A DNA stretch of 64,000 bases from Sedimenticola sp. (GTDB lineage Bacteria; Pseudomonadota; Gammaproteobacteria; Chromatiales; Chromatiaceae), in assembly GCA_002869585.1 (NCBI GenBank), contig PKUO01000070.1:1-64000 (forward strand), read 5' to 3'. The notes under the pieces are model-generated. The model had not been told where the DNA came from. It was given only the letters and a program-made list of their open reading frames with translations, and did not search any database. Shown in pieces: positions 1 through 64,000 of this stretch (the stretch's first letter is position 1; each line of letters begins with the position of its first letter). Position numbers and translations under genes: made by a program.

Positions 1-339
1 GCGGAAGGCATCGTGCTGACCCCGCTTTTTGAATGCTGGAAACGCCGCTCGCTTCTCAAAGAAATGCGTGTAGGCACGCTCCAAATCCTTGAGTGTTTGT
101 TGAAGTGGCTGGGAGTGGGTCTCGCTCAACCAGCACGTCTCACCATCTCGCTTCCACTGGGTGAGTTCCTTGCATAACCCGGCGTAGCCCAACTTCTTCT
201 CGCCCGCATCATACCGAGCCTTCTGCATGGCAAGTGCCTTGTTGAACACGAACCGGCAAGTGCCAGCGAAGCGGCGCATCTGCCGCGCCTGTTCACCATT
301 GGATCGTAGTTCAAATTTGAAGGCTTGTAGTCGTTTCAT
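1..339 (-). CDS. tnpB: IS200/IS605-family TnpB (OrfB), N-terminal part
   Basis: Reading from the ATG at 339 toward base 1 gives 113 codons with no stop, so the gene continues off the window. The start MKRLQAFKFELRSNGEQARQ, followed by FAGTCRFVFNKALAMQKARY and later by a stretch ending FFEKRAAFPAFKKRGQHDAF, is the typical N-terminal helix-turn-helix/wedge region of IS605 OrfB. TnpB proteins are RNA-guided nucleases that work with a guide RNA from the 3' end of the element; the catalytic RuvC and zinc-finger parts would lie beyond base 1. The divergent tnpA stub at 361 supports a former IS605-type element. Whether the rest is intact cannot be seen. Confidence 0.85.
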   Translation of the reverse strand, partial: MKRLQAFKFELRSNGEQARQMRRFAGTCRFVFNKALAMQKARYDAGEKKLGYAGLCKELTQWKRDGETCWLSETHSQPLQQTLKDLERAYTHFFEKRAAFPAFKKRGQHDAFR

Positions 340-360
340 TTTAAATATTATACTTGGCCT

Positions 361-447
361 ATGACTGCACAACAACCATATCGCACGGGCAGGCACTGTC
401 TACTCCAAGCGCACCCATACTTGGTCCTTATGATTTCAGGGGGATGA
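361..447 (+). pseudogene. Truncated tnpA (IS200-type Y1 transposase) stub
   Basis: An ATG at 361 opens 28 codons beginning MTAQQPYRTGRHCLLQAH. The YRTGRHC start followed by a degenerate H-x-HLVF-like segment matches the N-terminus of Y1 HUH transposases of IS200/IS605. The frame ends at TGA 445-447 and none of the catalytic HUH or Tyr region follows; sequence of a different kind starts at about 448. Together with divergent tnpB this is a decayed insertion-sequence end. Recognition rests on a short stretch, so confidence is moderate. Confidence 0.55.
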
Positions 448-933
448 TTGCGCCTTATATCACCGCCCTGAACGACGGGGCTTTACGGCGCATTAGGTAA
501 ACTGAACCATCTGTTCCTGACCTGGAGGCGCGATCAGCCGTCAGGTGCAATGCCTGCAACGCCGCGGCGCAAGGTCGCCGATCTGCATAGGCTGGCGGCA
601 TCCGCTGGCGAAGTGAGAAAGAAGCTGGCAGCGATACAACGCAAAAAGGCCGAGGCCGAACGGCAGGCCAAACGAGAAACCGACTTACGTACACTGTCTG
701 CCGACTTCAATCGATGCTGGCGGAATGCCGACAAGCTCGCTGAACGTGGCATTGCTTCTGCCTACGACGAGATCAAGCGCTCACTCGTCGAACTGTCGGA
801 TGCCTATGCGTTGTGCGCGACCCGAGCCGACTTCGACCGAAGATTGGCTAAGTTTATGGCCCGGCATGCAAAACGCAGTGCCCTGGTTCGGCGCCTCATT
901 GAGGCGAGTCTCTGGCAGAAGTCCTCGCAATGA
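448..933 (+). pseudogene. C-terminal remnant of an unrecognised protein (frameshifted)
   Basis: From the ATG at 550 there is a 127-residue frame rich in Arg, Ala and Lys (helical, coiled-coil-like VRKKLAAIQRKKAEAERQAK). The same frame extends upstream in protein-like form (GKLNHLFLTWRRDQPSGA) without a start. Just before it, another frame reads PYITALNDGALR; removing one base near 487-489 would join the two as DGALRALGKLNHLF. This suggests the tail of a larger gene cut by the neighbouring IS remnant and hit by a 1-base insertion. The stop overlaps the next gene by four bases (ATGA), as in an operon. I do not recognise the family. Confidence 0.5.
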
Positions 934-1268
934 AGGCAGTCAAGCCGAAAGAGGCCGCGGGGTTTACCGTGAAATGCCTGGATAAGCTCATCGAAGCGGC
1001 GACCACCGATGCCTACAATGAATCGGAACAGGTCAGTGGGTTTTTAACGTTGATTGATGATAATCTCGCCGTTCCATTTACGACCTTTGTGCTTGGACAG
1101 ACAGTGATTGTGACTGGGGTCGACCTGACTGAAAGCGATCAAATAGTCGCTATTTGCATGCTCGGAAACACTGCCCAAGCAATTCCGGTTCTTGATCTGC
1201 CGATGCCGACTCCGCTGACAGAGGGAGCGGAATGGATTGCGGCTTACCGCCGCTGGTGCGGAAGTTGA
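930..1268 (+). CDS. Conserved small protein of the 'calcium-binding protein'-annotated family
   Basis: A 112-residue protein whose ATG overlaps the upstream stop (ATGA), so the two were co-transcribed. The segments ATTDAYNESEQVSGF, LAVPFTTFVLGQTV, AICMLGNTAQAIPVLDLPMP and EGAEWIAAYRRW are strongly conserved in a family of about 110-130 residues that databases commonly label calcium-binding protein. That label is from memory and I see no EF-hand loop here. No signal peptide or membrane segment is present, so it is probably cytoplasmic. It looks intact although its upstream neighbour is damaged. Function unknown. Confidence 0.65.
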   Translation: MKAVKPKEAAGFTVKCLDKLIEAATTDAYNESEQVSGFLTLIDDNLAVPFTTFVLGQTVIVTGVDLTESDQIVAICMLGNTAQAIPVLDLPMPTPLTEGAEWIAAYRRWCGS

Positions 1269-1274
1269 GGATAT

Positions 1275-1423
1275 TGTTCGAACCATTGACAATTTATGGA
1301 AAAAGCGACTTTTTTGAAGGGATTTTTGAGCATGGTATTTTTCATGATATTATCAATTAACGGGAAAATAAGTCATTGAAAATAAAAGACAAAAAAGGCT
1401 TATTGATAATCGAGTGGGAGTGA
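1275..1423. repeat. Dispersed intergenic repeat, copy 1 (class I)
   Basis: This copy carries the left-end motif around TGTTCGAA, then TTTTGAAGGGATTTTTGAGC, the core CATGGTATTTTTCATGATAT, and a right half with AATAAG and CTTATT as inverted arms around an A-rich loop, ending near CGAGTGGGAGTGA. The copies at about 2127 and 8259 share the same right half. It fills the gap between the gene at 930 and the convergent parE. Boundaries are approximate. Confidence 0.65.
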
Positions 1424-1481
1424 CAGGCAATGTCTGGCACTGGCTGGCAACAACAGGCATTTCATCTGAATGCCCGATTGT

Positions 1482-1781
1482 TCAGTCAGGCAGGAAATAA
1501 GTAATGATATCCATTTCCTTGTGTGGGATGCCGATGATATCAATGCTGTTATCTCTTATCAGGTAGAAGACAACATGTGCGCCCTGTGGGAAGCTGTAAT
1601 AGCCTTCAGCTATATCCGTGCGGTGTTTACCCAATTGCGGATTTTCCGCTAACCAGCTAAAGCGTTTCTCAAGTGCTCTCAAATAGGTATTGCGTTGGTG
1701 TTTACCCCATTGTTGTTCGGTATATCGACCGATGTTTTTCAAGTCCTCCAGTGCTCTTGGGGTGACTCTGAATCCAGGCAT
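1482..1781 (-). CDS. parE: ParE/RelE-family toxin (system 1)
   Basis: A 99-residue basic protein starting MPGFRVTPRALEDLKNIGRY, with the central WGKHQRNTYLRALEKRF and AENPQLGKHR and the end HVVFYLIRDNSIDIIGIPHK. This is the usual ParE layout: an N-terminal helical hairpin followed by a beta-sheet with the FYxI strand. ParE toxins of type II systems generally poison DNA gyrase; RelE relatives cleave mRNA, so the target here is not certain. Its ATG overlaps the parD stop by one base (TGATG), the standard translational coupling of antitoxin then toxin. Length is normal and the gene looks intact. Confidence 0.9.
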   Translation of the reverse strand: MPGFRVTPRALEDLKNIGRYTEQQWGKHQRNTYLRALEKRFSWLAENPQLGKHRTDIAEGYYSFPQGAHVVFYLIRDNSIDIIGIPHKEMDIITYFLPD

Positions 1782-2029
1782 CAGGCTTCGTTGTCCAGAT
1801 CATTGATCAGCGCGTCCATGGTGAATCCATCAGCAAACTCACCGGATTCGGCCTGTTTGAAGCCCTGGGCCAAATGGCCCCGTAAAGCATCGAGTTTGCT
1901 TTTCCGCTCCTCCATTGCGCGGAGAGCATCACGAACTACTTCACTGGCGGAACCGTATCGCCCGCTGGCAATCTCGTTCTTGATATAGACTTCCCAGTGC
2001 TCACCCAGGCTAAGACTTGTCGTTGCCAT
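1781..2029 (-). CDS. parD: ParD-family antitoxin (system 1)
   Basis: An 82-residue protein, MATTSLSLGEHWEVYIKNEI, with the ribbon-helix-helix signature SGRYGSASEVVRDALRAMEE and an acidic C-terminal tail (EFADGFTMDALINDLDNEA) that in this family wraps and neutralises the toxin. The N-terminal ribbon binds the operator of its own promoter. It sits immediately upstream of parE on the minus strand and overlaps it by one base, so the pair forms one autoregulated operon. An inverted repeat lies 15 bp upstream of the start. This pair appears undamaged, unlike the second parD. Confidence 0.92.
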   Translation of the reverse strand: MATTSLSLGEHWEVYIKNEIASGRYGSASEVVRDALRAMEERKSKLDALRGHLAQGFKQAESGEFADGFTMDALINDLDNEA

Positions 2030-2043
2030 ATCGCACCTCGTTT

Positions 2044-2066
2044 ATTCATAAATAACAAAAATGAAT
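2044..2066. promoter_or_regulatory. Candidate ParD operator (inverted repeat)
   Basis: Inverted hexamers ATTCAT and ATGAAT separated by 11 bases lie just upstream of the minus-strand parD start, in an AT-rich stretch where the promoter should be. The position fits autorepression by a ribbon-helix-helix antitoxin. The repeat is short and could be chance in AT-rich DNA. Confidence 0.4.
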
Positions 2067-2126
2067 ATAAATCAGGGTAAAAAGAAAGGCAATCAGTTTT
2101 TTAATTCTTACGTATATATGAGCAAA

Positions 2127-2225
2127 CGCGAGCAATTTCTGAGCATGGTATTACCGTTTAGCAGGAAAATAAGCCGTTGAATATAAAAGATAAAAAAAGT
2201 CTTATTTACAATAGAGTGGGAGCGA
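2127..2225. repeat. Dispersed intergenic repeat, copy 2 (class I, partial left end)
   Basis: This copy begins near AGCAATTTCTGAGCATGGTA, lacks the second CATGGTATT unit, and continues into the class I right half: AATAAG-CGTTGAATATAAAAGA-AAAAAAG-CTTATT and then AGAGTGGGAGCGAC. It is clearly homologous to the copies at 1275 and 8259. It lies next to copy 3 in the 445-base gap between parD1 and parE2, which contains no gene. Confidence 0.6.
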
Positions 2226-2284
2226 CCTGAATTTTTTACGCATTGATTTATAACGATTAAAATAATCTAATCGACAATATAATC

Positions 2285-2445
2285 TACATCATCAATGGTA
2301 TATTTCATGGTGCTTATTGGGCGTAGCAGGGCAGAAAACATCGATGCCATGAGATGAAAATTGAGTTTTGCATGGTATCGGGGAAGGGAGCTTGAACTGA
2401 GGGTGCTCTGAAGCAATTCGGAAACCCGCTATACCTGCTGCACAT
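2285..2445. repeat. Dispersed intergenic repeat, copy 3 (class II)
   Basis: This copy has ATCAATGGTATATTTCATGG at its left, then the class II middle GATGCCATGAGATGA...TTGCATGGTATCG (inverted CCATG/CATGG), then a right end GAGCAATTCGGAAACCCGCT followed by ATACC. The right end matches the copies at 6075 (GCAATTCGTGAATCGGTAAT followed by ACC) and 3135. With copy 2 it fills the gap between parD1 and parE2. Confidence 0.6.
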
Positions 2446-2474
2446 GCGTACCAAGGTCTATGGGTTATGCCTAG

Positions 2475-2774
2475 CTATTTCAGATGGCGTTGAGGATCCT
2501 GGCGGCCATGTAGTACCCGGATAATTTCAACCCTGTTGGCGGTTACACGATAAAACAGGGTATGGTTCTCTATAGGGAGGCTTCTGGTATCTGGCAGGAG
2601 TTCGGGGCGCTCGATGCCCATAAGTGGTTGCTGAGCCAGCACCCAAAACTGCTCCTTGATAGTGGACAGGTAGCTTTCGGATTGTGACTTTCCCCACTGT
2701 CGCAGGCCGTATTGGTAAATGTCTTTGAGGTCATTTTTGGCGGCTGGGGCAATGACTAGCTGATGGCGCGCCAT
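2475..2774 (-). CDS. parE: ParE/RelE-family toxin (system 2)
   Basis: A 99-residue protein starting MARHQLVIAPAAKNDLKDIY with GLRQWGKSQSESYL in the helical hairpin and the C-terminal strands HTLFYRVTANRVEIIRVLHG and QDPQRHL. This is a complete ParE-type toxin of normal length, clearly distinct from systems 1 and 3 in sequence. It lies five bases downstream of its antitoxin gene. The antitoxin carries an early stop codon, so either a shortened antitoxin is made, or the toxin is poorly expressed or inactive. No catalytic defect in the toxin can be judged from sequence alone. Confidence 0.88.
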   Translation of the reverse strand: MARHQLVIAPAAKNDLKDIYQYGLRQWGKSQSESYLSTIKEQFWVLAQQPLMGIERPELLPDTRSLPIENHTLFYRVTANRVEIIRVLHGRQDPQRHLK

Positions 2775-2779
2775 GAAGG

Positions 2780-3037
2780 TCAGCTCTTGATATCGTCAAA
2801 CAAGGTGTCGAGCACCGCTTTTGATTCGATTGCGATACCTTCTGCACGGTCTAGTTGGTCTGTTCCCACTTTCAGTTGCTCACGTAGTCGAGTCAGTTTG
2901 ATTTCGTGAATCCAATCTTCATGGGTTTCCATAAAACGGAGCGCTTCACGGATGACTTCGCTGGCATTGTTGTACAAGCCGGTTTCCACTTTGGCTTTAA
3001 TACGAGATTCCAGTTAGGGAGTCAGTGATATATGCAT
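2780..3037 (-). pseudogene. parD: ParD-family antitoxin (system 2) with in-frame TAA at codon 8
   Basis: The natural start is the ATG at 3037 (MHISLTP), followed by TAA at 3014-3016 and then, in the same frame, LESRIKAKVETGLYNNASEV and a full ParD body ending DTLFDDIKS. Restoring one sense codon, for example GAA to give PELESRIKAKVE, yields an ordinary 85-residue ParD. The downstream frame could start at a GTG at 2989 (METGLYNN) but would lose the N-terminal beta-strand used for operator binding. The toxin-binding C-terminus would survive. A single G-to-T change in GAA would explain the stop. Confidence 0.8.
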
Positions 3038-3134
3038 ATTGATCTCCAAGGGTATGCTCTTCCATAAAGGATGCTAGGCAGAAATACAAAGATTGTCAAT
3101 GTTTGTGTTAACAGGTCGAGGAGATCAGGAACTA

Positions 3135-3340
3135 CCGTGTCGCAGTGTTCAATCAGCAATTTTTTTCGCGCATTTTGAAGGGTTTTCTGAGCATGGTAAT
3201 TTTCATGGTATTTCCCGCGTGCAGTAACGTAAAAACCAGCGATACCATGAGAGGTAGATTGATACTGGCATGGTACCAGGGAGCGCTTAAACTGCGTGTG
3301 TTCTGATTAATATGGAAACCGGCTATACCTTTTCCAGAAC
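3135..3340. repeat. Dispersed intergenic repeat, copy 4 (class II)
   Basis: A long class II copy: left end GTGTTCAATCAGCAATTTTT, then TTTTGAAGGGTTTTCTGAGC, the doubled core CATGGTAATTTTCATGGTAT, the middle GATACCATGAGAGGTAGATT followed by GATACTGGCATGGTACC, and the right end near GGAAACCGGCTATACC. The copy at 12105 matches it over most of its length. It fills the 334-base gap between parD2 and parE3. Confidence 0.7.
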
Positions 3341-3371
3341 CAGAGGCCTGGGTCTTCGCAGTTCTACAGAA

Positions 3372-3674
3372 TCAGAGGTGCTTCACTGGGTCCATTTGCT
3401 GATGGAGTATTCGTACTATCACGATGCCGCGAACGTGTTTTTTGTAATACAAAATATGGCTTTCGTACGGGAAACTGAGTAGCCCCTCCGAGAGTATCTC
3501 GCGTGCCATTCCAATGTCTGGATTTTCAGCAAGGAGTTGTGCGCGCGACTCTAGGCCATCAAGGTAGGTATTGGCCTGGGAGGCTCCCCACTCCCGGGCG
3601 GTATAGTCAATGATGATCTCAAGATCACGTTCAGCTTTGTCTGTGAATTGGTAGCGGGGACAGCGCTTCGTCAC
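3372..3674 (-). CDS. parE: ParE/RelE-family toxin (system 3)
   Basis: A 100-residue protein starting MTKRCPRYQFTDKAERDLEI with YTAREWGASQANTYLDGLES, AENPDIGMAREI, LSFPYESHILYYKK and the closing VRILHQQMDPVKHL. Order and length are those of ParE toxins. Its partner upstream is of the Phd/YefM type rather than ParD, a common mix. The gene starts four bases after the antitoxin stop on the minus strand, so the pair is one operon. Target (gyrase or mRNA) cannot be told from sequence. No damage is visible. Confidence 0.9.
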   Translation of the reverse strand: MTKRCPRYQFTDKAERDLEIIIDYTAREWGASQANTYLDGLESRAQLLAENPDIGMAREILSEGLLSFPYESHILYYKKHVRGIVIVRILHQQMDPVKHL

Positions 3675-3677
3675 GGT

Positions 3678-3938
3678 TCATCCATTTACCCGTTTGCGTA
3701 ATTTTTCGATGACGGATTTTCCATCACTGATTTTTCCGGCCCGTAAATCGGCGACACCTTCCTCGATTGACTGTTTCAGATGTGCCTCTTTCAGAGCCTC
3801 AAGCTGCGCGTATTCAGATGCCGAGATCACCACGGCAACGGGTTTGCCATTACGGTTGATACCAACAGGACCGTGTTGTGCGTTGATGAGCACCTCACCG
3901 AATTCGCGTTTGGCGTCACTGGCGTTGAGTATTTTCAT
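3678..3938 (-). CDS. Phd/YefM-family antitoxin (system 3)
   Basis: An 86-residue protein, MKILNASDAKREFGEVLINA, followed by GPVGINRNGKPVAVVISASE and YAQLEALKEAHL. The N-terminal DAKREF...VxI...GKPVAVV...EY pattern is diagnostic of Phd/YefM antitoxins, whose N-terminal fold dimerises and binds the promoter. The C-terminal helix (EEGVADLRAGKISDGKSVIE) should bind the toxin at 3372. A perfect 5-bp inverted repeat lies 33 bp upstream and is a likely operator. The gene appears intact. Confidence 0.92.
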   Translation of the reverse strand: MKILNASDAKREFGEVLINAQHGPVGINRNGKPVAVVISASEYAQLEALKEAHLKQSIEEGVADLRAGKISDGKSVIEKLRKRVNG

Positions 3939-3970
3939 GGCACACCTATTTTAATTAAACTAATCAATAT

Positions 3971-3985
3971 GACTAAATTCTAGTC
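3971..3985. promoter_or_regulatory. Candidate Phd operator
   Basis: GACTA-AATTC-TAGTC is a perfect inverted repeat in the AT-rich region upstream of the minus-strand phd start, where the operon promoter is expected. Phd/YefM proteins bind short palindromes of this kind. No footprint is known, so the role is inferred from position and symmetry. Confidence 0.45.
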
Positions 3986-4166
3986 TCTACCTCACGTTAT
4001 GTCTAGGCGTGGTCATTTATGTGGGTTAAAATTCCTATCCTTTGAAAACCGTGACCCTTGCTGGTCTTGGTCTCGGCGGCATGTCGATCGCAGGCACCGC
4101 GTACAATCGGTGAGTATTCATAAAAAACGCTATATCTGAATCGCGGCGCTCTCGGATACACTGACC

Positions 4167-4580
4167 ATGACTACACGCGCAACCAATGGCCTGATGATAG
4201 CGCTCGCATGCGTGGGGAGCGTTGCGGCCATTCTCTGGTTGCAACTGCGTCCAGTATTGATTTCTGAGAGCGTTGGCGTCACTTCGGCTTGGGGATTTGC
4301 CGCTGTCCTCGCCGGTCTTTCATCCTGGCGACTGCTCCCCTACCTCCTGTGCTTGTGGATCGCCTTTCGGACACAACATCAAGGTGCAGTGTTCGTATCA
4401 ATCGCCGCTATCGCAATCACTGATGCGGCCTTCTATTGGATAGCGATCACCAGGACAGGCCAATCGGAGGCGCAAGGTTGGGCGCTCATCCTGCTGCCTC
4501 TCTGGCACATCGGAATCTACATTGCCGCATGGTGGACTGCGTTTCTGCTGGTTCGGAGCCTGCTGCGCGCGAAGTCTTGA
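4167..4580 (+). CDS. Small integral membrane protein, unknown function
   Basis: A 137-residue hydrophobic protein with about four predicted membrane spans: roughly residues 9-27 (LMIALACVGSVAAILWL), 40-60, 72-92 (VFVSIAAIAITDAAFYW) and 105-130 (LILLPLWHIGIYIAAWWTAF). It ends with a short basic tail (RSLLRAKS), which places the C-terminus in the cytoplasm by the positive-inside rule. There is no clear Shine-Dalgarno sequence before the ATG, and I recognise no family. It stands alone between the TA cluster and an IS91 relic. It is probably a real gene because of its length and coherent hydropathy. Confidence 0.55.
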   Translation: MTTRATNGLMIALACVGSVAAILWLQLRPVLISESVGVTSAWGFAAVLAGLSSWRLLPYLLCLWIAFRTQHQGAVFVSIAAIAITDAAFYWIAITRTGQSEAQGWALILLPLWHIGIYIAAWWTAFLLVRSLLRAKS

Positions 4581-4659
4581 ATTGGCTGAACGACAGCGGA
4601 AGTAGCGTATGGACAGCACGCCCGTTTGTGCTGTATAGCATCACCAAAGCCTAACCACT

Positions 4660-5169
4660 GAACACCGCATATACCAGCGCCGCCAACCGCAGTGTACCGC
4701 CACCTATCAGGCGGTACAGCACCATCTGGAGAGCTGGCTGGCCCGGCAGCGGGAGGTGTGCCCGGATGACAAACCGGTTCTCCGGTACGTAGAGCGGGAT
4801 CTGCGCAAGTTCCTGGAGTGCGGCATCCTGGCCCACGGGTTTGCCCGTGCCCGTTGCGAAAAGTGCGGCGAGGATTTTCTGATCGCCCAGACGGACGAGG
4901 GATTGCAGTTCTACGAAGCCACCGGCCTACGCGGAGAGGTGATCCAGGCGGCCCAGGAGAAGATCAGAAAACGGGTGCTGCGCCTGTTGGTCCGGCGTGG
5001 CCTGCTCTCGCCCGATGATGCAAAGCAGATGCAGAGCTGGCACAACGGCGGCGGCTTCTCCCTCAACGCCGAGGTGAGGATCGAAGCGACAGACCGCCAG
5101 GGGCTGGAGCGGCTGTTGCGTTACTGCGCCCGGCCGATCTTTGCAGGAGATCGGCTGCGTTGGCTTTGA
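4660..5169 (+). pseudogene. IS91-family transposase remnant with internal deletion
   Basis: The frame reads IYQRRQPQCTATYQAVQHHL then RKFLECGILAHGFARARCEK and CGEDFLI, which is the N-terminal zinc-ribbon start of IS91/IS801-type transposases. It then jumps to DEGLQFYEATGLRGEVIQAA, KIRKRVLRLLVRRGLLSPDD and GLERLLRYCARPIFAGDRLR, which in intact proteins belong hundreds of residues further on. The central HUH and two-tyrosine catalytic part is missing, and the protein stops right after RLRWL. So about two thirds of the gene is lost by deletion. It borders, and probably destroyed, the minus-strand gene starting at 5289. Confidence 0.75.
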
Positions 5170-5289
5170 TTTTTGCTGCTCGGCTCTGAGCGCGACGAGC
5201 CGCAGCTTTTCCTGTTCAAGATCAGCCAGCCTCGAATCGATAGCGGAGATATCACGAAACTTATCTCCGCCGCGATATTGATTAGGCAT
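5170..5289 (-). pseudogene. N-terminal stub of an unknown coiled-coil gene cut by the IS91 remnant
   Basis: The start at 5289 overlaps the end of higA by eight bases and reads MPNQYRGGDKFRDISAIDSR, then a coiled-coil-like LADLEQEKLRLVALRAEQQK. Beyond about 5170 the frame runs antisense through the IS91 relic and stops looking like protein. This was most likely a third gene of the higBA operon, truncated by transposon insertion and deletion. The coiled-coil start occurs in several helicase-type accessory proteins, but the stub is too short to name. Confidence 0.5.
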
Positions 5290-5650
5290 GAGCTTGAGGC
5301 GGTTTGATCAACGACTCAGCCGGAATACCCAAGCCTTCGTGGAGCTTCCAGATCATCTTCAACGTCAGCGATCGCTTGTGATTAAGTATCTCGTAAACGC
5401 GATTACTTTTGCCGATCATGGGCTCCAGGTCTTTTACGGTTAGTCCCTTGCGTTCCATCTCGAACTTGATCGCCTCAACAGGATCAGGCAAATCCATCGG
5501 AAAATGCCTGGCTTCATAAGCCTCAATAAGCGTGACCATGACATCCAGTTTTTCGCCTTCTGGTGTATCCGGCCCAGCCATCATCAGGCTTTCAACTTCT
5601 TTCAATGCCGCGCGGTAGTCGGCATCAGTTTTAATCGGTTTGATGTCCAT
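5282..5650 (-). CDS. higA: HigA-family antitoxin (HigBA system 1)
   Basis: A 122-residue protein, MDIKPIKTDADYRAALKEVE, with a central helix-turn-helix of the Xre type (VEAIKFEMERKGLTVKDLEP through GKSNRVYEILNHKRSLTLKM) and the end GLGIPAESLIKP. This is the COG5499 branch of HigA antitoxins, which sit downstream of HigB, as here. It should bind both the HigB toxin and the operon promoter. Two inverted repeats upstream of higB are candidate operators. The gene is intact, and its stop region overlaps the start of the truncated gene at 5289. Confidence 0.9.
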   Translation of the reverse strand: MDIKPIKTDADYRAALKEVESLMMAGPDTPEGEKLDVMVTLIEAYEARHFPMDLPDPVEAIKFEMERKGLTVKDLEPMIGKSNRVYEILNHKRSLTLKMIWKLHEGLGIPAESLIKPPQAHA

Positions 5651-5667
5651 GGTTAATCCTCCGGCAG

Positions 5668-5970
5668 CTAAATGGTTTGCACATCAATTTTGTCGTAGTG
5701 CACATGGGTGCAAATAAAGCGGATGTATACGACTCTGTATGCGTAGTTGATCCATACGACGAGTCGATACTTGTTCCCCGCGATATTGAACACCACTCGA
5801 CCGTCTTTAAGGATACTGGCATTCCTGAAGTCCTGCTTTACCTCGGCAGGCGAACTCCAGTCAGCATGCAAGGCATGACGGTGCCAGGCCAATGTTGGCT
5901 CCTTGGCATCCTGATAGTCCGGGTTCTCTTCCCAGAAGGCCTTCAGCGCCGACAGTGCGATAATTCTGAT
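5668..5970 (-). CDS. higB: HigB-family mRNA interferase toxin (system 1), start codon altered
   Basis: The family normally begins MRIIA; here codon 1 at 5968-5970 reads ATC, giving IRIIALSALKAFWEENPDYQ and then LAWHRHALHADWSSPAEVKQ, VVFNIAGNKYRLVVWINY and RFICTHVHYDKIDVQTI. From the ATC the product would be 100 residues, the normal length. No ATG, GTG or TTG lies between the upstream in-frame TAG and that codon; the first TTG is codon 27. HigB cleaves ribosome-bound mRNA. The toxin is thus either translated poorly from a rare start or an internal TTG, or silenced by loss of the start. The antitoxin follows 17 bases later. Confidence 0.75.
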   Translation of the reverse strand: MRIIALSALKAFWEENPDYQDAKEPTLAWHRHALHADWSSPAEVKQDFRNASILKDGRVVFNIAGNKYRLVVWINYAYRVVYIRFICTHVHYDKIDVQTI

Positions 5971-6001
5971 GTACCCGGTACACTAGTCCCAAAATGGGAC
6001 T
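5971..6001. promoter_or_regulatory. Candidate HigA operators: two perfect inverted repeats
   Basis: GTACC-C-GGTAC (5971-5981) abuts the ATC codon of higB, and AGTCCC-AAAAT-GGGACT (5985-6001) follows at once. Both are perfect palindromes in the promoter position of the minus-strand higBA operon, as expected for an autorepressing Xre-type antitoxin. Confidence 0.5.
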
Positions 6002-6074
6002 TCTGCGACGGCTTTTTTGGCCATACGCAGATTTGGCTTAGCATCATCAACCTGTATATCCTATTGAAATAGTG

Positions 6075-6165
6075 TTCGAATGTGACAAAAATTGAGCTTG
6101 GCATGGTATTGGAGAGCTTGATTTATAGAGCTGCTCTGGAGCAATTCGTGAATCGGTAATACCGA
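6075..6165. repeat. Dispersed intergenic repeat, copy 5 (class II right half)
   Basis: Only the right part of a class II element is present: ATTGAGCTTGGCATGGTATT, then a GAGCTGCTCTGGAGCAATTC block and CGTGAATCGGTAATACC. It matches copy 3 (TTGAGTTTTGCATGGTATCG, then GCTCTGAAGCAATTCGGAAA). The left half is missing. It lies in the 400-base gap between higB1 and higB2. Confidence 0.55.
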
Positions 6166-6174
6166 CACAAATAT

Positions 6175-6202
6175 TTTAGAAAAACAGTACTGTTTTTCTA
6201 AA
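6175..6202. promoter_or_regulatory. 28-bp perfect palindrome
   Basis: A perfect 14-bp inverted repeat with no spacer, centred between 6188 and 6189. Each arm reads TTTAGAAAAACAGT in its own orientation. It lies about 170 bp upstream of higB2. It could be an operator for the HigA2 repressor, or a bidirectional terminator because the arms carry A and T tracts. The sequence alone does not decide. Perfect symmetry of this length is very unlikely by chance. Confidence 0.6.
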
Positions 6203-6374
6203 ACTATTGGCAGCGTGATAACTATATAATTTACTGAAAAAATTCTTATTTCCGTAATTCTCCTCGTAGAGGAGGTCGTACTTCCCTGTTAAGTCGTGTC
6301 TACATTTTCCACGTCTGCACCTTGCGGAAAGTAACTAGGTACGTTACAGTTTCTCACGAAGAGGGAGATTGCCA

Positions 6375-6672
6375 TTGATTCAGAGTTCTCCAGGACCGCT
6401 GGCTCAGCGATTTTTATCTGGAAGATAAAACCAGCAAGAAGATACCCGCTGAGATCGAAGATCGACTGTTCCGAAAGCTGCAGTTAATCGATGACGCGAC
6501 ATGTGATCTCGACCTACGGTCGCCTCCGAGCAATCATTTTGAAAAGTTGAGAGGGAATCTGGCCGGGAAGCATTCGATTCGCGTTAACAAACAATGGCGG
6601 CTGGTGTTTACCTGGTCAAGCGAAGGTGGTGAGGCCAGGGACATCTATCTGGATAACCACGACTACCGGTGA
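6375..6672 (+). pseudogene. higB: HigB/RelE-type toxin (system 2), frameshifted near the start
   Basis: The frame ending at TGA 6670-6672 reads QDRWLSDFYLEDKTSKKIPA, EIEDRLFRKLQLIDDATCDL, NHFEKLRGNLAGKHSIRVNK, QWRLVFTWS and ARDIYLDNHDYR, a complete HigB/RelE body of the family that precedes short HigA antitoxins. It has no start codon. The expected N-terminus (M/L-I-Q-S-F-Q-D) is readable from TTG 6375 in a different frame: between AGT (6384) and CAG (6391) there are four bases (TCTC) instead of three. One inserted base therefore separates start and body. The toxin is probably dead unless frameshifting or sequence error is involved. Confidence 0.75.
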
Positions 6673-6680
6673 GGCAGGCT

Positions 6681-6983
6681 ATGAATATCACAAAACGGCA
6701 ACCCGTCAGTGTCGGTGAAATGATTACCGAGGAATTCCTCGTGCCCAACTCGCTGACACAAGGGCAACTGGCAGAAGCGATGGGTGTCAGTCGAAAAACC
6801 GTCAATGAGTTATGTACCAACCGGCGTGCAATTACAGCGGACACTGCGCTTATGCTGGCTACTGTATTTGGGAATTCAGCTGATTTTTGGTTGAATCTGC
6901 AGCAGCGCAACGAGCTGTGGAAAGCGCTTAACACACCAAGGCGGCGAGCACGGATCGAGAAGGCTAAACCGATTGCTGCCTGA
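6681..6983 (+). CDS. higA: HigA/VapI-family antitoxin (HigBA system 2)
   Basis: The ATG at 6681, eight bases after the toxin stop, gives a 100-residue protein, MNITKRQPVSVGEMITEEFL, followed by LTQGQLAEAMGVSRKTVNEL, the helix-turn-helix, and the typical HigA end GNSADFWLNLQQRNELWKAL. An earlier in-frame GTG at 6669 overlaps the toxin stop and is less likely. The protein represses its promoter and binds HigB. It remains intact although the toxin is frameshifted, the harmless direction of decay for such a locus. Confidence 0.9.
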   Translation: MNITKRQPVSVGEMITEEFLVPNSLTQGQLAEAMGVSRKTVNELCTNRRAITADTALMLATVFGNSADFWLNLQQRNELWKALNTPRRRARIEKAKPIAA

Positions 6984-6994
6984 GTCAAAGCGTT

Positions 6995-8221
6995 ATGGCT
7001 TGTAGCGCCCACAAGTGGTCCTTTGCCGCACGATTCAGGGCTGGGGCTTATAGCTGGCAGGCATCAAGGTTGGCGTGCCAGCGCCTTCGCGAAGCTGTCT
7101 CCGAGATCAAGAAGGCTGAAAAGAAAGATCCGATAATTGGCGCAGAGGGTGCTGTCCGTCTGATGGAAAAGATCTGGCCGGCGCTGGAACACGTGGATAG
7201 CTCCAGTGGTGCGCTGGGATCAACGGTCAACAAGACACAGGGTGATTTGATACCGATTGTCGTTAATGCGCCTGCAGATGAGAAAACCCGTAATAATTGG
7301 CTCGACCGGCTCTGGCGGGCAATGGAGGATGATGGTGTCGATTATCTCAGCCCCGTTGGTGATCATTGGGGTGAACTCTGTGGCTTTCCGGAACTTGCCG
7401 GTCGCTGGGCGGATGAGTTGGTATCTACGTTGCGATCCTGTTGGTCAGATCCAAACCCGGGCAGCTATTTTCACGGCGCGACAGCATGTCTGTCCTGTCT
7501 GTTGACGACAGACCGCTACGGAGAACTGCTCGATCTGTTAGAGCTACCACGGTGCCCGTCCTGGCACTACCGTCGCTATGGCGTTGAAGCGCTTCTGGCC
7601 TTGGGCAGGAAGGCGGAGGCGGTCCAGTATGCTGAAGCCTCGCGGGGACTGAACCAGCCGGATTCCGTTATCAACCAGGCCTGCGAGGAGGTCCTGAGCT
7701 CATCCGGCCTGCATGAGGAAGCCTACCGGCGCTACGGATAGAGCGCTGCGGTGGGGAATTCCACTATCGCCCGATTTTGCTCAGTGGCAAAATGCTATCC
7801 AATGAAGGATAAGTCGCAGATCCTGTCAGGCTTCATAGCCACAACTCCAGGTGAAGAGGGAAAGTGGTTTGCAACGGCCAAGGAACTCGAACTTTATGAT
7901 CTGGCATCGGTACTGGCCAACCGTAGTCCCTGTGATCCAAAAACACTGACCAGGGCGGCCAGGGATTATCTTGACTCGGAACCCGCATTTGCCCTTGGAT
8001 CGGCAATAGCTACTCTTCGCTGGTTGAGTGAGGGTTGGGGTTATGAGATGACAAGCATCGATGTAGTGGAGGCTTATGAGCGGGCGATGGAGGCTGCGGC
8101 CAGATTGAATACAATTGACGGTGTGGACGAGCAGATTCGGCAACTCATCGAGGCAAATGACAATGCTGCGGGACAGTTTATTCGGAAGGCCATGCAGGGA
8201 CATGTGCGCGCAACTAGTTAA
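6995..8221 (+). pseudogene. Conserved hypothetical protein split by in-frame TAG
   Basis: One 409-codon frame interrupted only by TAG at 7739-7741 (codon 249). Before it: ACSAHKWSFAARFRAGAYSW, LREAVSEIKKAEKKDPIIGA, GAVRLMEKIWPALEHVDSSS and ELCGFPELAGRWADELV. After it: SAAVGNSTIARFCSVAKCYP, GEEGKWFATAKELELYDLAS and CDPKTLTRAARDYLDSEPAF. Both halves belong to one protein family of about 390-400 residues in which the two parts are continuous; I believe this is the DUF6880 family, but that name is from memory. Helical repeats dominate. It starts 11 bp after higA2 and may have been co-transcribed with it. A GTG at 7751 could restart the second half. Confidence 0.7.
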
Positions 8222-8258
8222 TAGTGATCAATTGCCTGCAGGAACCGGGGGGTGTGCC

Positions 8259-8446
8259 TGGAAGGCGGTCAAGGGTGCTGTGTGGCAGCGTTCGATAGGT
8301 AATTGTTCCAGGTGTTTTGAAGGAATTTCTGAGTATGGCATTTTTCATGGTATTATCAATTATATGGAAATAACTCATTGAAAAAAAAGATAAATAATGC
8401 TTATTTGCAATCGAGCGGAAGTGATCGGCGCAGTCAGGTAATGCCT
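8259..8446. repeat. Dispersed intergenic repeat, copy 6 (class I)
   Basis: The left end GGAAGGCGGTCAAGGGTGCT followed by GTGTGGCAGCGTTCGATAGG matches the copy at 12105. Then come TTTTGAAGGAATTTCTGAGT, the doubled core ATGGCATTTTTCATGGTATT, and the class I right half with CTTATTTGCAATCGAGCGGA. A small hairpin, GTCAGG-TAATG-CCTGAC, closes the copy, matching a similar one after copy 1. The rest of the 448-base gap to 8669 shows no gene I can support. Confidence 0.65.
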
Positions 8447-8669
8447 GACACAGACCTCTCCATCTACGGCGGCATGCATATGTCCTGAGGCAGGTCGCTG
8501 GCCATTCAGGACAAACCACCTGACTGGCCTCACACCATGGCTACTGCGATGATGGACCATCACAGTAGCCTGTCGATCAGCCATCCCCGTATGCCCTGTT
8601 TGTCGATGGCGTTGCCTTTCCCTCGACCACCCTGTTTGGCATCGGCCAGAGCCCGCTACTAGTGCCTTT

Positions 8670-9230
8670 TCACTTCATCAAGCTTGAGTCACGGGAATTT
8701 ACGCTTGTTTCCACGTTAACCCCGGAGCGTAATGTCTGCAGAGTAACGCAGCTGTGCTCAGCTGCAGTAATGAGCTTCTTCACGAGCCTGGGGTCTGTCT
8801 GTTTCTCCGCCTGGATATCAATGCGGCACCTCATCTGTTGAAAGCCGACCTGTACTTTTCGATCAACCATCAGCGTACCGCGCACATCAACTTCTCCCAT
8901 GACTGCAACCTCAAGCGATTGAAGCGTAACACCCAGACGATCGGCGATGATTCGCAATGTCGAATCCAGACAGGCAGCGAGAGCCGCGCAGAGTATATCG
9001 CCGGGGTTTGGCGCATCATGGTATCCACCGACGGCGGAGTGTATGCCGAAGTGCAGGGCGACACTGGTATCGGGCTTGCCCGGATGAACCGTACCATGAA
9101 AAGGATCGGTCTCCACGCCCCCCGAGGTTCTTGCCTGGTCATTGATCAGTGCCTGATCAGGGTTTACCAGATAACGCTGTTGCAGTGGTGTCTGTCGATC
9201 GCGAACATTGAGACTGATTTGTGTGTTCAT
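8670..9230 (-). CDS. OsmC-family protein
   Basis: A 186-residue protein. The central SVALHFGIHSAVGGYHDAPN, GDILCAALAACLDSTLRIIA and the C-terminal AEHSCVTLQTLRSGVNVETS carry the two cysteines (about residues 87 and 161) spaced as in OsmC/Ohr peroxidases, which reduce organic hydroperoxides. The N-terminal 35 residues are unlike core OsmC. Subgroups of OsmC have other roles, so peroxidase activity is inferred. A methyltransferase gene lies 72 bp upstream on the same strand and a regulator gene lies further up, so the three may form a transcription unit. Confidence 0.85.
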   Translation of the reverse strand: MNTQISLNVRDRQTPLQQRYLVNPDQALINDQARTSGGVETDPFHGTVHPGKPDTSVALHFGIHSAVGGYHDAPNPGDILCAALAACLDSTLRIIADRLGVTLQSLEVAVMGEVDVRGTLMVDRKVQVGFQQMRCRIDIQAEKQTDPRLVKKLITAAEHSCVTLQTLRSGVNVETSVNSRDSSLMK

Positions 9231-9301
9231 TGTATAAGCCTCAGCAATGGGTTGGGATTGGGTCTATCGATGTCACGAGTCCGTACCTCAGTCAGGATGA
9301 A

Positions 9302-10150
9302 TCATCCTGTCACTTTCTTCTTGGTGGCCACCACCTCCAGGTATTCGGAGGGGGCCACCATGGTGCCATCTTCGGCTGTGTTGAACTGATCAATCAGGTT
9401 CAGCAGGTCACGACTCAATTTTTCACCTGTCTCCTCATCAAGAACTTCATAAGCCTTCAGCATCGGGCCATAGTAGGTGGTAAACAAATCGAGCCAGTGC
9501 TGGGGAGACTGATAGCGAAAGACAAATTGACGCAGCTCCATATGCAGGCTCGAACTCTGCAGACCCAGGTGTTGTTGCAGAAACTGCATCGTTCCCCAGG
9601 CTGCAGGTGAGTTGATGCCGGGTGGTGGCGAAACGTACTGACCTATGGTCTTGAAGACCTGACCGATAAATCCTGTCGGAGTCCAGTTTGCCAAGCCGAT
9701 TTTCCCCCCCGCTCTGCAAACCCGGATTAATTCAGACGACGCACTGGTCTGATCCGGCGCGAACATCACTCCGAAGGTGGAGACCACGTTGTCGAAACTG
9801 TTGTCGGCAAAAGGCAGTGCCTCCGCGTCCGCCTGTTGGTATTCGATCGCCAGACCCTCGGCCTGGGCCCGCTGTTCGGAATGCGCCAGCAGAGCCGGCA
9901 CATAATCGGTCGAAATCACCTTGCAGAATCGCCGTGCAGCGGCCAGTGTCACGTTGCCGTTACCGCCCGCGACATCCAGCACACTCTGACCGGCATGCAG
10001 GTCCATGGCTTCGCACAGCTGCTCGCCTGAAATCTGCAGGGTGACTCCCACCCGGCCGTAGTCGCCGGCACTCCAGGCAATCTGTTGTTTGTGCTTGATC
10101 GCCGTATAGTCCGGCATGGGCTGCTGCATCGTTTGAGTTGTTTTGTTCAT
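9302..10150 (-). CDS. SAM-dependent class I methyltransferase
   Basis: The ATG at 10150 (MNKTTQTMQQPMPDYTAIKH) follows a strong GGAGG Shine-Dalgarno sequence, so it is preferred over the in-frame upstream start at 10201. The 282-residue product has SAM-binding motif I at about residues 57-67 (VLDVAGGNGNVTLAAARR), an acidic motif II (VISTDYVPALLAHSE), then QADAEALPFADNSFDNVVST and a post-motif LANWTPTGF. This is the UbiE/Methyltransf_11 fold. The WTP and helical tail (QHWLDLFTTYYGPMLKAYE) resemble small-molecule methyltransferases of bacterial accessory regions. The substrate is unknown. Confidence 0.85.
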   Translation of the reverse strand: MNKTTQTMQQPMPDYTAIKHKQQIAWSAGDYGRVGVTLQISGEQLCEAMDLHAGQSVLDVAGGNGNVTLAAARRFCKVISTDYVPALLAHSEQRAQAEGLAIEYQQADAEALPFADNSFDNVVSTFGVMFAPDQTSASSELIRVCRAGGKIGLANWTPTGFIGQVFKTIGQYVSPPPGINSPAAWGTMQFLQQHLGLQSSSLHMELRQFVFRYQSPQHWLDLFTTYYGPMLKAYEVLDEETGEKLSRDLLNLIDQFNTAEDGTMVAPSEYLEVVATKKKVTG

Positions 10151-10280
10151 GATTACCTCCAGTGTCATTGATGGAATACCGCTGTTGGTTTTGTTATCCA
10201 ACTGAAGGTAATGCTAGAGATAACAGGCCTGGGCAGCTTGGGGGAAGTCTGGTCTTTTTATGGGGATTTTGTGTGGATGG

Positions 10281-11843
10281 TTAGGAACGCAACTGTCTGG
10301 CCTCAACGGACAGGGAGCGTAACCGCTTGCCGAGTCTGGTTGAGATCAGGGCATCGATCTCTACACCGGACAGATCGGGCTTGATCCTGTAGGCATCGGC
10401 CAGGGCCTGCAATGCGGCTTGAGGGTTTTTACAACACAGCAGGACGGCAGCATGGACCACCCGTGATAGATAGGTTCGGTCATCCCGTTGACAAGCGAGT
10501 TCCGCCTGGGCCTGTGCCGCATCCAGATCGCCTGTCTGCATCAGCGCCAGCGCCAACAGCGCCCCCCAGATAGAGAGCCGGCTGTCCAATGGACTGATGT
10601 CTATACCCTTGGCTAGATGCTGTATGGCGAGTGCAGGCTGTTTGTCGATCAGATAGGCAGACCCAAGCGCAGCCCAAGCCTGGGCATTGGCCGGATCAAT
10701 CTCAACGGCTTTCCTGAGTATAGGAAGAGATCGGTAGACCAGGCCGAGATCTGCCAAAGCACAACCGGCAAAGCCAAGCACGGCCGAATCCATATTTTCC
10801 AGCTGCAAGGCGCGCTCTGCGGCAGCAATGGCTTCCGCTTTGGTCTGGTCCTTTTCGTTCAGTAGACCCACGCGATGGCCCAACGCCAGAATCAATGACA
10901 GGTACGCGGACGCCAGTGCAAATACCGGGTCCTGCTGCAAACTGCTGCGCAACAACGCCGCTGCCTCCTGGAAAGTATCCAGATGCCATCCCTTGAGGGC
11001 CAGAATACAGCTGGCCTCCAGGTACAACTCCCGAGCAGTGGGAGGTCCCCCAGCGGTACATACGCTGTTGTAAATGGCCCGATTCAGTTGTGGTTCAAGT
11101 TTGGTAATGACGTTGATGACAACCCGATCACCACCGCCCTTGATAAGCTCCAGTGCATGCTCAAATTTTCCCGCCCACAGTCGGAAGCCAGATTTCGCGT
11201 CGGTGAGTTGCACATTTACCCAGAATAGATCCTCCAGTATCTGAACATCGCCTTCAAGTAGGTAGTCGATGCCTATCTCCTCATGGATCTGCCGGGCTGT
11301 CGGCGCCAGCGCAGGGTGTGCGTAGTCGGCAGCGTGGGCGCTGATATGCAATAGTGGAATGCGGGTCAGTATGGTCTCCAGGTTCACGGCCAGTCCCCTG
11401 GCGAAATCATTGATGGCGGGAGATTCATTGCTGCATTTGAACGGCAGTACCAACAACGATGGTGTGAATTGCCTTACAGGAATGCCCTCAGCCGGTGGGG
11501 TTGATGTGACAGGCTCAGGTTGATCCCGGCTGACTTCACCAATAAAGCGAAATCCCCGCCCGTGTACAGTCTGGATATAGATCTGCTTATCCCCGTTGTC
11601 ACCCAGCGCCTTGCGTACGGACTTGATACAGCCTGATATCGTTGTATCGGAGACGATCCGCCCACCCCACACGGAAGCCATGAGTTCTTAGCGGCTGAAC
11701 AGAGTGTTCGGATGTTTTGCTAAATGCAGCAGCAGATCGAACACCATGGGCTCGACAGAAACCGGCCTGCCGCACTTGCTCAATTCATAACGGTTTGTAT
11801 CGATCTCAAAATCTGCGAATCTTAGCATCATGGTGATATTCAT
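10281..11843 (-). pseudogene. CadC-type winged-helix / TolB-like / TPR regulator with in-frame TAA
   Basis: From the ATG at 11843 the frame reads MNITMMLRFADFEIDTNRYE, VEPMVFDLLLHLAKHPNTLF-SR, then TAA at 11688-11690 (codon 52), then ELMASVWGGRIVSDTTISGC and VRKALGDNGDKQ with VHGRGFRFIG. Restoring a sense codon gives a perfect OmpR/CadC-type winged helix, followed by a TolB-like segment (TPSLLVLPFKCSNESPAIND) and about 250 residues of TPR-like repeats. These proteins bind DNA through the N-terminal domain and sense through the rest. Starting at the ATG at 11681 would leave only the recognition half of the winged helix. A G-to-T change in GAA would explain the stop. Confidence 0.75.
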
Positions 11844-12104
11844 ATACCGATGTGGGCATCTTAATAGAGGCTATGTTCAGCCGTCCTAAGTCGGCTTGAT
11901 GTCAGTATGAATCAATTCTGCGATATGTGCTGAAATCACTTTCTACGATGGCGCAAAGTTCTTACCCATGTCACTGTGGAATGTTTGGTTTTAATTACTA
12001 TAAGTGAAGACTTGAGCCCTTAAATGACCTAGTGGAGACCGGCACTGACTAGCACAGACTGACATCATAGTATGCAGGAGCAGGAGGGCATACACTTGGA
12101 AGTC

Positions 12105-12300
12105 AAAGCTCGGAAGGTGGCATAGGGTGCTTTGTGGAAGTGTTCGATCGGCAATTTTTTTCGAGTATCTTGAAGGATTTTCTGAGCATGGGATTTTTCA
12201 TGGTATTTGCCGCGTGTAACAAGGCAGGAACTATCGACACCATGAGAGGCAGATTGATGCTGTCATGGTATTTATGGCGCTCGGCTGATAGGCATATTGA
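12105..12300. repeat. Dispersed intergenic repeat, copy 7 (class II)
   Basis: Left end GAAGGTGGCATAGGGTGCTT, then GTGGAAGTGTTCGATCGGCA, CTTGAAGGATTTTCTGAGCA, the core TGGGATTTTTCATGGTATTT and the class II middle CACCATGAGAGGCAGATTGA followed by TGCTGTCATGGTATTT. Closest to copy 4. It occupies most of the region between the regulator start (11843) and vapC; 11844-12100 holds nothing I can identify. Confidence 0.7.
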
Positions 12301-12390
12301 TGACCGCATTATGAGCCACAGAGTGTGGGTAGGGGAGTCGCAGCACTCTATGCCAAACATTTGCACGCTGGATTTCAGATAATCCAGAGG

Positions 12391-12756
12391 TTATTCGTCA
12401 AACGCCAGTTTCATCTCGCTTGTAACTTTCTTCAATCGTTTATCGCCTGTCCAGAGCCTGGCATTTTTCGCCAATGCGGTTGCTGCAAGCAGATGAATAT
12501 CAATATAACCGACTCCCAGTCCCATCAGTTGATGACTTTCGATAAAGTACAGTGCCTCTGCTGGAGTGGCGACCGGTGACTGTGGAAGGTCATTGAGCAG
12601 TTTGAGAATTTCATCGCGGTTACGCAAATTGCCGCATGCCAGTTCACCTACGACAAAAGGGTGTGCCAGTACCTGACTTCGGGCAAGTAAATCAGCAAGT
12701 CGGGTATCGCCGGAGCGCAGATGGTCGATCCAGATCGAAGTATCGACCAGGATCAT
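12391..12756 (-). CDS. vapC: VapC-family PIN-domain ribonuclease toxin
   Basis: A 121-residue protein, MILVDTSIWIDHLRSGDTRL, with all four acidic residues of the PIN active site visible: D5, E38 (VVGELACG), D86 (GYIDIHLL) and D105 (WTGDKRL). VapC toxins are Mg-dependent endoribonucleases that cut tRNA or rRNA. The length is normal and the gene looks functional. Its ATG overlaps the vapB stop (AATGA), which indicates coupled translation. Because vapB carries a premature TAG, an active toxin would lack its partner unless the antitoxin is supplied another way. Confidence 0.93.
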   Translation of the reverse strand: MILVDTSIWIDHLRSGDTRLADLLARSQVLAHPFVVGELACGNLRNRDEILKLLNDLPQSPVATPAEALYFIESHQLMGLGVGYIDIHLLAATALAKNARLWTGDKRLKKVTSEMKLAFDE

Positions 12757-12953
12757 TTTGCAGGAGCGGACTGGCGACGAGGTATTGGTTTCAACTGAGG
12801 CTCGCTTCCCCCCAGTCGCGCCAACCGGCGAGCGCTCTCTCTTTCAATCAGGGCGCGCAGTCCTTCTCGAACGAGAGCAGTTTTCTAGCTCACCCCGGTA
12901 ATCCGCTGAGCCTCTTCCAGTAACTGGTCATCGATGTTCAGTGTGGTTCTCAA
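12753..12953 (-). pseudogene. vapB: VapB-type antitoxin with in-frame TAG at codon 23
   Basis: From a TTG at 12953, preceded by GGAGGGGG at good spacing, the frame reads RTTLNIDDQLLEEAQRITGV-S, TAG (12885-12887), then KTALVREGLRALIERESARR, LARLGGSEPQLKPIPRRQ and the stop overlapping vapC. The family sequence at the break is normally GVSEKTALVREGL, so TAG stands exactly where GAG (Glu) is expected, one G-to-T change. With that codon restored this is a standard 66-residue ribbon-helix-helix VapB. No good downstream start precedes the toxin-binding part. Confidence 0.8.
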
Positions 12954-13137
12954 AAGTAATCCCCCTCCATCAGAAGGCATGATATATGACATCAAATGAT
13001 GTTATATTTTATGCTGTGATTGCGCAAGGGCGTGTCGTTGATTGGAGCCTGTTGGCCGACATTTACAAGCATTGGTGAACAATATTTACTTTCGCGGTCA
13101 CCCAGTACCTTTAAAAAAGCATCCCTGATACAGTTGA

Positions 13138-13187
13138 CTGTACTATTACAGTATACTAGACTGCATTTAAGCACTGTAGTAATACAG
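13138..13187. promoter_or_regulatory. Two palindromic operator-like sites upstream of the Xre-RES operon
   Basis: CTGTACTATTACAG (13138-13151) and CTGTAGTAATACAG (13174-13187) are near-identical palindromes of the form CTGTA-nTAn-TACAG, 36 bp centre to centre. They lie 25-74 bp upstream of the xre start, where the promoter must be. They are the natural candidates for autorepression by the Xre antitoxin. Confidence 0.6.
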
Positions 13188-13211
13188 TATAAAGGTGTTT
13201 AGGTGGTAATC

Positions 13212-13610
13212 ATGATCGCTCAAGTCGAACAACTGCTGCAACGAGGTTCCAGTGTCACCAGTTCACTACTGCCGGCGATTTTCAATATATTTAGCCAATG
13301 GCGTCTGACCGGCGTCCAGCAGATGGCCCTGCTGGGGCTCAGCAACGAGAAGACCCTCTATAACTGGAAGAGCCAGCCGGAAAAGGCCAAGCTGACGCGG
13401 GATCTGTTGGAGCGAGCCAGCTACATTCTCGGGATCTACAAGTCCCTGCAAATCCTGCTGCCCGACCGGGCATTGGCCGACCAGTGGCTGGCAACCCCCA
13501 ATGACAATCCGCTGTTTAACGGCACTGCCCCGCTGGACCGGATGCTGGCCGGGCAAGTGGTCGATCTGGCTGTGGTCAGGAATTTCCTCGATGCAGAACG
13601 GGGTGGCTGA
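13212..13610 (+). CDS. Xre/MbcA/ParS-family antitoxin of a RES-Xre system
   Basis: The ATG at 13212 follows AGGTGG at ideal spacing, so it is chosen over the GTG at 13203. The 132-residue protein has an N-terminal Xre-like helical domain (FNIFSQWRLTGVQQMALLGL, NEKTLYNWKSQPEKAKLTRD) and the C-terminal DUF2384 toxin-binding segment (LADQWLATPNDNPLFNGTAP, LDRMLAGQVVDLAVVRNFLD). It should neutralise the RES toxin that starts on its stop codon and repress the promoter through the two palindromes upstream. Intact. Confidence 0.92.
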   Translation: MIAQVEQLLQRGSSVTSSLLPAIFNIFSQWRLTGVQQMALLGLSNEKTLYNWKSQPEKAKLTRDLLERASYILGIYKSLQILLPDRALADQWLATPNDNPLFNGTAPLDRMLAGQVVDLAVVRNFLDAERGG

Positions 13611-14302
13611 TGATTGACATCAATACGCTACCCAGTAGCGTGGTCAATGAACCGGTCTACCGGGTCATACTGTCTCGCTATCCTCAGATCCACCTGTTCG
13701 AGCGCGTCTCAAATCCACAGGATTGGGACGTGCTCTATGCCGTGGAGTCCCTCACTAACCCTCGGCTGCGCGATGAGGTGGGCGATATTCGCCTGGTACC
13801 ACCGGAAGAGCGCGTCTATGGTGACGGCTCCTCCTGGATCATGGCTGCCTTTACTCACCCGCCAGTGGACAGTCGCGGCGGCCGCTTCAATCGCGATTTT
13901 GGCATCTATTACTGTGCCGCCGATGAAACGGTGGTCATCGCAGAATCATCCTTCCATCGGGCACGATTCCTGCGCGAGTCCAGAATCGACAAGACCACCC
14001 AGGAAATGCGCGTAATCCGCGCGCAGCTGGGGCCGACAACCCTTCAAGATGTGCGGCACCTGGTCGGAGACGCCATCTACGATCCCGATGATTATGGTGA
14101 AGCACAGATACTCGGCAACACGCTGCGGGCTGTTAATAGCTTCGGCATTCACTACCAAAGCGTGAGAGTGAAAGGGGAGTGTTATGGGGTGATGCGTCCC
14201 AAGGCGCTTTCGGATGCCATTCACTGGCGTTATCTGCGCTACCACTATGACCAAGGGACGATCATTGACGTTGAATCCCTTGATATTAGTGGCAGGAAGT
14301 GA
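13610..14302 (+). CDS. RES-domain toxin (NAD-degrading family)
   Basis: A 230-residue protein with MIDINTLPSSVVNEPVYRVI, a GGRFN-type motif (DSRGGRFNRDFGIYYCAADE), a glutamate in VVIAESSFHRARFL and the C-terminal VRVKGECYGVMRPKALSDAI. The R-x-Y...GGRFN...Y...E...S arrangement is that of RES toxins, which break down NAD+ and halt growth. Its start overlaps the antitoxin stop (TGATG). It is somewhat longer than the commonest RES toxins of about 150-190 residues. The downstream exonuclease gene overlaps its stop, so three genes form one operon. Confidence 0.9.
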   Translation: MIDINTLPSSVVNEPVYRVILSRYPQIHLFERVSNPQDWDVLYAVESLTNPRLRDEVGDIRLVPPEERVYGDGSSWIMAAFTHPPVDSRGGRFNRDFGIYYCAADETVVIAESSFHRARFLRESRIDKTTQEMRVIRAQLGPTTLQDVRHLVGDAIYDPDDYGEAQILGNTLRAVNSFGIHYQSVRVKGECYGVMRPKALSDAIHWRYLRYHYDQGTIIDVESLDISGRK

Positions 14303-14898
14303 TGGCAATGTACAACGAGCTGCTATGGATCTTCACCCAACTCCCGGACGATTACATCGTCCTCGATACCGAAACCACCGGGCTTCCTGACGAAAACGGA
14401 CTGCCAGATATCGTAACGATTGGTATGACCGTGGTGAGAAAACGAGAGATAGCGGAATCCGTCGAGTTCAAGACACGACCACAAAAACAGATTTCAGAAG
14501 AAGCGCAGTCGATACACGGTATAAGTAACGGACAGGCTGCCGAATTCGAATCCTTCGATTCCGAGTGGTACCAGATTACCGGATACCTGAAGGATCAACT
14601 TATCGTCATTCATAACGCGAGTTTTGACTGGCCGATCCTGTTGGATCATGTGGCCCGACACGGTTTAACAATGCCACCAATACAAGGTGTATTTTGCAGT
14701 CAGAAAGCAGCTATTCCCTGGGCACAGGCGAGGGATTTGCCGTGCAGTCACAGAGGTCCATCGTTAGATACGTTAACGAAAGTACTTTGTGTGGAAAATC
14801 TTAGGGATAAGAGGGGTGGTTATCATGAGGCGGTGGCTGATTGTCAGCTGGCAGTGAAGGTTGTGGAAGGCCTAAGGAAATATAACCCTCAAAACTAA
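14302..14898 (+). CDS. DEDDh-family 3'-5' exonuclease in the RES-Xre operon
   Basis: Starting at the ATG 14302 that overlaps the RES stop, the 198-residue protein has all exonuclease motifs: D22/E24 in VLDTETTGLPD, D109 in HNASFDWPIL, and H175...D180 in GYHEAVADC. This is the DnaQ/RNase T superfamily (DEDDh), which removes nucleotides from 3' ends of DNA or RNA. The first motif is immediately preceded by a short N-terminus, with no other domain. Its coupling to a toxin-antitoxin pair is unusual and suggests a shared role or transfer as a unit. Confidence 0.88.
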   Translation: MAMYNELLWIFTQLPDDYIVLDTETTGLPDENGLPDIVTIGMTVVRKREIAESVEFKTRPQKQISEEAQSIHGISNGQAAEFESFDSEWYQITGYLKDQLIVIHNASFDWPILLDHVARHGLTMPPIQGVFCSQKAAIPWAQARDLPCSHRGPSLDTLTKVLCVENLRDKRGGYHEAVADCQLAVKVVEGLRKYNPQN

Positions 14899-15526
14899 TC
14901 ACGATTGTCTGTAGGTCCGGGAGCAAAACCGGCTGCCCCGCCGATGTCGGGCGGGGCAATATCAGGCTGAAAAATACAGAAAAAACAAGGTAGTATGGGA
15001 TGAGTGCTTGTCATTGAACAGACTGCAATCCCGCTAGCACGGTATCTTCTTCGAGGCTTTCCATATGTCCAGGTCAGCATAGCTATGTCGTGACACACAG
15101 AAATGCCGGTGCAGGGCACGGATTGTTTGGTGTCCGCAGTTGGCCATTGCTGAATACATCTTCTGAGCTGGAGTCGGTGTTGTCGAATTCGAGCCCCTTC
15201 TGGATTAAACCGCTGGATAGAATATCGAGTCGAGCAGGGACGTGAGTAATTCCTGTGTCCCGTTAATGGTTGAAAACGATAGAAAAAGAAGAGAGTATCT
15301 TGTACGGATGTAAAAACAGCAGGAAAGAAACGGAAACACTGGCAGTTCTGGATAACAAAGATCACGTGTCAGACGGACTCTGGTGGCATTGATTACTAGG
15401 TGCCATTGGTAGTGCTCATTGAAAGTAAATTCCTGTCCCTTGCTCCCCTGTACCGCCAGAATCGCCCGCGGGGTAGGCGGATACGCATAGAACACAAGTG
15501 GCTATAAAACCAAAGCAGAACATTTC
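14899..15526. other. Gene-free interval upstream of the GH13 gene
   Basis: About 630 bases without a credible gene. A strong GC hairpin at 14935-14957 (GCCCCGCC / GGCGGGGC) follows the exonuclease gene and may act as a transcription terminator, although no T-run follows. The remainder has stop codons in all frames and no repeat I can identify. A promoter for the GH13 gene should lie near its 3' end. Confidence 0.5.
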
Positions 15527-17338
15527 ATGTCCAAACACCCAGACAACGACGCACAGACCCTTCCACAAGGCGTGATGCTGAACGCCTATCCAGATAGCAT
15601 CGGCAAGAGACTGGCCGATACAGTTGAATTACTCAAGCGGCCCGAGCTCAAGGACGCCTTTTCGCTGTTCTATATTCTCCCCACTTTTTTCAACAGTGAT
15701 CTGGATCGCGGCTTTTCCATAATTGATTACGACATCAATGATGAACTTGTTGCCCCGGAGGATCTGGAAGCGCTGAACACGCTGAATATCGGCTTCAAAC
15801 TCGACCTGGTGCTCAATCACCTGTCGGTGCGCTCTCCGCAGTTCCAGGATCTGCTGCTGCGTGGTGATGATTCACCTTACAAGGACTTCTTTCTCGACTG
15901 GAACGCGTTCTGGCTCGAGCACGGCACCATGGACCCGAACGGTAACGTCATTCCTGATGAAAAGCACCTGCAGAAGCTTTTTATGAGGAAGCCGGATCTG
16001 CCAATCCTAAAGGTGTGCTTTCCTGATGGTTCGCGCCGACTTTACTGGAACACCTTCTATCAGGAGGTGACCTTTGTCGAGATCGCACCACACGACTTCG
16101 TCGGCATCGAAGGGATACATCTGGACCAGGCCAAGACTATCGCCTCGGCCGTCAAGGAGGCTATTCATGCTCAGGCCGACCTGGAAGAATTGGATCTGGT
16201 GGAGTTATCGCATTATAAGGAGGAAGTTCTGAAGGTGGTATGCCGCAAGCGCGAGTACTTGGGCCAGATGGACCTGAACGCGCGCTCCGAGCTGGTTTGG
16301 GCATTCTACGATGACACCCTGAAGAAGCTCCGTGACTACGGTGCCAAGATCATCCGCCTCGATGCCTTCGCCTACCTGCACAAAGAGCCCGGCGAGGCCA
16401 ATTTCTTCAACAGACCCGGCACTTGGAATTATCTGGAACGTCTGCGGAGACTCGCACAGAAGTACGATCTGATCATCTTCCCCGAGGTGCACGCCGAATA
16501 CGGCAGTGGCCTGCATGAGGAAGTCTCTGCGAAGGGGTACCCGATCTACGATTTCTTTTTCCCCGGTCTGGTGATCGATGCCCTTGATCGTGGCGCCAAT
16601 GAAGCCCTGCTGCGCTGGATCGACGAGATCAAGACTAAGGGATTGCAGACCATCAACATGCTTGGGTGCCATGACGGTATCCCGGTGCTTGACCTCAGAG
16701 GTAAACAGGTCGACGGAACCTATAGCCCCGGCCTGCTGGAGGATCAGCAGATCGAGGCCGCCATGGAGCGAATCATCAGCCGCGGCGGACGGGTCAAAAA
16801 CCTGTTCGGCCACGACGGTAAGCAGATCTCTTACTACCAGGTCAATGCAACCTTCTTCAGCGCACTGGGCGAGAATGAGCACAAGATGCGCCTGGCCCGC
16901 GCCATCCAGATGTTTATGCCTGGCATTCCGCAAGTCTGGTACCTGGATCTGTTCACCGGCAAGAACGACTACGAAGCCGCTGATAATGGCGGGATCGCCG
17001 GGCACAAGGAGATCAACCGCACAACACTCAGCCTGGAAGACATCGACGCTCGCTTGCAGCTGCCTATTGTGCAGGACCAGATTGAGCTGATTCGGCTGCG
17101 CAACCGCTCACCGGCCTTCAAGGGCGAGCTTACTATTCTTGATAGCGAACCCCATATGTTACACATCACCTGGCGGCACCCAAAGGCCACCGCGACGCTG
17201 AAGGCCAATCTGCGCAGGCACAGCTTCAGCATCGCGGAGAGTGACGGGGGCAGCGAGGAGGCCCGGGTGACGATCGAAGCTCCCGGCAACGGGTCCGGAC
17301 CCACCTACGACAGTGCATCGAACGGAGCACGCGCATGA
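15527..17338 (+). CDS. GH13 (sucrose-phosphorylase-like subfamily) glycoside phosphorylase/hydrolase
   Basis: A 603-residue cytoplasmic protein with no signal peptide. GH13 hallmarks: LDLVLNHLS (93-100, region I), IIRLDAFAYL with nucleophile D279, IIFPEVHAEY with acid/base E320, and NMLGCHDGIP with H382-D383 stabilising the transition state. The LNAYPDSIG start and the GCHDGIPVLDLRG loop are typical of the GH13_18 group, which includes sucrose phosphorylase and glucosylglycerol or glucosylglycerate phosphorylases. It is about 100 residues longer than classic sucrose phosphorylase, with an extra segment near 130-245. The next gene, a sucrose-phosphate-phosphatase-like HAD enzyme, overlaps it by four bases, so both probably act on one compatible-solute pathway. 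Confidence 0.85.
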   Translation: MSKHPDNDAQTLPQGVMLNAYPDSIGKRLADTVELLKRPELKDAFSLFYILPTFFNSDLDRGFSIIDYDINDELVAPEDLEALNTLNIGFKLDLVLNHLSVRSPQFQDLLLRGDDSPYKDFFLDWNAFWLEHGTMDPNGNVIPDEKHLQKLFMRKPDLPILKVCFPDGSRRLYWNTFYQEVTFVEIAPHDFVGIEGIHLDQAKTIASAVKEAIHAQADLEELDLVELSHYKEEVLKVVCRKREYLGQMDLNARSELVWAFYDDTLKKLRDYGAKIIRLDAFAYLHKEPGEANFFNRPGTWNYLERLRRLAQKYDLIIFPEVHAEYGSGLHEEVSAKGYPIYDFFFPGLVIDALDRGANEALLRWIDEIKTKGLQTINMLGCHDGIPVLDLRGKQVDGTYSPGLLEDQQIEAAMERIISRGGRVKNLFGHDGKQISYYQVNATFFSALGENEHKMRLARAIQMFMPGIPQVWYLDLFTGKNDYEAADNGGIAGHKEINRTTLSLEDIDARLQLPIVQDQIELIRLRNRSPAFKGELTILDSEPHMLHITWRHPKATATLKANLRRHSFSIAESDGGSEEARVTIEAPGNGSGPTYDSASNGARA

Positions 17339-18285
17339 GAATTCTCGCCACCGACCTGGACCGGACACTTCTGCCGAACGGCAGCTGGCCGGCCGACCCC
17401 GACGCCATCAACCTGTTTAACGATTTGACCAGGAGGAACGATGTACTGGTCGTCTATGTCACCGGTCGCAATCTGAACCTCGCTGAAAGCGCTATCGAGG
17501 AGTTCGGTATACGTCATCCCGATTTTCTGATCGGCGACGTTGGCACATCGATCCGAAAATTCGAACAGGGCCAGTGGCAGGCACACCGCGGCTGGGATGA
17601 ACACGTCAAACGGTCCAGCCCACGCTGGGATGCCGAAGCGATCCGCCGGGCTGTTGCCGACATGTACGGTCTGACAGAGCAGGAGCGCGAACATTGTGGT
17701 CCCTTCAAGCAGAGCTACTACGTCGACCATGATCGCAGCGAGGAAATTCTGATGGCAGTCGACAAACAGGTGAAAGGCAGGTTCGACGAGGTCATCGTTT
17801 ACAGTTTCGACTCACAAACCGGTAAGGGCCTGCTCGACTTCCTGCCGGACAGCGCGACCAAGCAGACCGCGCTCGAATATGTTGCCGCAGAACTTGGCGA
17901 GGATAAGGCCGATGTCATCTTTTGCGGCGACAGCGGCAATGATGTTTTTCCGCTCACGGCGGGTTTCTCCGGTGTCCTGGTGCGCAATGCCGACGACCAA
18001 CTCGTAGCCAGCGTCAAACAGGCAGCCGAGGCGAACCCGGAACTCAAGATATACTTCGCCAAAGGTGACTTCAAAGGACTGAACGGTTACTACACCAGCG
18101 GCGTCATCGAAGGTGCGTACCACTATGGTCTCTTCGCGGACGCCGATTTAGCTGGATTCCTGACGATATCAATGGGAGTGTGTATACACACCAGAGGCAT
18201 AACTCATGCGAGCAACGCCTCTGGTAAACTCTGTGGGCATGGTTTCAGTCTTGTCATGACTGTATTCTGGGCAGGTGATGATTGA
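17335..18285 (+). CDS. HAD-type sugar phosphatase (sucrose-6-phosphate-phosphatase-like)
   Basis: A 316-residue protein starting MRILATDLDRTLLPNG, with motif I DLDRT (nucleophile and acid/base Asp), motif II VYVTGRN, and motif IV FCGDSGNDVFPLTAGFSGVL. The cap contains SYYVDHDRSEE and KGLLDFLPDSATKQTALEYV. This is the S6PP-like branch of Cof-type HAD phosphatases, which remove phosphate from sucrose-6-phosphate or glucosylglycerol/glucosylglycerate phosphate. Its ATG overlaps the GH13 stop. After GVIEGAYHYGLF the last 40 residues (rich in Gly, Ser, Cys, Met) do not look like the family, so the original stop may have been lost and the frame extended. Confidence 0.82.
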   Translation: MRILATDLDRTLLPNGSWPADPDAINLFNDLTRRNDVLVVYVTGRNLNLAESAIEEFGIRHPDFLIGDVGTSIRKFEQGQWQAHRGWDEHVKRSSPRWDAEAIRRAVADMYGLTEQEREHCGPFKQSYYVDHDRSEEILMAVDKQVKGRFDEVIVYSFDSQTGKGLLDFLPDSATKQTALEYVAAELGEDKADVIFCGDSGNDVFPLTAGFSGVLVRNADDQLVASVKQAAEANPELKIYFAKGDFKGLNGYYTSGVIEGAYHYGLFADADLAGFLTISMGVCIHTRGITHASNASGKLCGHGFSLVMTVFWAGDD

Positions 18286-18335
18286 GGCGAAGATCATCCT
18301 GAAACATAAGCGGTGATTTCCTCTGTCGAAAGCCT

Positions 18336-21300
18336 TCAATTCCTGGAACTGAGCCAGCCCTTTATCGTACCGATCAGCCAGATCAGTGCCGTGACCATAC
18401 CCTGCCAGAGTCTCAGTCCGAGGGGAGTTTTTGCTACATGAGCCTTTGTCTCTTCCAGGGTCTCGCCTTCTATGTCCACGTAATCCGATGACAAGCACAT
18501 ATCGCCGTTTTCATCCTGTTGCAGATAGAACTGTTTGCGGGCGCTGATGCAGCCCAGCGGGATGATCACAACAGCCATCAGAGTGGCGACACCAGCGCCG
18601 AACAACAGACTGACCGCCATGCCCTGAAAAATCGGGTCGTCGATAATCGCCCAGGCACCGGCCATCAGGGTCAGCGAGGTGATGAAGATCGGACGCATGC
18701 GAATCTCGGCACCGGCCACGGCCGCCTCCCTGACACACTTGCCTTTGGCCACTTCGATCTTCACGAACTCGACGATCAGGATCGACTGGCGAACGATGAT
18801 GCCACCCAGGGCGATCAGGCCGATCATGGAGGTGGCAGTGAAATCCGCACCCATGATCAGATGACCGGGGATGATGCCAATCAGCGTCAGTGGTATGGGT
18901 GACATGATCAGACCCGCCAAGGCAAAGTTTCTGAATTCCCAGACAATCAGGCCATAGATCAAAATCAGGGCAGCCATGAAGGCAAGGCCCATGTCGCGAA
19001 AAGTCTCATAGGTGACGGTCCACTCGCCGGTCCATTCAAAGCCCGACTGGTAATCGCTGTCGGGTGGTCCGATCAGTCCCCCCGGCATACCGCTGATCTT
19101 AACGCCATCGGGAGTGGTGTAGTTTTCGAGCTGATCCTCGACCCCAAACATCCCGTAGATGGGCGCACCGAGCCTGCCCTCCATTTCACCCACTACATAC
19201 TCCATCGGGCGCAGATCCTTGTGATAGATGATGGGATCTTCTGCGGTTTTGATAAATCGTCCCAATTCAGACAGAGGCACGGTTTGCCCCTTGGTTGATT
19301 GTATGGGCAGGCTGGCCAGGCGGCGCAGATCCGCACGGTAGTTCAGCGGTACCTGCATCACGATATAGGTGGGCTCCTGCACGGTACCGCGCTTGATATC
19401 ACCCAGCTTGAATCCCCCCATGGCCATGGCCAGATTCTGATTGATGGCATCCACCGTGATACCTTGGCGCACCGCTTTTTCCACATCCACTTCAAAGCGC
19501 CAGTAGTGGTATGGCTCGCTCATGTAGTTATCGGCATCGACGATATTCGGCGTTAGCTCAAACATGCGGGTCAGATCTGTGGAGACCCTTTTCCTGATCT
19601 CGGTCGTTGGACCATAGACCTCTGCGACCACCGTCTGCAGTACCGGCGGTCCGGGTGGCATCTCCACCACAGCAATACGCGCTCCCAGCTCTTGAGCCAG
19701 GGGCGTGAGCAGATGGCGTGCCTCTACCGCCAGTTGGTGGCTGCCTTTTTTACGCTCTTTTTTATCCTTGAGCATGACCAGCAGATCGCCCTCCCAGGCC
19801 TGGTCGCGCAGGTAGTAATGGCGCACCATACCATTGAAGTTGAACGGTTGGGCCGTACCCGCATAGGACTGCACGGCTATCACCTCGGGAAGCGCCTGCA
19901 CCTTAACGGCAAGCTTGCGCACCACATTGGCGGTAACAGGCAGTGGCGTGCCTTCCGGCATATTCACCACAACGCTGAATTCAGGCTTGTTATCGAATGG
20001 CAGCATCTTTACTGGCACGGTCTGGGTGTAGAACAGGGCACAGACCAGTGCGGTGAGAACGATAGTACTGATAAGGAAGGTCTTGCCCAGCAGGCGGTTG
20101 TTGATCAATGGATCAATGATTGGCCGGTAAAGCCGATTTACCAGATCATGGGTTTTCTTTTCACGGTTTTCGGATTTGACCAGCGCCTCCATCTTTGGGC
20201 GCATGCGCAGGGCAAACCAGGGAGTAAATACAAAGGCCGCAATCAGGGAGAAGAACATGGCCGAAGAGCCCAGCACGGGAATAGGGCGCATGTAAGGCCC
20301 CATCAGCCCGCTGACCCAACCCATCGGCAACAGTGCGGCGATGATGGTGAAGGTGGCAAGTATGGTTGGGTTGCCCACCTCGTCCACTGCGCGCACGGCA
20401 TTGGCGATGGAGGTGTTGTCTTCCTCGAGCCAGTGTCGAAAAATATTTTCGACCACTACCGTGGCGTCGTCCACCAGAATACCGATGGAGAAGATCAGTG
20501 CAAACAGGCTCACCCGGTCGATAGTGTAGTCCACCATCCAGGCCCACCAGATAGTGAGCAGAATCACTACCGGGATGACCATGATCACCACAAAGGCGGC
20601 GCGGGCGCCCAGGCCAACCAAGCAGAGAATTGCGACGATAAAGGCAGCCTCGAACATTGCCTGAAGTAACTCGTTGACCTTGTCGTTGGCGGTCTTGCCG
20701 TAATCCCGGGTGATCTCCACATTGACATTGTTGGGGATCAGACGGCCTTTGAGGGTCTCCAGTTTATCCAGCAGCGCCCGGGTGACGGTCACGCCGTTGG
20801 AACCGATCTTTTTTGCAATGGCGATGGTGACTGCCTGTTCGCCGTCAGCCGGATGCTCGCCGGTATAGGCCGGACCGGTAAAGTGCGTGACCAGCTGGGT
20901 GGTATCTTCCGGGCGGTGTTTTACTATGGCTACGTCGCGCACATGAACCGGACTTCCGCCATGGCTGCCCACGATCAGACCGGCGATCTCCTCGGAATTT
21001 TGCAGAAAGCCGCCACTGGCCACCCGGAAGCTGCCATCACGGGATTCGATGTAACCGGCAGGGCTCTCTGTGTTGGCATTTTGGATAGTGCTGGCAATTC
21101 GATCCAGGGTGATGCCGTAGCCGGACATGCGATCCAGCTGAACATCGATGCTCACCTGCTCGGCACGACCACCCACCACGAAGCCTTTCCCCGTGTTGGG
21201 CACGGTACCCAGTTCCTGCAGCACGTCGTGGGCCAGGGCGCGGAGTTGATCGTCTTCGATGGCCTTTGACCAGAGGGTGATAGTAAGAACCGGTACATCA

Positions 21301-21785
21301 TCGACACTGACCGGTTTGACGAGCGGCATCTTCACATCGGGTGGAATACGGTCCAGATTGGATTGCAGCTTGTCATGCACCTTGACGATGGATTCACCCA
21401 TGTCCTCGCCGACAAAGAAGCGAACAGTCACGATGGCCGCGTTGCGCATGGTGGCCGAGTAGATGTGGCGAACGCCGGGGATCTCTTTCATGATGCGTTC
21501 CAGGGGATTGGTGACCATGGTCACGGCCTGGTCCACAGAGGCACCTGGGTATTGCACGAAGATGTCGATCATCGGCACCGAGATTTGCGGATCTTCCTGG
21601 CGTGGCGTGAACAGAAGCCCCAGCAATCCGATGCACATGGCGGCAATGAACAGCATCGGTGTAACGGGCGTGTTGATGAATTGGCTGGCAATACGACCCG
21701 CTAACCCATTCGTCGATGAGTCGTACTGAGGCGTGCTCCCACCCTTTTGCTCCGTCTTGGGGGGTGAGTTCTTTTTTTCCGCCAT
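18336..21785 (-). CDS. RND-family efflux transporter, inner-membrane permease
   Basis: The start at 21785 (MAEKKNSPPKTEQKGG) follows GGAGG at good spacing. The 1149-residue protein has a first membrane span near residue 40, a large periplasmic loop beginning RQEDPQISVPMIDIFVQYPG, GFPs-like NPLERIMKEIPGVRHIYSAT, the TM4 proton-relay pair in FSIGILVDDATVVVENIFRH, a second periplasmic half and C-terminal spans (GLIALGGIIVRQSILIVEFV). It lies in the AcrB/MdtB branch and drives proton-coupled export through a tripartite complex. No adaptor or outer-membrane gene is next to it, which is unusual; they would have to be encoded elsewhere. Substrate unknown. Confidence 0.9.
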   Translation of the reverse strand: MAEKKNSPPKTEQKGGSTPQYDSSTNGLAGRIASQFINTPVTPMLFIAAMCIGLLGLLFTPRQEDPQISVPMIDIFVQYPGASVDQAVTMVTNPLERIMKEIPGVRHIYSATMRNAAIVTVRFFVGEDMGESIVKVHDKLQSNLDRIPPDVKMPLVKPVSVDDVPVLTITLWSKAIEDDQLRALAHDVLQELGTVPNTGKGFVVGGRAEQVSIDVQLDRMSGYGITLDRIASTIQNANTESPAGYIESRDGSFRVASGGFLQNSEEIAGLIVGSHGGSPVHVRDVAIVKHRPEDTTQLVTHFTGPAYTGEHPADGEQAVTIAIAKKIGSNGVTVTRALLDKLETLKGRLIPNNVNVEITRDYGKTANDKVNELLQAMFEAAFIVAILCLVGLGARAAFVVIMVIPVVILLTIWWAWMVDYTIDRVSLFALIFSIGILVDDATVVVENIFRHWLEEDNTSIANAVRAVDEVGNPTILATFTIIAALLPMGWVSGLMGPYMRPIPVLGSSAMFFSLIAAFVFTPWFALRMRPKMEALVKSENREKKTHDLVNRLYRPIIDPLINNRLLGKTFLISTIVLTALVCALFYTQTVPVKMLPFDNKPEFSVVVNMPEGTPLPVTANVVRKLAVKVQALPEVIAVQSYAGTAQPFNFNGMVRHYYLRDQAWEGDLLVMLKDKKERKKGSHQLAVEARHLLTPLAQELGARIAVVEMPPGPPVLQTVVAEVYGPTTEIRKRVSTDLTRMFELTPNIVDADNYMSEPYHYWRFEVDVEKAVRQGITVDAINQNLAMAMGGFKLGDIKRGTVQEPTYIVMQVPLNYRADLRRLASLPIQSTKGQTVPLSELGRFIKTAEDPIIYHKDLRPMEYVVGEMEGRLGAPIYGMFGVEDQLENYTTPDGVKISGMPGGLIGPPDSDYQSGFEWTGEWTVTYETFRDMGLAFMAALILIYGLIVWEFRNFALAGLIMSPIPLTLIGIIPGHLIMGADFTATSMIGLIALGGIIVRQSILIVEFVKIEVAKGKCVREAAVAGAEIRMRPIFITSLTLMAGAWAIIDDPIFQGMAVSLLFGAGVATLMAVVIIPLGCISARKQFYLQQDENGDMCLSSDYVDIEGETLEETKAHVAKTPLGLRLWQGMVTALIWLIGTIKGWLSSRN

Positions 21786-22285
21786 TCCCGCATCCTCCCA
21801 CACATCCACTGATGCCTGATGGATACCGAAGGGAAGTGTGCCGGCTGGAGCTCAGATTATAAGTTCCAGGTTGTTTGTACGGTTCGGTGTGAAAATATGA
21901 ACGACCGAATCGGCTCCGGCCCATCTCTACGCCCGGGTCTGCAAACGTAAGCGTATGATCCCCGTTTATTATGTACTTCTAATATTAGAGACTAGGTCAC
22001 AACCCAGAGTTACACAACCAACTAATTTGGTCGGTAAACGGGTTTGTGGGGGCAGGGGGCAAAATCGCCTGCGGGCCCAACCCCGTTCGGATGGTACGCA
22101 CTTAAATATTGGATACGTGTTGTAATATATACCTCAAGAATTATCAAAGAGAATGGTATTTTTCATGGTAGCGAGACGTGTGATCACCGGATATTCTGAG
22201 TCACCATTGACCTTTCCTGTTTCTCGATCTACCAACAATCGAGAGGGAAAAGCCTACCTTAATTGTTCGCGGTTGGGGCAGCTGA
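21786..22285. other. 500-base intergenic interval between RND gene and tadA
   Basis: Divergent promoters for the RND gene and tadA should lie here. The only recognisable sequence is a repeat fragment near 22140-22180. No reading frame is convincing. AT-rich DNA at about 21960-22030 and 22100-22150 contrasts with the flanking genes. Confidence 0.5.
22140..22180. repeat. Dispersed intergenic repeat, core fragment (copy 8)
   Basis: AGAGAATGGTATTTTTCATG followed by GTAGCGAGACGTG contains the doubled (C/A)ATGGTA core seen in the copies at 1275, 3135, 8259 and 12105, but the flanks are not conserved. It is the only trace of the family outside the first 12.5 kb. Confidence 0.4.
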
Positions 22286-22777
22286 ATGTCTGTTGATGAT
22301 TCTGTAAGCCCGTCTGATCTCGTCTTCATGCAGCGTGCGATTGAGCTGGCCGGCTATGCCGAACAGGCCGGTGAGGTGCCGGTCGGTGCAGTCGTTGTAC
22401 GTGCCGGCGAGATTATCGGCGAAGGTTGGAACCGACCGATTGGTGAGAACGATCCAACAGCGCATGCCGAGATTGTCGCCCTGCGGGCCGCCGCGCGGAA
22501 TGTTGCCAATTATCGCCTGCCGGAGACTACCCTGTATGTCACCCTTGAGCCCTGTCCGATGTGTGCCGGGGCCATCGTCCATGCGCGGGTAAGGCGGGTG
22601 GTTTATGCGGCCAGAGATCCCCGCGGTGGGGCGGCAGGAAGCGTGTTTGACCTGCTGCCCTCTGATCAGCGCTTCAACCACCAGACCCTGGTGGAGGGAG
22701 GTGTGCTGGCAGAGACCTGCAGCGAGATGCTGAGTCGGTTCTTTCGCGCCCGACGGGTCAAGTCCTCACAAGGTTGA
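22286..22777 (+). CDS. tadA: tRNA-specific adenosine deaminase TadA
   Basis: A 163-residue protein with the cytidine-deaminase fold motifs H60-A-E62 (DPTAHAEIVALR) and P-C90-P-M-C93 (TLEPCPMCAGAIVHARVRRV) that bind the catalytic zinc. EVPVGAVVV, GEGWNRPI and DPRGGAAGSVFDLL are typical of TadA. It converts A34 to inosine in tRNA-Arg(ACG), allowing decoding of CGN codons, and is normally essential. The last 12 bases overlap convergently with mltF. The start is supported by GGGGCAG upstream. Intact. Confidence 0.96.
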   Translation: MSVDDSVSPSDLVFMQRAIELAGYAEQAGEVPVGAVVVRAGEIIGEGWNRPIGENDPTAHAEIVALRAAARNVANYRLPETTLYVTLEPCPMCAGAIVHARVRRVVYAARDPRGGAAGSVFDLLPSDQRFNHQTLVEGGVLAETCSEMLSRFFRARRVKSSQG

Positions 22778-24163
22778 AGGCGCGCTGGTCAGAATCTTTG
22801 GTTGTTCCTGCTCCGGCGGCGCTTCCGTCTGGGCGTAGTGCCACTTCAGCATGTCATAATAATTGCGGATGTTGTCCACATAGGTGACCGGTTCATTGCC
22901 GCGGGCGAAGCCGCGCTTAACCGTGGTGTAATATTTTTTCTTTGCCAGCAGGGGCAGGTGCTGTTTTACATCGGACCACTTGTCCGGATCGCTTTTGTTG
23001 CGCTCGGTCAGTATCCGGGCGTCTTCCAGATGACCGAAGCCGATGTTATAACCTGCCAGGGCCAGCCAGATGCGGTCAGGTTCAGGCACTCTTTCGGGGA
23101 TGCGCTCCTCCATCAGCCGCACATAGCGGGCACCGCCCATGATGCTCTGTTCAGGATCTCGCCTGTCTTCGACCTCCAGACCCTCGGCGGTGGCCTTGGT
23201 CAGCATCATCACCCCCTTGACGCCGGTGGGTGATACCGCCTCGGGATTCCAGTGTGATTCCTGATATCCTATCGCCGCCAGCAGTTTCCAGTCGATCCCG
23301 GTCTCCTCGGCAGCTTGGGTAAAGAACGGCAGAAGTTCAGGAAGCCGTTGAAAAATGTGCCGGCGGAAGGTGCGCTTGTCGACGAAATCCAAGTTGTCGA
23401 CATAACCGTAGTAGCGTTCGGTCAACTGCTCCAGGATGCCGTTTTCCTTGATCTCCAGTATGAAATCCCGAGCGGCGTCATACAGGCTGGTGTCCTCGGC
23501 GTGCTGAAAGGCCCAGGCCAGCGGTTGCGGCTCGGAGAGATCGAAGGCAACCTGCATTCTCGGGTAGAAGCGTCGGGCGAGGGCGATTTCGTTGGAGTCG
23601 GCCACGGTGTAGTCGATGACCTGCTCCTTCACAAGATAGAGCAGTTCCTTGCTGTCCAGCTCCTGCTGGGCGGTCCATTCAAGATCTGGGTGCTGCTGTT
23701 TCAGTCGGCTTAACTCTTCATCGTGGCTGCTGCCGGCAACGACTTCGAAAATACCGTTGCGGGTCTCCTCGATGTTTTTGGGTCGTCTGGTTCCCCGCAT
23801 ATAGACCACCTGCTGGGTGATATCCATATAGCTGGGCGAGAATCGCACCTGGGATTTACGCTTGTTGGTGACCGTCAGGCCTGCTGCGGCGAGGTGCGCC
23901 TCGCCACGCTGGATCATAGGAACGATCTGATCGAATGTCTCGGGAAAGATGAATTTGACCTTGACGCCAAGGCGTTCGGCGAACAGGGAGACCAGTTCAT
24001 ATTCGAAACCCTTCTCACCCTCTTCATCGACGAAATAGGCGGTCGGGGTGTTGCGGGTGATCACCAACAGCGTGCCTTCTTCCTTGATCCGCTCGACCAG
24101 GGGCTTGGGAATGCTGCAACTGAGCAGGCTCAGGCTGAGTATTGTTAGGATTAGCCAACGCAT
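22766..24163 (-). CDS. mltF: Membrane-bound lytic murein transglycosylase F
   Basis: A 465-residue lipoprotein: signal peptide MRWLILTILSLSLLSC with lipobox cysteine 16, then a periplasmic solute-binding-type domain (LLVITRNTPTAYFVDEEGEK, GFEYELVSLFAERLGV), then a lytic transglycosylase domain with catalytic E302 in AAIGYQESHWNPEAVSPTGV, KGVMMLTKATAE and ALAGYNIGFGHLEDARILTE. This is the standard MltF architecture. It cleaves the MurNAc-GlcNAc bond of peptidoglycan to form anhydro-muropeptides, at the inner face of the outer membrane. Convergent with tadA, with a 12-base overlap. Confidence 0.95.
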   Translation of the reverse strand: MRWLILTILSLSLLSCSIPKPLVERIKEEGTLLVITRNTPTAYFVDEEGEKGFEYELVSLFAERLGVKVKFIFPETFDQIVPMIQRGEAHLAAAGLTVTNKRKSQVRFSPSYMDITQQVVYMRGTRRPKNIEETRNGIFEVVAGSSHDEELSRLKQQHPDLEWTAQQELDSKELLYLVKEQVIDYTVADSNEIALARRFYPRMQVAFDLSEPQPLAWAFQHAEDTSLYDAARDFILEIKENGILEQLTERYYGYVDNLDFVDKRTFRRHIFQRLPELLPFFTQAAEETGIDWKLLAAIGYQESHWNPEAVSPTGVKGVMMLTKATAEGLEVEDRRDPEQSIMGGARYVRLMEERIPERVPEPDRIWLALAGYNIGFGHLEDARILTERNKSDPDKWSDVKQHLPLLAKKKYYTTVKRGFARGNEPVTYVDNIRNYYDMLKWHYAQTEAPPEQEQPKILTSAPSTL

Positions 24164-24398
24164 GATTACTGGAGCATAGTTCTCTTTGGGTGTCCCGGGT
24201 TAATAAATCGCACAGTTTAATTGTGTAAAATCCTGCTAATTGTAGAACAGCAATCACGGCCTACAATGGATATATTCGATTGACAGGTGGAATAAAGGTT
24301 CGCGGGAGATTTGGCTGTAAGGGTATTTGAGTTTGAAATAGGACTGCTCTGGTCTGCATGAAATACAATAATTTATATTGTTAACAGTAAGTTAGTGG

Positions 24399-25115
24399 AT
24401 GCTTATGGGATATGAGTTTGAGCCGATCGGTGTCATTCGATCACCTTTCAAAGAGAAGTTCGGTGTGCCGCGGCAATCCGGTATTGCGACTGAGGTGCAG
24501 GCTACCCTGGAATTTCACCCCCCGTATGATGATGCCGAGGCGTTTTCCGGGCTTGAACAATACTCTCATCTCTGGATTCAGTTCGTGTTCGATCAGAATA
24601 TCGATGCGGGTTGGCAACCCAGGGTACGACCGCCCCGCCTGGGCGGTAATCGACGGGTAGGGGTGTTTGCCAGTCGCTCGCCCTTTCGACCCAATCCTCT
24701 GGGGCTGTCGGTGGTCATGCTGGACGAGGTGCAGGAGCGTTATGGCAAGGTACGGCTGCTGCTGTCCGGAATCGATATGGTGGATGGGACGCCGGTGCTG
24801 GATATCAAACCCTATATCGCTTATTCGGACAGTATTGTCGATGCCCGCTCCGGCTTTGCACCGGCTTCGCCCGAAGCGATTCTCAATGTCGTGTTCTCCG
24901 CTAAAGCCTTGGCGACAATATCAGACAGAGAGGATGGCGAGAGGCTGAAGCAGCTTATCATCCAACTGTTGGAGATCGATCCGCGACCGGCCTACAAACG
25001 CGATGCCGAGGCAGGTCGTGAGTACGGCTTTCGTCTGTATGATTTTGATTTGCGCTGGGCCGTATCGGGGCAGCAGGTTGAGGTGTTGGAACTCAGGCCT
25101 GTTACAGCGGAATAG
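24399..25115 (+). CDS. trmO: tRNA (t6A37) methyltransferase TrmO / TsaA-like
   Basis: A 238-residue protein: YEFEPIGVIRSPFKEKFGVP then RQSGIATE, the beta-barrel core (FSGLEQYSHLWIQFVFDQN), RRVGVFASRSPFRPNPLGLS and LSGIDMVDGTPVLDIKPYI. These are the signature blocks of the TsaA/TrmO (UPF0066) family, which N6-methylates t6A at position 37 of tRNA-Thr to m6t6A using SAM. A C-terminal domain with YKRDAEAGREYGFRLYDFDL is also typical. ATG codons at 24399 and 24405 are both possible starts; no strong Shine-Dalgarno sequence decides between them. Confidence 0.92.
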   Translation: MLMGYEFEPIGVIRSPFKEKFGVPRQSGIATEVQATLEFHPPYDDAEAFSGLEQYSHLWIQFVFDQNIDAGWQPRVRPPRLGGNRRVGVFASRSPFRPNPLGLSVVMLDEVQERYGKVRLLLSGIDMVDGTPVLDIKPYIAYSDSIVDARSGFAPASPEAILNVVFSAKALATISDREDGERLKQLIIQLLEIDPRPAYKRDAEAGREYGFRLYDFDLRWAVSGQQVEVLELRPVTAE

Positions 25116-25135
25116 GTGAGGGACCTTGGTCAGGT

Positions 25136-25858
25136 TCAGGGTTTATTGAACTGAATGACCTTCTTTTGCGGCGACAGGTTGATTTCATCGATATGGGTGC
25201 CGCTTCGACGGGTCAGCATCAACCACACCGCGTCGGCGATATCCTCCGGGAGGATGTAGTTCTCCTCGGCCTCTCCCGGTCTGAACTCCAGCTGATTGAA
25301 GAAATCGCTCTTTACCATACCCGGATTGATCAGGCCGACTCTCACTCCCGATCCGGCGCACTCTTCTCTTAATGACTGAGAAAACCCCCGGATGGCGAAT
25401 TTTGTTGCGCAGTAGACGGTGCCTTTCCTGCCGCCGGCCAGCGCGGCCTCAGAACCCATGAACACCAGGTTGCCCCCTTTGCGTGCTTTCAGGCTGGGCA
25501 GAAATTACCGGGCAGTGAGGATATGCGCGGTCAGATTGAGATCGATCAGTCCCTGAATCTGTTCGGGAGAGAACTCCTCAATGGAGCCGAATCTCCCCAC
25601 GCCAGCATTGCAGACCAGGTCTGTAATTTCGGGGTGTTGCTTGTGGAGCCTGCGCAGTTCATTGGGTAGTTGCTTGATGTCCGATAGATCTAGCGGGTAG
25701 GTGGTTATGCCCCCAACCCCCGCAAACAGACCATTGATACTGCGCGAGACGGCGATGACATTGCACCCTTCCTCAAGCAGTTTGTGGCAGATGGCCTTGC
25801 CGATGCCCCGGCTCGCGCCGGTGACCAGTACAGTACGGTGATGTCCATTCAAAGTCAT
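25136..25858 (-). pseudogene. Short-chain dehydrogenase/reductase with in-frame TAA
   Basis: From ATG 25858 the frame reads MTLNGHHRTVLVTGASRGIG (nucleotide-binding TGxxxGIG), LVCNAGVGRFGSIEEF and ends LNLTAHILTAR at TAA 25505-25507 (codon 118 of 241). The same frame then continues FLPSLKARKGGNLVFMGSEA (catalytic Ser region), TVYCATKFAIRGFSQSLREE (YxxxK) and VGLINPGMVKSDFF. Both halves make one classical SDR of 240 residues; only the stop interrupts it. An ATG at 25465 could start the second half but would lack the Rossmann dinucleotide site. The start overlaps the gene at 25855. The substrate of the intact enzyme cannot be told. Confidence 0.8.
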
Positions 25859-26460
25859 ATGTCCCAGTGTTCGATGAGTTCGACGAGGGTATCGATTTTA
25901 TCGCTGATCAGCCCCGATACCAGCTTAGCTGAAATACTTCTCATGGGGTTGTCCCGGTTATCCGAGATGATTTTCAGGCACTGCCCCGCGCCCGGTGGCA
26001 ACAGCCTGCTGGCCACAGAGATGAAGCCAAAGGCCTCCATGTCATAAATCCGATCATCCGGATAATCCGCCGTGGGTTGCGCAACCGTTACCACTGTCGC
26101 TCTGGCAAAGGCTGGAACGGCCGGTGTGGCAATGCTGATATCTGCTCCCTGGTCGTTGCATACCCGATCGGCCAGAATCGCCTGACCCAGTTCACGTGTG
26201 GCATGCCCGGCGATTCCGATATTGATCCACAGGCTGTTGTGCCTGGGAGGTGAGTGCCCGTGCAACCACTGGGTCGCCGCGGCCGCCGCCTGCTGTCCCA
26301 CACCGGACACAACCAGCATCAACTCCTCATTTCGGAATAGTGGAAAAGCCGTGATGCGATTGTCCCGCTGCAGGGAAAAATGGTGATTGATGGGTTTGGC
26401 CTCCGCCGGCAGCGCGGTAATGATGCGGATGTCCGGGCTATGCTGGCGCATCATTTTCAC
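25855..26460 (-). CDS. Nucleoside phosphorylase / nucleosidase-like protein
   Basis: A 201-residue protein with IRIITALPAEAKPINHHFSL, LMLVVSGVGQQAAAAATQWL, LWINIGIAGHATRELGQAI and DDRIYDMEAFGFISVASRLL. The SGVG, NIGIAGH and D-M-E-A blocks belong to the PNP/UDP phosphorylase superfamily, which includes MTA/SAH nucleosidase and futalosine hydrolase. The DMEA motif carries the glutamate that contacts the ribose hydroxyls. It is shorter than MTAN (about 230) and the exact substrate is open. It overlaps the glycosyltransferase gene at its start and the SDR gene at its end, so it belongs to a minus-strand operon 28144-25136. Confidence 0.75.
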   Translation of the reverse strand: MKMMRQHSPDIRIITALPAEAKPINHHFSLQRDNRITAFPLFRNEELMLVVSGVGQQAAAAATQWLHGHSPPRHNSLWINIGIAGHATRELGQAILADRVCNDQGADISIATPAVPAFARATVVTVAQPTADYPDDRIYDMEAFGFISVASRLLPPGAGQCLKIISDNRDNPMRSISAKLVSGLISDKIDTLVELIEHWDI

Positions 26461-27280
26461 CCGTCGAATATTGTCTTTGCAGGGCGAGATAGTGTGCCTC
26501 CTGCTCAGGCTTGCCGCGCTTGCCCGCGCCGGCCGCGAGAATCCCGGCCTTTTTTATCAGCATCTTTTTCGCCGCCTGGAGGTCATCCCCCTGGATCTGG
26601 CCGCTGGTTATGATCTTCTCCAGGGCGAGGATGCGGAACCTGTCCATGCCCCAGTGCTGATGGGAGAGTTGATCTTCATGACCGCCGTATTTGACGATCT
26701 GCGGGCTCTCCACGAAAGCCACGGGATGGCGTGCACAGATTCTCAGCCAGAGATCATAATCCTCGCAGGCGGGCAGGCTCTCATCGAACAGCCCGACCTC
26801 GGTGAAGATGCGTTGGTGGAGCATGGCTGCCGAGGGGGAGATTACGCACAGGGGCAGGCAGCGCTGAAAGATGCGGCCCCCGCTCTTGGCATGCTTGCGC
26901 ATGGCATTCACCCGGATGCCGTTGCGGACCCAGATCTCCTCGGTGTGACAGAGGGGAAGATTGGGGCTGCGCTTCAGGGTCTCGATCTGGGATGCCAGTT
27001 TGGTTGGCAACCATTCATCATCGGAGTCGAGAAACGCCAGCCATTCCCCCTTGGCATGGCGGATGCCCAGGTTCCTCGCGCTGCTGACCCCTTGATTGGC
27101 CTGGTAGAGGTAGATGCATTCGGGAAACCGCTGCTGAATCAGTGTCCGGGTGCTATCGCTGGAGCCATCATCGACGATGATCACTTCATCGGCCCTGGCG
27201 GTCTGGTTCAGAACCGATGAAATTGCCCGCTCGAGGTGATGTGCCCGGTTATAGGTGGGTATGATGACGCTGATAGTCAA
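26438..27280 (-). CDS. Family 2 glycosyltransferase
   Basis: A 280-residue protein with MTISVIIPTYNRAHHLERAI, DEVIIVDDGSSDSTRTLIQQ, NQGVSSARNLGIRHAKGEWL and AFLDSDDEWLPTKL. The nucleotide-sugar-binding DDGS and the metal-binding DSDD motifs define a GT-A fold GT2 enzyme. PACEDYDLWLRICARHPVAF follows and supplies the catalytic ED region. It lacks membrane spans, so it is cytoplasmic or peripheral. The acceptor is unknown. Neighbours (an MNIO protein, a nucleosidase-like protein, an SDR) do not reveal a polysaccharide cluster. Confidence 0.9.
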   Translation of the reverse strand: MTISVIIPTYNRAHHLERAISSVLNQTARADEVIIVDDGSSDSTRTLIQQRFPECIYLYQANQGVSSARNLGIRHAKGEWLAFLDSDDEWLPTKLASQIETLKRSPNLPLCHTEEIWVRNGIRVNAMRKHAKSGGRIFQRCLPLCVISPSAAMLHQRIFTEVGLFDESLPACEDYDLWLRICARHPVAFVESPQIVKYGGHEDQLSHQHWGMDRFRILALEKIITSGQIQGDDLQAAKKMLIKKAGILAAGAGKRGKPEQEAHYLALQRQYSTGENDAPA

Positions 27281-27286
27281 AGCGGT

Positions 27287-28144
27287 TCAGGGTTGCGGCA
27301 GGTCCGGGAAATGTTTGCTCAGGGCGCAGCGCGCCTTCTTCACCTCGGTCACCATTTGCGCAAAAGAGGGAATAGTGTCGAGGCGTTCGATCATGGTGGT
27401 GGTTGGCCCGAACAGTTTCAGGGCCTCAAGGTAGAGCTGCCATACAGGGTCCTTTTCGGCTTCTTCGTCAGCTTCCTCTTCCGCTTCGCACAACAGTGTG
27501 GCGCCAGCCAGGTGAATCTGCTGAACCCGATCGGCGGGCAGATGTGAGAGGTAGTCACTGGCGTTGATGCCCTGACTGACGCTGGTGGTGTGCAGGTTCT
27601 CAATATCCAGTAAAATCAGTGAGTTGGAGCTGATCGCCACTTCCCGGATAAAATCCGCCTCAGGCATGTCGGTTTTCGGGTCGATCACTTCGCTGGGGAC
27701 ATTTTCCAGCAGTATCTGGCGATCGAATATCGCCTGCACCTGCTGGATGCGTGGAACCACGTGCTCCAGCATCTCCTCGGAATAAGGGAGGGGAAGCAGT
27801 TGTCCCTGGGTGTCGTCTGCGCCGCCCCAGCAGAGGTGGTCGGATATCCACAGCGGGTTGACGCGATCCACCAATGCCTTTAGTTGTTGCAGATACTCTT
27901 CGTCGAGGGGCCAGGGACTGCCGATACCCAGGGATATGCCATGCATGACAATGGGATATTTTGCGCAGATCTGGTCGAGTTGCTGCAGTTGCTCTTCAGA
28001 GGCCCCGAGATAGCCCTCGGAGATGATCTCAAACCAGTCAACCGGCACCTGTTCCTGCAGTACAAGGGGTATGTACTCCTTGCGCAGCCTCAGGCCGAGG
28101 CCAAGGTAGGGCAGTTGCTGGATTCGTTCCGGACTGTTCGGCAT
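27287..28144 (-). CDS. DUF692 / MNIO family multinuclear iron oxidase-like protein
   Basis: A 285-residue TIM-barrel-type protein: YLGLGLRLRKEYIPLVL, VDWFEIISEGYLG, IVMHGISLGIGSPWPLD, PLWISDHLCWGG, ILLENVPSEV, LILLDIENLHTTSV and QIHLAGATLL, then TTTMIERLDTIPSFAQM. These His, Asp, Glu and Asn residues match the metal ligands of the MNIO (formerly DUF692/UPF0276) family, several members of which modify cysteines in ribosomal peptides. Those members normally sit beside a DUF2063-type partner and a short precursor; neither is visible here. It contains an unusual acidic insert near 220-230 (CEAEEEADEEAEKD). Function inferred only at family level. Confidence 0.88.
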   Translation of the reverse strand: MPNSPERIQQLPYLGLGLRLRKEYIPLVLQEQVPVDWFEIISEGYLGASEEQLQQLDQICAKYPIVMHGISLGIGSPWPLDEEYLQQLKALVDRVNPLWISDHLCWGGADDTQGQLLPLPYSEEMLEHVVPRIQQVQAIFDRQILLENVPSEVIDPKTDMPEADFIREVAISSNSLILLDIENLHTTSVSQGINASDYLSHLPADRVQQIHLAGATLLCEAEEEADEEAEKDPVWQLYLEALKLFGPTTTMIERLDTIPSFAQMVTEVKKARCALSKHFPDLPQP

Positions 28145-28207
28145 GGTCTTCGACTACCTCCTTAGAGCCATTGAAGATACTCCGGTTTCCCGGTTAAGGG
28201 CAAGATA

Positions 28208-29062
28208 CTAGTGCAGGAGATTGAACAGCTTATTTCGGTATTGGCCGACCAAGGGGTGCTCTGTACCGAGCATTTCGAACAGTGACAGCATCGCCTTGCG
28301 TGCCGCGTCATCGCCGTATTGGCGGTCCTTTTTCATCAGTTCCAGCAACATCTGCAGTGCCGTCTCATAGTCCTCCTGGAGTACTTTATGGGCAGCCAGA
28401 CGGTAGCTGGTCTCGCTGGATAAATCCGGTTCGCCGGCACGTGCTTCTGCGGTGGGCGTTTGGGCTGCGATCCTGGCGAATTGGAGGCGCGCCCTCAGTG
28501 CTGTGATTTCCGGCTTCTCCCGCTGATCCAGTGGCAACGCCTCGATTTCAGCCTCTGCACTATCGATATCGCCCAACTGCGCATGCAGTTCGATCAGCAT
28601 CGGCCCCACCTGGGGGTTGTCCGGGTCTTCGGCCCTTGCGCGGGTCAGGATATCCTGTGCGGCAGCGGTTTCACCCTGCTGCAACAGGAGTCGGGCCTGG
28701 GCGACCAGATTGTCAGACTCACGGGGAATATGCCGGTCGAGAAATTTGCGTAATTCCGCCTCCGGCAGGGCGCCCATGAACTCATCCACCGGCTGTCCAT
28801 CCTTGAACAGCTTGACTGTCGGTATGCTGCGTATCGCGAATTGCGCAGCGAGGCCTTGCTGTTCTTCGGTATTGATTTTTGCCAGGATGAATTTGCCCCG
28901 ATAGTCATCCGCCAGTTTCGCCAGAACGGGCATCAGCATTTTGCAGGGCTGACACCATTCTGCCCAGAAATCGACCAGTACCGGTGCCTGTCGAGAACCC
29001 TGTATGACAATTTTCTCAAAATTCTCGGCAGTTACTTCGTGTGAATAGGGTGATTCGCTCAT
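28208..29062 (-). CDS. cnoX: CnoX/YbbN-type thioredoxin-TPR chaperedoxin
   Basis: A 284-residue protein starting MSESPYSHEVTAENFEKIVI. The N-terminal thioredoxin domain has VLVDFWAEWCQPCKMLMPVL (active site WCQPC, so redox-competent, unlike E. coli CnoX) and the cis-Pro in FAIRSIPTVKLFKDGQ. From about residue 115 it has TPR-like helices (LVAQARLLLQQGETAAAQDI and further repeats to LFEMLGTEHPLVGQYRNKL). CnoX protects proteins from oxidation and hands them to GroEL or DnaK. An in-frame TTG lies two codons upstream; the ATG at 29062 is preferred. Confidence 0.92.
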   Translation of the reverse strand: MSESPYSHEVTAENFEKIVIQGSRQAPVLVDFWAEWCQPCKMLMPVLAKLADDYRGKFILAKINTEEQQGLAAQFAIRSIPTVKLFKDGQPVDEFMGALPEAELRKFLDRHIPRESDNLVAQARLLLQQGETAAAQDILTRARAEDPDNPQVGPMLIELHAQLGDIDSAEAEIEALPLDQREKPEITALRARLQFARIAAQTPTAEARAGEPDLSSETSYRLAAHKVLQEDYETALQMLLELMKKDRQYGDDAARKAMLSLFEMLGTEHPLVGQYRNKLFNLLH

Positions 29063-29235
29063 GGTCAAAAACTCGATCCTGTGGTTTGGATGCTTTATCT
29101 ACCGCCATAGTATAAGTCCAGTGTGCCCGCATCCCAACACATGTGGAGGATTGCCGTGGGGGATCGCTCTTGAAATGCGGTGACCGAATACCCACCTCAC
29201 AATCAGGTTATGGAGTTGCTTGGAGGGTGAGTGTG

Positions 29236-29667
29236 ATGTCGGATGCCGTGCATATCGTCTGTCCACATTGTCAAGGTGTGAACCGTGTTCCACGGGCGCG
29301 TCTGGGTGAAAATCCGGGTTGCGGCAAGTGCCATAAACCTCTGTTTACTGGCAAGCCACTGGAGCTGGATGAGAAGGGTTTGGCACAGCACCTGAAATCA
29401 GACCTGCCGGTGGTGGTGGACTTTTGGGCACCCTGGTGCGGTCCCTGCAAGATGATGGCGCCTGCCTTTGCCCAGGCGGCGGTGCAACTTGAACCCCAGG
29501 CCCGGCTGGTAAAAATCAACACCGAGCAGAATCAGCAGATTGCCATGCGCCATGGTATTCGCAGCATCCCCACACTGGTGATGTTCAGGCGTGGTCAGGA
29601 GCATGCCAGAATCTCTGGTGCGATGGATGCACAGGGCCTGAGCAGCTGGGTTCGTCAGAATATGTGA
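29236..29667 (+). CDS. trxC: Thioredoxin 2 (zinc-containing)
   Basis: ATG 29236, after GGAGGGTG, gives 143 residues: MSDAVHIVCPHCQGVNRVPR and then NPGCGKCHKPLF supply the four zinc cysteines of TrxC. The thioredoxin domain follows with VVVDFWAPWCGPCKMMAPAF (WCGPC) and GIRSIPTLVMFRRG (cis-Pro). Upstream in-frame starts back to 29143 would lengthen the N-terminus past the family norm. TrxC is a cytoplasmic disulfide reductase usually induced by oxidative stress. It is divergent from cnoX, another thioredoxin-fold gene, with about 170 bp between them. Confidence 0.93.
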   Translation: MSDAVHIVCPHCQGVNRVPRARLGENPGCGKCHKPLFTGKPLELDEKGLAQHLKSDLPVVVDFWAPWCGPCKMMAPAFAQAAVQLEPQARLVKINTEQNQQIAMRHGIRSIPTLVMFRRGQEHARISGAMDAQGLSSWVRQNM

Positions 29668-29859
29668 CTTTTTTACGCCGATTTGGCGAGGAATTTGTAA
29701 ATTGCGGTCGATCCGGCATGGACATCGCCGCAGTGCATCAAGTAAAATTCCGCTAATTTGGCGGCTGCGCAGCTCGACGTTGTCGTACCCTTGTTTAACC
29801 TGTTCGGGGCGGAACCCATGGTCCTGTCCCGTTCGGCATGCCTGTTGGGGGCCGATTCC

Positions 29860-31011
29860 TTGAGAAAACCTGCATTATTGGTACTGGAAGATGGAACTGT
29901 GTTCCAGGGAGAGTCGATCGGCGCGGATGGCAAGACTGTTGGAGAGGTCGTTTTCAACACTGCCATGACCGGATATCAGGAAATTCTGACTGATCCCTCA
30001 TACTGTAAACAAATTGTCACTCTGACCTATCCGCATATCGGTAATACCGGAACCAATGAGGAGGACGAGGAGTCGTCGTCAATCTATGCGGCGGGACTGA
30101 TTATCCGCGACCTGCCTCTGCTGGCCAGTAACTGGCGGAATCAAAAGCCGCTGGATGACTACCTTGCTGACAACGGTATCGTTGCCATTGCCAACATTGA
30201 CACCCGTAAATTGACCCGAATCCTCAGGGAGAAGGGCGCCCAGAGTGGCTGCATTATCGCTGGTGATGCGATTGATCAGGCCGATGGGCTGAGTTCGGCA
30301 AAAGCATTTCCCGGGCTCAAGGGGATGGATCTGGCGAAAGAGGTCACTACTTCCATTCCCTATGAATGGGCCCAGGGGTCATGGACCCTGGAAGAGGGCT
30401 TGCCCCCCGCCCCGCATCCGATCGAAGAGCATCTGCCGATGCACGTGATCGCCTATGACTACGGAATAAAACGTAACATCCTGCGCATGCTGGTCGATCG
30501 CGGCTGCCGGGTCACCGTGGTGCCGGCGCAGACGCCTGCCAGCGAAGTGCTGGCCCTGAATCCGGATGGCGTGTTCCTGTCCAACGGGCCGGGCGATCCC
30601 GAGCCCTGTGATTACGCTATCGATGCCATCAAATCCATCCTCGAGACCGATGTGCCGGTATTCGGTATCTGCCTCGGTCATCAGTTGCTGGCGCTGGCCA
30701 CTGGCGCGCAGACGGTCAAAATGAAGTTCGGTCATCATGGCGCCAACCATCCGGTGCAGGATCTGGACAGCAAGAGCGTCATGATCTCCAGTCAGAACCA
30801 TGGTTTTGCCGTGGATGAAACAACACTGCCGGAAAACCTGTGCGCCACCCATCGCTCATTGTTCGACGGGTCGCTGCAGGGCATACATCTCACCGATAAA
30901 CCGGCTTTCGGTTTTCAGGGGCATCCGGAGGCCAGTCCAGGCCCTCACGATGTTGCCCCGGTATTTGATCATTTTATCGAGTTGATCCAGGCTGCAGGCG
31001 ATCGTGGCTAA
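29860..31011 (+). CDS. carA: Carbamoyl-phosphate synthase small subunit
   Basis: A TTG at 29860, preceded by GGGGG, gives a 383-residue protein ([20 protein letters not shown]) that lines up with family starts such as MTKPAILALADG. In-frame upstream starts (29758, 29818) would add atypical residues. The class I glutamine amidotransferase domain has the nucleophile Cys in [17 protein letters not shown] and the His/Glu in [14 protein letters not shown]. The N-terminal domain has [20 protein letters not shown]. It hydrolyses glutamine and channels ammonia to CarB for arginine and pyrimidine synthesis. It ends in TAA, showing TAA is a normal stop here. Confidence 0.95.
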
Positions 31012-31067
31012 ATCAGGATTGAAACGCTTTAACCGCTCAGCACATATAATACGACGGCTAGAAATCC

Positions 31068-34000
31068 ATGCCTAAAAGAACAGACATCAAAAGCATCCTG
31101 ATTATCGGCGCTGGTCCGATTGTGATTGGACAGGCCTGTGAGTTTGACTATTCCGGCGCCCAGGCCTGCAAGGCGCTGCGCGAGGAGGGCTACCGGGTGA
31201 TCCTGGTCAACTCCAACCCGGCCACGATCATGACCGATCCCGATTCAGCCGACGCCATCTACATCGAACCGATTACCTGGCGGACGGTGGAGAAGATCAT
31301 CGAAAAGGAGCGTCCCGAGGCCCTGCTGCCAACCATGGGCGGTCAGACTGCGCTGAACTATGCGCTGGACCTGGACCGCGAAGGGGTGCTGGAAAAGTAC
31401 GGTGTTGAAATGATCGGTGCCACCAAAGAGGCGATCGACAAGGCCGAGGACCGCGACCTGTTCCGCAAGGCAATGCGCAAGATCGGGCTGCATATGCCCC
31501 GCTCGGCGATTGCCCACAGTATCGAGGAGGCGCATCAGGTTCAGGCCCAGATCGGCTTTCCGACCATCATTCGTCCATCCTTCACCATGGGTGGCTCCGG
31601 CGGGGGCATCGCCTATAACCGCGAGGAGTTCGAGGAGATCTGTCAGCGCGGTCTCGATCTGTCACCGACCAATGAATTGCTGATTGAGGAGTCTGCCCTT
31701 GGCTGGAAAGAGTACGAGATGGAGGTGGTGCGCGACCGTAATGACAACTGCATCATCATCTGTTCCATCGAGAACTTCGATCCGATGGGGGTGCACACCG
31801 GCGACTCCATCACCGTGGCGCCGGCCCAGACACTGACCGACAAGGAATACCAGATCATGCGCAACGCCTCGCTGGCGGTGTTGCGTGAGATCGGCGTGGA
31901 TACCGGCGGTTCGAACGTGCAGTTCGCCATCAATCCGGACGATGGTCGGATGATCATCATCGAAATGAACCCGCGCGTCTCCCGCTCTTCTGCCCTGGCG
32001 TCCAAGGCGACCGGTTTCCCGATTGCCAAGGTGGCAGCCAAATTGGCGGTTGGATACACATTGGATGAACTGCAGAACGAGATCACCGGCGGCGCCACCC
32101 CGGCTTCGTTTGAGCCGAGCATCGATTATGTGGTGACCAAGGTGCCGCGTTTCGCCTTTGAGAAATTCCCCCAGGCCCCTGATCGCCTGACCACCCAGAT
32201 GAAGTCCGTGGGTGAGGTGATGGCTATCGGGCGCACCTTCCAGGAGTCCCTGCAGAAGGCATTGCGCGGCCTGGAGACCGGCAAATGCGGACTGGATGAG
32301 ATTCTAGACCCCGAACTGGATGAAGAGGGTATCAAGACAAAACTGCGTTACGAACTGCGCGAAGCGGGTGCAGAGCGTATCTGGTACGTGGCCGACGCCT
32401 TCCGGCATGGCATGAGCCTGGATGACGTTTTCGAACTGACCAAGATCGAACCCTGGTTTCTGGTGCAGATTGAAGAGCTGATCAGGCTGGAGGCCGAGGT
32501 GCGCGCCGCCGGCGTGGATTCTCTGAATGCGGCCCGTCTTCGATACCTGAAACGCAAGGGATTTTCCGACAAACGCCTCGCCATGCTGGCGAAGGTCAAG
32601 GAAACCGACATCCGCCAGCTGCGCAAGCAGCACGGTGTGCGTCCGGTTTACAAGCGCGTGGATACCTGTGCTGCGGAGTTCGCCACCAGTACCGCCTACA
32701 TGTACTCCACCTATGAAGATGAGTGCGAGGCCAATCCCTCTGACCGGAAAAAGATCATGGTGCTTGGTGGCGGGCCAAATCGAATCGGTAAGGGCATCGA
32801 GTTCGATTACTGCTGCGTACATGCCGCCTTTGCCATGCGTGATGATGGCTATGAGACCATCATGGTCAACTGTAATCCGGAAACCGTATCGACTGATTAC
32901 GACACCTCGGACCGTCTCTATTTCGAGCCGCTCACCTTCGAGGACGTGATCGAGATCATCGAGATTGAAAAACCGGCCGGTGTGATCGTCCAGTACGGTG
33001 GCCAGACGCCGCTGAATCTGGCGGAAGCACTGGAAGCGGCCGGTGCGCCGATCATCGGTACCAGCCCCGACTCCATCGATCTGGCGGAGGATCGTGAACG
33101 CTTCCAGCAGATGGTTGAAAAACTGGGGCTGAAACAACCGCCGAATCGTACCGCGACAGAACCCGAGCAGGCCGTCAGACTGGCCGAGCTGATTGGTTAT
33201 CCACTGGTGGTTCGTCCCTCTTACGTGCTGTGCGGGCGGGCGATGGAGATTGTCTACAACGAAGAGGATCTGCGCCGCTACATGCGCGAGGCGGTCAGGG
33301 TTTCTAACGATTCGCCGGTGCTGCTGGACCGTTTCCTGGATGATGCCATCGAGGTGGATATCGACGCCATCTGCGATGGCAAGGATGTGCTGATCGGCAG
33401 CATCATGGAACATATCGAACAGGCCGGCGTGCACTCCGGTGACTCTGCCTGCTCACTGCCGCCCTATACGCTCTCCCCCGCGCTGCAGGATCGTATGCGC
33501 GAGCAGATCCGCAAGATGGCGTTGGAGTTGAAGGTGGTTGGCCTGATGAACACCCAGTTCGCCATCAAGGGTGATGAAATCTACCTGCTTGAGGTAAATC
33601 CCCGCGCATCACGCACTGTCCCCTTTGTCTCCAAGGCGACTGGTGTCCAGCTGGCGAAAGTGGCGGCCCGCTGCATGGCCGGCATCTCTCTCGAGGAGCA
33701 GGGGTACACCAAAGAGGTGATCCCGGAGAACTATTTCGTCAAAGAGGCGGTATTCCCGTTTATCAAGTTTCCCGGAGTTGATACCCTGCTGGGTCCGGAG
33801 ATGAAATCCACCGGTGAGGTGATGGGCGTTGGCAAGACTTTTGGCGAGGCCTACGGCAAAGCGCTGGATGGCGGTGGCAGTGCGCTGCCGCGCTCGGGCA
33901 AGGTACTGCTCTCGGTTCGCGATGCGGATAAACGCCGAGTCCTGGCGGTCGCCCGCGATCTGGTTGAGCTGGGATTTGAGCTCGCCGCAACCGGCGCCAC

Positions 34001-34295
34001 CTGTCGTGTTATCCAGGAAGATGGCACACCCTGTGAGCGTGTCAACAAGGTCGCCGAGGGCAGACCGCATATCGTGGACATGGTGAAAAACGATGAGTTC
34101 AGCCTGATCGTCAACACCACCGAGGGTAAAAAGGCCATCTCTGATTCCGCGGCCATCAGAAAGGCGGCGCTGCAGCACAAGGTAGCCTATACCACTACCA
34201 TGTCCGGTGCCGAGGCGACCTGCCTGGCCCTCAAGTACAAAGACAGCATCACCGTCAACCGCCTGCAGGACCTGCATCAGGGCATGGCGCGTTGA
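31068..34295 (+). CDS. carB: Carbamoyl-phosphate synthase large subunit
   Basis: A 1075-residue protein of normal length (E. coli 1073): [20 protein letters not shown], two homologous ATP-grasp halves with [20 protein letters not shown] and [40 protein letters not shown] and [20 protein letters not shown], and a C-terminal MGS-like allosteric domain ([20 protein letters not shown] onward). It makes carbamoyl phosphate from bicarbonate, ammonia and two ATP. It follows carA by 56 bp on the same strand and is followed 29 bp later by greA. Fully intact. Confidence 0.98.
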
Positions 34296-34324
34296 TCGGA
34301 TATCGAATTGAGAAAGGATGATTT

Positions 34325-34801
34325 ATGAGTAAAGTTCCCCTGACGGTTAAGGGTGCAGAGAAGCTGAGGGCGGAGCTTACCGAGCTGAAATCTGTCAAGC
34401 GACCGGCTGTGATCAAGGCCATTGCCGAGGCCAGAGAGCACGGCGATCTGAAAGAGAATGCCGAGTATCATGCGGCGCGTGAACAGCAAGGTTTTATCGA
34501 GGGGAGAATCAAGGATATCGAGTCAAAGCTCTCCCACGCCCAGATAATCGATGTGACTGCCATGCATGCCGACGGGCGTGTGATTTTTGGCGCTACCGTC
34601 GATGTGTTTGAGGAAGAGGAGGATGCGGAGCATACCTTCCAGATCGTTGGTGAGGATGAAGCTGATATCAAGCAGGGATTGATATCGGTAGGCTCGCCTA
34701 TTGCCCGGGCGCTGATCGGCAAGAGCGAGGGCGACGTGGCCACGGTTGAAACCCCCAAGGGCATGCGACATCTGGAAATTCTGGAAGTCCGCTACGAGTA
34801 G
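34325..34801 (+). CDS. greA: Transcript-cleavage factor GreA
   Basis: A 158-residue protein with the N-terminal coiled-coil ([20 protein letters not shown]) whose tip carries the conserved acidic residues in [20 protein letters not shown], and the C-terminal FKBP-like domain ([20 protein letters not shown]). GreA enters the RNA polymerase secondary channel and stimulates cleavage of backtracked RNA. It follows carB by 29 bp with an AGAAAGGATG ribosome site, the usual carAB-greA order. A rho-independent terminator lies 25 bp downstream. Confidence 0.97.
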
Positions 34802-34825
34802 CGGATACGCTGAAACCGGAGAACG

Positions 34826-34853
34826 ATGCGCATCCAGTTATGCGCATTTTTTT
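34826..34853 (+). terminator. Rho-independent terminator after greA
   Basis: The 8-bp arms ATGCGCAT / ATGCGCAT with loop CCAGTT are followed by a run of seven T. The hairpin ends the carA-carB-greA transcript before the convergent yhbY gene. Confidence 0.85.
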
Positions 34854-34902
34854 CGCTTTGACCGCCTCGGCCCGATTGACTGGCCGTATGGCGGTTATGA
34901 AT

Positions 34903-35199
34903 TCAATAGGGCAGGGCGATTTTCGGTTTTTTCGGATGGCGCCGGTAGAAGGCGGCGATGTGGCCAATGGCCTGGACCAACTCTGATTCGCTTTCAGTAC
35001 AGATAGTGTCGATCATCGCCTTGCGTTCATCCCTGTCACCGGCATTGACCCGCACCTTGATCAGTTCATGTGCCTCCAGGGCGCCGTCGATTTCGCTCAG
35101 CACTGATGCAGACAGGCCATGCTGGCCGACGATGACCACGGGCTTCAGGTGGTGAGCCAGACCTTTCAGGTGGCGTTTCTGTTTATCGGTGATTGTCAT
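34903..35199 (-). CDS. yhbY: YhbY/CRM-domain RNA-binding ribosome assembly protein
   Basis: ATG 35199 gives 98 residues (MTITDKQKRHLKGLAHHLKP then VVIVGQHGLSASVLSEIDGA, LEAHELIKVRVNAGDRDERK), the normal YhbY length; upstream in-frame starts to 35286 would add an atypical basic leader. The GxxG-type loop (GQHGLS) is the RNA-contacting CRM motif. YhbY associates with the pre-50S subunit. It is divergent from rlmE, its usual neighbour in this lineage. Confidence 0.94.
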   Translation of the reverse strand: MTITDKQKRHLKGLAHHLKPVVIVGQHGLSASVLSEIDGALEAHELIKVRVNAGDRDERKAMIDTICTESESELVQAIGHIAAFYRRHPKKPKIALPY

Positions 35200-35323
35200 T
35201 TGCGCTATCCGGGTTTCGAGGCCGCGCATTTTAACCCGGTTACGGGTTATTCTGATAGCGGGATTTGTTCTGGCATCAATTTTCAAGTGGGATACGGGTT
35301 GATTGTGGGTATATCAGGCAGCC

Positions 35324-35944
35324 ATGGGTAAGAGTAAAAGCAGCCGCCGGTGGCTTGATCGGCATGTCAACGATGAGTATGTGAAACGCTCGCAGCGTGA
35401 AGGTTATCGCTCGCGCGCGGTCTATAAGTTGCTCGAAATCCAGGAAAAGGATCATCTGTTGAAGCCGGGCCAGACGGTAGTCGATCTGGGAGCGGCGCCG
35501 GGTGGCTGGTCGCAAATCGCCGTTAAACTGGTGGGGGAGAGTGGCCGTGTGGTCGCTCTGGATATCCTGCCGATGGATTCGATTGCCGGGGTTGATGTTA
35601 TCCAGGGTGATTTTCGTGAGGCAGCTGTCCTGCAGCAACTCAAGGATTTACTGGCGGGTAATCCGGTCGATCTTGTAATTTCCGATATGGCGCCCAATGT
35701 AACAGGTGTGAACGCTGTAGATCAGCCGCGGGCCATGTATCTGTGCGAATTGGCACTGGAATTTGCCCGCGAAGTGCTCAAGCCGGGTGGTGGATTGGTC
35801 GTCAAGGTATTTCAGGGAGAAGGATTCGACGAGCTTGTCAGGGAATTACGTAGTTCATTTACCCGGGTGGTAACCCGTAAACCCAAGGCATCCCGCGCGC
35901 GTAGCCGCGAGGTATATCTGGTGGCAGGGAACTATAATGTGTAG
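35324..35944 (+). CDS. rlmE: 23S rRNA 2'-O-methyltransferase RlmE (FtsJ/RrmJ)
   Basis: A 206-residue protein, [20 protein letters not shown], with the first catalytic Lys in [19 protein letters not shown]-binding [20 protein letters not shown], catalytic Asp in [16 protein letters not shown] and the second Lys in [16 protein letters not shown]. This K-D-K-E methyltransferase 2'-O-methylates U2552 of 23S rRNA late in 50S assembly. An in-frame start at 35303 would add seven residues; the ATG at 35324 fits the family. ftsH follows in the same direction, as in E. coli. Confidence 0.96.
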
Positions 35945-36085
35945 TACTGTACTAAATAATCACAGCCTTTATTAACCTATGTTGTTGTATTACGGCCTTT
36001 TCCTGTACCCGGCGAGGGGCAGGAAAATTTTCATGTGAAGGTTTTTTCCGAGCATGGATGGGGCTAACTGGAGAGGGTTTTCGCC

Positions 36086-38014
36086 TTGAACGATATGGCA
36101 AAAAATCTGATTTTGTGGGTGATTATTGCAATCGTCCTGATGTCGGTTTTCAATAATTTCACATCACAAAAAGTCCGTTCCAACGCCTTGTCCTACTCGG
36201 ATTTCATTGAGCAGGTAAAGTCGGGATCGATCGAGACAGTCACCATTGATGGCGATCAGATCGAGGGAACATTCGCCGGTGGTGGAAGCTTCACGACCTA
36301 CAGCCCGGGTGATAGCGGTCTGGTCAGTGATCTGCTCAACAATAATGTGCAGATCGTCGCCACGCCTCCGGAAAAACCATCGATCCTGATGCAGATCCTG
36401 ATCAACTGGTTCCCGTTGTTCATCCTGATCGGTCTGTGGATCTTCTTCATGCGCCAGATGCAGGGCGGAGGCTCTGGTCGGGGAGCCATGTCGTTCGGCA
36501 AAAGCCGCGCACGCATGTTGACCGAAGACCAGGTGAAGGTGACCTTTGCAGATGTGGCCGGGGTTGAAGAGGCCAAGGAAGAGGTCTCGGAAATGGTCGA
36601 TTTTTTGCGCGACCCCTCCAAGTTCCAGAAACTCGGCGGCAAGATTCCCAAGGGCGTGCTCATGGTCGGCTCTCCCGGTACCGGTAAAACCCTGCTGGCC
36701 AAAGCCATCGCCGGAGAGGCACGGGTGCCGTTCTTTACAATCTCGGGTTCCGACTTTGTAGAGATGTTTGTCGGTGTAGGCGCCTCGCGTGTACGTGATA
36801 TGTTCGAACAGGCCAAGAAGCACGCACCCTGCATCATCTTTATCGACGAGATCGATGCGGTGGGCAGGCACCGTGGGGCAGGTCTGGGCGGCGGTCATGA
36901 TGAGCGCGAGCAGACGTTGAACCAGTTGCTGGTCGAAATGGACGGTTTTGAGGGTAATGAGGGCGTGATTGTCATTGCCGCCACCAACCGTCCGGATGTG
37001 CTGGATCCTGCCCTGCTGCGTCCCGGACGCTTCGATCGCCAGGTGGTGGTGCCACTGCCCGATGTGCGCGGCCGTGAACAGATTCTGCGGGTGCACATGC
37101 GCAAGGTCGCGATTGGCGATGATGTCAAACCCTCCCTGATAGCACGTGGCACACCCGGTTTTTCAGGCGCCGATCTGGCCAACCTGGTCAACGAAGCAGC
37201 GCTGTTTGCGGCGCGCAGCAACAAACGCCTGGTTGATATGGAAGATATGGAGCGGGCCAAGGACAAGATCCTGATGGGTGCAGAACGCCGCTCCATGGTG
37301 ATGAGTGAGAAGGAGAAGAAGCTTACCGCCTACCATGAGGCCGGACACGCCATCGTAGGTAGGCTGGTGCCTTCCCACGATCCGGTCTACAAGGTCAGTA
37401 TCATTCCCCGTGGTCGGGCGCTCGGCGTCACCATGTTCCTCCCGGAGGAAGACCGTTACAGCCTCAGCAAAGAGCATCTGCAGAGCCAGATCTCCAGTCT
37501 GTTTGGTGGACGCATTGCCGAGGAGCTGATTTTTGGCAAGGAGAGTGTCACCACCGGCGCCCAGAATGATATCCAGCGGGCGACAGCGATTGCCCGCAAC
37601 ATGGTAACCAAGTGGGGGTTGTCGGAAAAACTCGGGCCGCTGATGTATAGCGAAGAAGAAGAGGAGGTATTCCTCGGTCGTTCCGTGACCCAGCATAAAA
37701 ATGTCTCCGATGAGACGGCGCACGCCATCGATGAGGAGATCCGTACCATCATTGATGGAAACTACGTGCGGGCAAAAGAGATTCTCGAGCAGAATCTGGA
37801 GAAACTGCATCTGATGGCCCAGGCGTTGATCAAGTACGAAACCATCGACAGCGACCAGATCAATGACATCATGTCAGGCAAACCGCCTCGTCCGCCGGAT
37901 GACTGGACAGACGAATCGGGACATCATGACTCCAGCACGGATGAGACCCCTTCGGGTGAAAAGAAGGGAGATGATCCAGCCGGAACCATAGGTGGACCTG
38001 CCGGCCAGCATTGA
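36086..38014 (+). CDS. ftsH: ATP-dependent zinc metalloprotease FtsH
   Basis: A TTG at 36086 with GGAGAGG nine bases upstream gives 642 residues ([20 protein letters not shown]); the ATG at 36095 is an alternative. Membrane spans at about 7-24 and 102-121 flank a periplasmic segment. The AAA+ domain has Walker A GSPGTGKT (195-202), Walker B IIFIDEID (250-257) and the SRH arginines in RPGRFDR. The zinc site is HEAGH (417-421). It degrades membrane and short-lived cytoplasmic proteins as a hexamer. The acidic C-terminal tail is slightly long. Ends before a terminator. Confidence 0.97.
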
Positions 38015-38041
38015 TGGCAAGGCGGGTAGGTTAAACGGTTT

Positions 38042-38070
38042 CGCCGGGCATCAGCCCGGCGTTTCTTTTT
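38042..38070 (+). terminator. Rho-independent terminator after ftsH
   Basis: CGCCGGGC / GCCCGGCG, an 8-bp GC stem with loop ATCA, is followed by TTTCTTTTT. It separates ftsH from folP, which starts 23 bp later. Confidence 0.9.
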
Positions 38071-38092
38071 GTGATGGGTGGTATTTCAGGAA

Positions 38093-38926
38093 ATGATACT
38101 GGATTGCGCCGGTAAGGCACTCGACCTCTCCGTTCCTCAGGTGATGGGGATATTAAATATCACCCCCGACTCCTTCTCCGATGGCGGCCAGTTCAGTGAT
38201 ATCGATGCGGCCCTGTTCCAGGCGGAACGGATGGTGGAGGAGGGCGCGGCGATTATTGACATCGGTGGCGAGTCCACCCGTCCCGGCGCCGAAGCCGTAT
38301 CCGTTCAGGAGGAGCTGGACCGGGTCATTCCGGTTATCGAACGGCTCGCCGCCGCGGTGCCTCTGCCTGTCTCCATCGACAGCAACAAACCCCAGGTGAT
38401 GCGCGAAGCGGTCAATGCCGGGGCCGGGCTGATCAACGATGTCATGGCGTTACAGGCGCAGGGGGCGTTGGATGTGGTTCGCGAGCTGACCGTTCCGGTC
38501 TGCATGATGCACATGCAGGGGCAGCCGCGCAGCATGCAGCGCAATCCGGTGTATTCGGATGTGGTTGACGACATCATGGCCTTTTTTGCGGAGCGAATTC
38601 GCGCCTGCCAGCAGGCCGGTATCGATCGCTCGCGCCTGATCATTGATCCGGGGTTTGGATTTGGCAAGACATTGGCGCACAATCAGACCCTGCTCAAGCA
38701 TCTGGAGCGATTTGCCCAGTTGCAACTGCCGGTGTTGGTGGGTATTTCAAGGAAATCCATGATCGCGGCAATGCTGGACGCCGCACCGGTGGATCAGCGG
38801 TTGTTCGGCAGTCTGGCTGCGGCTGTAATGGCCTATGAGCGTGGTGCATCCATTATCCGGGTGCATGATGTCAAGCCGACAGTGGATGCACTGCGGGTGG
38901 CATCTGCGGTACTACAGGTCGATTGA
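38093..38926 (+). CDS. folP: Dihydropteroate synthase
   Basis: ATG 38093, after AGGA, gives 277 residues: [18 protein letters not shown] (pterin and substrate site), [20 protein letters not shown] (ESTRPG), [40 protein letters not shown] and [14 protein letters not shown] (SRK), [13 protein letters not shown]. All five DHPS blocks are present. It condenses para-aminobenzoate with dihydropterin pyrophosphate in folate synthesis and is the sulfonamide target. An in-frame GTG at 38078 is possible but less likely. glmM follows directly, as in E. coli. Confidence 0.96.
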
Positions 38927-38940
38927 TTGAGGGAATGACA

Positions 38941-40281
38941 TTGGAACGTAAGTATTTTGGCACTGACGGCATACGTGGCAAGGTCGGTGAAGGACACATT
39001 ACCCCTGAATTTGTGCTTAAACTGGGTTGGGCGGCCGGCCGGGTGCTGGGCAAGGGCAAGGGCAGCAAGATCCTGATTGGCAAGGACACCCGGATCTCCG
39101 GTTATCTGTTTGAATCAGCTCTGGAGGCCGGGCTGGTGGCGGCGGGGGTGGATATTCATCTGCTGGGGCCTATGCCTACCCCGGGCATCGCTTATCTGAC
39201 CCGTACCCTGGGCGCCCAGGCGGGCATAGTGATCAGCGCCTCGCACAATCCCCATTACGACAACGGCATCAAATTTTTCTCTGCCGAGGGCAAAAAACTG
39301 CCGGATGAGGTCGAGCTGGCCATCGAGCGTGAGTTGGAAAAAACCATGTCCACGGTACCCTCGGAACGGCTGGGCAAGGCATACAGGGTGAGTGACGCGG
39401 CTGGGCGCTATATCGAATTCTGTAAAAGCACCATCCCCTGGACAATGAACTTCCGTGGCCTGCGCATGGTGGTCGATTGCGCCAATGGCGCCACCTACCA
39501 TATTGCACCCCACGTCTTCGAAGAACTGGGCGCGGAGGTGATCCCCGTTGGCGTTGAGCCGAACGGTCTGAATATCAACGATGGCGTCGGTTCCACCTAC
39601 ATAGAAACCCTGAGCAAGGCCGTTCGGGAGTTTCGCGCCGATGTGGGAGTCGCCTTTGATGGCGACGGTGACCGTGTAATGATGGTGGATGAGGCTGGCG
39701 AAGTGCTCGACGGCGATGATCTGCTGTATATCATCGCCCACTCCCGACAGAAATGCGGCGCGCTCCAGGGCGAAGTGGTGGGTACGCAGATGACCAACCT
39801 GGGTCTTGAGCATGCCCTGTTGGCCCTCGGCATCGGGCTGGAGCGCACCCATGTGGGCGATCGCCACATCATGGAGCGGTTGCACCAGAACGGCTGGGTG
39901 ATTGGGGGCGAGCCCTCCGGGCACATCATCTGCCTGGATCGCACCACCACCGGCGACGGGATTGTCTCGGCGCTTCAGGTGCTGGCAGCACTGGTGCAGA
40001 ACGGTGGATCATTAAAGGCGATCTGCCAGGTGGAGAAATATCCGCAGATCCTCCGTAACGTCAGATTGAGCAGGGCAAGCGCGAAAGAGATCATGGCCTC
40101 TGAGCCGCTGCTCAAGGCGGTTGCCGAAGCCGAATCCCGACTGGATAACGGCGGCCGGGTTCTGCTGCGGCCCTCGGGTACCGAGCCGCTGATTCGGGTC
40201 ATGGTTGAGGGCCGGGATGCCACAGAGGTCGCATCCCTTGCAGACAGTCTGGTCGAGGTGGTCGAGACTTTGGCCAAATAG
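38941..40281 (+). CDS. glmM: Phosphoglucosamine mutase
   Basis: The TTG at 38941 has GAGGG seven bases upstream and gives [20 protein letters not shown], 446 residues (E. coli 445). The ATG at 38935 lies only one base from that site and is less likely. The phosphoserine loop is [17 protein letters not shown], the metal loop [12 protein letters not shown], the sugar loop GGEPSGHI and the phosphate loop [15 protein letters not shown]. It interconverts glucosamine-6-P and glucosamine-1-P for UDP-GlcNAc, hence peptidoglycan and LPS. The start is 15 bp after the folP stop. Confidence 0.96.
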
Positions 40282-40349
40282 CCCGGTAATGGGCTGTTAT
40301 GTGCTGTCTTTTATAGGGTTTTCTGATCTTACCCATACTTTTTCTTAAT

Positions 40350-40377
40350 TTGATTTAACCCTTCCCACTGCTAGACT
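40350..40377 (+). promoter_or_regulatory. Candidate sigma-70 promoter of tpiA
   Basis: TTGATT and TAGACT separated by 16 bases lie about 40 bp upstream of the tpiA start, in AT-richer DNA following glmM. Spacing and -10 quality are fair; the -35 is weak. Confidence 0.5.
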
Positions 40378-40417
40378 AACCGGCTCAATTTAGGTTATAG
40401 CGGTTAGGAGATTTGAT

Positions 40418-41170
40418 ATGCGTCAGCCCCTCGTTGCAGGCAACTGGAAGATGAACGGTTCTCAGGAGAGCATTCGGCAACTGCTGGATGGAATCAAGGA
40501 CGGCATGGCGAATGTCAAAAACGCTGAAGTGGCTGTCTGCCCTCCCTTCGTCTATATCCCGCTGGTGCAGTCTCTTCTCCAGGGTACAGCCATCTCTTGG
40601 GGTGGCCAGGATGTCTCCAGCGAGGCCTCTGGCGCCTATACCGGGGAAACCTAAACCTCAATGCTGAATGATTTCGGCTGCAAGTATGCGATTGTTGGAC
40701 ACTCTGAGCGTCGTACCTACCATCAGGAGAGTGATGAGACGGTCGCCCGGAAATACGCTGCTGCCAGAGCCGCTGGCCTGGTTCCCATTCTCTGTATCGG
40801 TGAGACCCTTGCCGAGCGGGAACAGGGCATCACCGAACAGGTGGTGGCGCGCCAGCTGGATGCAGTTATCCAGCTTGAGGGTGTTGCTGCGTTGGCCGAA
40901 GGCGTAGTTGCCTATGAGCCGGTGTGGGCCATCGGTACCGGCAAAACAGCCTCTCCGGAGCAGGCCCAGGATGTCCATCAATTCATTCGCAGCCGGGTGG
41001 CAGGGCACGATCAGTCAGTCGCAGACGGGCTGCGCATCCTCTACGGTGGCAGCATGAAGCCGGATAATGCCGCTGAGCTGATCTCCAAACCGGATATCGA
41101 CGGCGGACTCATTGGTGGTGCAGCCCTGAAGGCTGAGGATTTTCTGGGTATCTGCACCGCCGCAAACTAG
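40418..41170 (+). pseudogene. tpiA: Triosephosphate isomerase with in-frame TAA at codon 79
   Basis: The 251-codon frame starts MRQPLVAGNWKMNGSQES (catalytic Lys11), runs to SEASGAYTGET, then TAA at 40652-40654, then [20 protein letters not shown] (catalytic His95), [20 protein letters not shown] (catalytic Glu) and [36 protein letters not shown]. Everything else is that of an intact TPI. Family members read GE-V-S-A-x-ML at this point, so the stop falls where Ser is usual; TCA to TAA is one C-to-A change. TPI is central to glycolysis, gluconeogenesis and the Calvin cycle. An ATG at 40661 could restart the C-terminal part but would lack Lys11. Sequence error must be considered. Confidence 0.85.
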
Positions 41171-41192
41171 TACGGTCATCTCATTACTGACG

Positions 41193-41227
41193 GAAATGCA
41201 GGGATTGCCCTCAGCACCCTGCATTTC
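41193..41227 (+). terminator. Hairpin after tpiA, possible terminator
   Basis: Perfect 11-bp arms GAAATGCAGGG / CCCTGCATTTC with a 13-base loop, followed by a pyrimidine-rich but not pure-T stretch (TACTTCTTTCTC). It lies between tpiA and secG and may attenuate rather than end transcription. Confidence 0.6.
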
Positions 41228-41298
41228 TACTTCTTTCTCGCGGCCGGTTACTGTAGAATCTGCGCCTTGAATTTTTTGTTGAGTAAACGGAATCCATA

Positions 41299-41709
41299 AT
41301 GCAGACGATTCTCGTCGTTATACATCTTCTTCTCGCGCTCGGACTGATTGGTCTGGTGCTGATGCAGCATGGTAAAGGTGCAGATGCTGGGGCTGCCTTC
41401 GGCGCTGGCGCATCGGGTACGGTTTTCGGCGCCAGCGGCGCGGCCAATTTCCTCAGTCGTTCCACCGCGGTTCTGGCTGCGTTGTTCTTTGTCACCAGTC
41501 TTGTTCTCGCCTGGTTCGCCATGCAGGCAACCGACACGCGGGGTTTGATGGAGAGCACGGTGATCGAGCAGTCAGCTGCTCCTGCAGCTGTTTCCGAAGT
41601 GCCCGCTGTGCCTTTGGATGCAGGCTCTGAGCCCGCTGCAGAGGTGCCGGTTATTGCTCCAGCCGGGGTCGATTCAGGCACCGATGAGGAGCCGAAAAAA
41701 GCGGAATAA
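41299..41709 (+). CDS. secG: Protein translocase subunit SecG
   Basis: A 136-residue protein: MQTILVVIHLLLALGLIGLV (first span), LMQHGKGADAGAAFGAGASG, TVFGASGAANFLSRSTAVLA (conserved loop) and a second span AALFFVTSLVLAWFAMQ. The Ala/Pro/Glu-rich tail from about residue 85 is of the variable type. SecG joins SecY and SecE to form the export channel. It lies between tpiA and tRNA-Leu, its usual position in gammaproteobacteria. Ends in TAA. Confidence 0.95.
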   Translation: MQTILVVIHLLLALGLIGLVLMQHGKGADAGAAFGAGASGTVFGASGAANFLSRSTAVLAALFFVTSLVLAWFAMQATDTRGLMESTVIEQSAAPAAVSEVPAVPLDAGSEPAAEVPVIAPAGVDSGTDEEPKKAE

Positions 41710-41747
41710 TCGATTTCATTCCGGTATAATTGCGCCGGAATAAATTA

Positions 41748-41832
41748 GCCGATGTGGTGGAATTGGTAGACACGCTATCTTGAGGGGGTAGTGGCGTAAG
41801 CTGTGCCGGTTCAAATCCGGCCATCGGCACCA
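41748..41832 (+). tRNA. tRNA-Leu (anticodon GAG)
   Basis: The acceptor arms GCCGATG / CATCGGC pair, with an A discriminator and encoded CCA at 41830-41832. The D arm TGGTGGAATTGGTAGACAC is typical of leucine tRNA. The anticodon arm CTATC-TTGAGGG-GGTAG gives GAG at 41782-41784. A long variable arm and the T arm (CCGGTTCAAATCCGG) follow. This reads CTC and CTT codons. It sits between secG and nuoA, as in E. coli relatives. Confidence 0.95.
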
Positions 41833-41840
41833 TTCAAGTG

Positions 41841-41878
41841 AACGGCATCACTCATTAGGGGTGATGCCGTTTTTTTTT
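41841..41878 (+). terminator. Rho-independent terminator after tRNA-Leu
   Basis: The 11-bp arms AACGGCATCAC / GTGATGCCGTT are separated by a 9-base loop and followed by an uninterrupted T run. Strong intrinsic terminator of the secG/tRNA transcript ahead of the nuo promoter. Confidence 0.92.
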
Positions 41879-41933
41879 GCCTATATCGTTAATAAGTGAT
41901 TGATTGTGAAAGATTTCTTATCCTGATCCAGGG

Positions 41934-41962
41934 TTGACAGGGTAGGTGGTCTGCTCTAGACT
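41934..41962 (+). promoter_or_regulatory. Sigma-70 promoter of the nuo operon
   Basis: TTGACA and TAGACT are separated by exactly 17 bases, 69 bp upstream of the nuoA start and just after a strong terminator. The -35 is consensus and the -10 matches at four of six positions, so this should be the main promoter of the 14-gene operon. Confidence 0.75.
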
Positions 41963-42030
41963 TCCACACTTCGTCTTATTATGCGTGTGGATCTTTACTT
42001 TCAGATCTCGACTCGAGAGGGTTATCGGTA

Positions 42031-42387
42031 ATGCTCGAAAACTATCTGCCCGTCCTGGTCTTTGTCGGCGTGGGAATTATTGTCGGCATTGTCATGATAG
42101 CACTGGGTTTTGTTCTGGGTACGCGCAAGCCGGACAGCGAAAAACTCTCCCCTTACGAATGTGGTTTTGAAGCCTTCGAAGACACGCGAATGAAATTCGA
42201 CGTGCGCTATTACCTTGTTGCAATTCTGTTCATTATTTTCGATCTCGAAATTGCCTTCCTGTTTCCCTGGGCGGTCGTGCTGGACGAAATCGGCATGGTC
42301 GGCTTTGTCGCCATGACAGTGTTTCTCGGTATTCTGGTTGTTGGTTTCATCTACGAATGGAAAAAAGGGGCATTGGAATGGGAGTAA
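42031..42387 (+). CDS. nuoA: NADH-quinone oxidoreductase subunit A
   Basis: A 118-residue membrane protein with three spans (about 6-28, 62-84, 89-110). Conserved blocks: [20 protein letters not shown] and [20 protein letters not shown] with the acidic FDLE of span 2. It forms part of the quinone-channel end of complex I together with NuoH, J and K. First gene of a contiguous nuoA-N operon; the ribosome site GAGAGGG lies nine bases upstream. The loop Cys in YECGFE is the well-known accessibility-switch cysteine. Confidence 0.96.
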
Positions 42388-42453
42388 CCGTGCGCTCAAT
42401 GATCGGTTCTGCTTTGCCCGGTTCCTGGGTTAACTCGCTCAAGGAGGTTTTCC

Positions 42454-42930
42454 ATGGGTGTTGAGGGTATCCTTGAAAAAGGCGTGATTACTACATCCGC
42501 CGATAAACTGATCAACTGGGCCAGAACAGGCTCTCTCTGGCCAATGACCTTCGGGTTGGCCTGCTGCGCCGTAGAGATGATGCATGCTGCCGCTGCCCGC
42601 TACGATATGGACCGTTTTGGTATCATCTTTAGACCCAGCCCCCGTCAGTCAGATGTGATGATCGTGGCGGGAACCCTGGTCAATAAGATGGCTCCTGCAT
42701 TGCGCAAGGTCTATGACCAGATGGCTGAGCCGCGTTGGGTTATCTCGATGGGCTCCTGTGCGAATGGCGGCGGCTATTACCACTACTCCTATTCGGTGGT
42801 GAGAGGCTGTGATCGTGTTGTTCCAGTGGATATCTATGTCCCGGGTTGTCCTCCCACGGCTGAAGCGCTGCTGTATGGCGTCCTGCAGTTGCAGGATAAA
42901 ATCAAGCGTACTTCAACAATTGCGCGCTAG
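42454..42930 (+). CDS. nuoB: NADH-quinone oxidoreductase subunit B
   Basis: A 158-residue protein carrying the terminal N2 [4Fe-4S] cluster: [20 protein letters not shown] (two adjacent Cys), [20 protein letters not shown] and [19 protein letters not shown]2 passes electrons to quinone in the pocket shared with NuoD and NuoH. GGAGG precedes the ATG at about eight bases. Intact and of the usual length. Confidence 0.97.
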
Positions 42931-42942
42931 GTTGCTGCTCCC

Positions 42943-43662
42943 ATGAACGATAAGGTACAAACCCAAGCACAACAGCGGCACGATGCCCTGGTCGAGGCGA
43001 TCACAGAGGCATTTGCCGGACAGGGCTGTGAAGTGGTTCATCGGCTGGATGAGGTAACGCTGACCGTCCCCCGGGATAAACTGATCGAGATTGCCGGTGT
43101 ACTCAAGACGGATGCCCGTTTCGGATTTGAACAACTGATTGATGCCTGTGGCGTCGATTACTCCCACTACGGCAAATCGGAATGGGTGACGACTGCATCC
43201 TCGTCCAGTGGTTATGGGCGTGGGGTTACCCGTGCAGAGACATCAGCCGAGGGTGGTGCCACGCGCTACGCCGTGGTTTATCACCTGCTTTCGGTGGCCA
43301 AGAACCAGCGCCTAAGAGTCAGGGTGTTTATCGATGATGAATATCCTGTGGTCGATTCTGTTGTCGCTATCTGGTCGGCGGCCGACTGGTTCGAGCGCGA
43401 GGCGTTTGATCTGTATGGCATCCTCTTTGATGGTCATCCCGACCTGCGCCGAATCCTCACCGACTATGGTTTCATGGGGCATCCTTTCAGAAAGGACTTC
43501 CCGCTTGAGGGGCAGGTGGAGATGCGCTACGACCCGGAAAAGCAGCGCGTCGTCTATGAGCCGGTCAAAATCGAGTCCCGTACTCTGGTGCCGAAGGTGA
43601 TTCGGGAAGATAACCGTTATATCGACGAGCAGAATAATCAGCAGGGTGGCGCCGATGCCTGA
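42943..43662 (+). CDS. nuoC: NADH-quinone oxidoreductase subunit C
   Basis: A 239-residue peripheral-arm subunit with [60 protein letters not shown] and [20 protein letters not shown], the 30-kDa subunit signature. It is a separate gene here, not fused to nuoD as in E. coli. The segment [20 protein letters not shown] (about residues 84-106) is an insert compared with short homologues. Its stop overlaps the nuoD start by eight bases. Confidence 0.96.
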
Positions 43663-44908
43663 AATTCGTAACTACACGTTGAATTTTGGCCCGCAACACC
43701 CCTCTGCGCACGGTGTACTGCGGCTGGTTCTGGAGATGGACGGAGAGGTGATAGAGCGTGCAGATCCGCACATTGGCCTGCTGCATCGCGCGACAGAAAA
43801 GCTCGCTGAATCAAAACCCTATAGCCAAAGCATACCCTACATGGACAGACTCGATTATGTTTCCATGATGTGTAACGAGCATGGCTATGTGCGTGCCGTT
43901 GAAAAACTGCTGGGCGTCGAGGCCCCTATCCGTGCGCAGTACATCCGCACCATGTTCGACGAGATCACCCGCATCCTCAACCATCTGATGTGGCTGGGTA
44001 CCCATGCGCTGGATATTGGCGCAATGACGGTGTTCCTTTACGCCTTCCGTGAACGCGAAGACCTGATGGATTGCTATGAAGCGGTATCAGGCGCACGCAT
44101 GCATGCTGCCTACTATCGGGTAGGTGGCGTGTACCGTGATCTGCCTGATCAGATGCCGCAGTATGAAACCAACCAGTTTCGCAGCGATGCCGACATCGCC
44201 CGCAAAAATGAAACCAGACAGGGTTCACTGCTGGATTTCATTGAAGAGTTTATCGGCCGTTTTCCCGGCCTAGTCGATGAATACGAGACGTTGTTGACCG
44301 ACAACCGCATCTGGAAACAGCGTACTGTAGGCATCGCTGTGGTTTCTCCCGAACGGGCGCTGGATCTGGGTTTTACCGGCCCCATGTTGCGCGGCTCGGG
44401 TATTGCCTGGGATCTGCGCAAGAAACAGTCCTATGCCGCCTATGACAAGGTTGATTTCGAGATTCCGGTAGGTGTCAACGGCGACTGCTATGACCGTTAC
44501 CTGGTACGTATGGAAGAGATGCGGCAGTCAGTCGCGATCATCAAGCAGTGCGTACACTGGCTGCGTGAGAATCCAGGCCCGGTGATGATTGATGACCACA
44601 AGGTCGCGCCGCCCCTGCGAGGTGATATGAAGGACGGCATGGAGAGCCTGATCCACCATTTCAAGCTCTTCACCGAAGGCTTTTGTCCACCGGTTGGTGA
44701 GGCCTATGCCGCGGTGGAAGCACCGAAGGGTGAATTCGGTTGTTATGTGATCTCTGACGGCTCTAACAAACCCTACCGTCTGAAGATTCGTGCTCCCGGT
44801 TTTCCACATCTGGCGGCAATGGACGAGATGACGCGTGGACACATGCTGTCGGACGTGACCGCGGTGATTGGTACTATGGATGTCGTGTTCGGGGAGATTG
44901 ACCGCTGA
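43655..44908 (+). CDS. nuoD: NADH-quinone oxidoreductase subunit D
   Basis: ATG 43655 gives 417 residues starting [20 protein letters not shown], with [40 protein letters not shown] and the C-terminal PFKIRAPGF-like [20 protein letters not shown] and DVVFGEIDR. This is the 49-kDa subunit, related to NiFe-hydrogenase large subunits, and its HGxxR and Tyr/His region forms the quinone site. Overlaps nuoC upstream; nuoE starts on its stop codon (TGATG). Confidence 0.97.
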
Positions 44909-45438
44909 TGGGTTTTAAAAACCAACCAATGACCAATGTAAAACCCGTTGATGACCGGGAATCCCTGTTTTCTCCGGAGATCCGTGCAGAAATCGATAAA
45001 TGGGTTGCCAAGTATCCGGGCGAATGGACCCAGTCGGCTGTCATGGCTGCGTTGCGACTCGTCCAGGATGACAATGGGGGATACCTGACCCAGGAGCTGA
45101 TGGACAAGGTTGCGGCCTATCTGAATATGCCGCCCATCGCGGTATATGAGGTCGCCTCCTTCTATTCCATGTATGAGCTGAAACCGGTCGGCAAGCACAA
45201 GGTGTGTGTCTGCACCAACGTCTCCTGCATGATTAACGGCTCGGATCGCATCGTTGAGCACATGGAAAAACGCCTCGGTATCAAGCTGGGCGAGACCACC
45301 GGCGACGGCAAATACAGCCTCAAAGAGGTTGAGTGTCTGGGCGCCTGCGGCGGTGCTCCGATGTTTCAGATTGGCACCAAATACTATGAAAACCTGACCC
45401 CTGAACTGGTCGATTCGATTTTGGACGGGTTGGAGTAA
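44908..45438 (+). CDS. nuoE: NADH-quinone oxidoreductase subunit E
   Basis: A 176-residue 24-kDa subunit with a thioredoxin-like [2Fe-2S] cluster (N1a): [20 protein letters not shown] and [20 protein letters not shown] supply the four cysteines. The N-terminal helical bundle includes [20 protein letters not shown] and [16 protein letters not shown]. It pairs with NuoF in the NADH-oxidising tip. The ATG overlaps the nuoD stop by one base. Confidence 0.96.
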
Positions 45439-45443
45439 GCACC

Positions 45444-46715
45444 ATGGCAAATGAAGTCTGTTTACGCAATATGGACCTCGACCGGCCTTGGTTGTTGGAA
45501 CAATACAAGAGTCGCGGCGGCTATCAGATGCTGACCAAGATTCTTACAGAAAAAACACCGCCTGATACCATCATCGAAGAGGTTAAGAAATCCGGTCTGC
45601 GCGGGCGCGGCGGCGCTGGCTTCCCGACTGGACTGAAGTGGAGTTTTATCTCCCGCAATGCCCCAGGCCAGAAATTCGTCGTGTGTAATTCCGACGAGGG
45701 TGAGCCCGGTACCTTCAAGGATCGCGATATCCTGCGTTATAACCCGCACCAGTTGATCGAGGGAATGATCATCGCGGGTTACGCCATCGGCGCCACCCTT
45801 GGATATAATTACATCCGCGGTGAATTCTGGGAACCCTACGAACGCTTCGAGCATGCCCTCGAAGAGGCCCGTGCAGCGGGCTATCTGGGCGAGAATCTGC
45901 TCGGCTCGGGTTTCGATTTCGAACTCCACTCGCATCTCGGTGGCGGCGCTTATATCTGCGGTGAAGAGACGGCTCTGCTGGAGTCGATAGAAGGCAAGAA
46001 GGGCCAGCCGAGATACAAGCCGCCGTTTCCGGCGCACTTTGGTCTCTATGGCAGGCCGACCATTATCAACAACACCGAGTCCCTCGCTTCCATCCCAGTG
46101 ATCCTGGAGAAGGGCGGCGAATGGTTCAAGGATCTGGGTGTCGAGAACAGTGGCGGTTCCAAACTGTTCTCCATCTCCGGCAATATCAACAAGCCGGGTG
46201 TTTACGAAATACCTATGGGCACGCCCTTTGCCGAACTGCTGGAGATGGCAGGTGGCATGAAGGATGGTCGCCCATGCAAGGCGGTCATTCCCGGGGGTTC
46301 CTCGGCACCGGTTATACCCGGCGACATGATGCTCGATTTGACTATGGACTACGACGCCATTGCCAAGGCCGGCTCCATGCTGGGCTCCGGCGCGGTGATC
46401 GTGATGGATGACAGTAACTGCATGGTCAAGATTCTCGAACGTATGTCCTACTTCTACTACGAAGAGTCCTGTGGTCAATGCACCCCCTGTCGGGAAGGCA
46501 CCGGCTGGCTGTACCGGGTTGTGCATCGCATTGAAAACGGACAGGGCCGCTGGGAAGACCTGGAACTGCTTGAAGACGTGACTAAAAAGATCGCCGGCAG
46601 AACCATCTGTGCGCTCGGCGATGCAGCGGCCATGCCGGTCCAGGGTATGCTGAAACACTTTCGGGACGAGTTCGAGTACCACATTGAACACAAGCGCTGC
46701 ATGGTAGGCGCCTGA
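45444..46715 (+). CDS. nuoF: NADH-quinone oxidoreductase subunit F
   Basis: A 423-residue flavoprotein: [18 protein letters not shown] (NADH/FMN site), [36 protein letters not shown] and the N3 [4Fe-4S] motif [20 protein letters not shown] with a fourth Cys in [20 protein letters not shown]. It oxidises NADH with FMN and starts the electron chain. Starts five bases after the nuoE stop; a 103-bp gap follows before nuoG. Confidence 0.97.
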
Positions 46716-46818
46716 TCTGACTGAGCAAACAGCGGATCACTTGGGATTTGGGAATGTCTCGCACACAAATGCGGGGTGTTGATGAGTACAAAACGTAACA
46801 GGCTAGAGAACAACATCA

Positions 46819-49116
46819 ATGTCTGAAGAGCAGACGGTAACAATCGAAGTTGACGGACGCGAACTGAAAGCCCAGGCCGGGGCCATGCTGATTGATGTCA
46901 CTGACGCGGCAGGGATCAACATACCTCGCTTCTGTTATCACAAAAAGCTCTCGGTTGCCGCCAACTGCCGCATGTGCCTGGTTGAAGTGGCCAAGGTGCC
47001 GAAACCGCTACCGGCCTGCGCAACGCCTGTGGCCGATGGCATGAAGGTCTACACACGTTCGCCCCTGGCACTGGCTGCCCAGAAGGGGACGATGGAGTTT
47101 CTTCTGATCAACCACCCCCTGGATTGCCCGATTTGCGATCAGGGCGGTGAGTGTGAGTTGCAGGATGTCGCCCTGGGTTACGGCAGTGATGTTTCCCGTT
47201 ATGTCGAAGGCAAGCGTGTTGTAAAGGATAAGGATATCGGACCCCTGGTCGCGACCGACCTGACCCGCTGCATACACTGTACGCGCTGTGTGCGCTTCGG
47301 CGCTGAGATTGCCGGAGTCCGGGAACTGGGCGCAACCGGCCGCGGCGAACACATGACCATCGGCACTTACATTGAAAAGAGTGTCGATTCGGAACTCTCC
47401 GGTAACATCATCGATGTCTGCCCGGTCGGCTCGCTTACCTCCAAACCCTTCCGGTTCCAGGCCCGCGCCTGGGAACTGACCCAGTTCGATGGCATCGCAC
47501 CCCATGATTCGGTGGGTTCAAACATCCACCTGCACGTTCGCCGCAACGAGGTGATGCGTGTTCACCCGAAAGAGAATGAAGCGGTTAACGAGTGCTGGAT
47601 TTCCGATCGCGACCGTTTCAGCTATGTCGGCTTGCAGAGTGACGAGCGACTGACTGCCCCCATGATCAAGCGCAAGGGGGGGTGGACCGAGGTCGACTGG
47701 CCCGAAGCGCTGGATGAGACGGCCAGGGTATTGAAGCAGTTGCATGGCGACCAGGTCGGCGCGCTGGCTTCCCCGGCATCCACGCTGGAAGAGTTGCACC
47801 TGTTGCAGGCGCTGATGGCGGGATTGGGCAGCAACCATGTCGAAACCCGACTGCGCCAGAACGATTTTCGTGGCAAAGCACCCTCCTTTCCCTGGCTGGG
47901 ACGGCCAATCGCCGAGCTCGAGACGGTGGATGCAGCGCTGCTGATCGGTTCCAATGTGCGCAAGGAGCAACCGCTTCTTGGGCATCGATTGAGAAAAGCG
48001 GCCCTAGAAGGGGCGCAGATCAGCTACATCAATCCCTTTGAAATTGATCTCAACTACGCCGCTGACCAGATGGTCGATACCCCCTTCGGCATGCTTGCCG
48101 ATGTCGCAGGTGTCGCCAAAGCGCTGGGCGCGACAGGCGGATTGATTGATAGCGCCAAGGTTGATGAAACCCATCAGGCGGTGGCCGATCAGCTCAAGCA
48201 GGCTACTAAGGCAAGCATATTGCTTGGTAACATCGCCGCTGCCCATCCTGATTACGCTATTCTTTGTGGCCTGGCGGAAAAAATTGCACAGGCCAGCGGT
48301 GCAACCCTGGGTTTTCTGCCGCAGGCGGCCAACAGTGTCGGTGCGCAGTTGCTGACGGGCAAGGGGAATAACGCTGCCGAAATGCTGGCGAATCCCTGTA
48401 AGTCCTACGTGTTGGTAGGCTTAGAGCCGGCCTATGATTTCTGGAATCCCGCCCAGGCAAGCGCGGCGCTGAAAGCCGCGGATAGTGTCATCGCCCTGAC
48501 ATCGTTCCGCAGCCCATCGCTGGAGCAGACGGCGACAGTGATGCTGCCGATGGCGGCCTTTACTGAAACCTCCGGAACCTTTGTCAATGCCGAGGGTATC
48601 TGGCAGTCGTTCTCCGGGATTGTCAGGCCGGCAGGGGAGGCTCGCCCTGGCTGGAAGATCCTGCGCGTGCTTGGAAATCTGCTCGACCTACCAGGGTTTG
48701 AGCAGGAGAGTTCGGAAGAGGTTCTGGCCGAGATCAGGGAAAATCTTGCCGATAAGAAACCGGATAACAGCCTGGGTGACGAACTGCCTGCTCAGCAGCT
48801 TTCACAGACATCCGGTCTGCAGCGCATAGGCGATGTACCGATCTATGCCGTCGACCCGCTGGTCAGGCGCTCAATGCCTCTGCAGCAGACCCATGATGCA
48901 ATTGCGGCGGCTGTCTATATCAACGCCAACGAGGCGGGCAAGGCCGGATTAAGCGAAGGTGATCGGGTCAGCGTCAAGCAAGATGGTCATCAGGCCACGC
49001 TGGGCATAATTATCGATTCAAATATTCCAGACGGTGCGGTGCGCATCCCTGCCGGGGTTGCCGGTAGCGAGACGCTGGCCGGACAGTTTGGACAAGTGAC
49101 CCTGGAGAAGGCATAG
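46819..49116 (+). CDS. nuoG: NADH-quinone oxidoreductase subunit G
   Basis: A 765-residue protein. The N-terminal ferredoxin-like [2Fe-2S] uses C39, C50, C53 and C67; then H99/C103/C106/C112 ([19 protein letters not shown]) and C151/C154/C157/C201 bind [4Fe-4S] clusters. The C-terminal 500 residues are molybdopterin-oxidoreductase-like but contain no metal-binding cofactor signature, as usual. It bridges NuoEF and NuoI in the electron path. Length is in the short NuoG group, without the long E. coli-type C-terminal extension. Intact. Confidence 0.96.
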
Positions 49117-49120
49117 AACG

Positions 49121-50176
49121 ATGGATGCACTGATAGGGCTCTGGGAATGGCTGGGTGAGAATCTGATTATTGTTCAGATTCTGATCAAGATCGTGGTGAT
49201 CGTCGCGCCGTTGATGTTGTGCGTGGCCTATTTCACCTACGCCGAGCGTAAGATCATTGGCTATATGCAGACACGCATTGGCCCAAACCGCGTGGGTCCG
49301 AAGGGTTGGCTGCAACCGATTGCCGATGCGGTCAAGCTGATGTTCAAGGAGATCATTCTCCCCACGGCGGCCAACAAGACGCTGTTTCTGATCGCACCCC
49401 TGCTGACCCTGGGTCCAGCCCTGGCAGCTTGGGCGGTATTCCCCTTTCAGGAAGGGCTGGTGCTGGCCGATGTCAATGCCGGACTCCTGTATATCATGGC
49501 GCTCACTTCGGTGGGTGTGTACGGCGTGATCATTGCCGGTTGGGCCTCCAATTCGAAATACGCCTTTCTCGGTGCGATGCGTTCCGCGGCCCAGATTGTC
49601 TCTTACGAGATTGCCATGGGGTTCGCCCTGGTCGGTGTGCTGGTTGCCGCTGGCAGCCTGAACCTTGGCGACATTGTGCGTGCCCAACAGGGTGAAGGCG
49701 GCTTGTTCAACTGGTTCTGGCTGCCGTTGCTACCCTTGTTTTTGATCTACTTTATTTCGGGTGTTGCCGAGACCAACCGCGCGCCGTTTGATGTGGCGGA
49801 AGGTGAGTCGGAGATCGTTGCCGGTTTCCATGTGGAATATTCAGGTATGCCGTTTGCCGTGTTTTTCCTCGGTGAATATGCCAACATGATCCTCATCTCG
49901 GCCTTGACCGCGCTGATGTTCCTGGGCGGATGGTTATCGCCATTTCCGGCAAGCTGGGTGGATGGTGTTCCGCTGTTGGGCGACGGCATGCACTGGCTGT
50001 TTCTGAAGACGTTGATCTTCGGCTTCTTTTTTCTATGGTTGCGTGCCACTTTCCCCCGCTATCGCTATGACCAGATCATGCGGCTGGGCTGGAAGGTGTT
50101 TATCCCGATTACCATTGTCTGGATTCTGGTGATCGGGCTGGCGGTGATCTATCAAATGCCTTGGTGGTTCGATTGA
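49121..50176 (+). CDS. nuoH: NADH-quinone oxidoreductase subunit H
   Basis: A 351-residue membrane protein with eight spans. The cytoplasmic loops form the quinone pocket: [40 protein letters not shown] and [20 protein letters not shown] with [20 protein letters not shown]. These acidic loop residues are hallmarks of the ND1-type subunit. Follows nuoG by four bases. Intact. Confidence 0.97.
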
Positions 50177-50189
50177 GGCGGGGTGACAG

Positions 50190-50678
50190 ATGAGAGCGAT
50201 GCGCGATTACATTAAGAGCCTATTTCTGCTGGAGCTGATGAAGGGCTTTGGCGTTACCGGCCGCTATCTGTTCAAGAAAAAGTTTACGGTCCAGTATCCT
50301 GAGGAGAAGGCGCCGGTTTCGCCCCGTTTTCGTGGCCTGCATGCCCAGCGCCGCTATCCAAACGGCGAAGAGCGCTGTATCGCCTGCAAGTTGTGTGAGG
50401 CGGTTTGTCCGGCACTGGCTATCACTATCGAGGCCGAGCCGCGGGAAGATGGCTCGCGCAGAACAACCCGGTATGACATTGATCTGTTTAAATGCATCTA
50501 CTGTGGTTACTGCCAGGAATCCTGTCCGGTGGATGCCATTGTCGAGACACGGGTGTATGAATACCATTTTGAGAATCGTGAAGACTCCATTATGACCAAG
50601 GATAATCTTCTCGCGATTGGTGACAAGTACGAGGCCCAGATCGCAGCGGACATTGCTGCCCAGGCCAAATATCGCTGA
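50190..50678 (+). CDS. nuoI: NADH-quinone oxidoreductase subunit I
   Basis: A 162-residue 8Fe ferredoxin-type subunit (TYKY): [20 protein letters not shown] and [20 protein letters not shown] provide the eight cysteines of clusters N6a and N6b. The N-terminal amphipathic helix ([20 protein letters not shown]) docks to the membrane arm. It carries electrons from NuoG to N2 in NuoB. Starts 13 bp after nuoH. Confidence 0.97.
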
Positions 50679-50709
50679 GCGTAAGCCGGCATTTTAAGTT
50701 GGAAGAGAG

Positions 50710-51309
50710 ATGACATTCGAAAAGTTCGTCTTTTATGTGTTTGCCGCCGTCCTGGTGTTTGCCGCGACTATGGTGATCACACGAAAAAATCCGGTGCATT
50801 CCGCCCTGTTTCTGGTGCTGGCATTCTTTACCAGCGCAGGCATCTGGTTGCTCGCCGAGGCAGAGTTTCTGGCCATCGTCCTGGTGCTGGTCTATGTCGG
50901 CGCGGTGATGGTGCTGTTCCTGTTCGTGGTGATGATGCTTGATATCGACACCGCGGTGCTCCGTTCTGGCTTCATTCAGCATCTGCCGGTAGGCCTGCTG
51001 GTTGCCGGCGCCATGGTGCTGGAGATCTTTCTGGTGGTGGGTCCGGCCAACTTTGGATTGGAGAAGTACGCTGCACCGGTCAGGCATGCCGCCGATTACT
51101 CTAATACCCAGGAACTGGGTAGTGTGCTGTATACGGTGTATATGTATCCGTTTGAGATTGCCGCAGTGATCCTGCTGGTGGCGATTATCGCAGCGATTGG
51201 CCTGACCATGCGCAAACGACCGGAGACTAAACACCAGAACCCCTCCGAGCAGGTGCGTGTCAAGAGTACGGATCGGGTTCGCTTGGTGAAAATGGACGCA
51301 GAGAAATAA
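50710..51309 (+). CDS. nuoJ: NADH-quinone oxidoreductase subunit J
   Basis: A 199-residue ND6-type membrane protein with five spans; span 3 has the pi-bulge region [20 protein letters not shown]. The N-terminal [20 protein letters not shown] and [20 protein letters not shown] are typical. The basic, non-conserved tail ([14 protein letters not shown] onward) is cytoplasmic. It couples quinone-site events to the antiporter-like subunits. Preceded by GGAAGAGAG. Confidence 0.95.
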
Positions 51310-51320
51310 CTGGGGCTCAA

Positions 51321-51626
51321 ATGATTGCACTCTCCGACTATCTGATTCTCGGCGCCATCCTCTTCTCACTCAGTGTGGCGGGGATTTTCCTGAATCGTAA
51401 AAATGTCATCATTCTGCTGATGTGTATCGAACTGATGCTGCTGGCGGTGAATATGAACTTTATCGCCTTCTCTCACTTTCTGGGTGACAACGCAGGCCAG
51501 GTTTTTGTGTTCTTTATTCTGACTGTGGCGGCTGCAGAGGCGGCCATTGGTCTGGCGATTTTGGTGGTGCTGTTCCGCAATCGACGCACCATCAATGTTG
51601 CTGATCTGGATACTTTGAAGGGGTGA
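51321..51626 (+). CDS. nuoK: NADH-quinone oxidoreductase subunit K
   Basis: A 101-residue ND4L-type protein with three spans: [40 protein letters not shown] (conserved Glu in CIELML) and [20 protein letters not shown] (second conserved Glu). These membrane glutamates are part of the proton path. Its stop overlaps the extended frame of nuoL; nuoL's ATG follows two bases later. Confidence 0.97.
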
Positions 51627-51628
51627 GC

Positions 51629-53617
51629 ATGGAAAAGATCTATCTCCTGATCGTGCTGGCGCCCCTGTTCGGGGCAATCATCGCGGGTTTTTTCGGCGGC
51701 AAGATCGGTCGTGCCGGGGCTCACTGGGTGGCCAGTGCAGGCGTTGGGTTATCGACCCTGTTATCGATCTATGTACTCAGCCGTTTTATCTCGGGTGAGG
51801 CCGAGGTCTATAACGAGACTGTTTACACCTGGATGATCAGCGATGGCATTCGCATGGAGATCGGCTTTCTGGTTGATCAGCTGACGGCACTGATGATCTG
51901 TGTGGTCACCTTTGTCTCCTTCTGTGTACACATCTACACCATCGGCTACATTGCGGATGATGAGCACAACTGGCCCAAGGAGAGTCTGGCCGGGCGTAAC
52001 AGTTACCAGCGCTTTTTCAGCTATATCTCGCTGTTCACCTTCTCCATGCTGATGCTGGTGATGGCCAACAATTTCATGCAGCTGTTTTTTGGCTGGGAAG
52101 CAGTGGGCCTGGTCTCTTATCTACTGATCGGTTTCTGGTCAGTGCGTGAGACTGCGATTTTTGCCAACATGAAGGCGTTTCTGGTGAACCGGGTCGGTGA
52201 CTTTGGTTTTATCCTGGGTATCGCTGCGCTGGCCATGTACTTCAACAGCCTGGATTATGCCGAGGTGTTTGCCGCCGCACCGGCACACGCCGATACCCAG
52301 ATCAGTATCCTGGGCGACACCAGCTGGTCGCTGATGAGCGTCATCTGCATCCTGTTGTTTATCGGCGCCATGGGTAAATCAGCCCAGGTTCCCTTGCATG
52401 TGTGGCTGCCCGACTCCATGGAAGGCCCGACGCCGATCTCGGCGCTGATCCATGCCGCAACCATGGTCACCGCCGGTATCTTTATGGTGGCGCGCATGTC
52501 GCCGCTGTATGAACTGTCCGAAACAGCCCTGAGTTTTGTGCTGATAATCGGTGCGACCACTGCCTTTTTTACCGGCCTGATCGGTATCGTTCAGAACGAT
52601 ATCAAGCGCGTGGTTGCCTACTCGACACTCTCGCAGCTGGGTTACATGATGGTGGCGCTGGGCGTTTCCGCCTACGCGGCAGGTATCTTTCACCTGATGA
52701 CCCATGCCTTCTTCAAGGCACTGCTGTTCCTGGCCGCAGGGTCAGTGATCATCGGCATGCATCATGACCAGGACATCCGCAACATGGGCGGCATCCGCAA
52801 GTACATGCCCTGGACCTACTGGACCTCTCTGGTTGGCTCGTTGGCCCTGATCGGTTTCCCTGGTTTTTCCGGATTCTTTTCAAAGGACGCCATAATTGAA
52901 GCGGTGCATCATTCTCAAATCGCCGGTTCATCCTATGCCTACTATGCGGTGCTGATCGGTGTGTTTGTCACGGCGCTATACAGCTTCCGTATGTTCTTCC
53001 TGGTGTTCCATGGCGAAGGTCCGCGCGATGAGCATGCCAAGGAACATCTCCATGAATCGCCCAAGGTGGTATGGATACCCCTGGTATTCCTGGCCATCCC
53101 ATCGGTTGTTATCGGTTACATGACCATGGATCCGATTCTCTTTGGCGACTGGTTCAAGGGTGTCCTGCACGTGCTGCCTGAGCACGATACGCTGGCGGCT
53201 CTGGGAGAGGGGATTCACGGACCCAACTCGATGATTGCCCATGGTTTCATGGGACCTGCGCTCTACCTGGCGCTGGCTGGGGTGTTTGTTGCCTGGTTCG
53301 TCTACATGAAGAAACCGTCCCTTGCGCATGAGATCAAGACTCGTTTTGACTTTGTCTATCTGATCCTGGACAAGAAATACTATTTTGATGAGCTTTATCA
53401 GTTCCTGTTTGCCGGTGGCAGCCGCGGCATCGGTAAGCTGCTCTGGAATGTCGGCGACAAGGGCATCATTGATGAATTGATTATTAATGGATCGGCTCGA
53501 ACGGTAGGGCGATTTGCTGACCTGGCGCGAAATGTTCAGTCAGGTTACCTGTTCCACTACGCCATGGCCATGATTGTCGGCCTGTTGTTGTTACTCACCT
53601 GGTTTGTGATTTTCTAG
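51629..53617 (+). CDS. nuoL: NADH-quinone oxidoreductase subunit L
   Basis: ATG 51629 gives 662 residues with about 16 spans, the largest antiporter-like subunit. Conserved proton-path residues lie in QLFFGWEAVGLVSYLLIGFW (Glu in TM5), GAMGKSAQVPLHVWLPDSME (Lys in TM7), GPTPISALIHAATMVTAGIF and FKALLFLAAGSVIIGMHHDQ. The long amphipathic lateral helix should be near the C-terminus (from about FDFVYLILDKKYYFDELY). A GTG at 51623 overlapping nuoK is a less likely start. Confidence 0.96.
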   Translation: MEKIYLLIVLAPLFGAIIAGFFGGKIGRAGAHWVASAGVGLSTLLSIYVLSRFISGEAEVYNETVYTWMISDGIRMEIGFLVDQLTALMICVVTFVSFCVHIYTIGYIADDEHNWPKESLAGRNSYQRFFSYISLFTFSMLMLVMANNFMQLFFGWEAVGLVSYLLIGFWSVRETAIFANMKAFLVNRVGDFGFILGIAALAMYFNSLDYAEVFAAAPAHADTQISILGDTSWSLMSVICILLFIGAMGKSAQVPLHVWLPDSMEGPTPISALIHAATMVTAGIFMVARMSPLYELSETALSFVLIIGATTAFFTGLIGIVQNDIKRVVAYSTLSQLGYMMVALGVSAYAAGIFHLMTHAFFKALLFLAAGSVIIGMHHDQDIRNMGGIRKYMPWTYWTSLVGSLALIGFPGFSGFFSKDAIIEAVHHSQIAGSSYAYYAVLIGVFVTALYSFRMFFLVFHGEGPRDEHAKEHLHESPKVVWIPLVFLAIPSVVIGYMTMDPILFGDWFKGVLHVLPEHDTLAALGEGIHGPNSMIAHGFMGPALYLALAGVFVAWFVYMKKPSLAHEIKTRFDFVYLILDKKYYFDELYQFLFAGGSRGIGKLLWNVGDKGIIDELIINGSARTVGRFADLARNVQSGYLFHYAMAMIVGLLLLLTWFVIF

Positions 53618-53635
53618 GAAGGTAGGACGCTACGC

Positions 53636-55150
53636 ATGTTTGCAGACTTGCCCATACTTAGCCTGACCATCTGGTTACCGATTATCGGTGGTATCCTGGT
53701 GCTCGCTAGCGGCGATAAAACCGCCAACGCAACACGCTGGACGGCATTGGTCGTGGCGGTTCTTACCTTTATCGTGAGTCTTCCGCTCTATTCCAGTTTT
53801 GATCCGTCTACGGCACAGATGCAGTTCGTGGAGAGAGCCCCCTGGATCCCGTTGTTCAGCATTGAGTATTATCTCGGGGTTGATGGTATCTCCATGCCGC
53901 TGATCATCCTCACCACCTTTATTACGGTGTTCGTGATCATCGCAGGTTGGGAGGTGATTCAGTACAAGCCCTCGCACTACATGGCCGCCTTCCTGATCAT
54001 GGAAGGAGTAATGGTTGGTGTCTTCTCCGCGCTGGATGCGATGCTGTTTTATGTGTTCTGGGAAGCGATGCTGATCCCGATGTTTCTGATCATCGGTGTC
54101 TGGGGCGGTCCGAACCGGGTCTATGCCACTATCAAGTTTTTCCTCTATACCTTTTTCGGCTCGGTGTTCATGCTGGTGGCACTGATCTACATGTACTTCC
54201 AGTCTGGTTCTTTCGATATCCTGGGTTTCCATGATCTGAAACTTGATCTGACCGAGCAGATTTTGATTTTTGTTGCCTTTCTCATGGCGTTTGCGGTCAA
54301 AGTGCCGATGTGGCCGGTACATACCTGGTTACCGGATGCCCATGTAGAGGCACCAACCGGCGGCTCCGTAATTCTTGCCGCGATCATGCTGAAAATCGGT
54401 GGCTATGGCTTTCTGCGTTTCAGCCTGCCGATTACCCCGGATGCGAGCAACCATCTCGACTGGCTGATCATCACCATGTCGTTGATCGCGGTGGTCTATA
54501 TCGGTTTCGTGGCGCTGGTGCAGCAGGATATGAAGAAGCTGATCGCCTACTCCTCCATCGCGCACATGGGTTTCGTGACCCTGGGTTTCTTTATCGCCTT
54601 CATGATTCTGGGCAATCAGAACGCCACCAGCGGTGCAGTGCTGGGTATCGAGGGCGGCATGGTGCAGATGGTTTCCCATGGCTTCATTTCGGCTGCCATG
54701 TTCCTCTGTGTTGGGGTGCTCTATGATCGCCTCCACAGCCGTCAGATCAACGATTATGGCGGTGTAATCAATACCATGCCAGTGTTTGGTGGATTCATGG
54801 TCTTCTTCGCCATGGCCAATGCCGGGCTGCCGGGTACTTCGGGTTTCGTCGGTGAGTTCATGGTGATCCTGGCCAGTTTCAGAGCGGATTTCTGGTTTGC
54901 CTTCCTGGCGGCCACCACGCTGATTATCGGTGCGGCCTACACGTTGTGGATGGTCAAGAGGGTCATTTTCGGTAAGGTGGCCAACGATAAAGTGGCGGCC
55001 CTGGAAGATATCAATAGACGGGAGCTTCTGGTTCTTGGTTCGTTGGCTCTGGCCGTGCTGGTTCTCGGAGTCTGGCCTGCTCCTCTGGTGGAGGTAATGG
55101 ATGTCTCCATTACCAACCTGTTGAAACACATAGCCGTATCCAAGCTCTGA
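53636..55150 (+). CDS. nuoM: NADH-quinone oxidoreductase subunit M
   Basis: A 504-residue antiporter-like membrane subunit with 14 spans: SIEYYLGVDGISMPLIILTT, LFYVFWEAMLIPMFLIIGVW (Glu in TM5), AFAVKVPMWPVHTWLPDAHV (Lys in TM7), EAPTGGSVILAAIMLKIGGY and LIAYSSIAHMGFVTLGFFIA. It carries one of the proton routes of complex I. Starts 18 bp after nuoL. Confidence 0.97.
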   Translation: MFADLPILSLTIWLPIIGGILVLASGDKTANATRWTALVVAVLTFIVSLPLYSSFDPSTAQMQFVERAPWIPLFSIEYYLGVDGISMPLIILTTFITVFVIIAGWEVIQYKPSHYMAAFLIMEGVMVGVFSALDAMLFYVFWEAMLIPMFLIIGVWGGPNRVYATIKFFLYTFFGSVFMLVALIYMYFQSGSFDILGFHDLKLDLTEQILIFVAFLMAFAVKVPMWPVHTWLPDAHVEAPTGGSVILAAIMLKIGGYGFLRFSLPITPDASNHLDWLIITMSLIAVVYIGFVALVQQDMKKLIAYSSIAHMGFVTLGFFIAFMILGNQNATSGAVLGIEGGMVQMVSHGFISAAMFLCVGVLYDRLHSRQINDYGGVINTMPVFGGFMVFFAMANAGLPGTSGFVGEFMVILASFRADFWFAFLAATTLIIGAAYTLWMVKRVIFGKVANDKVAALEDINRRELLVLGSLALAVLVLGVWPAPLVEVMDVSITNLLKHIAVSKL

Positions 55151-55178
55151 ATCGGTCTATAGGAATTGGTGAGTTTCG

Positions 55179-56618
55179 ATGCCCTTTGAAATGTCTAGTC
55201 TGATCCCGGTATTGCCGGAGATATTTATCCTGACAGCAGCCTCAGTGATACTGGTTGTGGATCTGTTTTTAAAAGATTCACAACGGGTGATCAGCTACGG
55301 TATGACTCAGGTCAGCCTGCTATTGGCAATAGGCATTGTGCTGCTTACCGATTCAGGAGCCAGGCAAATTATTTTTGACGGTAGCGTGGTCAGGGACAGC
55401 ATGAGCGATGTCCTGAAAATTGCCGTGCTACTGATTAGTGCAGGGGCCTTCCTCTACTCCAAGGACTATCTGCGCGATCGTGCCCTGTTCAAAGGTGAGT
55501 ACTACGTTCTCGGGCTATTCGCTGTTCTCGGCATGATGGTGATGATCTCCGCCAACAGTTTTCTCACCATCTACCTCGGCCTGGAACTCCTGTCGCTGGC
55601 GCTCTATGCGCTGGTGGCCTTCAATCGTGAGTCAGTCAGCGGTGCAGAGGCGGCCATGAAATATTTCGTGCTCGGCGCCTTGGCATCGGGCATGCTCCTG
55701 TACGGTATCTCCATGATCTATGGAGGCACTGGCTCAATCGAATTCAGCGCTGTAGCGGAAGGCCTGGCCAATCCGAATGCCAACAAGATGGTGCTGGTGT
55801 TTGGTTTGGTGTTCGTTGTTATTGGCATGGCCTTCAAATTTGGTGCTGTGCCTTTTCACATGTGGGTGCCGGATGTTTATCATGGCGCTCCCACCTCGGT
55901 GACCCTGTTCCTGGGGTCGACCCCCAAAATTGCCGCGTTTGCACTGGCCATGCGCATGCTGGTCGACGGGCTCGGTACCCTGCATGCCGACTGGCAGGGG
56001 ATGCTGGTGATTCTTGCGATTCTCTCCATGGCAGTGGGTAATGTCATCGCCATTGCACAGTCCAACATTAAGCGCATGCTGGCCTACTCAACCATTTCCC
56101 ATGTTGGTTTTATCCTGCTGGGCATCCTTGCCGGTACTGACAAGGGATACACGGCTGCCATGTTCTACAGCATTGTTTATGCAGTAATGGCCCTGGGTGC
56201 TTTTGGTATTGTCATCCTTCTCAGTCGCGGTGGTTTCGAGGCCGATAAACTGGCCGACTACAAAGGACTGAACGAACGTAGCCCCTGGTTTGCCGGAATG
56301 ATGCTCCTGCTCATGTTCTCCATGGCGGGTGTTCCTCCGACGGTCGGATTCTTTGCCAAGATGTTTGTACTCGAAGCGGTAGTTAGCGTCGATATGACTT
56401 GGCTTGCCCTGGTGGGGGTATTCTTCTCGATTATTGGCGCCTATTATTATCTGCGTATCGTCAAGCTCATGTACTTTGACAAACCTGAGGATCAGAGCGA
56501 ATTGACCGCAGGACTGGATACCAAAATCGTATTGAGCGTTAATGGTCTCGCTATGCTGGTTTTCGGTTTATTCCCTTCAAGTATCCTGACTGTCTGCGCC
56601 ATTGCAATTGCACAATGA
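55179..56618 (+). CDS. nuoN: NADH-quinone oxidoreductase subunit N
   Basis: A 479-residue antiporter-like subunit, the last gene of the operon: [20 protein letters not shown] (Glu in TM5), [20 protein letters not shown] (Lys in TM7), [20 protein letters not shown] and [20 protein letters not shown]. NuoN joins the membrane arm next to NuoK and NuoM. No clear terminator follows its TGA stop before the tRNA gene 138 bp downstream. All 14 nuo genes are present, in order and intact. Confidence 0.97.
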
Positions 56619-56756
56619 CCTGAGCCTTGTCTGGTCTTGATTTCTTGGTTGCCGGTTGAACACCTGGCTGGCAGGATTTACATCATTTATTTTCCCTATT
56701 TATCATCAAGGGGTTGTCAAATCCAGAAAGGATGTGTACTATCTGCGGCTCACAGA

Positions 56757-56833
<77 letters not shown>

Positions 56834-56848
56834 AATAAAAATCAATAA

Positions 56849-56878
56849 AACCAATCACTTAAGGTGGTTGGTTTTTTT
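56849..56878 (+). terminator. Rho-independent terminator after tRNA-fMet
   Basis: The arms AACCAATCAC / GTGGTTGGTT (one G-T pair) are separated by a 5-base loop and followed by Ts to 56878. Ends the tRNA transcript; it lies inside or at the edge of the integrated island. Confidence 0.8.
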
Positions 56879-56902
56879 GTTTCTGCAGTGCAAAAACACT
56901 CC

Positions 56903-56946
56903 GGGCCCACCTCGGGCCCATCCAGAGCCCACCTCGGGCCCACGCA
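56903..56946. repeat. Four tandem 11-bp GGGCCCA repeats
   Basis: Units starting at 56903, 56914, 56925 and 56936 read GGGCCCACCTC, GGGCCCATCCA, GAGCCCACCTC and GGGCCCACGCA. The 11-bp period is about one helical turn, placing palindromic GGGCCC on one DNA face. It sits right after the tRNA terminator, at the island's left edge, and may be a protein-binding array. Confidence 0.6.
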
Positions 56947-56978
56947 CTTTTTCACACATACCCAAAAAGCGCATATTT

Positions 56979-57348
56979 GACCTTCAGGCCTACTTTTTTC
57001 ATGCCCGAAGGTAAGAGTAAATTGACCAAAGGTCATTTTGACTGTTGATGACCTTCAGTCTTCTGAGCCCATTTGTCCCGAGATGGGCCCTGTAGAAATT
57101 TTTAGACCAAACACTCTTGCATATTCGTTATAACGACCTTCGGTCAAAATCGTGACCTTCGGGCTAACCTGATTGACCTGATAACCTGCGAAATAACCTG
57201 TTATTGACCGTTTTTTTACCGCCAGGTCTATCCCCCCGATTCATTGTTCATAAAGATCGCCTAATCTTTTTTTGCGCATTTTCATCAAAGCGCAATTGAA
57301 AATAGGTTTTTTATTGCTTTTCATGAGCTAAAAAAATGACCTTCAGTC
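56979..57348. repeat. Array of seven GACCTTC(A/G)G sites at the island edge
   Basis: The 11-mer GACCTTC(A/G)G(G/T)C occurs at 56979, 57050, 57135, 57154 and 57338 on the plus strand, inverted at 57003-57012 (GCCCGAAGGT), and as a degenerate palindrome GACCAAAGGTC at 57024. Half-sites such as TTGACCTG and TTGACCG lie between. The positions, between the tRNA attachment site and the excisionase-like and integrase genes, fit arm-type integrase or excisionase binding sites. No gene is visible in 56880-57755. Confidence 0.7.
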
Positions 57349-57755
57349 AGCATGCCTAAATCCACGCTGTTTTCGGTTTTGACAAAAACCGATGCTTTCA
57401 ACTCATGAAAGACGTGTTGTTTAACTACCAGAATAAATATCTGCAAACCTGCCAACTCAGACATCCAGACAGATCAACGGATGACACGGATGACAATGGG
57501 TCTGAACACTTTTTTTCACGTTTCATAACCACAGTGTTGTGTTCAATACAACAGATCAGTCTCTTTGCGGTTACTCGAAAACGAATCATCTATTAGCACA
57601 TCAGAAGGCGTTTCAGGATGTGGATGGTAAAAACCGGGGGTTGCGTTTTTCAGAAAGTGAGTAAATTGGTAATTGAAGGCGGGATGTTCCCCTCTGACAT
57701 GAAGAGATCCAAACAGGAGATCTTCAGACAAATAACCAATAAGAAGGTGAATGAT

Positions 57756-57992
57756 ATGTCTATGACTTACCTGACAACTGATGAACTCTCACAACGCATC
57801 AAGTATGACCCACGCACTATCCGCGAACGGTTGAAGGATAGTGTGCTGCTGGAAGGCACCCATTACATCCGTCCCTTTGGCGGTCGCAAGATCCTCTATA
57901 TCTGGGAACAGATCGAAGCGGATATGGGCCAGAGCTCTGTGAATGGCACCTTTGCTATCCCCATGGCCAATGGAGGGGTCTGTAATGGTTAA
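57756..57992 (+). CDS. Small HTH DNA-binding protein, probable excisionase/directionality factor
   Basis: ATG 57756, preceded by AAGAAGGTG, gives a 78-residue protein: MSMTYLTTDELSQRIKYDPR, TIRERLKDSVLLEGTHYIRP and FGGRKILYIWEQIEADMG. The helix-turn-helix at about residues 6-30 followed by a GGRKILYIW wing is the MerR/AlpA-like excisionase layout. It overlaps the integrase start by eight bases, so both are translated from one message. Such proteins bend DNA at attachment sites and favour excision. An upstream in-frame start at 57618 would add a leader that looks non-coding. Confidence 0.7.
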   Translation: MSMTYLTTDELSQRIKYDPRTIRERLKDSVLLEGTHYIRPFGGRKILYIWEQIEADMGQSSVNGTFAIPMANGGVCNG

Positions 57993-59208
57993 TATCAGAC
58001 AACGCAGTGATACCGGTAAATTGTTCTTTGATTTCCGCTACCAGGGGAATCGATGCCGGGAGTACACCGATCTCAATGATACGAAGACCAACCGCAAGAA
58101 AATGGCTGTGGTGGCCAAGCGAATGGATAAGGAACTGCAGAGCGGTGAGTTTGACTATGAAAAGTACTTTCCCAACAGCAACAACCTGAAGTCCTTTTCA
58201 TTAAATAATGGTGTTGTGGCAGGGGCTGTGCCTTCTCAAATGTCGCAACTGGCCCAGCGTACACCGACTTTCCAAGTCTTCGCCGAAACCTGGTACAGCG
58301 AGAATGAGATCGCCTGGCGGCGTACCCATCAGAAGACGGTGGCTGACATCCTGCGCAAACACCTGATGCCCGCCTTTGGAGAAAGGGTGGTCGGCAGCAT
58401 CACCAAGGCTGAGATTATGGCCTTCCGTTCGACCCTCGCAAAAGTGTCCGGACGGAAAGGCAATGGACTCTCTCCCAAACGCATCAACGCCATCATGGGC
58501 GTGCTGCGCCAAATCCTTAACGAAGCCGCCGACCGCTTTGACTTTACCACTCCCTTTCTCAACATCAAACCACTGAAGGTCCCCAAATCCCATGTGGAAC
58601 CCTTCACCCTGGACGAAGTACAGCGGATTATCGAAACGGTCAGGGCTGATTACCGGGCCTACTACACTGTTCGCTTCTTCACCGGACTGCGTACCGGCGA
58701 GATCGACGGACTCAAATGGCAGTACATCGACTTTGATCACCGCCTCATCCTGATCCGCGAAACGGTGGTCAATGGCCAGGAGGACTACACCAAGAACGAT
58801 GGCTCCCAACGGGAGATCCAGATGTCACAGGTGGTCTATGACGCCCTCAGGGAACAAGCGAAGGTCTCAAAGGGGATTTCGAAATATGTTTTCTGTAACC
58901 GTGAGGGGACTCATTTGGATCACAACAACGTGACCAAGCGGGTCTGGTATCCACTGCTCAGGTATCTGGGACTGAAAGAGCGAAGGCCCTATCAGACCCG
59001 CCATACCGCCGCCACCCTCTGGCTGGCCGCCGGAGAGAATCCGGAATGGATCGCCCGTCAGATGGGCCACGCCTCCACCGAGATGCTGTTTAAGGTCTAC
59101 AGCCGCTATGTCCCCAATCTCACCCGACAGGACGGCTCAGCCTTCGAGCGGCTGCTTAAGGCGAACTTCACACATAACCCGGGGGAGGTTACCAACCATG
59201 ACAACTAA
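57985..59208 (+). CDS. int: Tyrosine-recombinase integrase
   Basis: ATG 57985, after GGAGGGG, gives 407 residues. The N-terminal DUF3596-like arm-binding part is MVNIRQRSDTGKLFFDFRYQ, GNRCREYTDLNDTKTNRKKM; the core-binding SAM-like domain spans about 93-200; the catalytic domain has R236 (FFTGLRTGEIDGLKWQ), R339 with Tyr in place of the usual first His (RPYQTRHTAATLWLAAG), H362 (ARQMGHAST) and nucleophile Y372 (VYSRYVPN). It mediates site-specific integration, most likely at the tRNA-fMet 3' end 1.1 kb upstream. It belongs to integrative elements of proteobacteria. Confidence 0.95.
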   Translation: MVNIRQRSDTGKLFFDFRYQGNRCREYTDLNDTKTNRKKMAVVAKRMDKELQSGEFDYEKYFPNSNNLKSFSLNNGVVAGAVPSQMSQLAQRTPTFQVFAETWYSENEIAWRRTHQKTVADILRKHLMPAFGERVVGSITKAEIMAFRSTLAKVSGRKGNGLSPKRINAIMGVLRQILNEAADRFDFTTPFLNIKPLKVPKSHVEPFTLDEVQRIIETVRADYRAYYTVRFFTGLRTGEIDGLKWQYIDFDHRLILIRETVVNGQEDYTKNDGSQREIQMSQVVYDALREQAKVSKGISKYVFCNREGTHLDHNNVTKRVWYPLLRYLGLKERRPYQTRHTAATLWLAAGENPEWIARQMGHASTEMLFKVYSRYVPNLTRQDGSAFERLLKANFTHNPGEVTNHDN

Positions 59209-59509
59209 AACACCCATGCCTCTGTATCAGCGCATCCACACAGAAACGGCCTATCTGCACCGGGAGCAGCTGGTGTTTGAGATCGCCAATGCCATCACCG
59301 TCAGTTTCAACCTCCGGGGGGATGGCCATCAACTCCAACCCCTGTTCGATGCGGGAGGGTGCAGCACGGATGAGGAGATCCTGCTCGAGTGGATCGTTCA
59401 GCGTCTCATGGCCTGGGAACAGGACCAGGCCCATCACCTTGTCACCCAGCTCATCGATGAGTTGGACAAGGCCCTGCTGGCCGAAGGAGGCCTGTCATGT
59501 CAGAGATAA
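59198..59509 (+). CDS. Hypothetical island protein
   Basis: A 103-residue acidic protein (MTTKTPMPLYQRIHTETAYL, EIANAITVSFNLRGDGHQLQ, EEILLEWIVQRLMAWEQDQA). It overlaps the integrase stop by 11 bases and the HD-protein start by 13, with GGGGGAGG as ribosome site, so it is a real member of the operon. Mostly alpha-helical by eye. No cysteine pair, HTH or catalytic motif stands out and I recognise no family. Genes in this position are often accessory proteins of integrative elements, but no function can be assigned. Confidence 0.65.
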   Translation: MTTKTPMPLYQRIHTETAYLHREQLVFEIANAITVSFNLRGDGHQLQPLFDAGGCSTDEEILLEWIVQRLMAWEQDQAHHLVTQLIDELDKALLAEGGLSCQR

Positions 59510-60459
59510 TCACACTCCACCCGAATAAAGCACCCGAGCAGACGGGTATCAGAAATACCGTATTCAGAGTCCTGGGGATACAGAGCAATGTACGGTTCAG
59601 CAAGGGTGCGCGAGGGGCCATCATTGAGATCGGTAACAGTCATCGCTGTAACCAGGTCGTTGCATACTACCCCCCAGCGTATTGTGCGTATGAGGGTGAT
59701 CTGCCCAAAGTGGATCGTTGCCTACAGGGTAGTCTTTCCTGGGATCAGGGGATAGATGGCTACTGGGCACTACTCCGTGGTCAATCGGTTGATCCGGGTG
59801 AATACGGACCGGCTCTGATTCCCCGCGTTGATGCGACACATCCGGGTGATCTGGATAGGCTGATACAGACTATCGCTTGCGTGCAGATACCCGAGATAAA
59901 GGCCTTCTTGTGCGCAGTGTTTGCCGAACCCGAGATTTACCGGCCGTATGTCGCAGTGCCTTCGAGCCTAAAGTATCACCACAACCGGGTAGGCGGCAAT
60001 CTGGAACACAGCCTGGATACCCTGGATATCGCCCTTCGAATGCACCTGTGTCGGAATCAGACCGAGCAGGATCTGTTGATTGTCGGGGCATTGTTGCATG
60101 ACATTGGCAAGATAAGGGTCTACGACACCGATAACCAGTTAACGGGTACGGGCAGGCTGGTACACCATGCCTCGCTGACCGGTGAGATTCTTGCGGTGCA
60201 TCTCCGGGCACTACACACGCAATCCCCGAATAAAGCTAATCTGATACGTCATTTACTGGATCGGGGGGATAAGCACTACCCTTATCCCATCTCAATGGTG
60301 CGAAAGGTCTTGGCGTATGCCGATGGACTCAGCGCAGCCATAGAGGCAGAACGTAGCGCCTTCCAGGACAAACCGGATTATTACTGGTATGGCTGGGATA
60401 ATGCGGGTTGTCAATGGATACGGGTGATGGAGTGGTCTGATCAATGCTGTCTGACGTAA
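59497..60459 (+). CDS. HD-domain phosphohydrolase of the integrated element
   Basis: A 320-residue protein. The metal-binding HD motifs are visible: H161-H162 in KYHHNRVGGNLEHSLDTLD, H171, H201-D202 in GALLHDIGKIRVY, and H223-H224 in RLVHHASLTGE. The first 110 residues form a less conserved domain (VLGIQSNVRFSKGARGAIIE). HD proteins of this kind, related to YhaM and the TraI_2 domain, occur in integrative conjugative elements and act as nucleases or phosphodiesterases. The closing IRVMEWSDQC resembles the end of the element-borne group. The substrate is unknown. Confidence 0.8.
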   Translation: MSEIITLHPNKAPEQTGIRNTVFRVLGIQSNVRFSKGARGAIIEIGNSHRCNQVVAYYPPAYCAYEGDLPKVDRCLQGSLSWDQGIDGYWALLRGQSVDPGEYGPALIPRVDATHPGDLDRLIQTIACVQIPEIKAFLCAVFAEPEIYRPYVAVPSSLKYHHNRVGGNLEHSLDTLDIALRMHLCRNQTEQDLLIVGALLHDIGKIRVYDTDNQLTGTGRLVHHASLTGEILAVHLRALHTQSPNKANLIRHLLDRGDKHYPYPISMVRKVLAYADGLSAAIEAERSAFQDKPDYYWYGWDNAGCQWIRVMEWSDQCCLT

Positions 60460-60494
60460 CAGTGTAGTATTGTAGGATGCTAAAATGAGAGTAA

Positions 60495-61112
60495 TTAGGT
60501 GCCAGCGCTCGTGTGAACCATCACTGGATAGCCTGCATCTAGAACCTTTACCAAACTGTCTGGTGTGAGAACGCTCACCTCGGTTGGGGGCTGCAGTATC
60601 GTTGGGGTTCGATAGCCATCGAAAGTCCATTCCCATAACTTGCCTCGCCACCATAGGTGAGGGCGACTTTCTGACTCAGGCAAGACCATCACCCCGTCGG
60701 GTAGTTCGGACAGATAGGCAATTGCGTAATTGCGATGCAGACGCTCCATATGGAGACGTTTATCCATCTCTTTCAGATCAAGTCCGACGGAAAGAGGAAC
60801 GCTCATTGCCACCCTCCAACAGTCTTTGAATCTAACGAGTGCCTCCTTCCGACAAGTGCCGCATGGACGGTGCCCTGCAGCCAACGACGTGGATTCATCG
60901 AGAAAAAAAAGCTCAGTGTAATGTCCGGGTTCCATGATGGACCGATGACGATTGCGAAACTCCGTTAGGCAGGTTACCCATTCCTTGCGTTTGAAAGAGC
61001 GCACGAGCTGTCCGTTAGTTAAATGAAGGTTGCCACGATTGCCCATTAACATGCCTCGTTGTGTGACGGCATGAATGTCACCAAACGGATCAACACGATT
61101 CTGACGTGGCAT
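60495..61112 (-). CDS. Conserved hypothetical protein with Ada-like GHRPC..C motif
   Basis: A 205-residue protein: MPRQNRVDPFGDIHAVTQRG, MLMGNRGNLHLTNGQLVRSF, LTEFRNRHRSIMEPGHYTEL, FFLDESTSLAAGHRPCGTCR and LKEMDKRLHMERLHRNYAIA. It belongs to a widespread proteobacterial family without a known function. The FFLDE...A-GHRPC-x-x-C segment (C84, C87) resembles the metal-binding end of Ada-type DNA-repair domains, where cysteines bind zinc; this resemblance is my inference. A second conserved block is LWWRGKLWEWTFDGY. The gene lies convergent to the HD gene and 17 bp downstream of the nuclease-like gene. Confidence 0.7.
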   Translation of the reverse strand: MPRQNRVDPFGDIHAVTQRGMLMGNRGNLHLTNGQLVRSFKRKEWVTCLTEFRNRHRSIMEPGHYTELFFLDESTSLAAGHRPCGTCRKEALVRFKDCWRVAMSVPLSVGLDLKEMDKRLHMERLHRNYAIAYLSELPDGVMVLPESESRPHLWWRGKLWEWTFDGYRTPTILQPPTEVSVLTPDSLVKVLDAGYPVMVHTSAGT

Positions 61113-61129
61113 GAGTATATTCCTCGAAA

Positions 61130-62281
61130 TTAGTTAGGTGAGTGAACATAATGGAAACAGATATTATTCTCGTTGGCAATGCCACTTATTGTGGCAAGGA
61201 CGTCATGATGGATCGGATAAGGTCGCAGATCCACACCGATAAATAGAAACGCAGTATCTGGTATATCAAGGCTGAGTCGCTGTGCTGCTCCATTGATAAC
61301 CACTTTCCATTGATTAAGCTTTTCGATGTCTTTTCTGTAGATGTTCTGCAAGGTCGAGTCTTTTTTGCCCAGCAATGGCCTACCACCCTTGACCTCGACC
61401 AATAGTTTAAGCATCGAAAGCTTCAGTGAATCATAGCTACGTGAGGTGTTGCCTTCAGGATATAAGTTGAAGTGTCCATCCACCCCAGGTGCAAAAAGAC
61501 AAATATCCGGACGTTGATGCATATTGCCTGGTGCGAAATTAAAATAGGTTTCAAGGGCAATTTGTTTTGCTGAGTAACCCTGAGCGAGGAGCGAGCGATA
61601 GATGATGGTTACAATATCGGCTTCAAGCTGAATCGATTGCGAGGCAGCTATCAAATCACGCTCGACGCCTTGTCTGGTTATTAATGTGCTCAGATCGATG
61701 GACTTACCTGAAATTTCTGGTTGCATTGTGCCAATCTCAGGATAACGTACACGTCCTCCAGATGGTGCGAGCAGAAATGTTTTGTCACCATGCCCGTGGT
61801 AGGCAAAGCTCACATTGTATGAACCTGCTGTTTCCGCAGCACGAATTTGTTTGCGATAGCTGAGGGATCTCCCCAGTTCAATTGCGTCCACGGCAACCAG
61901 CCATCTGTGTGCTGGGACAACCTTAAGCTTTGATAGTTTGTTCATGTCCTGGCAATTGCCATCTTCTGTGAATACATCCTGCAAGGCATTTCGGCTGTTG
62001 TAGGCACCTCCCTTGAGCTCAAAAGCTGCCAGTGCCTCACCTTCTTCACTCAGAACCACGACATCAACTCCACCTCGCCCCGTTTCAGCCATTCTATGCT
62101 CTCGGCGCACTTTGCCCGGATACTCTTTCTCAAGCTCGACGGCAAGAAGCACCTGATAGTTCGCTTCCGATCCGACGATACCATTTGCCTTGGTGAAAAA
62201 TTGATTGAGGGCGCGCTCAATGGCCTTGTTGTCAGCGCTTTTATCCTCGTCGCCCATTGGCAATATAGAGTCTGAATTCAT
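61130..62281 (-). CDS. Protein with two PD-(D/E)XK-like nuclease motif sets
   Basis: ATG 62281, with AAGGA seven bases upstream, gives 383 residues; the ATG at 62299 lacks a ribosome site. Two restriction-nuclease-like motifs are visible: D73...E88-x-K90 in RGGVDVVVLSEEGEALAAFE-LKGG, and D259...E296-x-K298 in MHQRPDICLFAPGVD ... LLVEVKGGRP. Between them a segment (about 120-240) holds WLVAVDAIELGRSLSYRKQI. Both carry the D-(E/D)-x-K catalytic pattern of Mg-dependent endonucleases. Many defence or repair nucleases have one such domain; a tandem pair is unusual. It sits between an unknown protein and a CRISPR locus. No known family recognised. Confidence 0.7.
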   Translation of the reverse strand: MNSDSILPMGDEDKSADNKAIERALNQFFTKANGIVGSEANYQVLLAVELEKEYPGKVRREHRMAETGRGGVDVVVLSEEGEALAAFELKGGAYNSRNALQDVFTEDGNCQDMNKLSKLKVVPAHRWLVAVDAIELGRSLSYRKQIRAAETAGSYNVSFAYHGHGDKTFLLAPSGGRVRYPEIGTMQPEISGKSIDLSTLITRQGVERDLIAASQSIQLEADIVTIIYRSLLAQGYSAKQIALETYFNFAPGNMHQRPDICLFAPGVDGHFNLYPEGNTSRSYDSLKLSMLKLLVEVKGGRPLLGKKDSTLQNIYRKDIEKLNQWKVVINGAAQRLSLDIPDTAFLFIGVDLRPYPIHHDVLATISGIANENNICFHYVHSPN

Positions 62282-62324
62282 GCTGTATTCCTTCATCATT
62301 TGTTAACGGTGGAGGTTCTTATGA

Positions 62325-62640
62325 TTAATTATCATCCGTCAACAGCGTTTGCAGTGGTCGGTATATAGTCATCAGTCTTGCATCCAGTTTGATGAGGGAT
62401 ATGCGGCAGAGGCTTTCAAGACGTTGAATCTCGGCCGCTAAGTTCAATCTGTGTACAGATCGTAAGGCTTGATAAGACATACCGACCCGGAAGCCTTGCG
62501 CCGATTGGCTCGATTTTTTGTACATCAACCGTATTTACAATGTCCAATGACTCTGTTATTGATGCTATATCACCTGTATTCAGGAGTAAGCGTGTATGAC
62601 AGTTTCCATCTGAGTGGCTGTTTATTGAATTAGTCATCAA
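62325..62640 (-). other. Possible small gene upstream of the tandem nuclease, split at an A-run
   Basis: Two minus-strand frames overlap: 62640-62416 starts MMTNSINSHSDGNCHTRLLL and reads to VNTVDVQK; 62528-62325 reads SSQSAQGFRVGMSYQALRSV and LNLAAEIQRLESLCRISLIK, an amphipathic helical protein-like stretch. They would join at a run of six A (62514-62519 on this strand) into a roughly 105-residue protein ending 43 bp before the nuclease start. It could be a slipped or broken gene, or chance frames. Nothing else is visible in 62282-62797. Confidence 0.25.
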
Positions 62641-62797
62641 TGTATAATTTCATACTGCACTAATTGGTTTTTCAGTTTGATAGAAGTATGGGTATTTAAT
62701 CGTGAAAAGAGGTAATCTGTAAGCTTGCAGCCCGATTGTAATGAGCAATATACTGGAATAATTGCTGCATTCATCAGGATTAGGGAGAAACCTATCA

Positions 62798-63733
62798 ATG
62801 CTTCAGTTATCAAGATACCGTTTTACTCTGCAGGCGCAAGACCCGATTCATCTCCCTTCTTTCCCGGGGTCAGCCCTTCGTGGGGTATTTGGACACGGAC
62901 TAAAACGGAGCGTCTGCGTTACCAATCTTCCTGACTGCACTGAGTGCGCTTTGCGCACACAATGTGTCTATAGTTATCTCTTTGAAACTGCATTGTTTTT
63001 CAGCAAGGGTAGTAACGCTCCCCATCCTCTGATTTTTGATATACAAGGGCTCGAAATGCGATATGGGCCAGGAATGCAGTTCCATATCGAGATCACCCTA
63101 ATCGGTGATGCTATCCGGCATCTTCCCTATGTCATCCAGGCTTGGAGACGAGCAGGCACACGGGGACTCGGACAGAAGCAAGCCAAATTTTCCCTTGATC
63201 AGGTAGATGTTCTTGATTTTCAGGCGGGATCCTGGCGGCAGCTCATGCCCAAGGCGGATGATGCAGGGACTCCTCCAACCTGGAATGGTATCCCACACAG
63301 TCCCTCTCACCCTCTTCTACAGGCCTCGATAGAGCTATCCACTCCCTATCGTGGGAAGCTAGGTGGTCATCTAGTTACACCGGATCGTTTCAGCGCCCAG
63401 GGTTTTGTGGTTGCCCTAATCAAGCGGATATATTCGCTGCAGCAACTGCATGATCCAAGCCGCGAACCACTTGATACCGAAACTCTGGTACAGGCTGCCG
63501 CGGGGCTAGAGCTCAAGTCGAGCCAGTTGCGCTGGAAAGAATGGACACGTCACTCATCCCGGCAACGCACCCATATGCAAATGGGAGGTGTAACCGGCGT
63601 TTTTACCCTGGCTGGTGAGGGGCTGGATTTACTCTGGCAGGTATTGCAACTGGGGCAATGGTTACATGCAGGGAAAAGCACCCTATTTGGCCTTGGCCGC
63701 TACCGGGTAGTGGCGCAGGAATATCAACCGTGA
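62798..63733 (+). CDS. cas6: CRISPR RNA-processing endoribonuclease Cas6 (RAMP)
   Basis: ATG 62798 gives 311 residues: MLQLSRYRFTLQAQDPIHLP, SFPGSALRGVFGHGLKRSVC, a four-Cys cluster (C40, C47, C50, C56 in CVTNLPDCTECALRTQCVYS), YSYLFET, and the C-terminal glycine-rich RAMP loop AGKSTLFGLGRYRV (291-304). The N-terminal GSALRG and the CxxC-Y-x-x-LFE block are typical of the Cas6 branch found with type III systems. It cuts the pre-crRNA within repeats. The next gene starts on its stop codon (GTGA). No CRISPR array is inside the window. Confidence 0.9.
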   Translation: MLQLSRYRFTLQAQDPIHLPSFPGSALRGVFGHGLKRSVCVTNLPDCTECALRTQCVYSYLFETALFFSKGSNAPHPLIFDIQGLEMRYGPGMQFHIEITLIGDAIRHLPYVIQAWRRAGTRGLGQKQAKFSLDQVDVLDFQAGSWRQLMPKADDAGTPPTWNGIPHSPSHPLLQASIELSTPYRGKLGGHLVTPDRFSAQGFVVALIKRIYSLQQLHDPSREPLDTETLVQAAAGLELKSSQLRWKEWTRHSSRQRTHMQMGGVTGVFTLAGEGLDLLWQVLQLGQWLHAGKSTLFGLGRYRVVAQEYQP

Positions 63734-64000
63734 AACCGTCTCCTGTCCGGGATAGCAAGACGCTGCTATGTGTAACAGGTCTATCTCCCCAGGTGGTGAC
63801 AGAGACCCTGTTTGCACTTTCTGTGGAACATAACTGGATACCCGACCGGATTCGACTTATCACCACCACAGAAGGGGCCAAAAGAGCGCGTCTCAGTCTG
63901 TTGTCGGAAGACCTAGGCTGGTTTCAGAGATTGTGTGACGATTATCAGTTGCCCTTCATCCGCTTTACGGATGAGGATATCCTGGTATTGGAGCAGAATG
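63730..64000 (+). CDS. CRISPR-associated ring nuclease / Csm6-type protein, NE0113 family (N-terminal part)
   Basis: A GTG at 63730 overlaps the cas6 stop by four bases. The visible 90 residues read KTLLCVTGLSPQVVTETLFA, then WIPDRIRLITTTEGAKRARL and LPFIRFTDEDILVLEQN before the edge. LLCVTGLSPQVVTETLxAL with LITTxEGxxR is the signature of the NE0113 family, a CARF-type fold that binds or degrades cyclic oligoadenylate in type III CRISPR immunity. Whether a HEPN ribonuclease domain follows cannot be seen. The close packing with cas6 shows a CRISPR operon continuing past the window. Confidence 0.8.
   Translation, partial: MKPSPVRDSKTLLCVTGLSPQVVTETLFALSVEHNWIPDRIRLITTTEGAKRARLSLLSEDLGWFQRLCDDYQLPFIRFTDEDILVLEQN

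Follow-up and report, generated by a model that had tools for sequence, protein, structure and literature searches.

A rare family of tandem PD-(D/E)XK nuclease-like proteins found in Sedimenticola sp. and other bacteria, mostly near mobile-element genes

Introduction

Cleavage of both DNA strands by members of the PD-(D/E)XK superfamily usually needs two domains facing each other on the DNA, commonly by dimerization. NucC and the Type IIF restriction enzymes oligomerize and in this way bring two active sites to the DNA. Card1, Can2, and other CARF-PD-(D/E)XK nucleases carry a CARF sensor together with the nuclease domain. The tandem PD-(D/E)XK architecture has a precedent in Wolbachia CinB (CifB types II to V, of cytoplasmic incompatibility), which has two PD-(D/E)XK domains per chain with both sites conserved and is encoded in a two-gene operon (PMC8787490, PMC7046167). 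DNase activity of CinB depends on the two domains together, and the nuclease lysines of the wNo protein are K275 and K629 (PMC8787490). Tandem nucleases have also been described in a defense setting for the CoCoNuTs (coiled-coil nuclease tandems of type IV restriction), systems of the McrBC type that include GTPases and coiled coils (PMC11090510).

Here, we describe a protein with two PD-(D/E)XK-like domains encoded in a 64,000-nucleotide stretch of contig PKUO01000070.1 from Sedimenticola sp. (the window, meaning this whole stretch). The layout of two domains and two conserved sites in one chain and the two-gene arrangement resemble those of CinB, but CinB is much longer and differs in partner, host biology, and gene order, since cinA precedes cinB and the tandem nuclease comes first in its pair. 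The position of a cognate CifA gene is not matched at this locus: the nuclease gene comes first in its transcription unit, with divergent cas6 ahead of it, and its same-strand neighbor, which lies downstream, matches the candidate-defense family PDC-S40. Unlike in the CoCoNuTs, no GTPase or coiled-coil gene was recognized at the tandem nuclease, and neither a methylase nor a cyclase was recognized beside it in the window. Literature searches by topic on tandem nucleases and PDC-S40 returned the CinB precedent and nothing on the tandem-nuclease family, and no paper naming PDC-S40 was found.

Results

The longest form of the tandem-nuclease open reading frame (ORF; 61130 to 62299, minus strand) encodes 389 amino acids from the first in-frame ATG at 62299. 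When the sequence was read by eye, AAGGA was found 7 nt upstream of the ATG at 62281 and no AAGGA-like sequence was found ahead of the ATG at 62299; because the motif precedes only the former, the 62281 start was preferred, giving a protein of 383 residues (Table 1). Residue numbers used here are those of the 389-amino-acid form, and subtracting 6 converts them to those of the initial annotation (D73 is D79, and D259 is D265). The two D...E-x-K motifs reported there were confirmed, and all six catalytic residues (D79, E94, K96, D265, E302, and K304) were invariant in the window protein and its four relatives. A bare pair of such motifs, taken alone, is weak evidence for a nuclease. Among 41 ORFs of at least 250 amino acids from stretches of the same genome (contigs C26 and C91, both strands, with spurious frames and the tandem-nuclease gene included), a loose D-x(8-40)-[ED]-x-K pattern was present two or more times in 19, and a stricter pattern with strand-like hydrophobic residues occurred twice in the tandem nuclease alone. 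As loose motif pairs are this common in local ORFs, the case for a nuclease must rest on homology.

Table 1. Features of the window and of the related gene pair in S. hydrogenitrophicus
Feature	Position	Strand	Details or basis
Tandem PD-(D/E)XK protein gene	61130..62281	-	383 aa; ORF analysis, AAGGA before start, homologues
Likely ribosome-binding site AAGGA for the 62281 start	62289..62293	-	By eye
Domain 1, residues ~40-180 (389-aa numbering), restriction-endonuclease-like core	61760..62182	-	AF2 model
Domain 2, residues ~215-388, restriction-endonuclease-like core, paralogous to domain 1	61136..61657	-	Model and hhalign
Active-site motif 1, D79...E94-L-K96	62012..62065	-	Invariant in 5/5 homologues
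Active-site motif 2, RPD265...E302-V-K304	61388..61507	-	Invariant in 5/5 homologues
Downstream gene, PDC-S40 candidate-defense family, GHRPCxxCR motif	60495..61112	-	205 aa; PADLOC E value, 3.9e-75
HD-domain protein	59497..60459		320 aa; between integrase and PDC-S40 gene
Tyrosine integrase, island marker	57943..59208	+	PF00589, 1.3e-20; PF12167, 3.2e-22
tRNA-Met, possible integration site	56757..56833	+	ARAGORN
cas6, first gene of divergent type III-A CRISPR-Cas locus	62762..63733	+	PADLOC Cas6, 3.2e-90
S. hydrogenitrophicus pair (locus L029)	Nuclease 10755-11876, then PDC-S40 11889-12518		Same gene order

Four relatives of the window protein were identified, sharing 29 to 53% identity with it: those of Sedimenticola hydrogenitrophicus (53%), Thiohalocapsa sp. 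ML1 (40%), Thiocystis violacea (29%), and Litorilituus lipolyticus. The family was present in 4 of 210 genomes searched from the same order, the window's own genome included. A profile scan of an 84,980-species collection, which was based on two short peptide patterns and may have missed distant relatives, returned four loci, namely the three same-order relatives and L. lipolyticus. Profile searches of a 369-genome draw from the class and of 247 genomes from the order of Litorilituus identified one member each, the window's own genome and Litorilituus itself, respectively, and no family member was found in viral contigs. When the window protein alone was used as a query, no close relative was returned from genome contigs, viral contigs, plasmids, or phages, a contig search with a portion of the protein was likewise empty, and only the protein itself matched in 92 related genomes. 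Class and phylum draws with this query gave only four other matches, all weak (E value, 0.002 to 0.01). The two weak class-draw matches were to unrelated long ORFs (PutA-like and LapB-like by eye) and were dropped as chance; one of the pair (L003) recurred by tblastn at 7e-4. The homologues of Thiocystis and Sedimenticola, used as queries, returned nothing from plasmids. The family is rare and patchy in its distribution. Identity is 49% between the copies of Thiocystis and Litorilituus and 28% between those of Thiocystis and Thiohalocapsa; Litorilituus belongs to a different order from the other hosts. Higher identity across orders than between these two same-order copies points to horizontal movement of the tandem nuclease between hosts.

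Pairwise identity among the five homologues ranged from 25 to 53%, and 56 of 351 gap-free columns in their alignment were invariant. Besides the six catalytic residues, glutamates on the first helix of each half (E45 and E226) and by strand 1 (E67 and E250) were identical in all five sequences, as were residues on the helix following strand 3 (D118 and L122 in domain 1; D324, K327, and L328 in domain 2). Searches of Pfam (window protein plus three homologues), NCBIfam (all five), and PHROGs (window protein) gave no match above noise, none of the five matched any PADLOC-DB 2.0.0 family at an E value of ≤0.1, and a PDB sequence search with the family returned no chain above noise. CifB was not among the three PDB sequences listed at an E value of ≤10, a result that covers PDB chains and is not a direct comparison with CifB. 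The family is new to the protein-family and defense libraries searched (Pfam, NCBIfam, PADLOC, and PHROGs), and the earlier description of the protein as uncharacterized was upheld.

A structure model from the single sequence was discarded (pLDDT, 31.9). The AF2 model generated from four sequences (pLDDT, 81.9; pTM, 0.85) comprised two complete alpha-beta-beta-beta-alpha-beta cores like those of restriction endonucleases. With H denoting helices and E strands, the order of elements was H45-59, E64-69, E77-83, E89-97, H117-123, E132-137, H148-160, and E164-168 in domain 1 and H226-239, E247-249, E266-269, E297-305, H314-341, E350-357, H365-377, and E381-386 in domain 2. D79 and D265 were placed at or beside strand 2, and E94/K96 and E302/K304 at or beside strand 3, so that both modeled halves display the core topology, the strand 2 aspartate, and the strand 3 ExK of the PD-(D/E)XK superfamily.

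At an E value of ≤0.001, Foldseek matched nothing in the PDB or viral libraries, and in its PDB list, nucleases (YaeQ, Bse634I, FokI, and Shedu) stood alongside unrelated folds such as clamp loaders and Rab GTPases. VIA-align neighbors falling mainly on the C-terminal half included BstEII, Bse634I, NucC, Card1, Can2, EndoMS, and Shedu (Z up to 8.3), and rows confined to the N-terminal half included YaeQ, DrdV, PaqCI, and 3ijm (Z, 5.2 to 5.8); Z scores of 5 to 8 are middling and lie in a range that is common by the tool's own scale. Most of the 50 VIA-align entries are PD-(D/E)XK proteins. A few caveats apply, since there are rows that extend over both halves and at least one entry in the list, a Rab complex, is no nuclease. 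More weight was given to the agreement among rows and to where the invariant residues lie than to any single Z score. By the terms of the initial annotation, a structure lacking a nuclease fold at either motif would have refuted its proposal; this check was run and came out in favor of the proposal, as two nuclease-like folds are supported by the invariant sites, the AF2 model, and the comparison of folds, with middling fold-match scores. The fold shared with NucC and the Type IIF enzymes Bse634I and Cfr10I (Z, 6.6 to 7.8) lies mainly in the C-terminal half, but the window protein has both sites in one chain and no sequence match to these enzymes. It has the PD-(D/E)XK domain in common with Card1, Can2, and other CARF-PD-(D/E)XK nucleases (Z, 6.3 to 7.5); unlike them, it has no CARF match in any of the five homologues, and both of its folded halves are nuclease-like.

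Comparison of the two halves with hhalign, using five-sequence profiles, aligned domain 1 with domain 2 over 129 columns (probability, 96.75; E value, 4.2e-10), and other settings gave an E value of 5e-9. None of 100 column-shuffled controls scored as high (best score, 9.8, against 54.4 observed). The alignment paired D79 with D265 and E94-K96 with E302-K304 at 16% identity between the halves. As single sequences, the halves matched each other in the Litorilituus (E value, 1.5e-5; probability, 79) and Thiocystis (2.9e-4; probability, 40) proteins and failed to do so in the other three homologues, and BLASTP between the halves of the window protein alone gave an E value of 0.16. Four other proteins used as controls matched neither half; these comparisons were of a single sequence with a profile, a weaker form than profile with profile, and one control was a 235-amino-acid Thiohalocapsa ORF that is nuclease-like by eye. 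Given profiles that align at this E value with no shuffle as good, the reading that fits the protein best is that one nuclease domain was duplicated in tandem, with neither site lost.

Each half would carry a complete site, made up of glutamates on the first helix and by strand 1, the strand 2 aspartate, the strand 3 ExK, and then a helix bearing a conserved aspartate and leucine. Because duplicated domains with conserved sites lie in one chain, the most likely arrangement is an intramolecular dimer of the two halves, which would cut both strands of double-stranded DNA; both the DNA substrate and double-strand cutting are inferred. The initial annotation had left open whether one domain binds and the other cuts or whether both cut opposite strands. 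The latter is favored, as the halves are paralogous and both sites are invariant in all five homologues. It is unlikely that only one domain cuts and the other, with its motif kept, mainly binds or positions DNA. The strong divergence of the halves is in keeping with such a division of labor, as is the CinB crystal, where a cation was seen only in the N-terminal nuclease domain (PMC8787490); in the same study, DNase activity was lost when catalytic residues were changed in one domain or the other, and in the family described here the helix and strand 1 glutamates of both halves are as invariant as the six catalytic residues.

The tandem nuclease is the first gene of its transcription unit, with divergent cas6 upstream and, on the same strand, the PDC-S40 gene 17 bp downstream; the two genes are probably cotranscribed. 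The downstream neighbor, earlier called an unknown Ada-like protein, is a clear member of PDC-S40 (Table 1), and its likeness to Ada consists of the GHRPCxxCR motif, which we compared by eye, with no Ada match in Pfam. In S. hydrogenitrophicus, order and strand are kept as in the window, the gap is 12 bp, and the identity is 56%. The S in the family name presumably denotes a single-gene candidate; unlike that listing, PDC-S40 here follows a nuclease gene in two genomes.

PDC-S40 adjoins the tandem nuclease at these two of the five loci and was absent from the flanks examined at the other three. That PDC-S40 always travels with the nuclease was rejected, since tblastn revealed no nuclease relative at any of the other full-length PDC-S40 loci compared. 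The loci compared were L005, L006, a second copy in the window's own genome (L007/L014), and eight plasmid loci picked from 32 matches, with flanks of only 1.5 kb for L005 to L007. As PDC-S40 is missing at three homologues and occurs elsewhere without the nuclease, it is not essential to the tandem nuclease. In two related genomes (L005 and L006), PDC-S40 lies beside an ORF that is rhodanese-like by eye. Two of the eight plasmid loci (L015 to L022) lie beside defense-like genes, namely a CBASS-like set of nucleotidyltransferase, ThiF, and Mov34 genes in Tsukamurella (L017) and restriction endonuclease and WYL genes in Pseudomonas luteola (L018), which slightly favors a defense role for PDC-S40; metabolic, transport, partition, or helicase genes were found at the other six. 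The second PDC-S40 gene of the window's own genome (L014, 9160 to 10215; contig C91) encodes 351 amino acids with an unexplained C-terminal extension, has no nuclease partner, and adjoins a gene that is conjugative coupling ATPase-like by eye.

Beyond the PDC-S40 gene lie the HD-domain protein gene, the integrase gene, and the tRNA-Met gene listed in Table 1. No 14-mer of positions 56757 to 56950 recurred on the same strand of the contig as a repeat of the tRNA-Met end that might bound an island. The HD-domain protein had a weak match to the MobH relaxase (E value, 3.4e-4, far below the cutoff), and it is possibly a relic of a conjugative element.

On the other side of the nuclease, the claimed proximity to a CRISPR locus was borne out: the divergent cas6 frame starts about 460 to 480 bp from the nuclease gene, and a type III-A set of cas6, a CARF protein gene, cas10, csm2 to csm5, and genes for CARF-HEPN and CARF-PDDEXK proteins runs past the end of the window. 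This set occupies 7762 to 19397 of locus L013 (contig C26), with its start at window positions 62762 to 64000, and encodes three CARF proteins (one PDDEXK, one HEPN, and one CARF5/Csx1-type) with CARF matches below 1e-129. A CARF-PD-(D/E)XK nuclease is encoded in the neighboring locus itself. No direct repeats of at least 24 bases, and no CRISPR array, were seen in L013 from 7600 to 19804. A position less than 0.5 kb from cas6 and the presence of the Card1, Can2, and Cdn1 nucleases among the fold neighbors would suit an ancillary effector of the type III-A locus, but the nuclease gene is transcribed divergently from it and has no PADLOC match, against strong matches to CARF models for three genes of that locus, and no cas gene was identified among the scanned neighbors of the four homologues; we regard such an effector role as very improbable.

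The surroundings of the homologues were compared with a PADLOC scan of 10 proteins neighboring the four, part of all neighbors, so the resulting counts are lower bounds and stand without a random-gene control. In S. hydrogenitrophicus, the gene pair lies about 4 to 6 kb from F-type conjugation matches, of which TraE is above the cutoff and TraB and TraK are below, and a neighboring helicase match (1.1e-15) is suggestive only. The Litorilituus nuclease gene lies 15 bp behind a gene without an assigned family. The segment also encodes a serine recombinase, whose matches to XisF and CcrB fall below the cutoff, and a candidate defense pair, PDC-M12, with AbiLi similarity (2.2e-37). The 216-amino-acid protein encoded upstream of the nuclease (L034, 7110 to 7760) is M15-type peptidase-like by eye and had no Pfam or PADLOC match.

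About 6 kb from the Thiocystis nuclease lies a gene whose match to a Tn3 transposase exceeds the cutoff. The nuclease gene is followed there by genes for a 904-amino-acid Sel1-repeat protein with a C-terminal kinase-like ATPase by eye, a 536-amino-acid protein of unknown type, and a NUDIX protein (L031, 689 to 7867), a possible operon; two of the neighboring proteins gave nothing usable in PADLOC (best E value, 0.0094). In Thiohalocapsa, the nuclease gene closes a run of genes on one strand (L030, 2203 to 14453) considered a candidate multigene defense operon, in which a HerA match in PADLOC (1.3e-56) is suggestive only. The run encodes a 1,432-amino-acid protein, further ORFs, the HerA-like ATPase, a 190-amino-acid ORF, a Ser/Thr kinase with TPR, the 235-amino-acid ORF, which by eye has a D...ExK motif of its own, and the nuclease.

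Mobile-element genes were found near four of the five loci (window, Sedimenticola, Thiocystis, and Litorilituus), and catalogued defense genes near two (the type III-A CRISPR genes in the window and the PDC-M12 pair in Litorilituus).

Discussion

We give roughly an even chance to the explanation that, as a whole, best fits these data: a duplicated twin-site nuclease that would cut both DNA strands and, together with PDC-S40, act as a mobile-element-borne defense. Computation showed a tandem duplication, two folds as predicted, conservation of both sites, a gene pair present at two loci, and mobile-element genes nearby. On this explanation, the gene would be carried on mobile elements as an accessory gene and would encode a single-chain nuclease that arose when one PD-(D/E)XK domain was duplicated in tandem; its most likely target is incoming phage or competing mobile DNA. 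In the window's genome, the Ada-like PDC-S40 protein may recognize the target or restrain the nuclease. A defense role, as proposed earlier, is the best single reading, and its support is circumstantial: mobile-element genes at four of five loci, catalogued defense genes at two, and a candidate-defense partner at two.

The same gene pairs, with their short gaps and their position near integrase or conjugation genes in the window and S. hydrogenitrophicus, could also be read as a toxin and its antidote, with the nuclease harming its own cell, PDC-S40 protecting it, and the island or conjugative element retained as a result. This was judged quite improbable. CinA-CinB offers a precedent of a nuclease with a cognate rescue factor (PMC8787490), but PDC-S40 is absent from the examined flank at three of five homologues, the nuclease gene comes first in both pairs, and PDC-S40 was found without the tandem nuclease at the other loci compared.

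A nuclease serving DNA repair or recombination of the mobile elements, rather than defense, is a markedly improbable reading. EndoMS is among the fold neighbors, the partner has an Ada-like motif by eye, and conjugative elements often carry repair genes. However, no recurring repair gene was seen beside the tandem nuclease, and one would expect an enzyme of repair to be more widespread than a family detected in 4 of 210 genomes of the order, 1 of 369 in the class draw, and four loci from 84,980 species.

A more specific form of the defense reading, which we regard as unlikely, would be a new two-component immune system in which PDC-S40 recognizes modified or invading DNA and licenses the double-strand cut of the twin-site nuclease, the relatives without this partner being coupled to different sensors carried by other mobile elements.

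If the preferred reading, the duplicated twin-site defense nuclease, is correct, it would add a nuclease family missing from the protein-family and defense libraries searched, and the PDC-S40 candidate family would gain a concrete partner. The mixed surroundings of PDC-S40 mean that its listing as a defense gene deserves a check. A compact internal duplication of 383 residues would provide, in a single-chain enzyme, the two catalytic sites that are otherwise usually brought together via dimerization, and these two active sites would be separately addressable by single substitutions.
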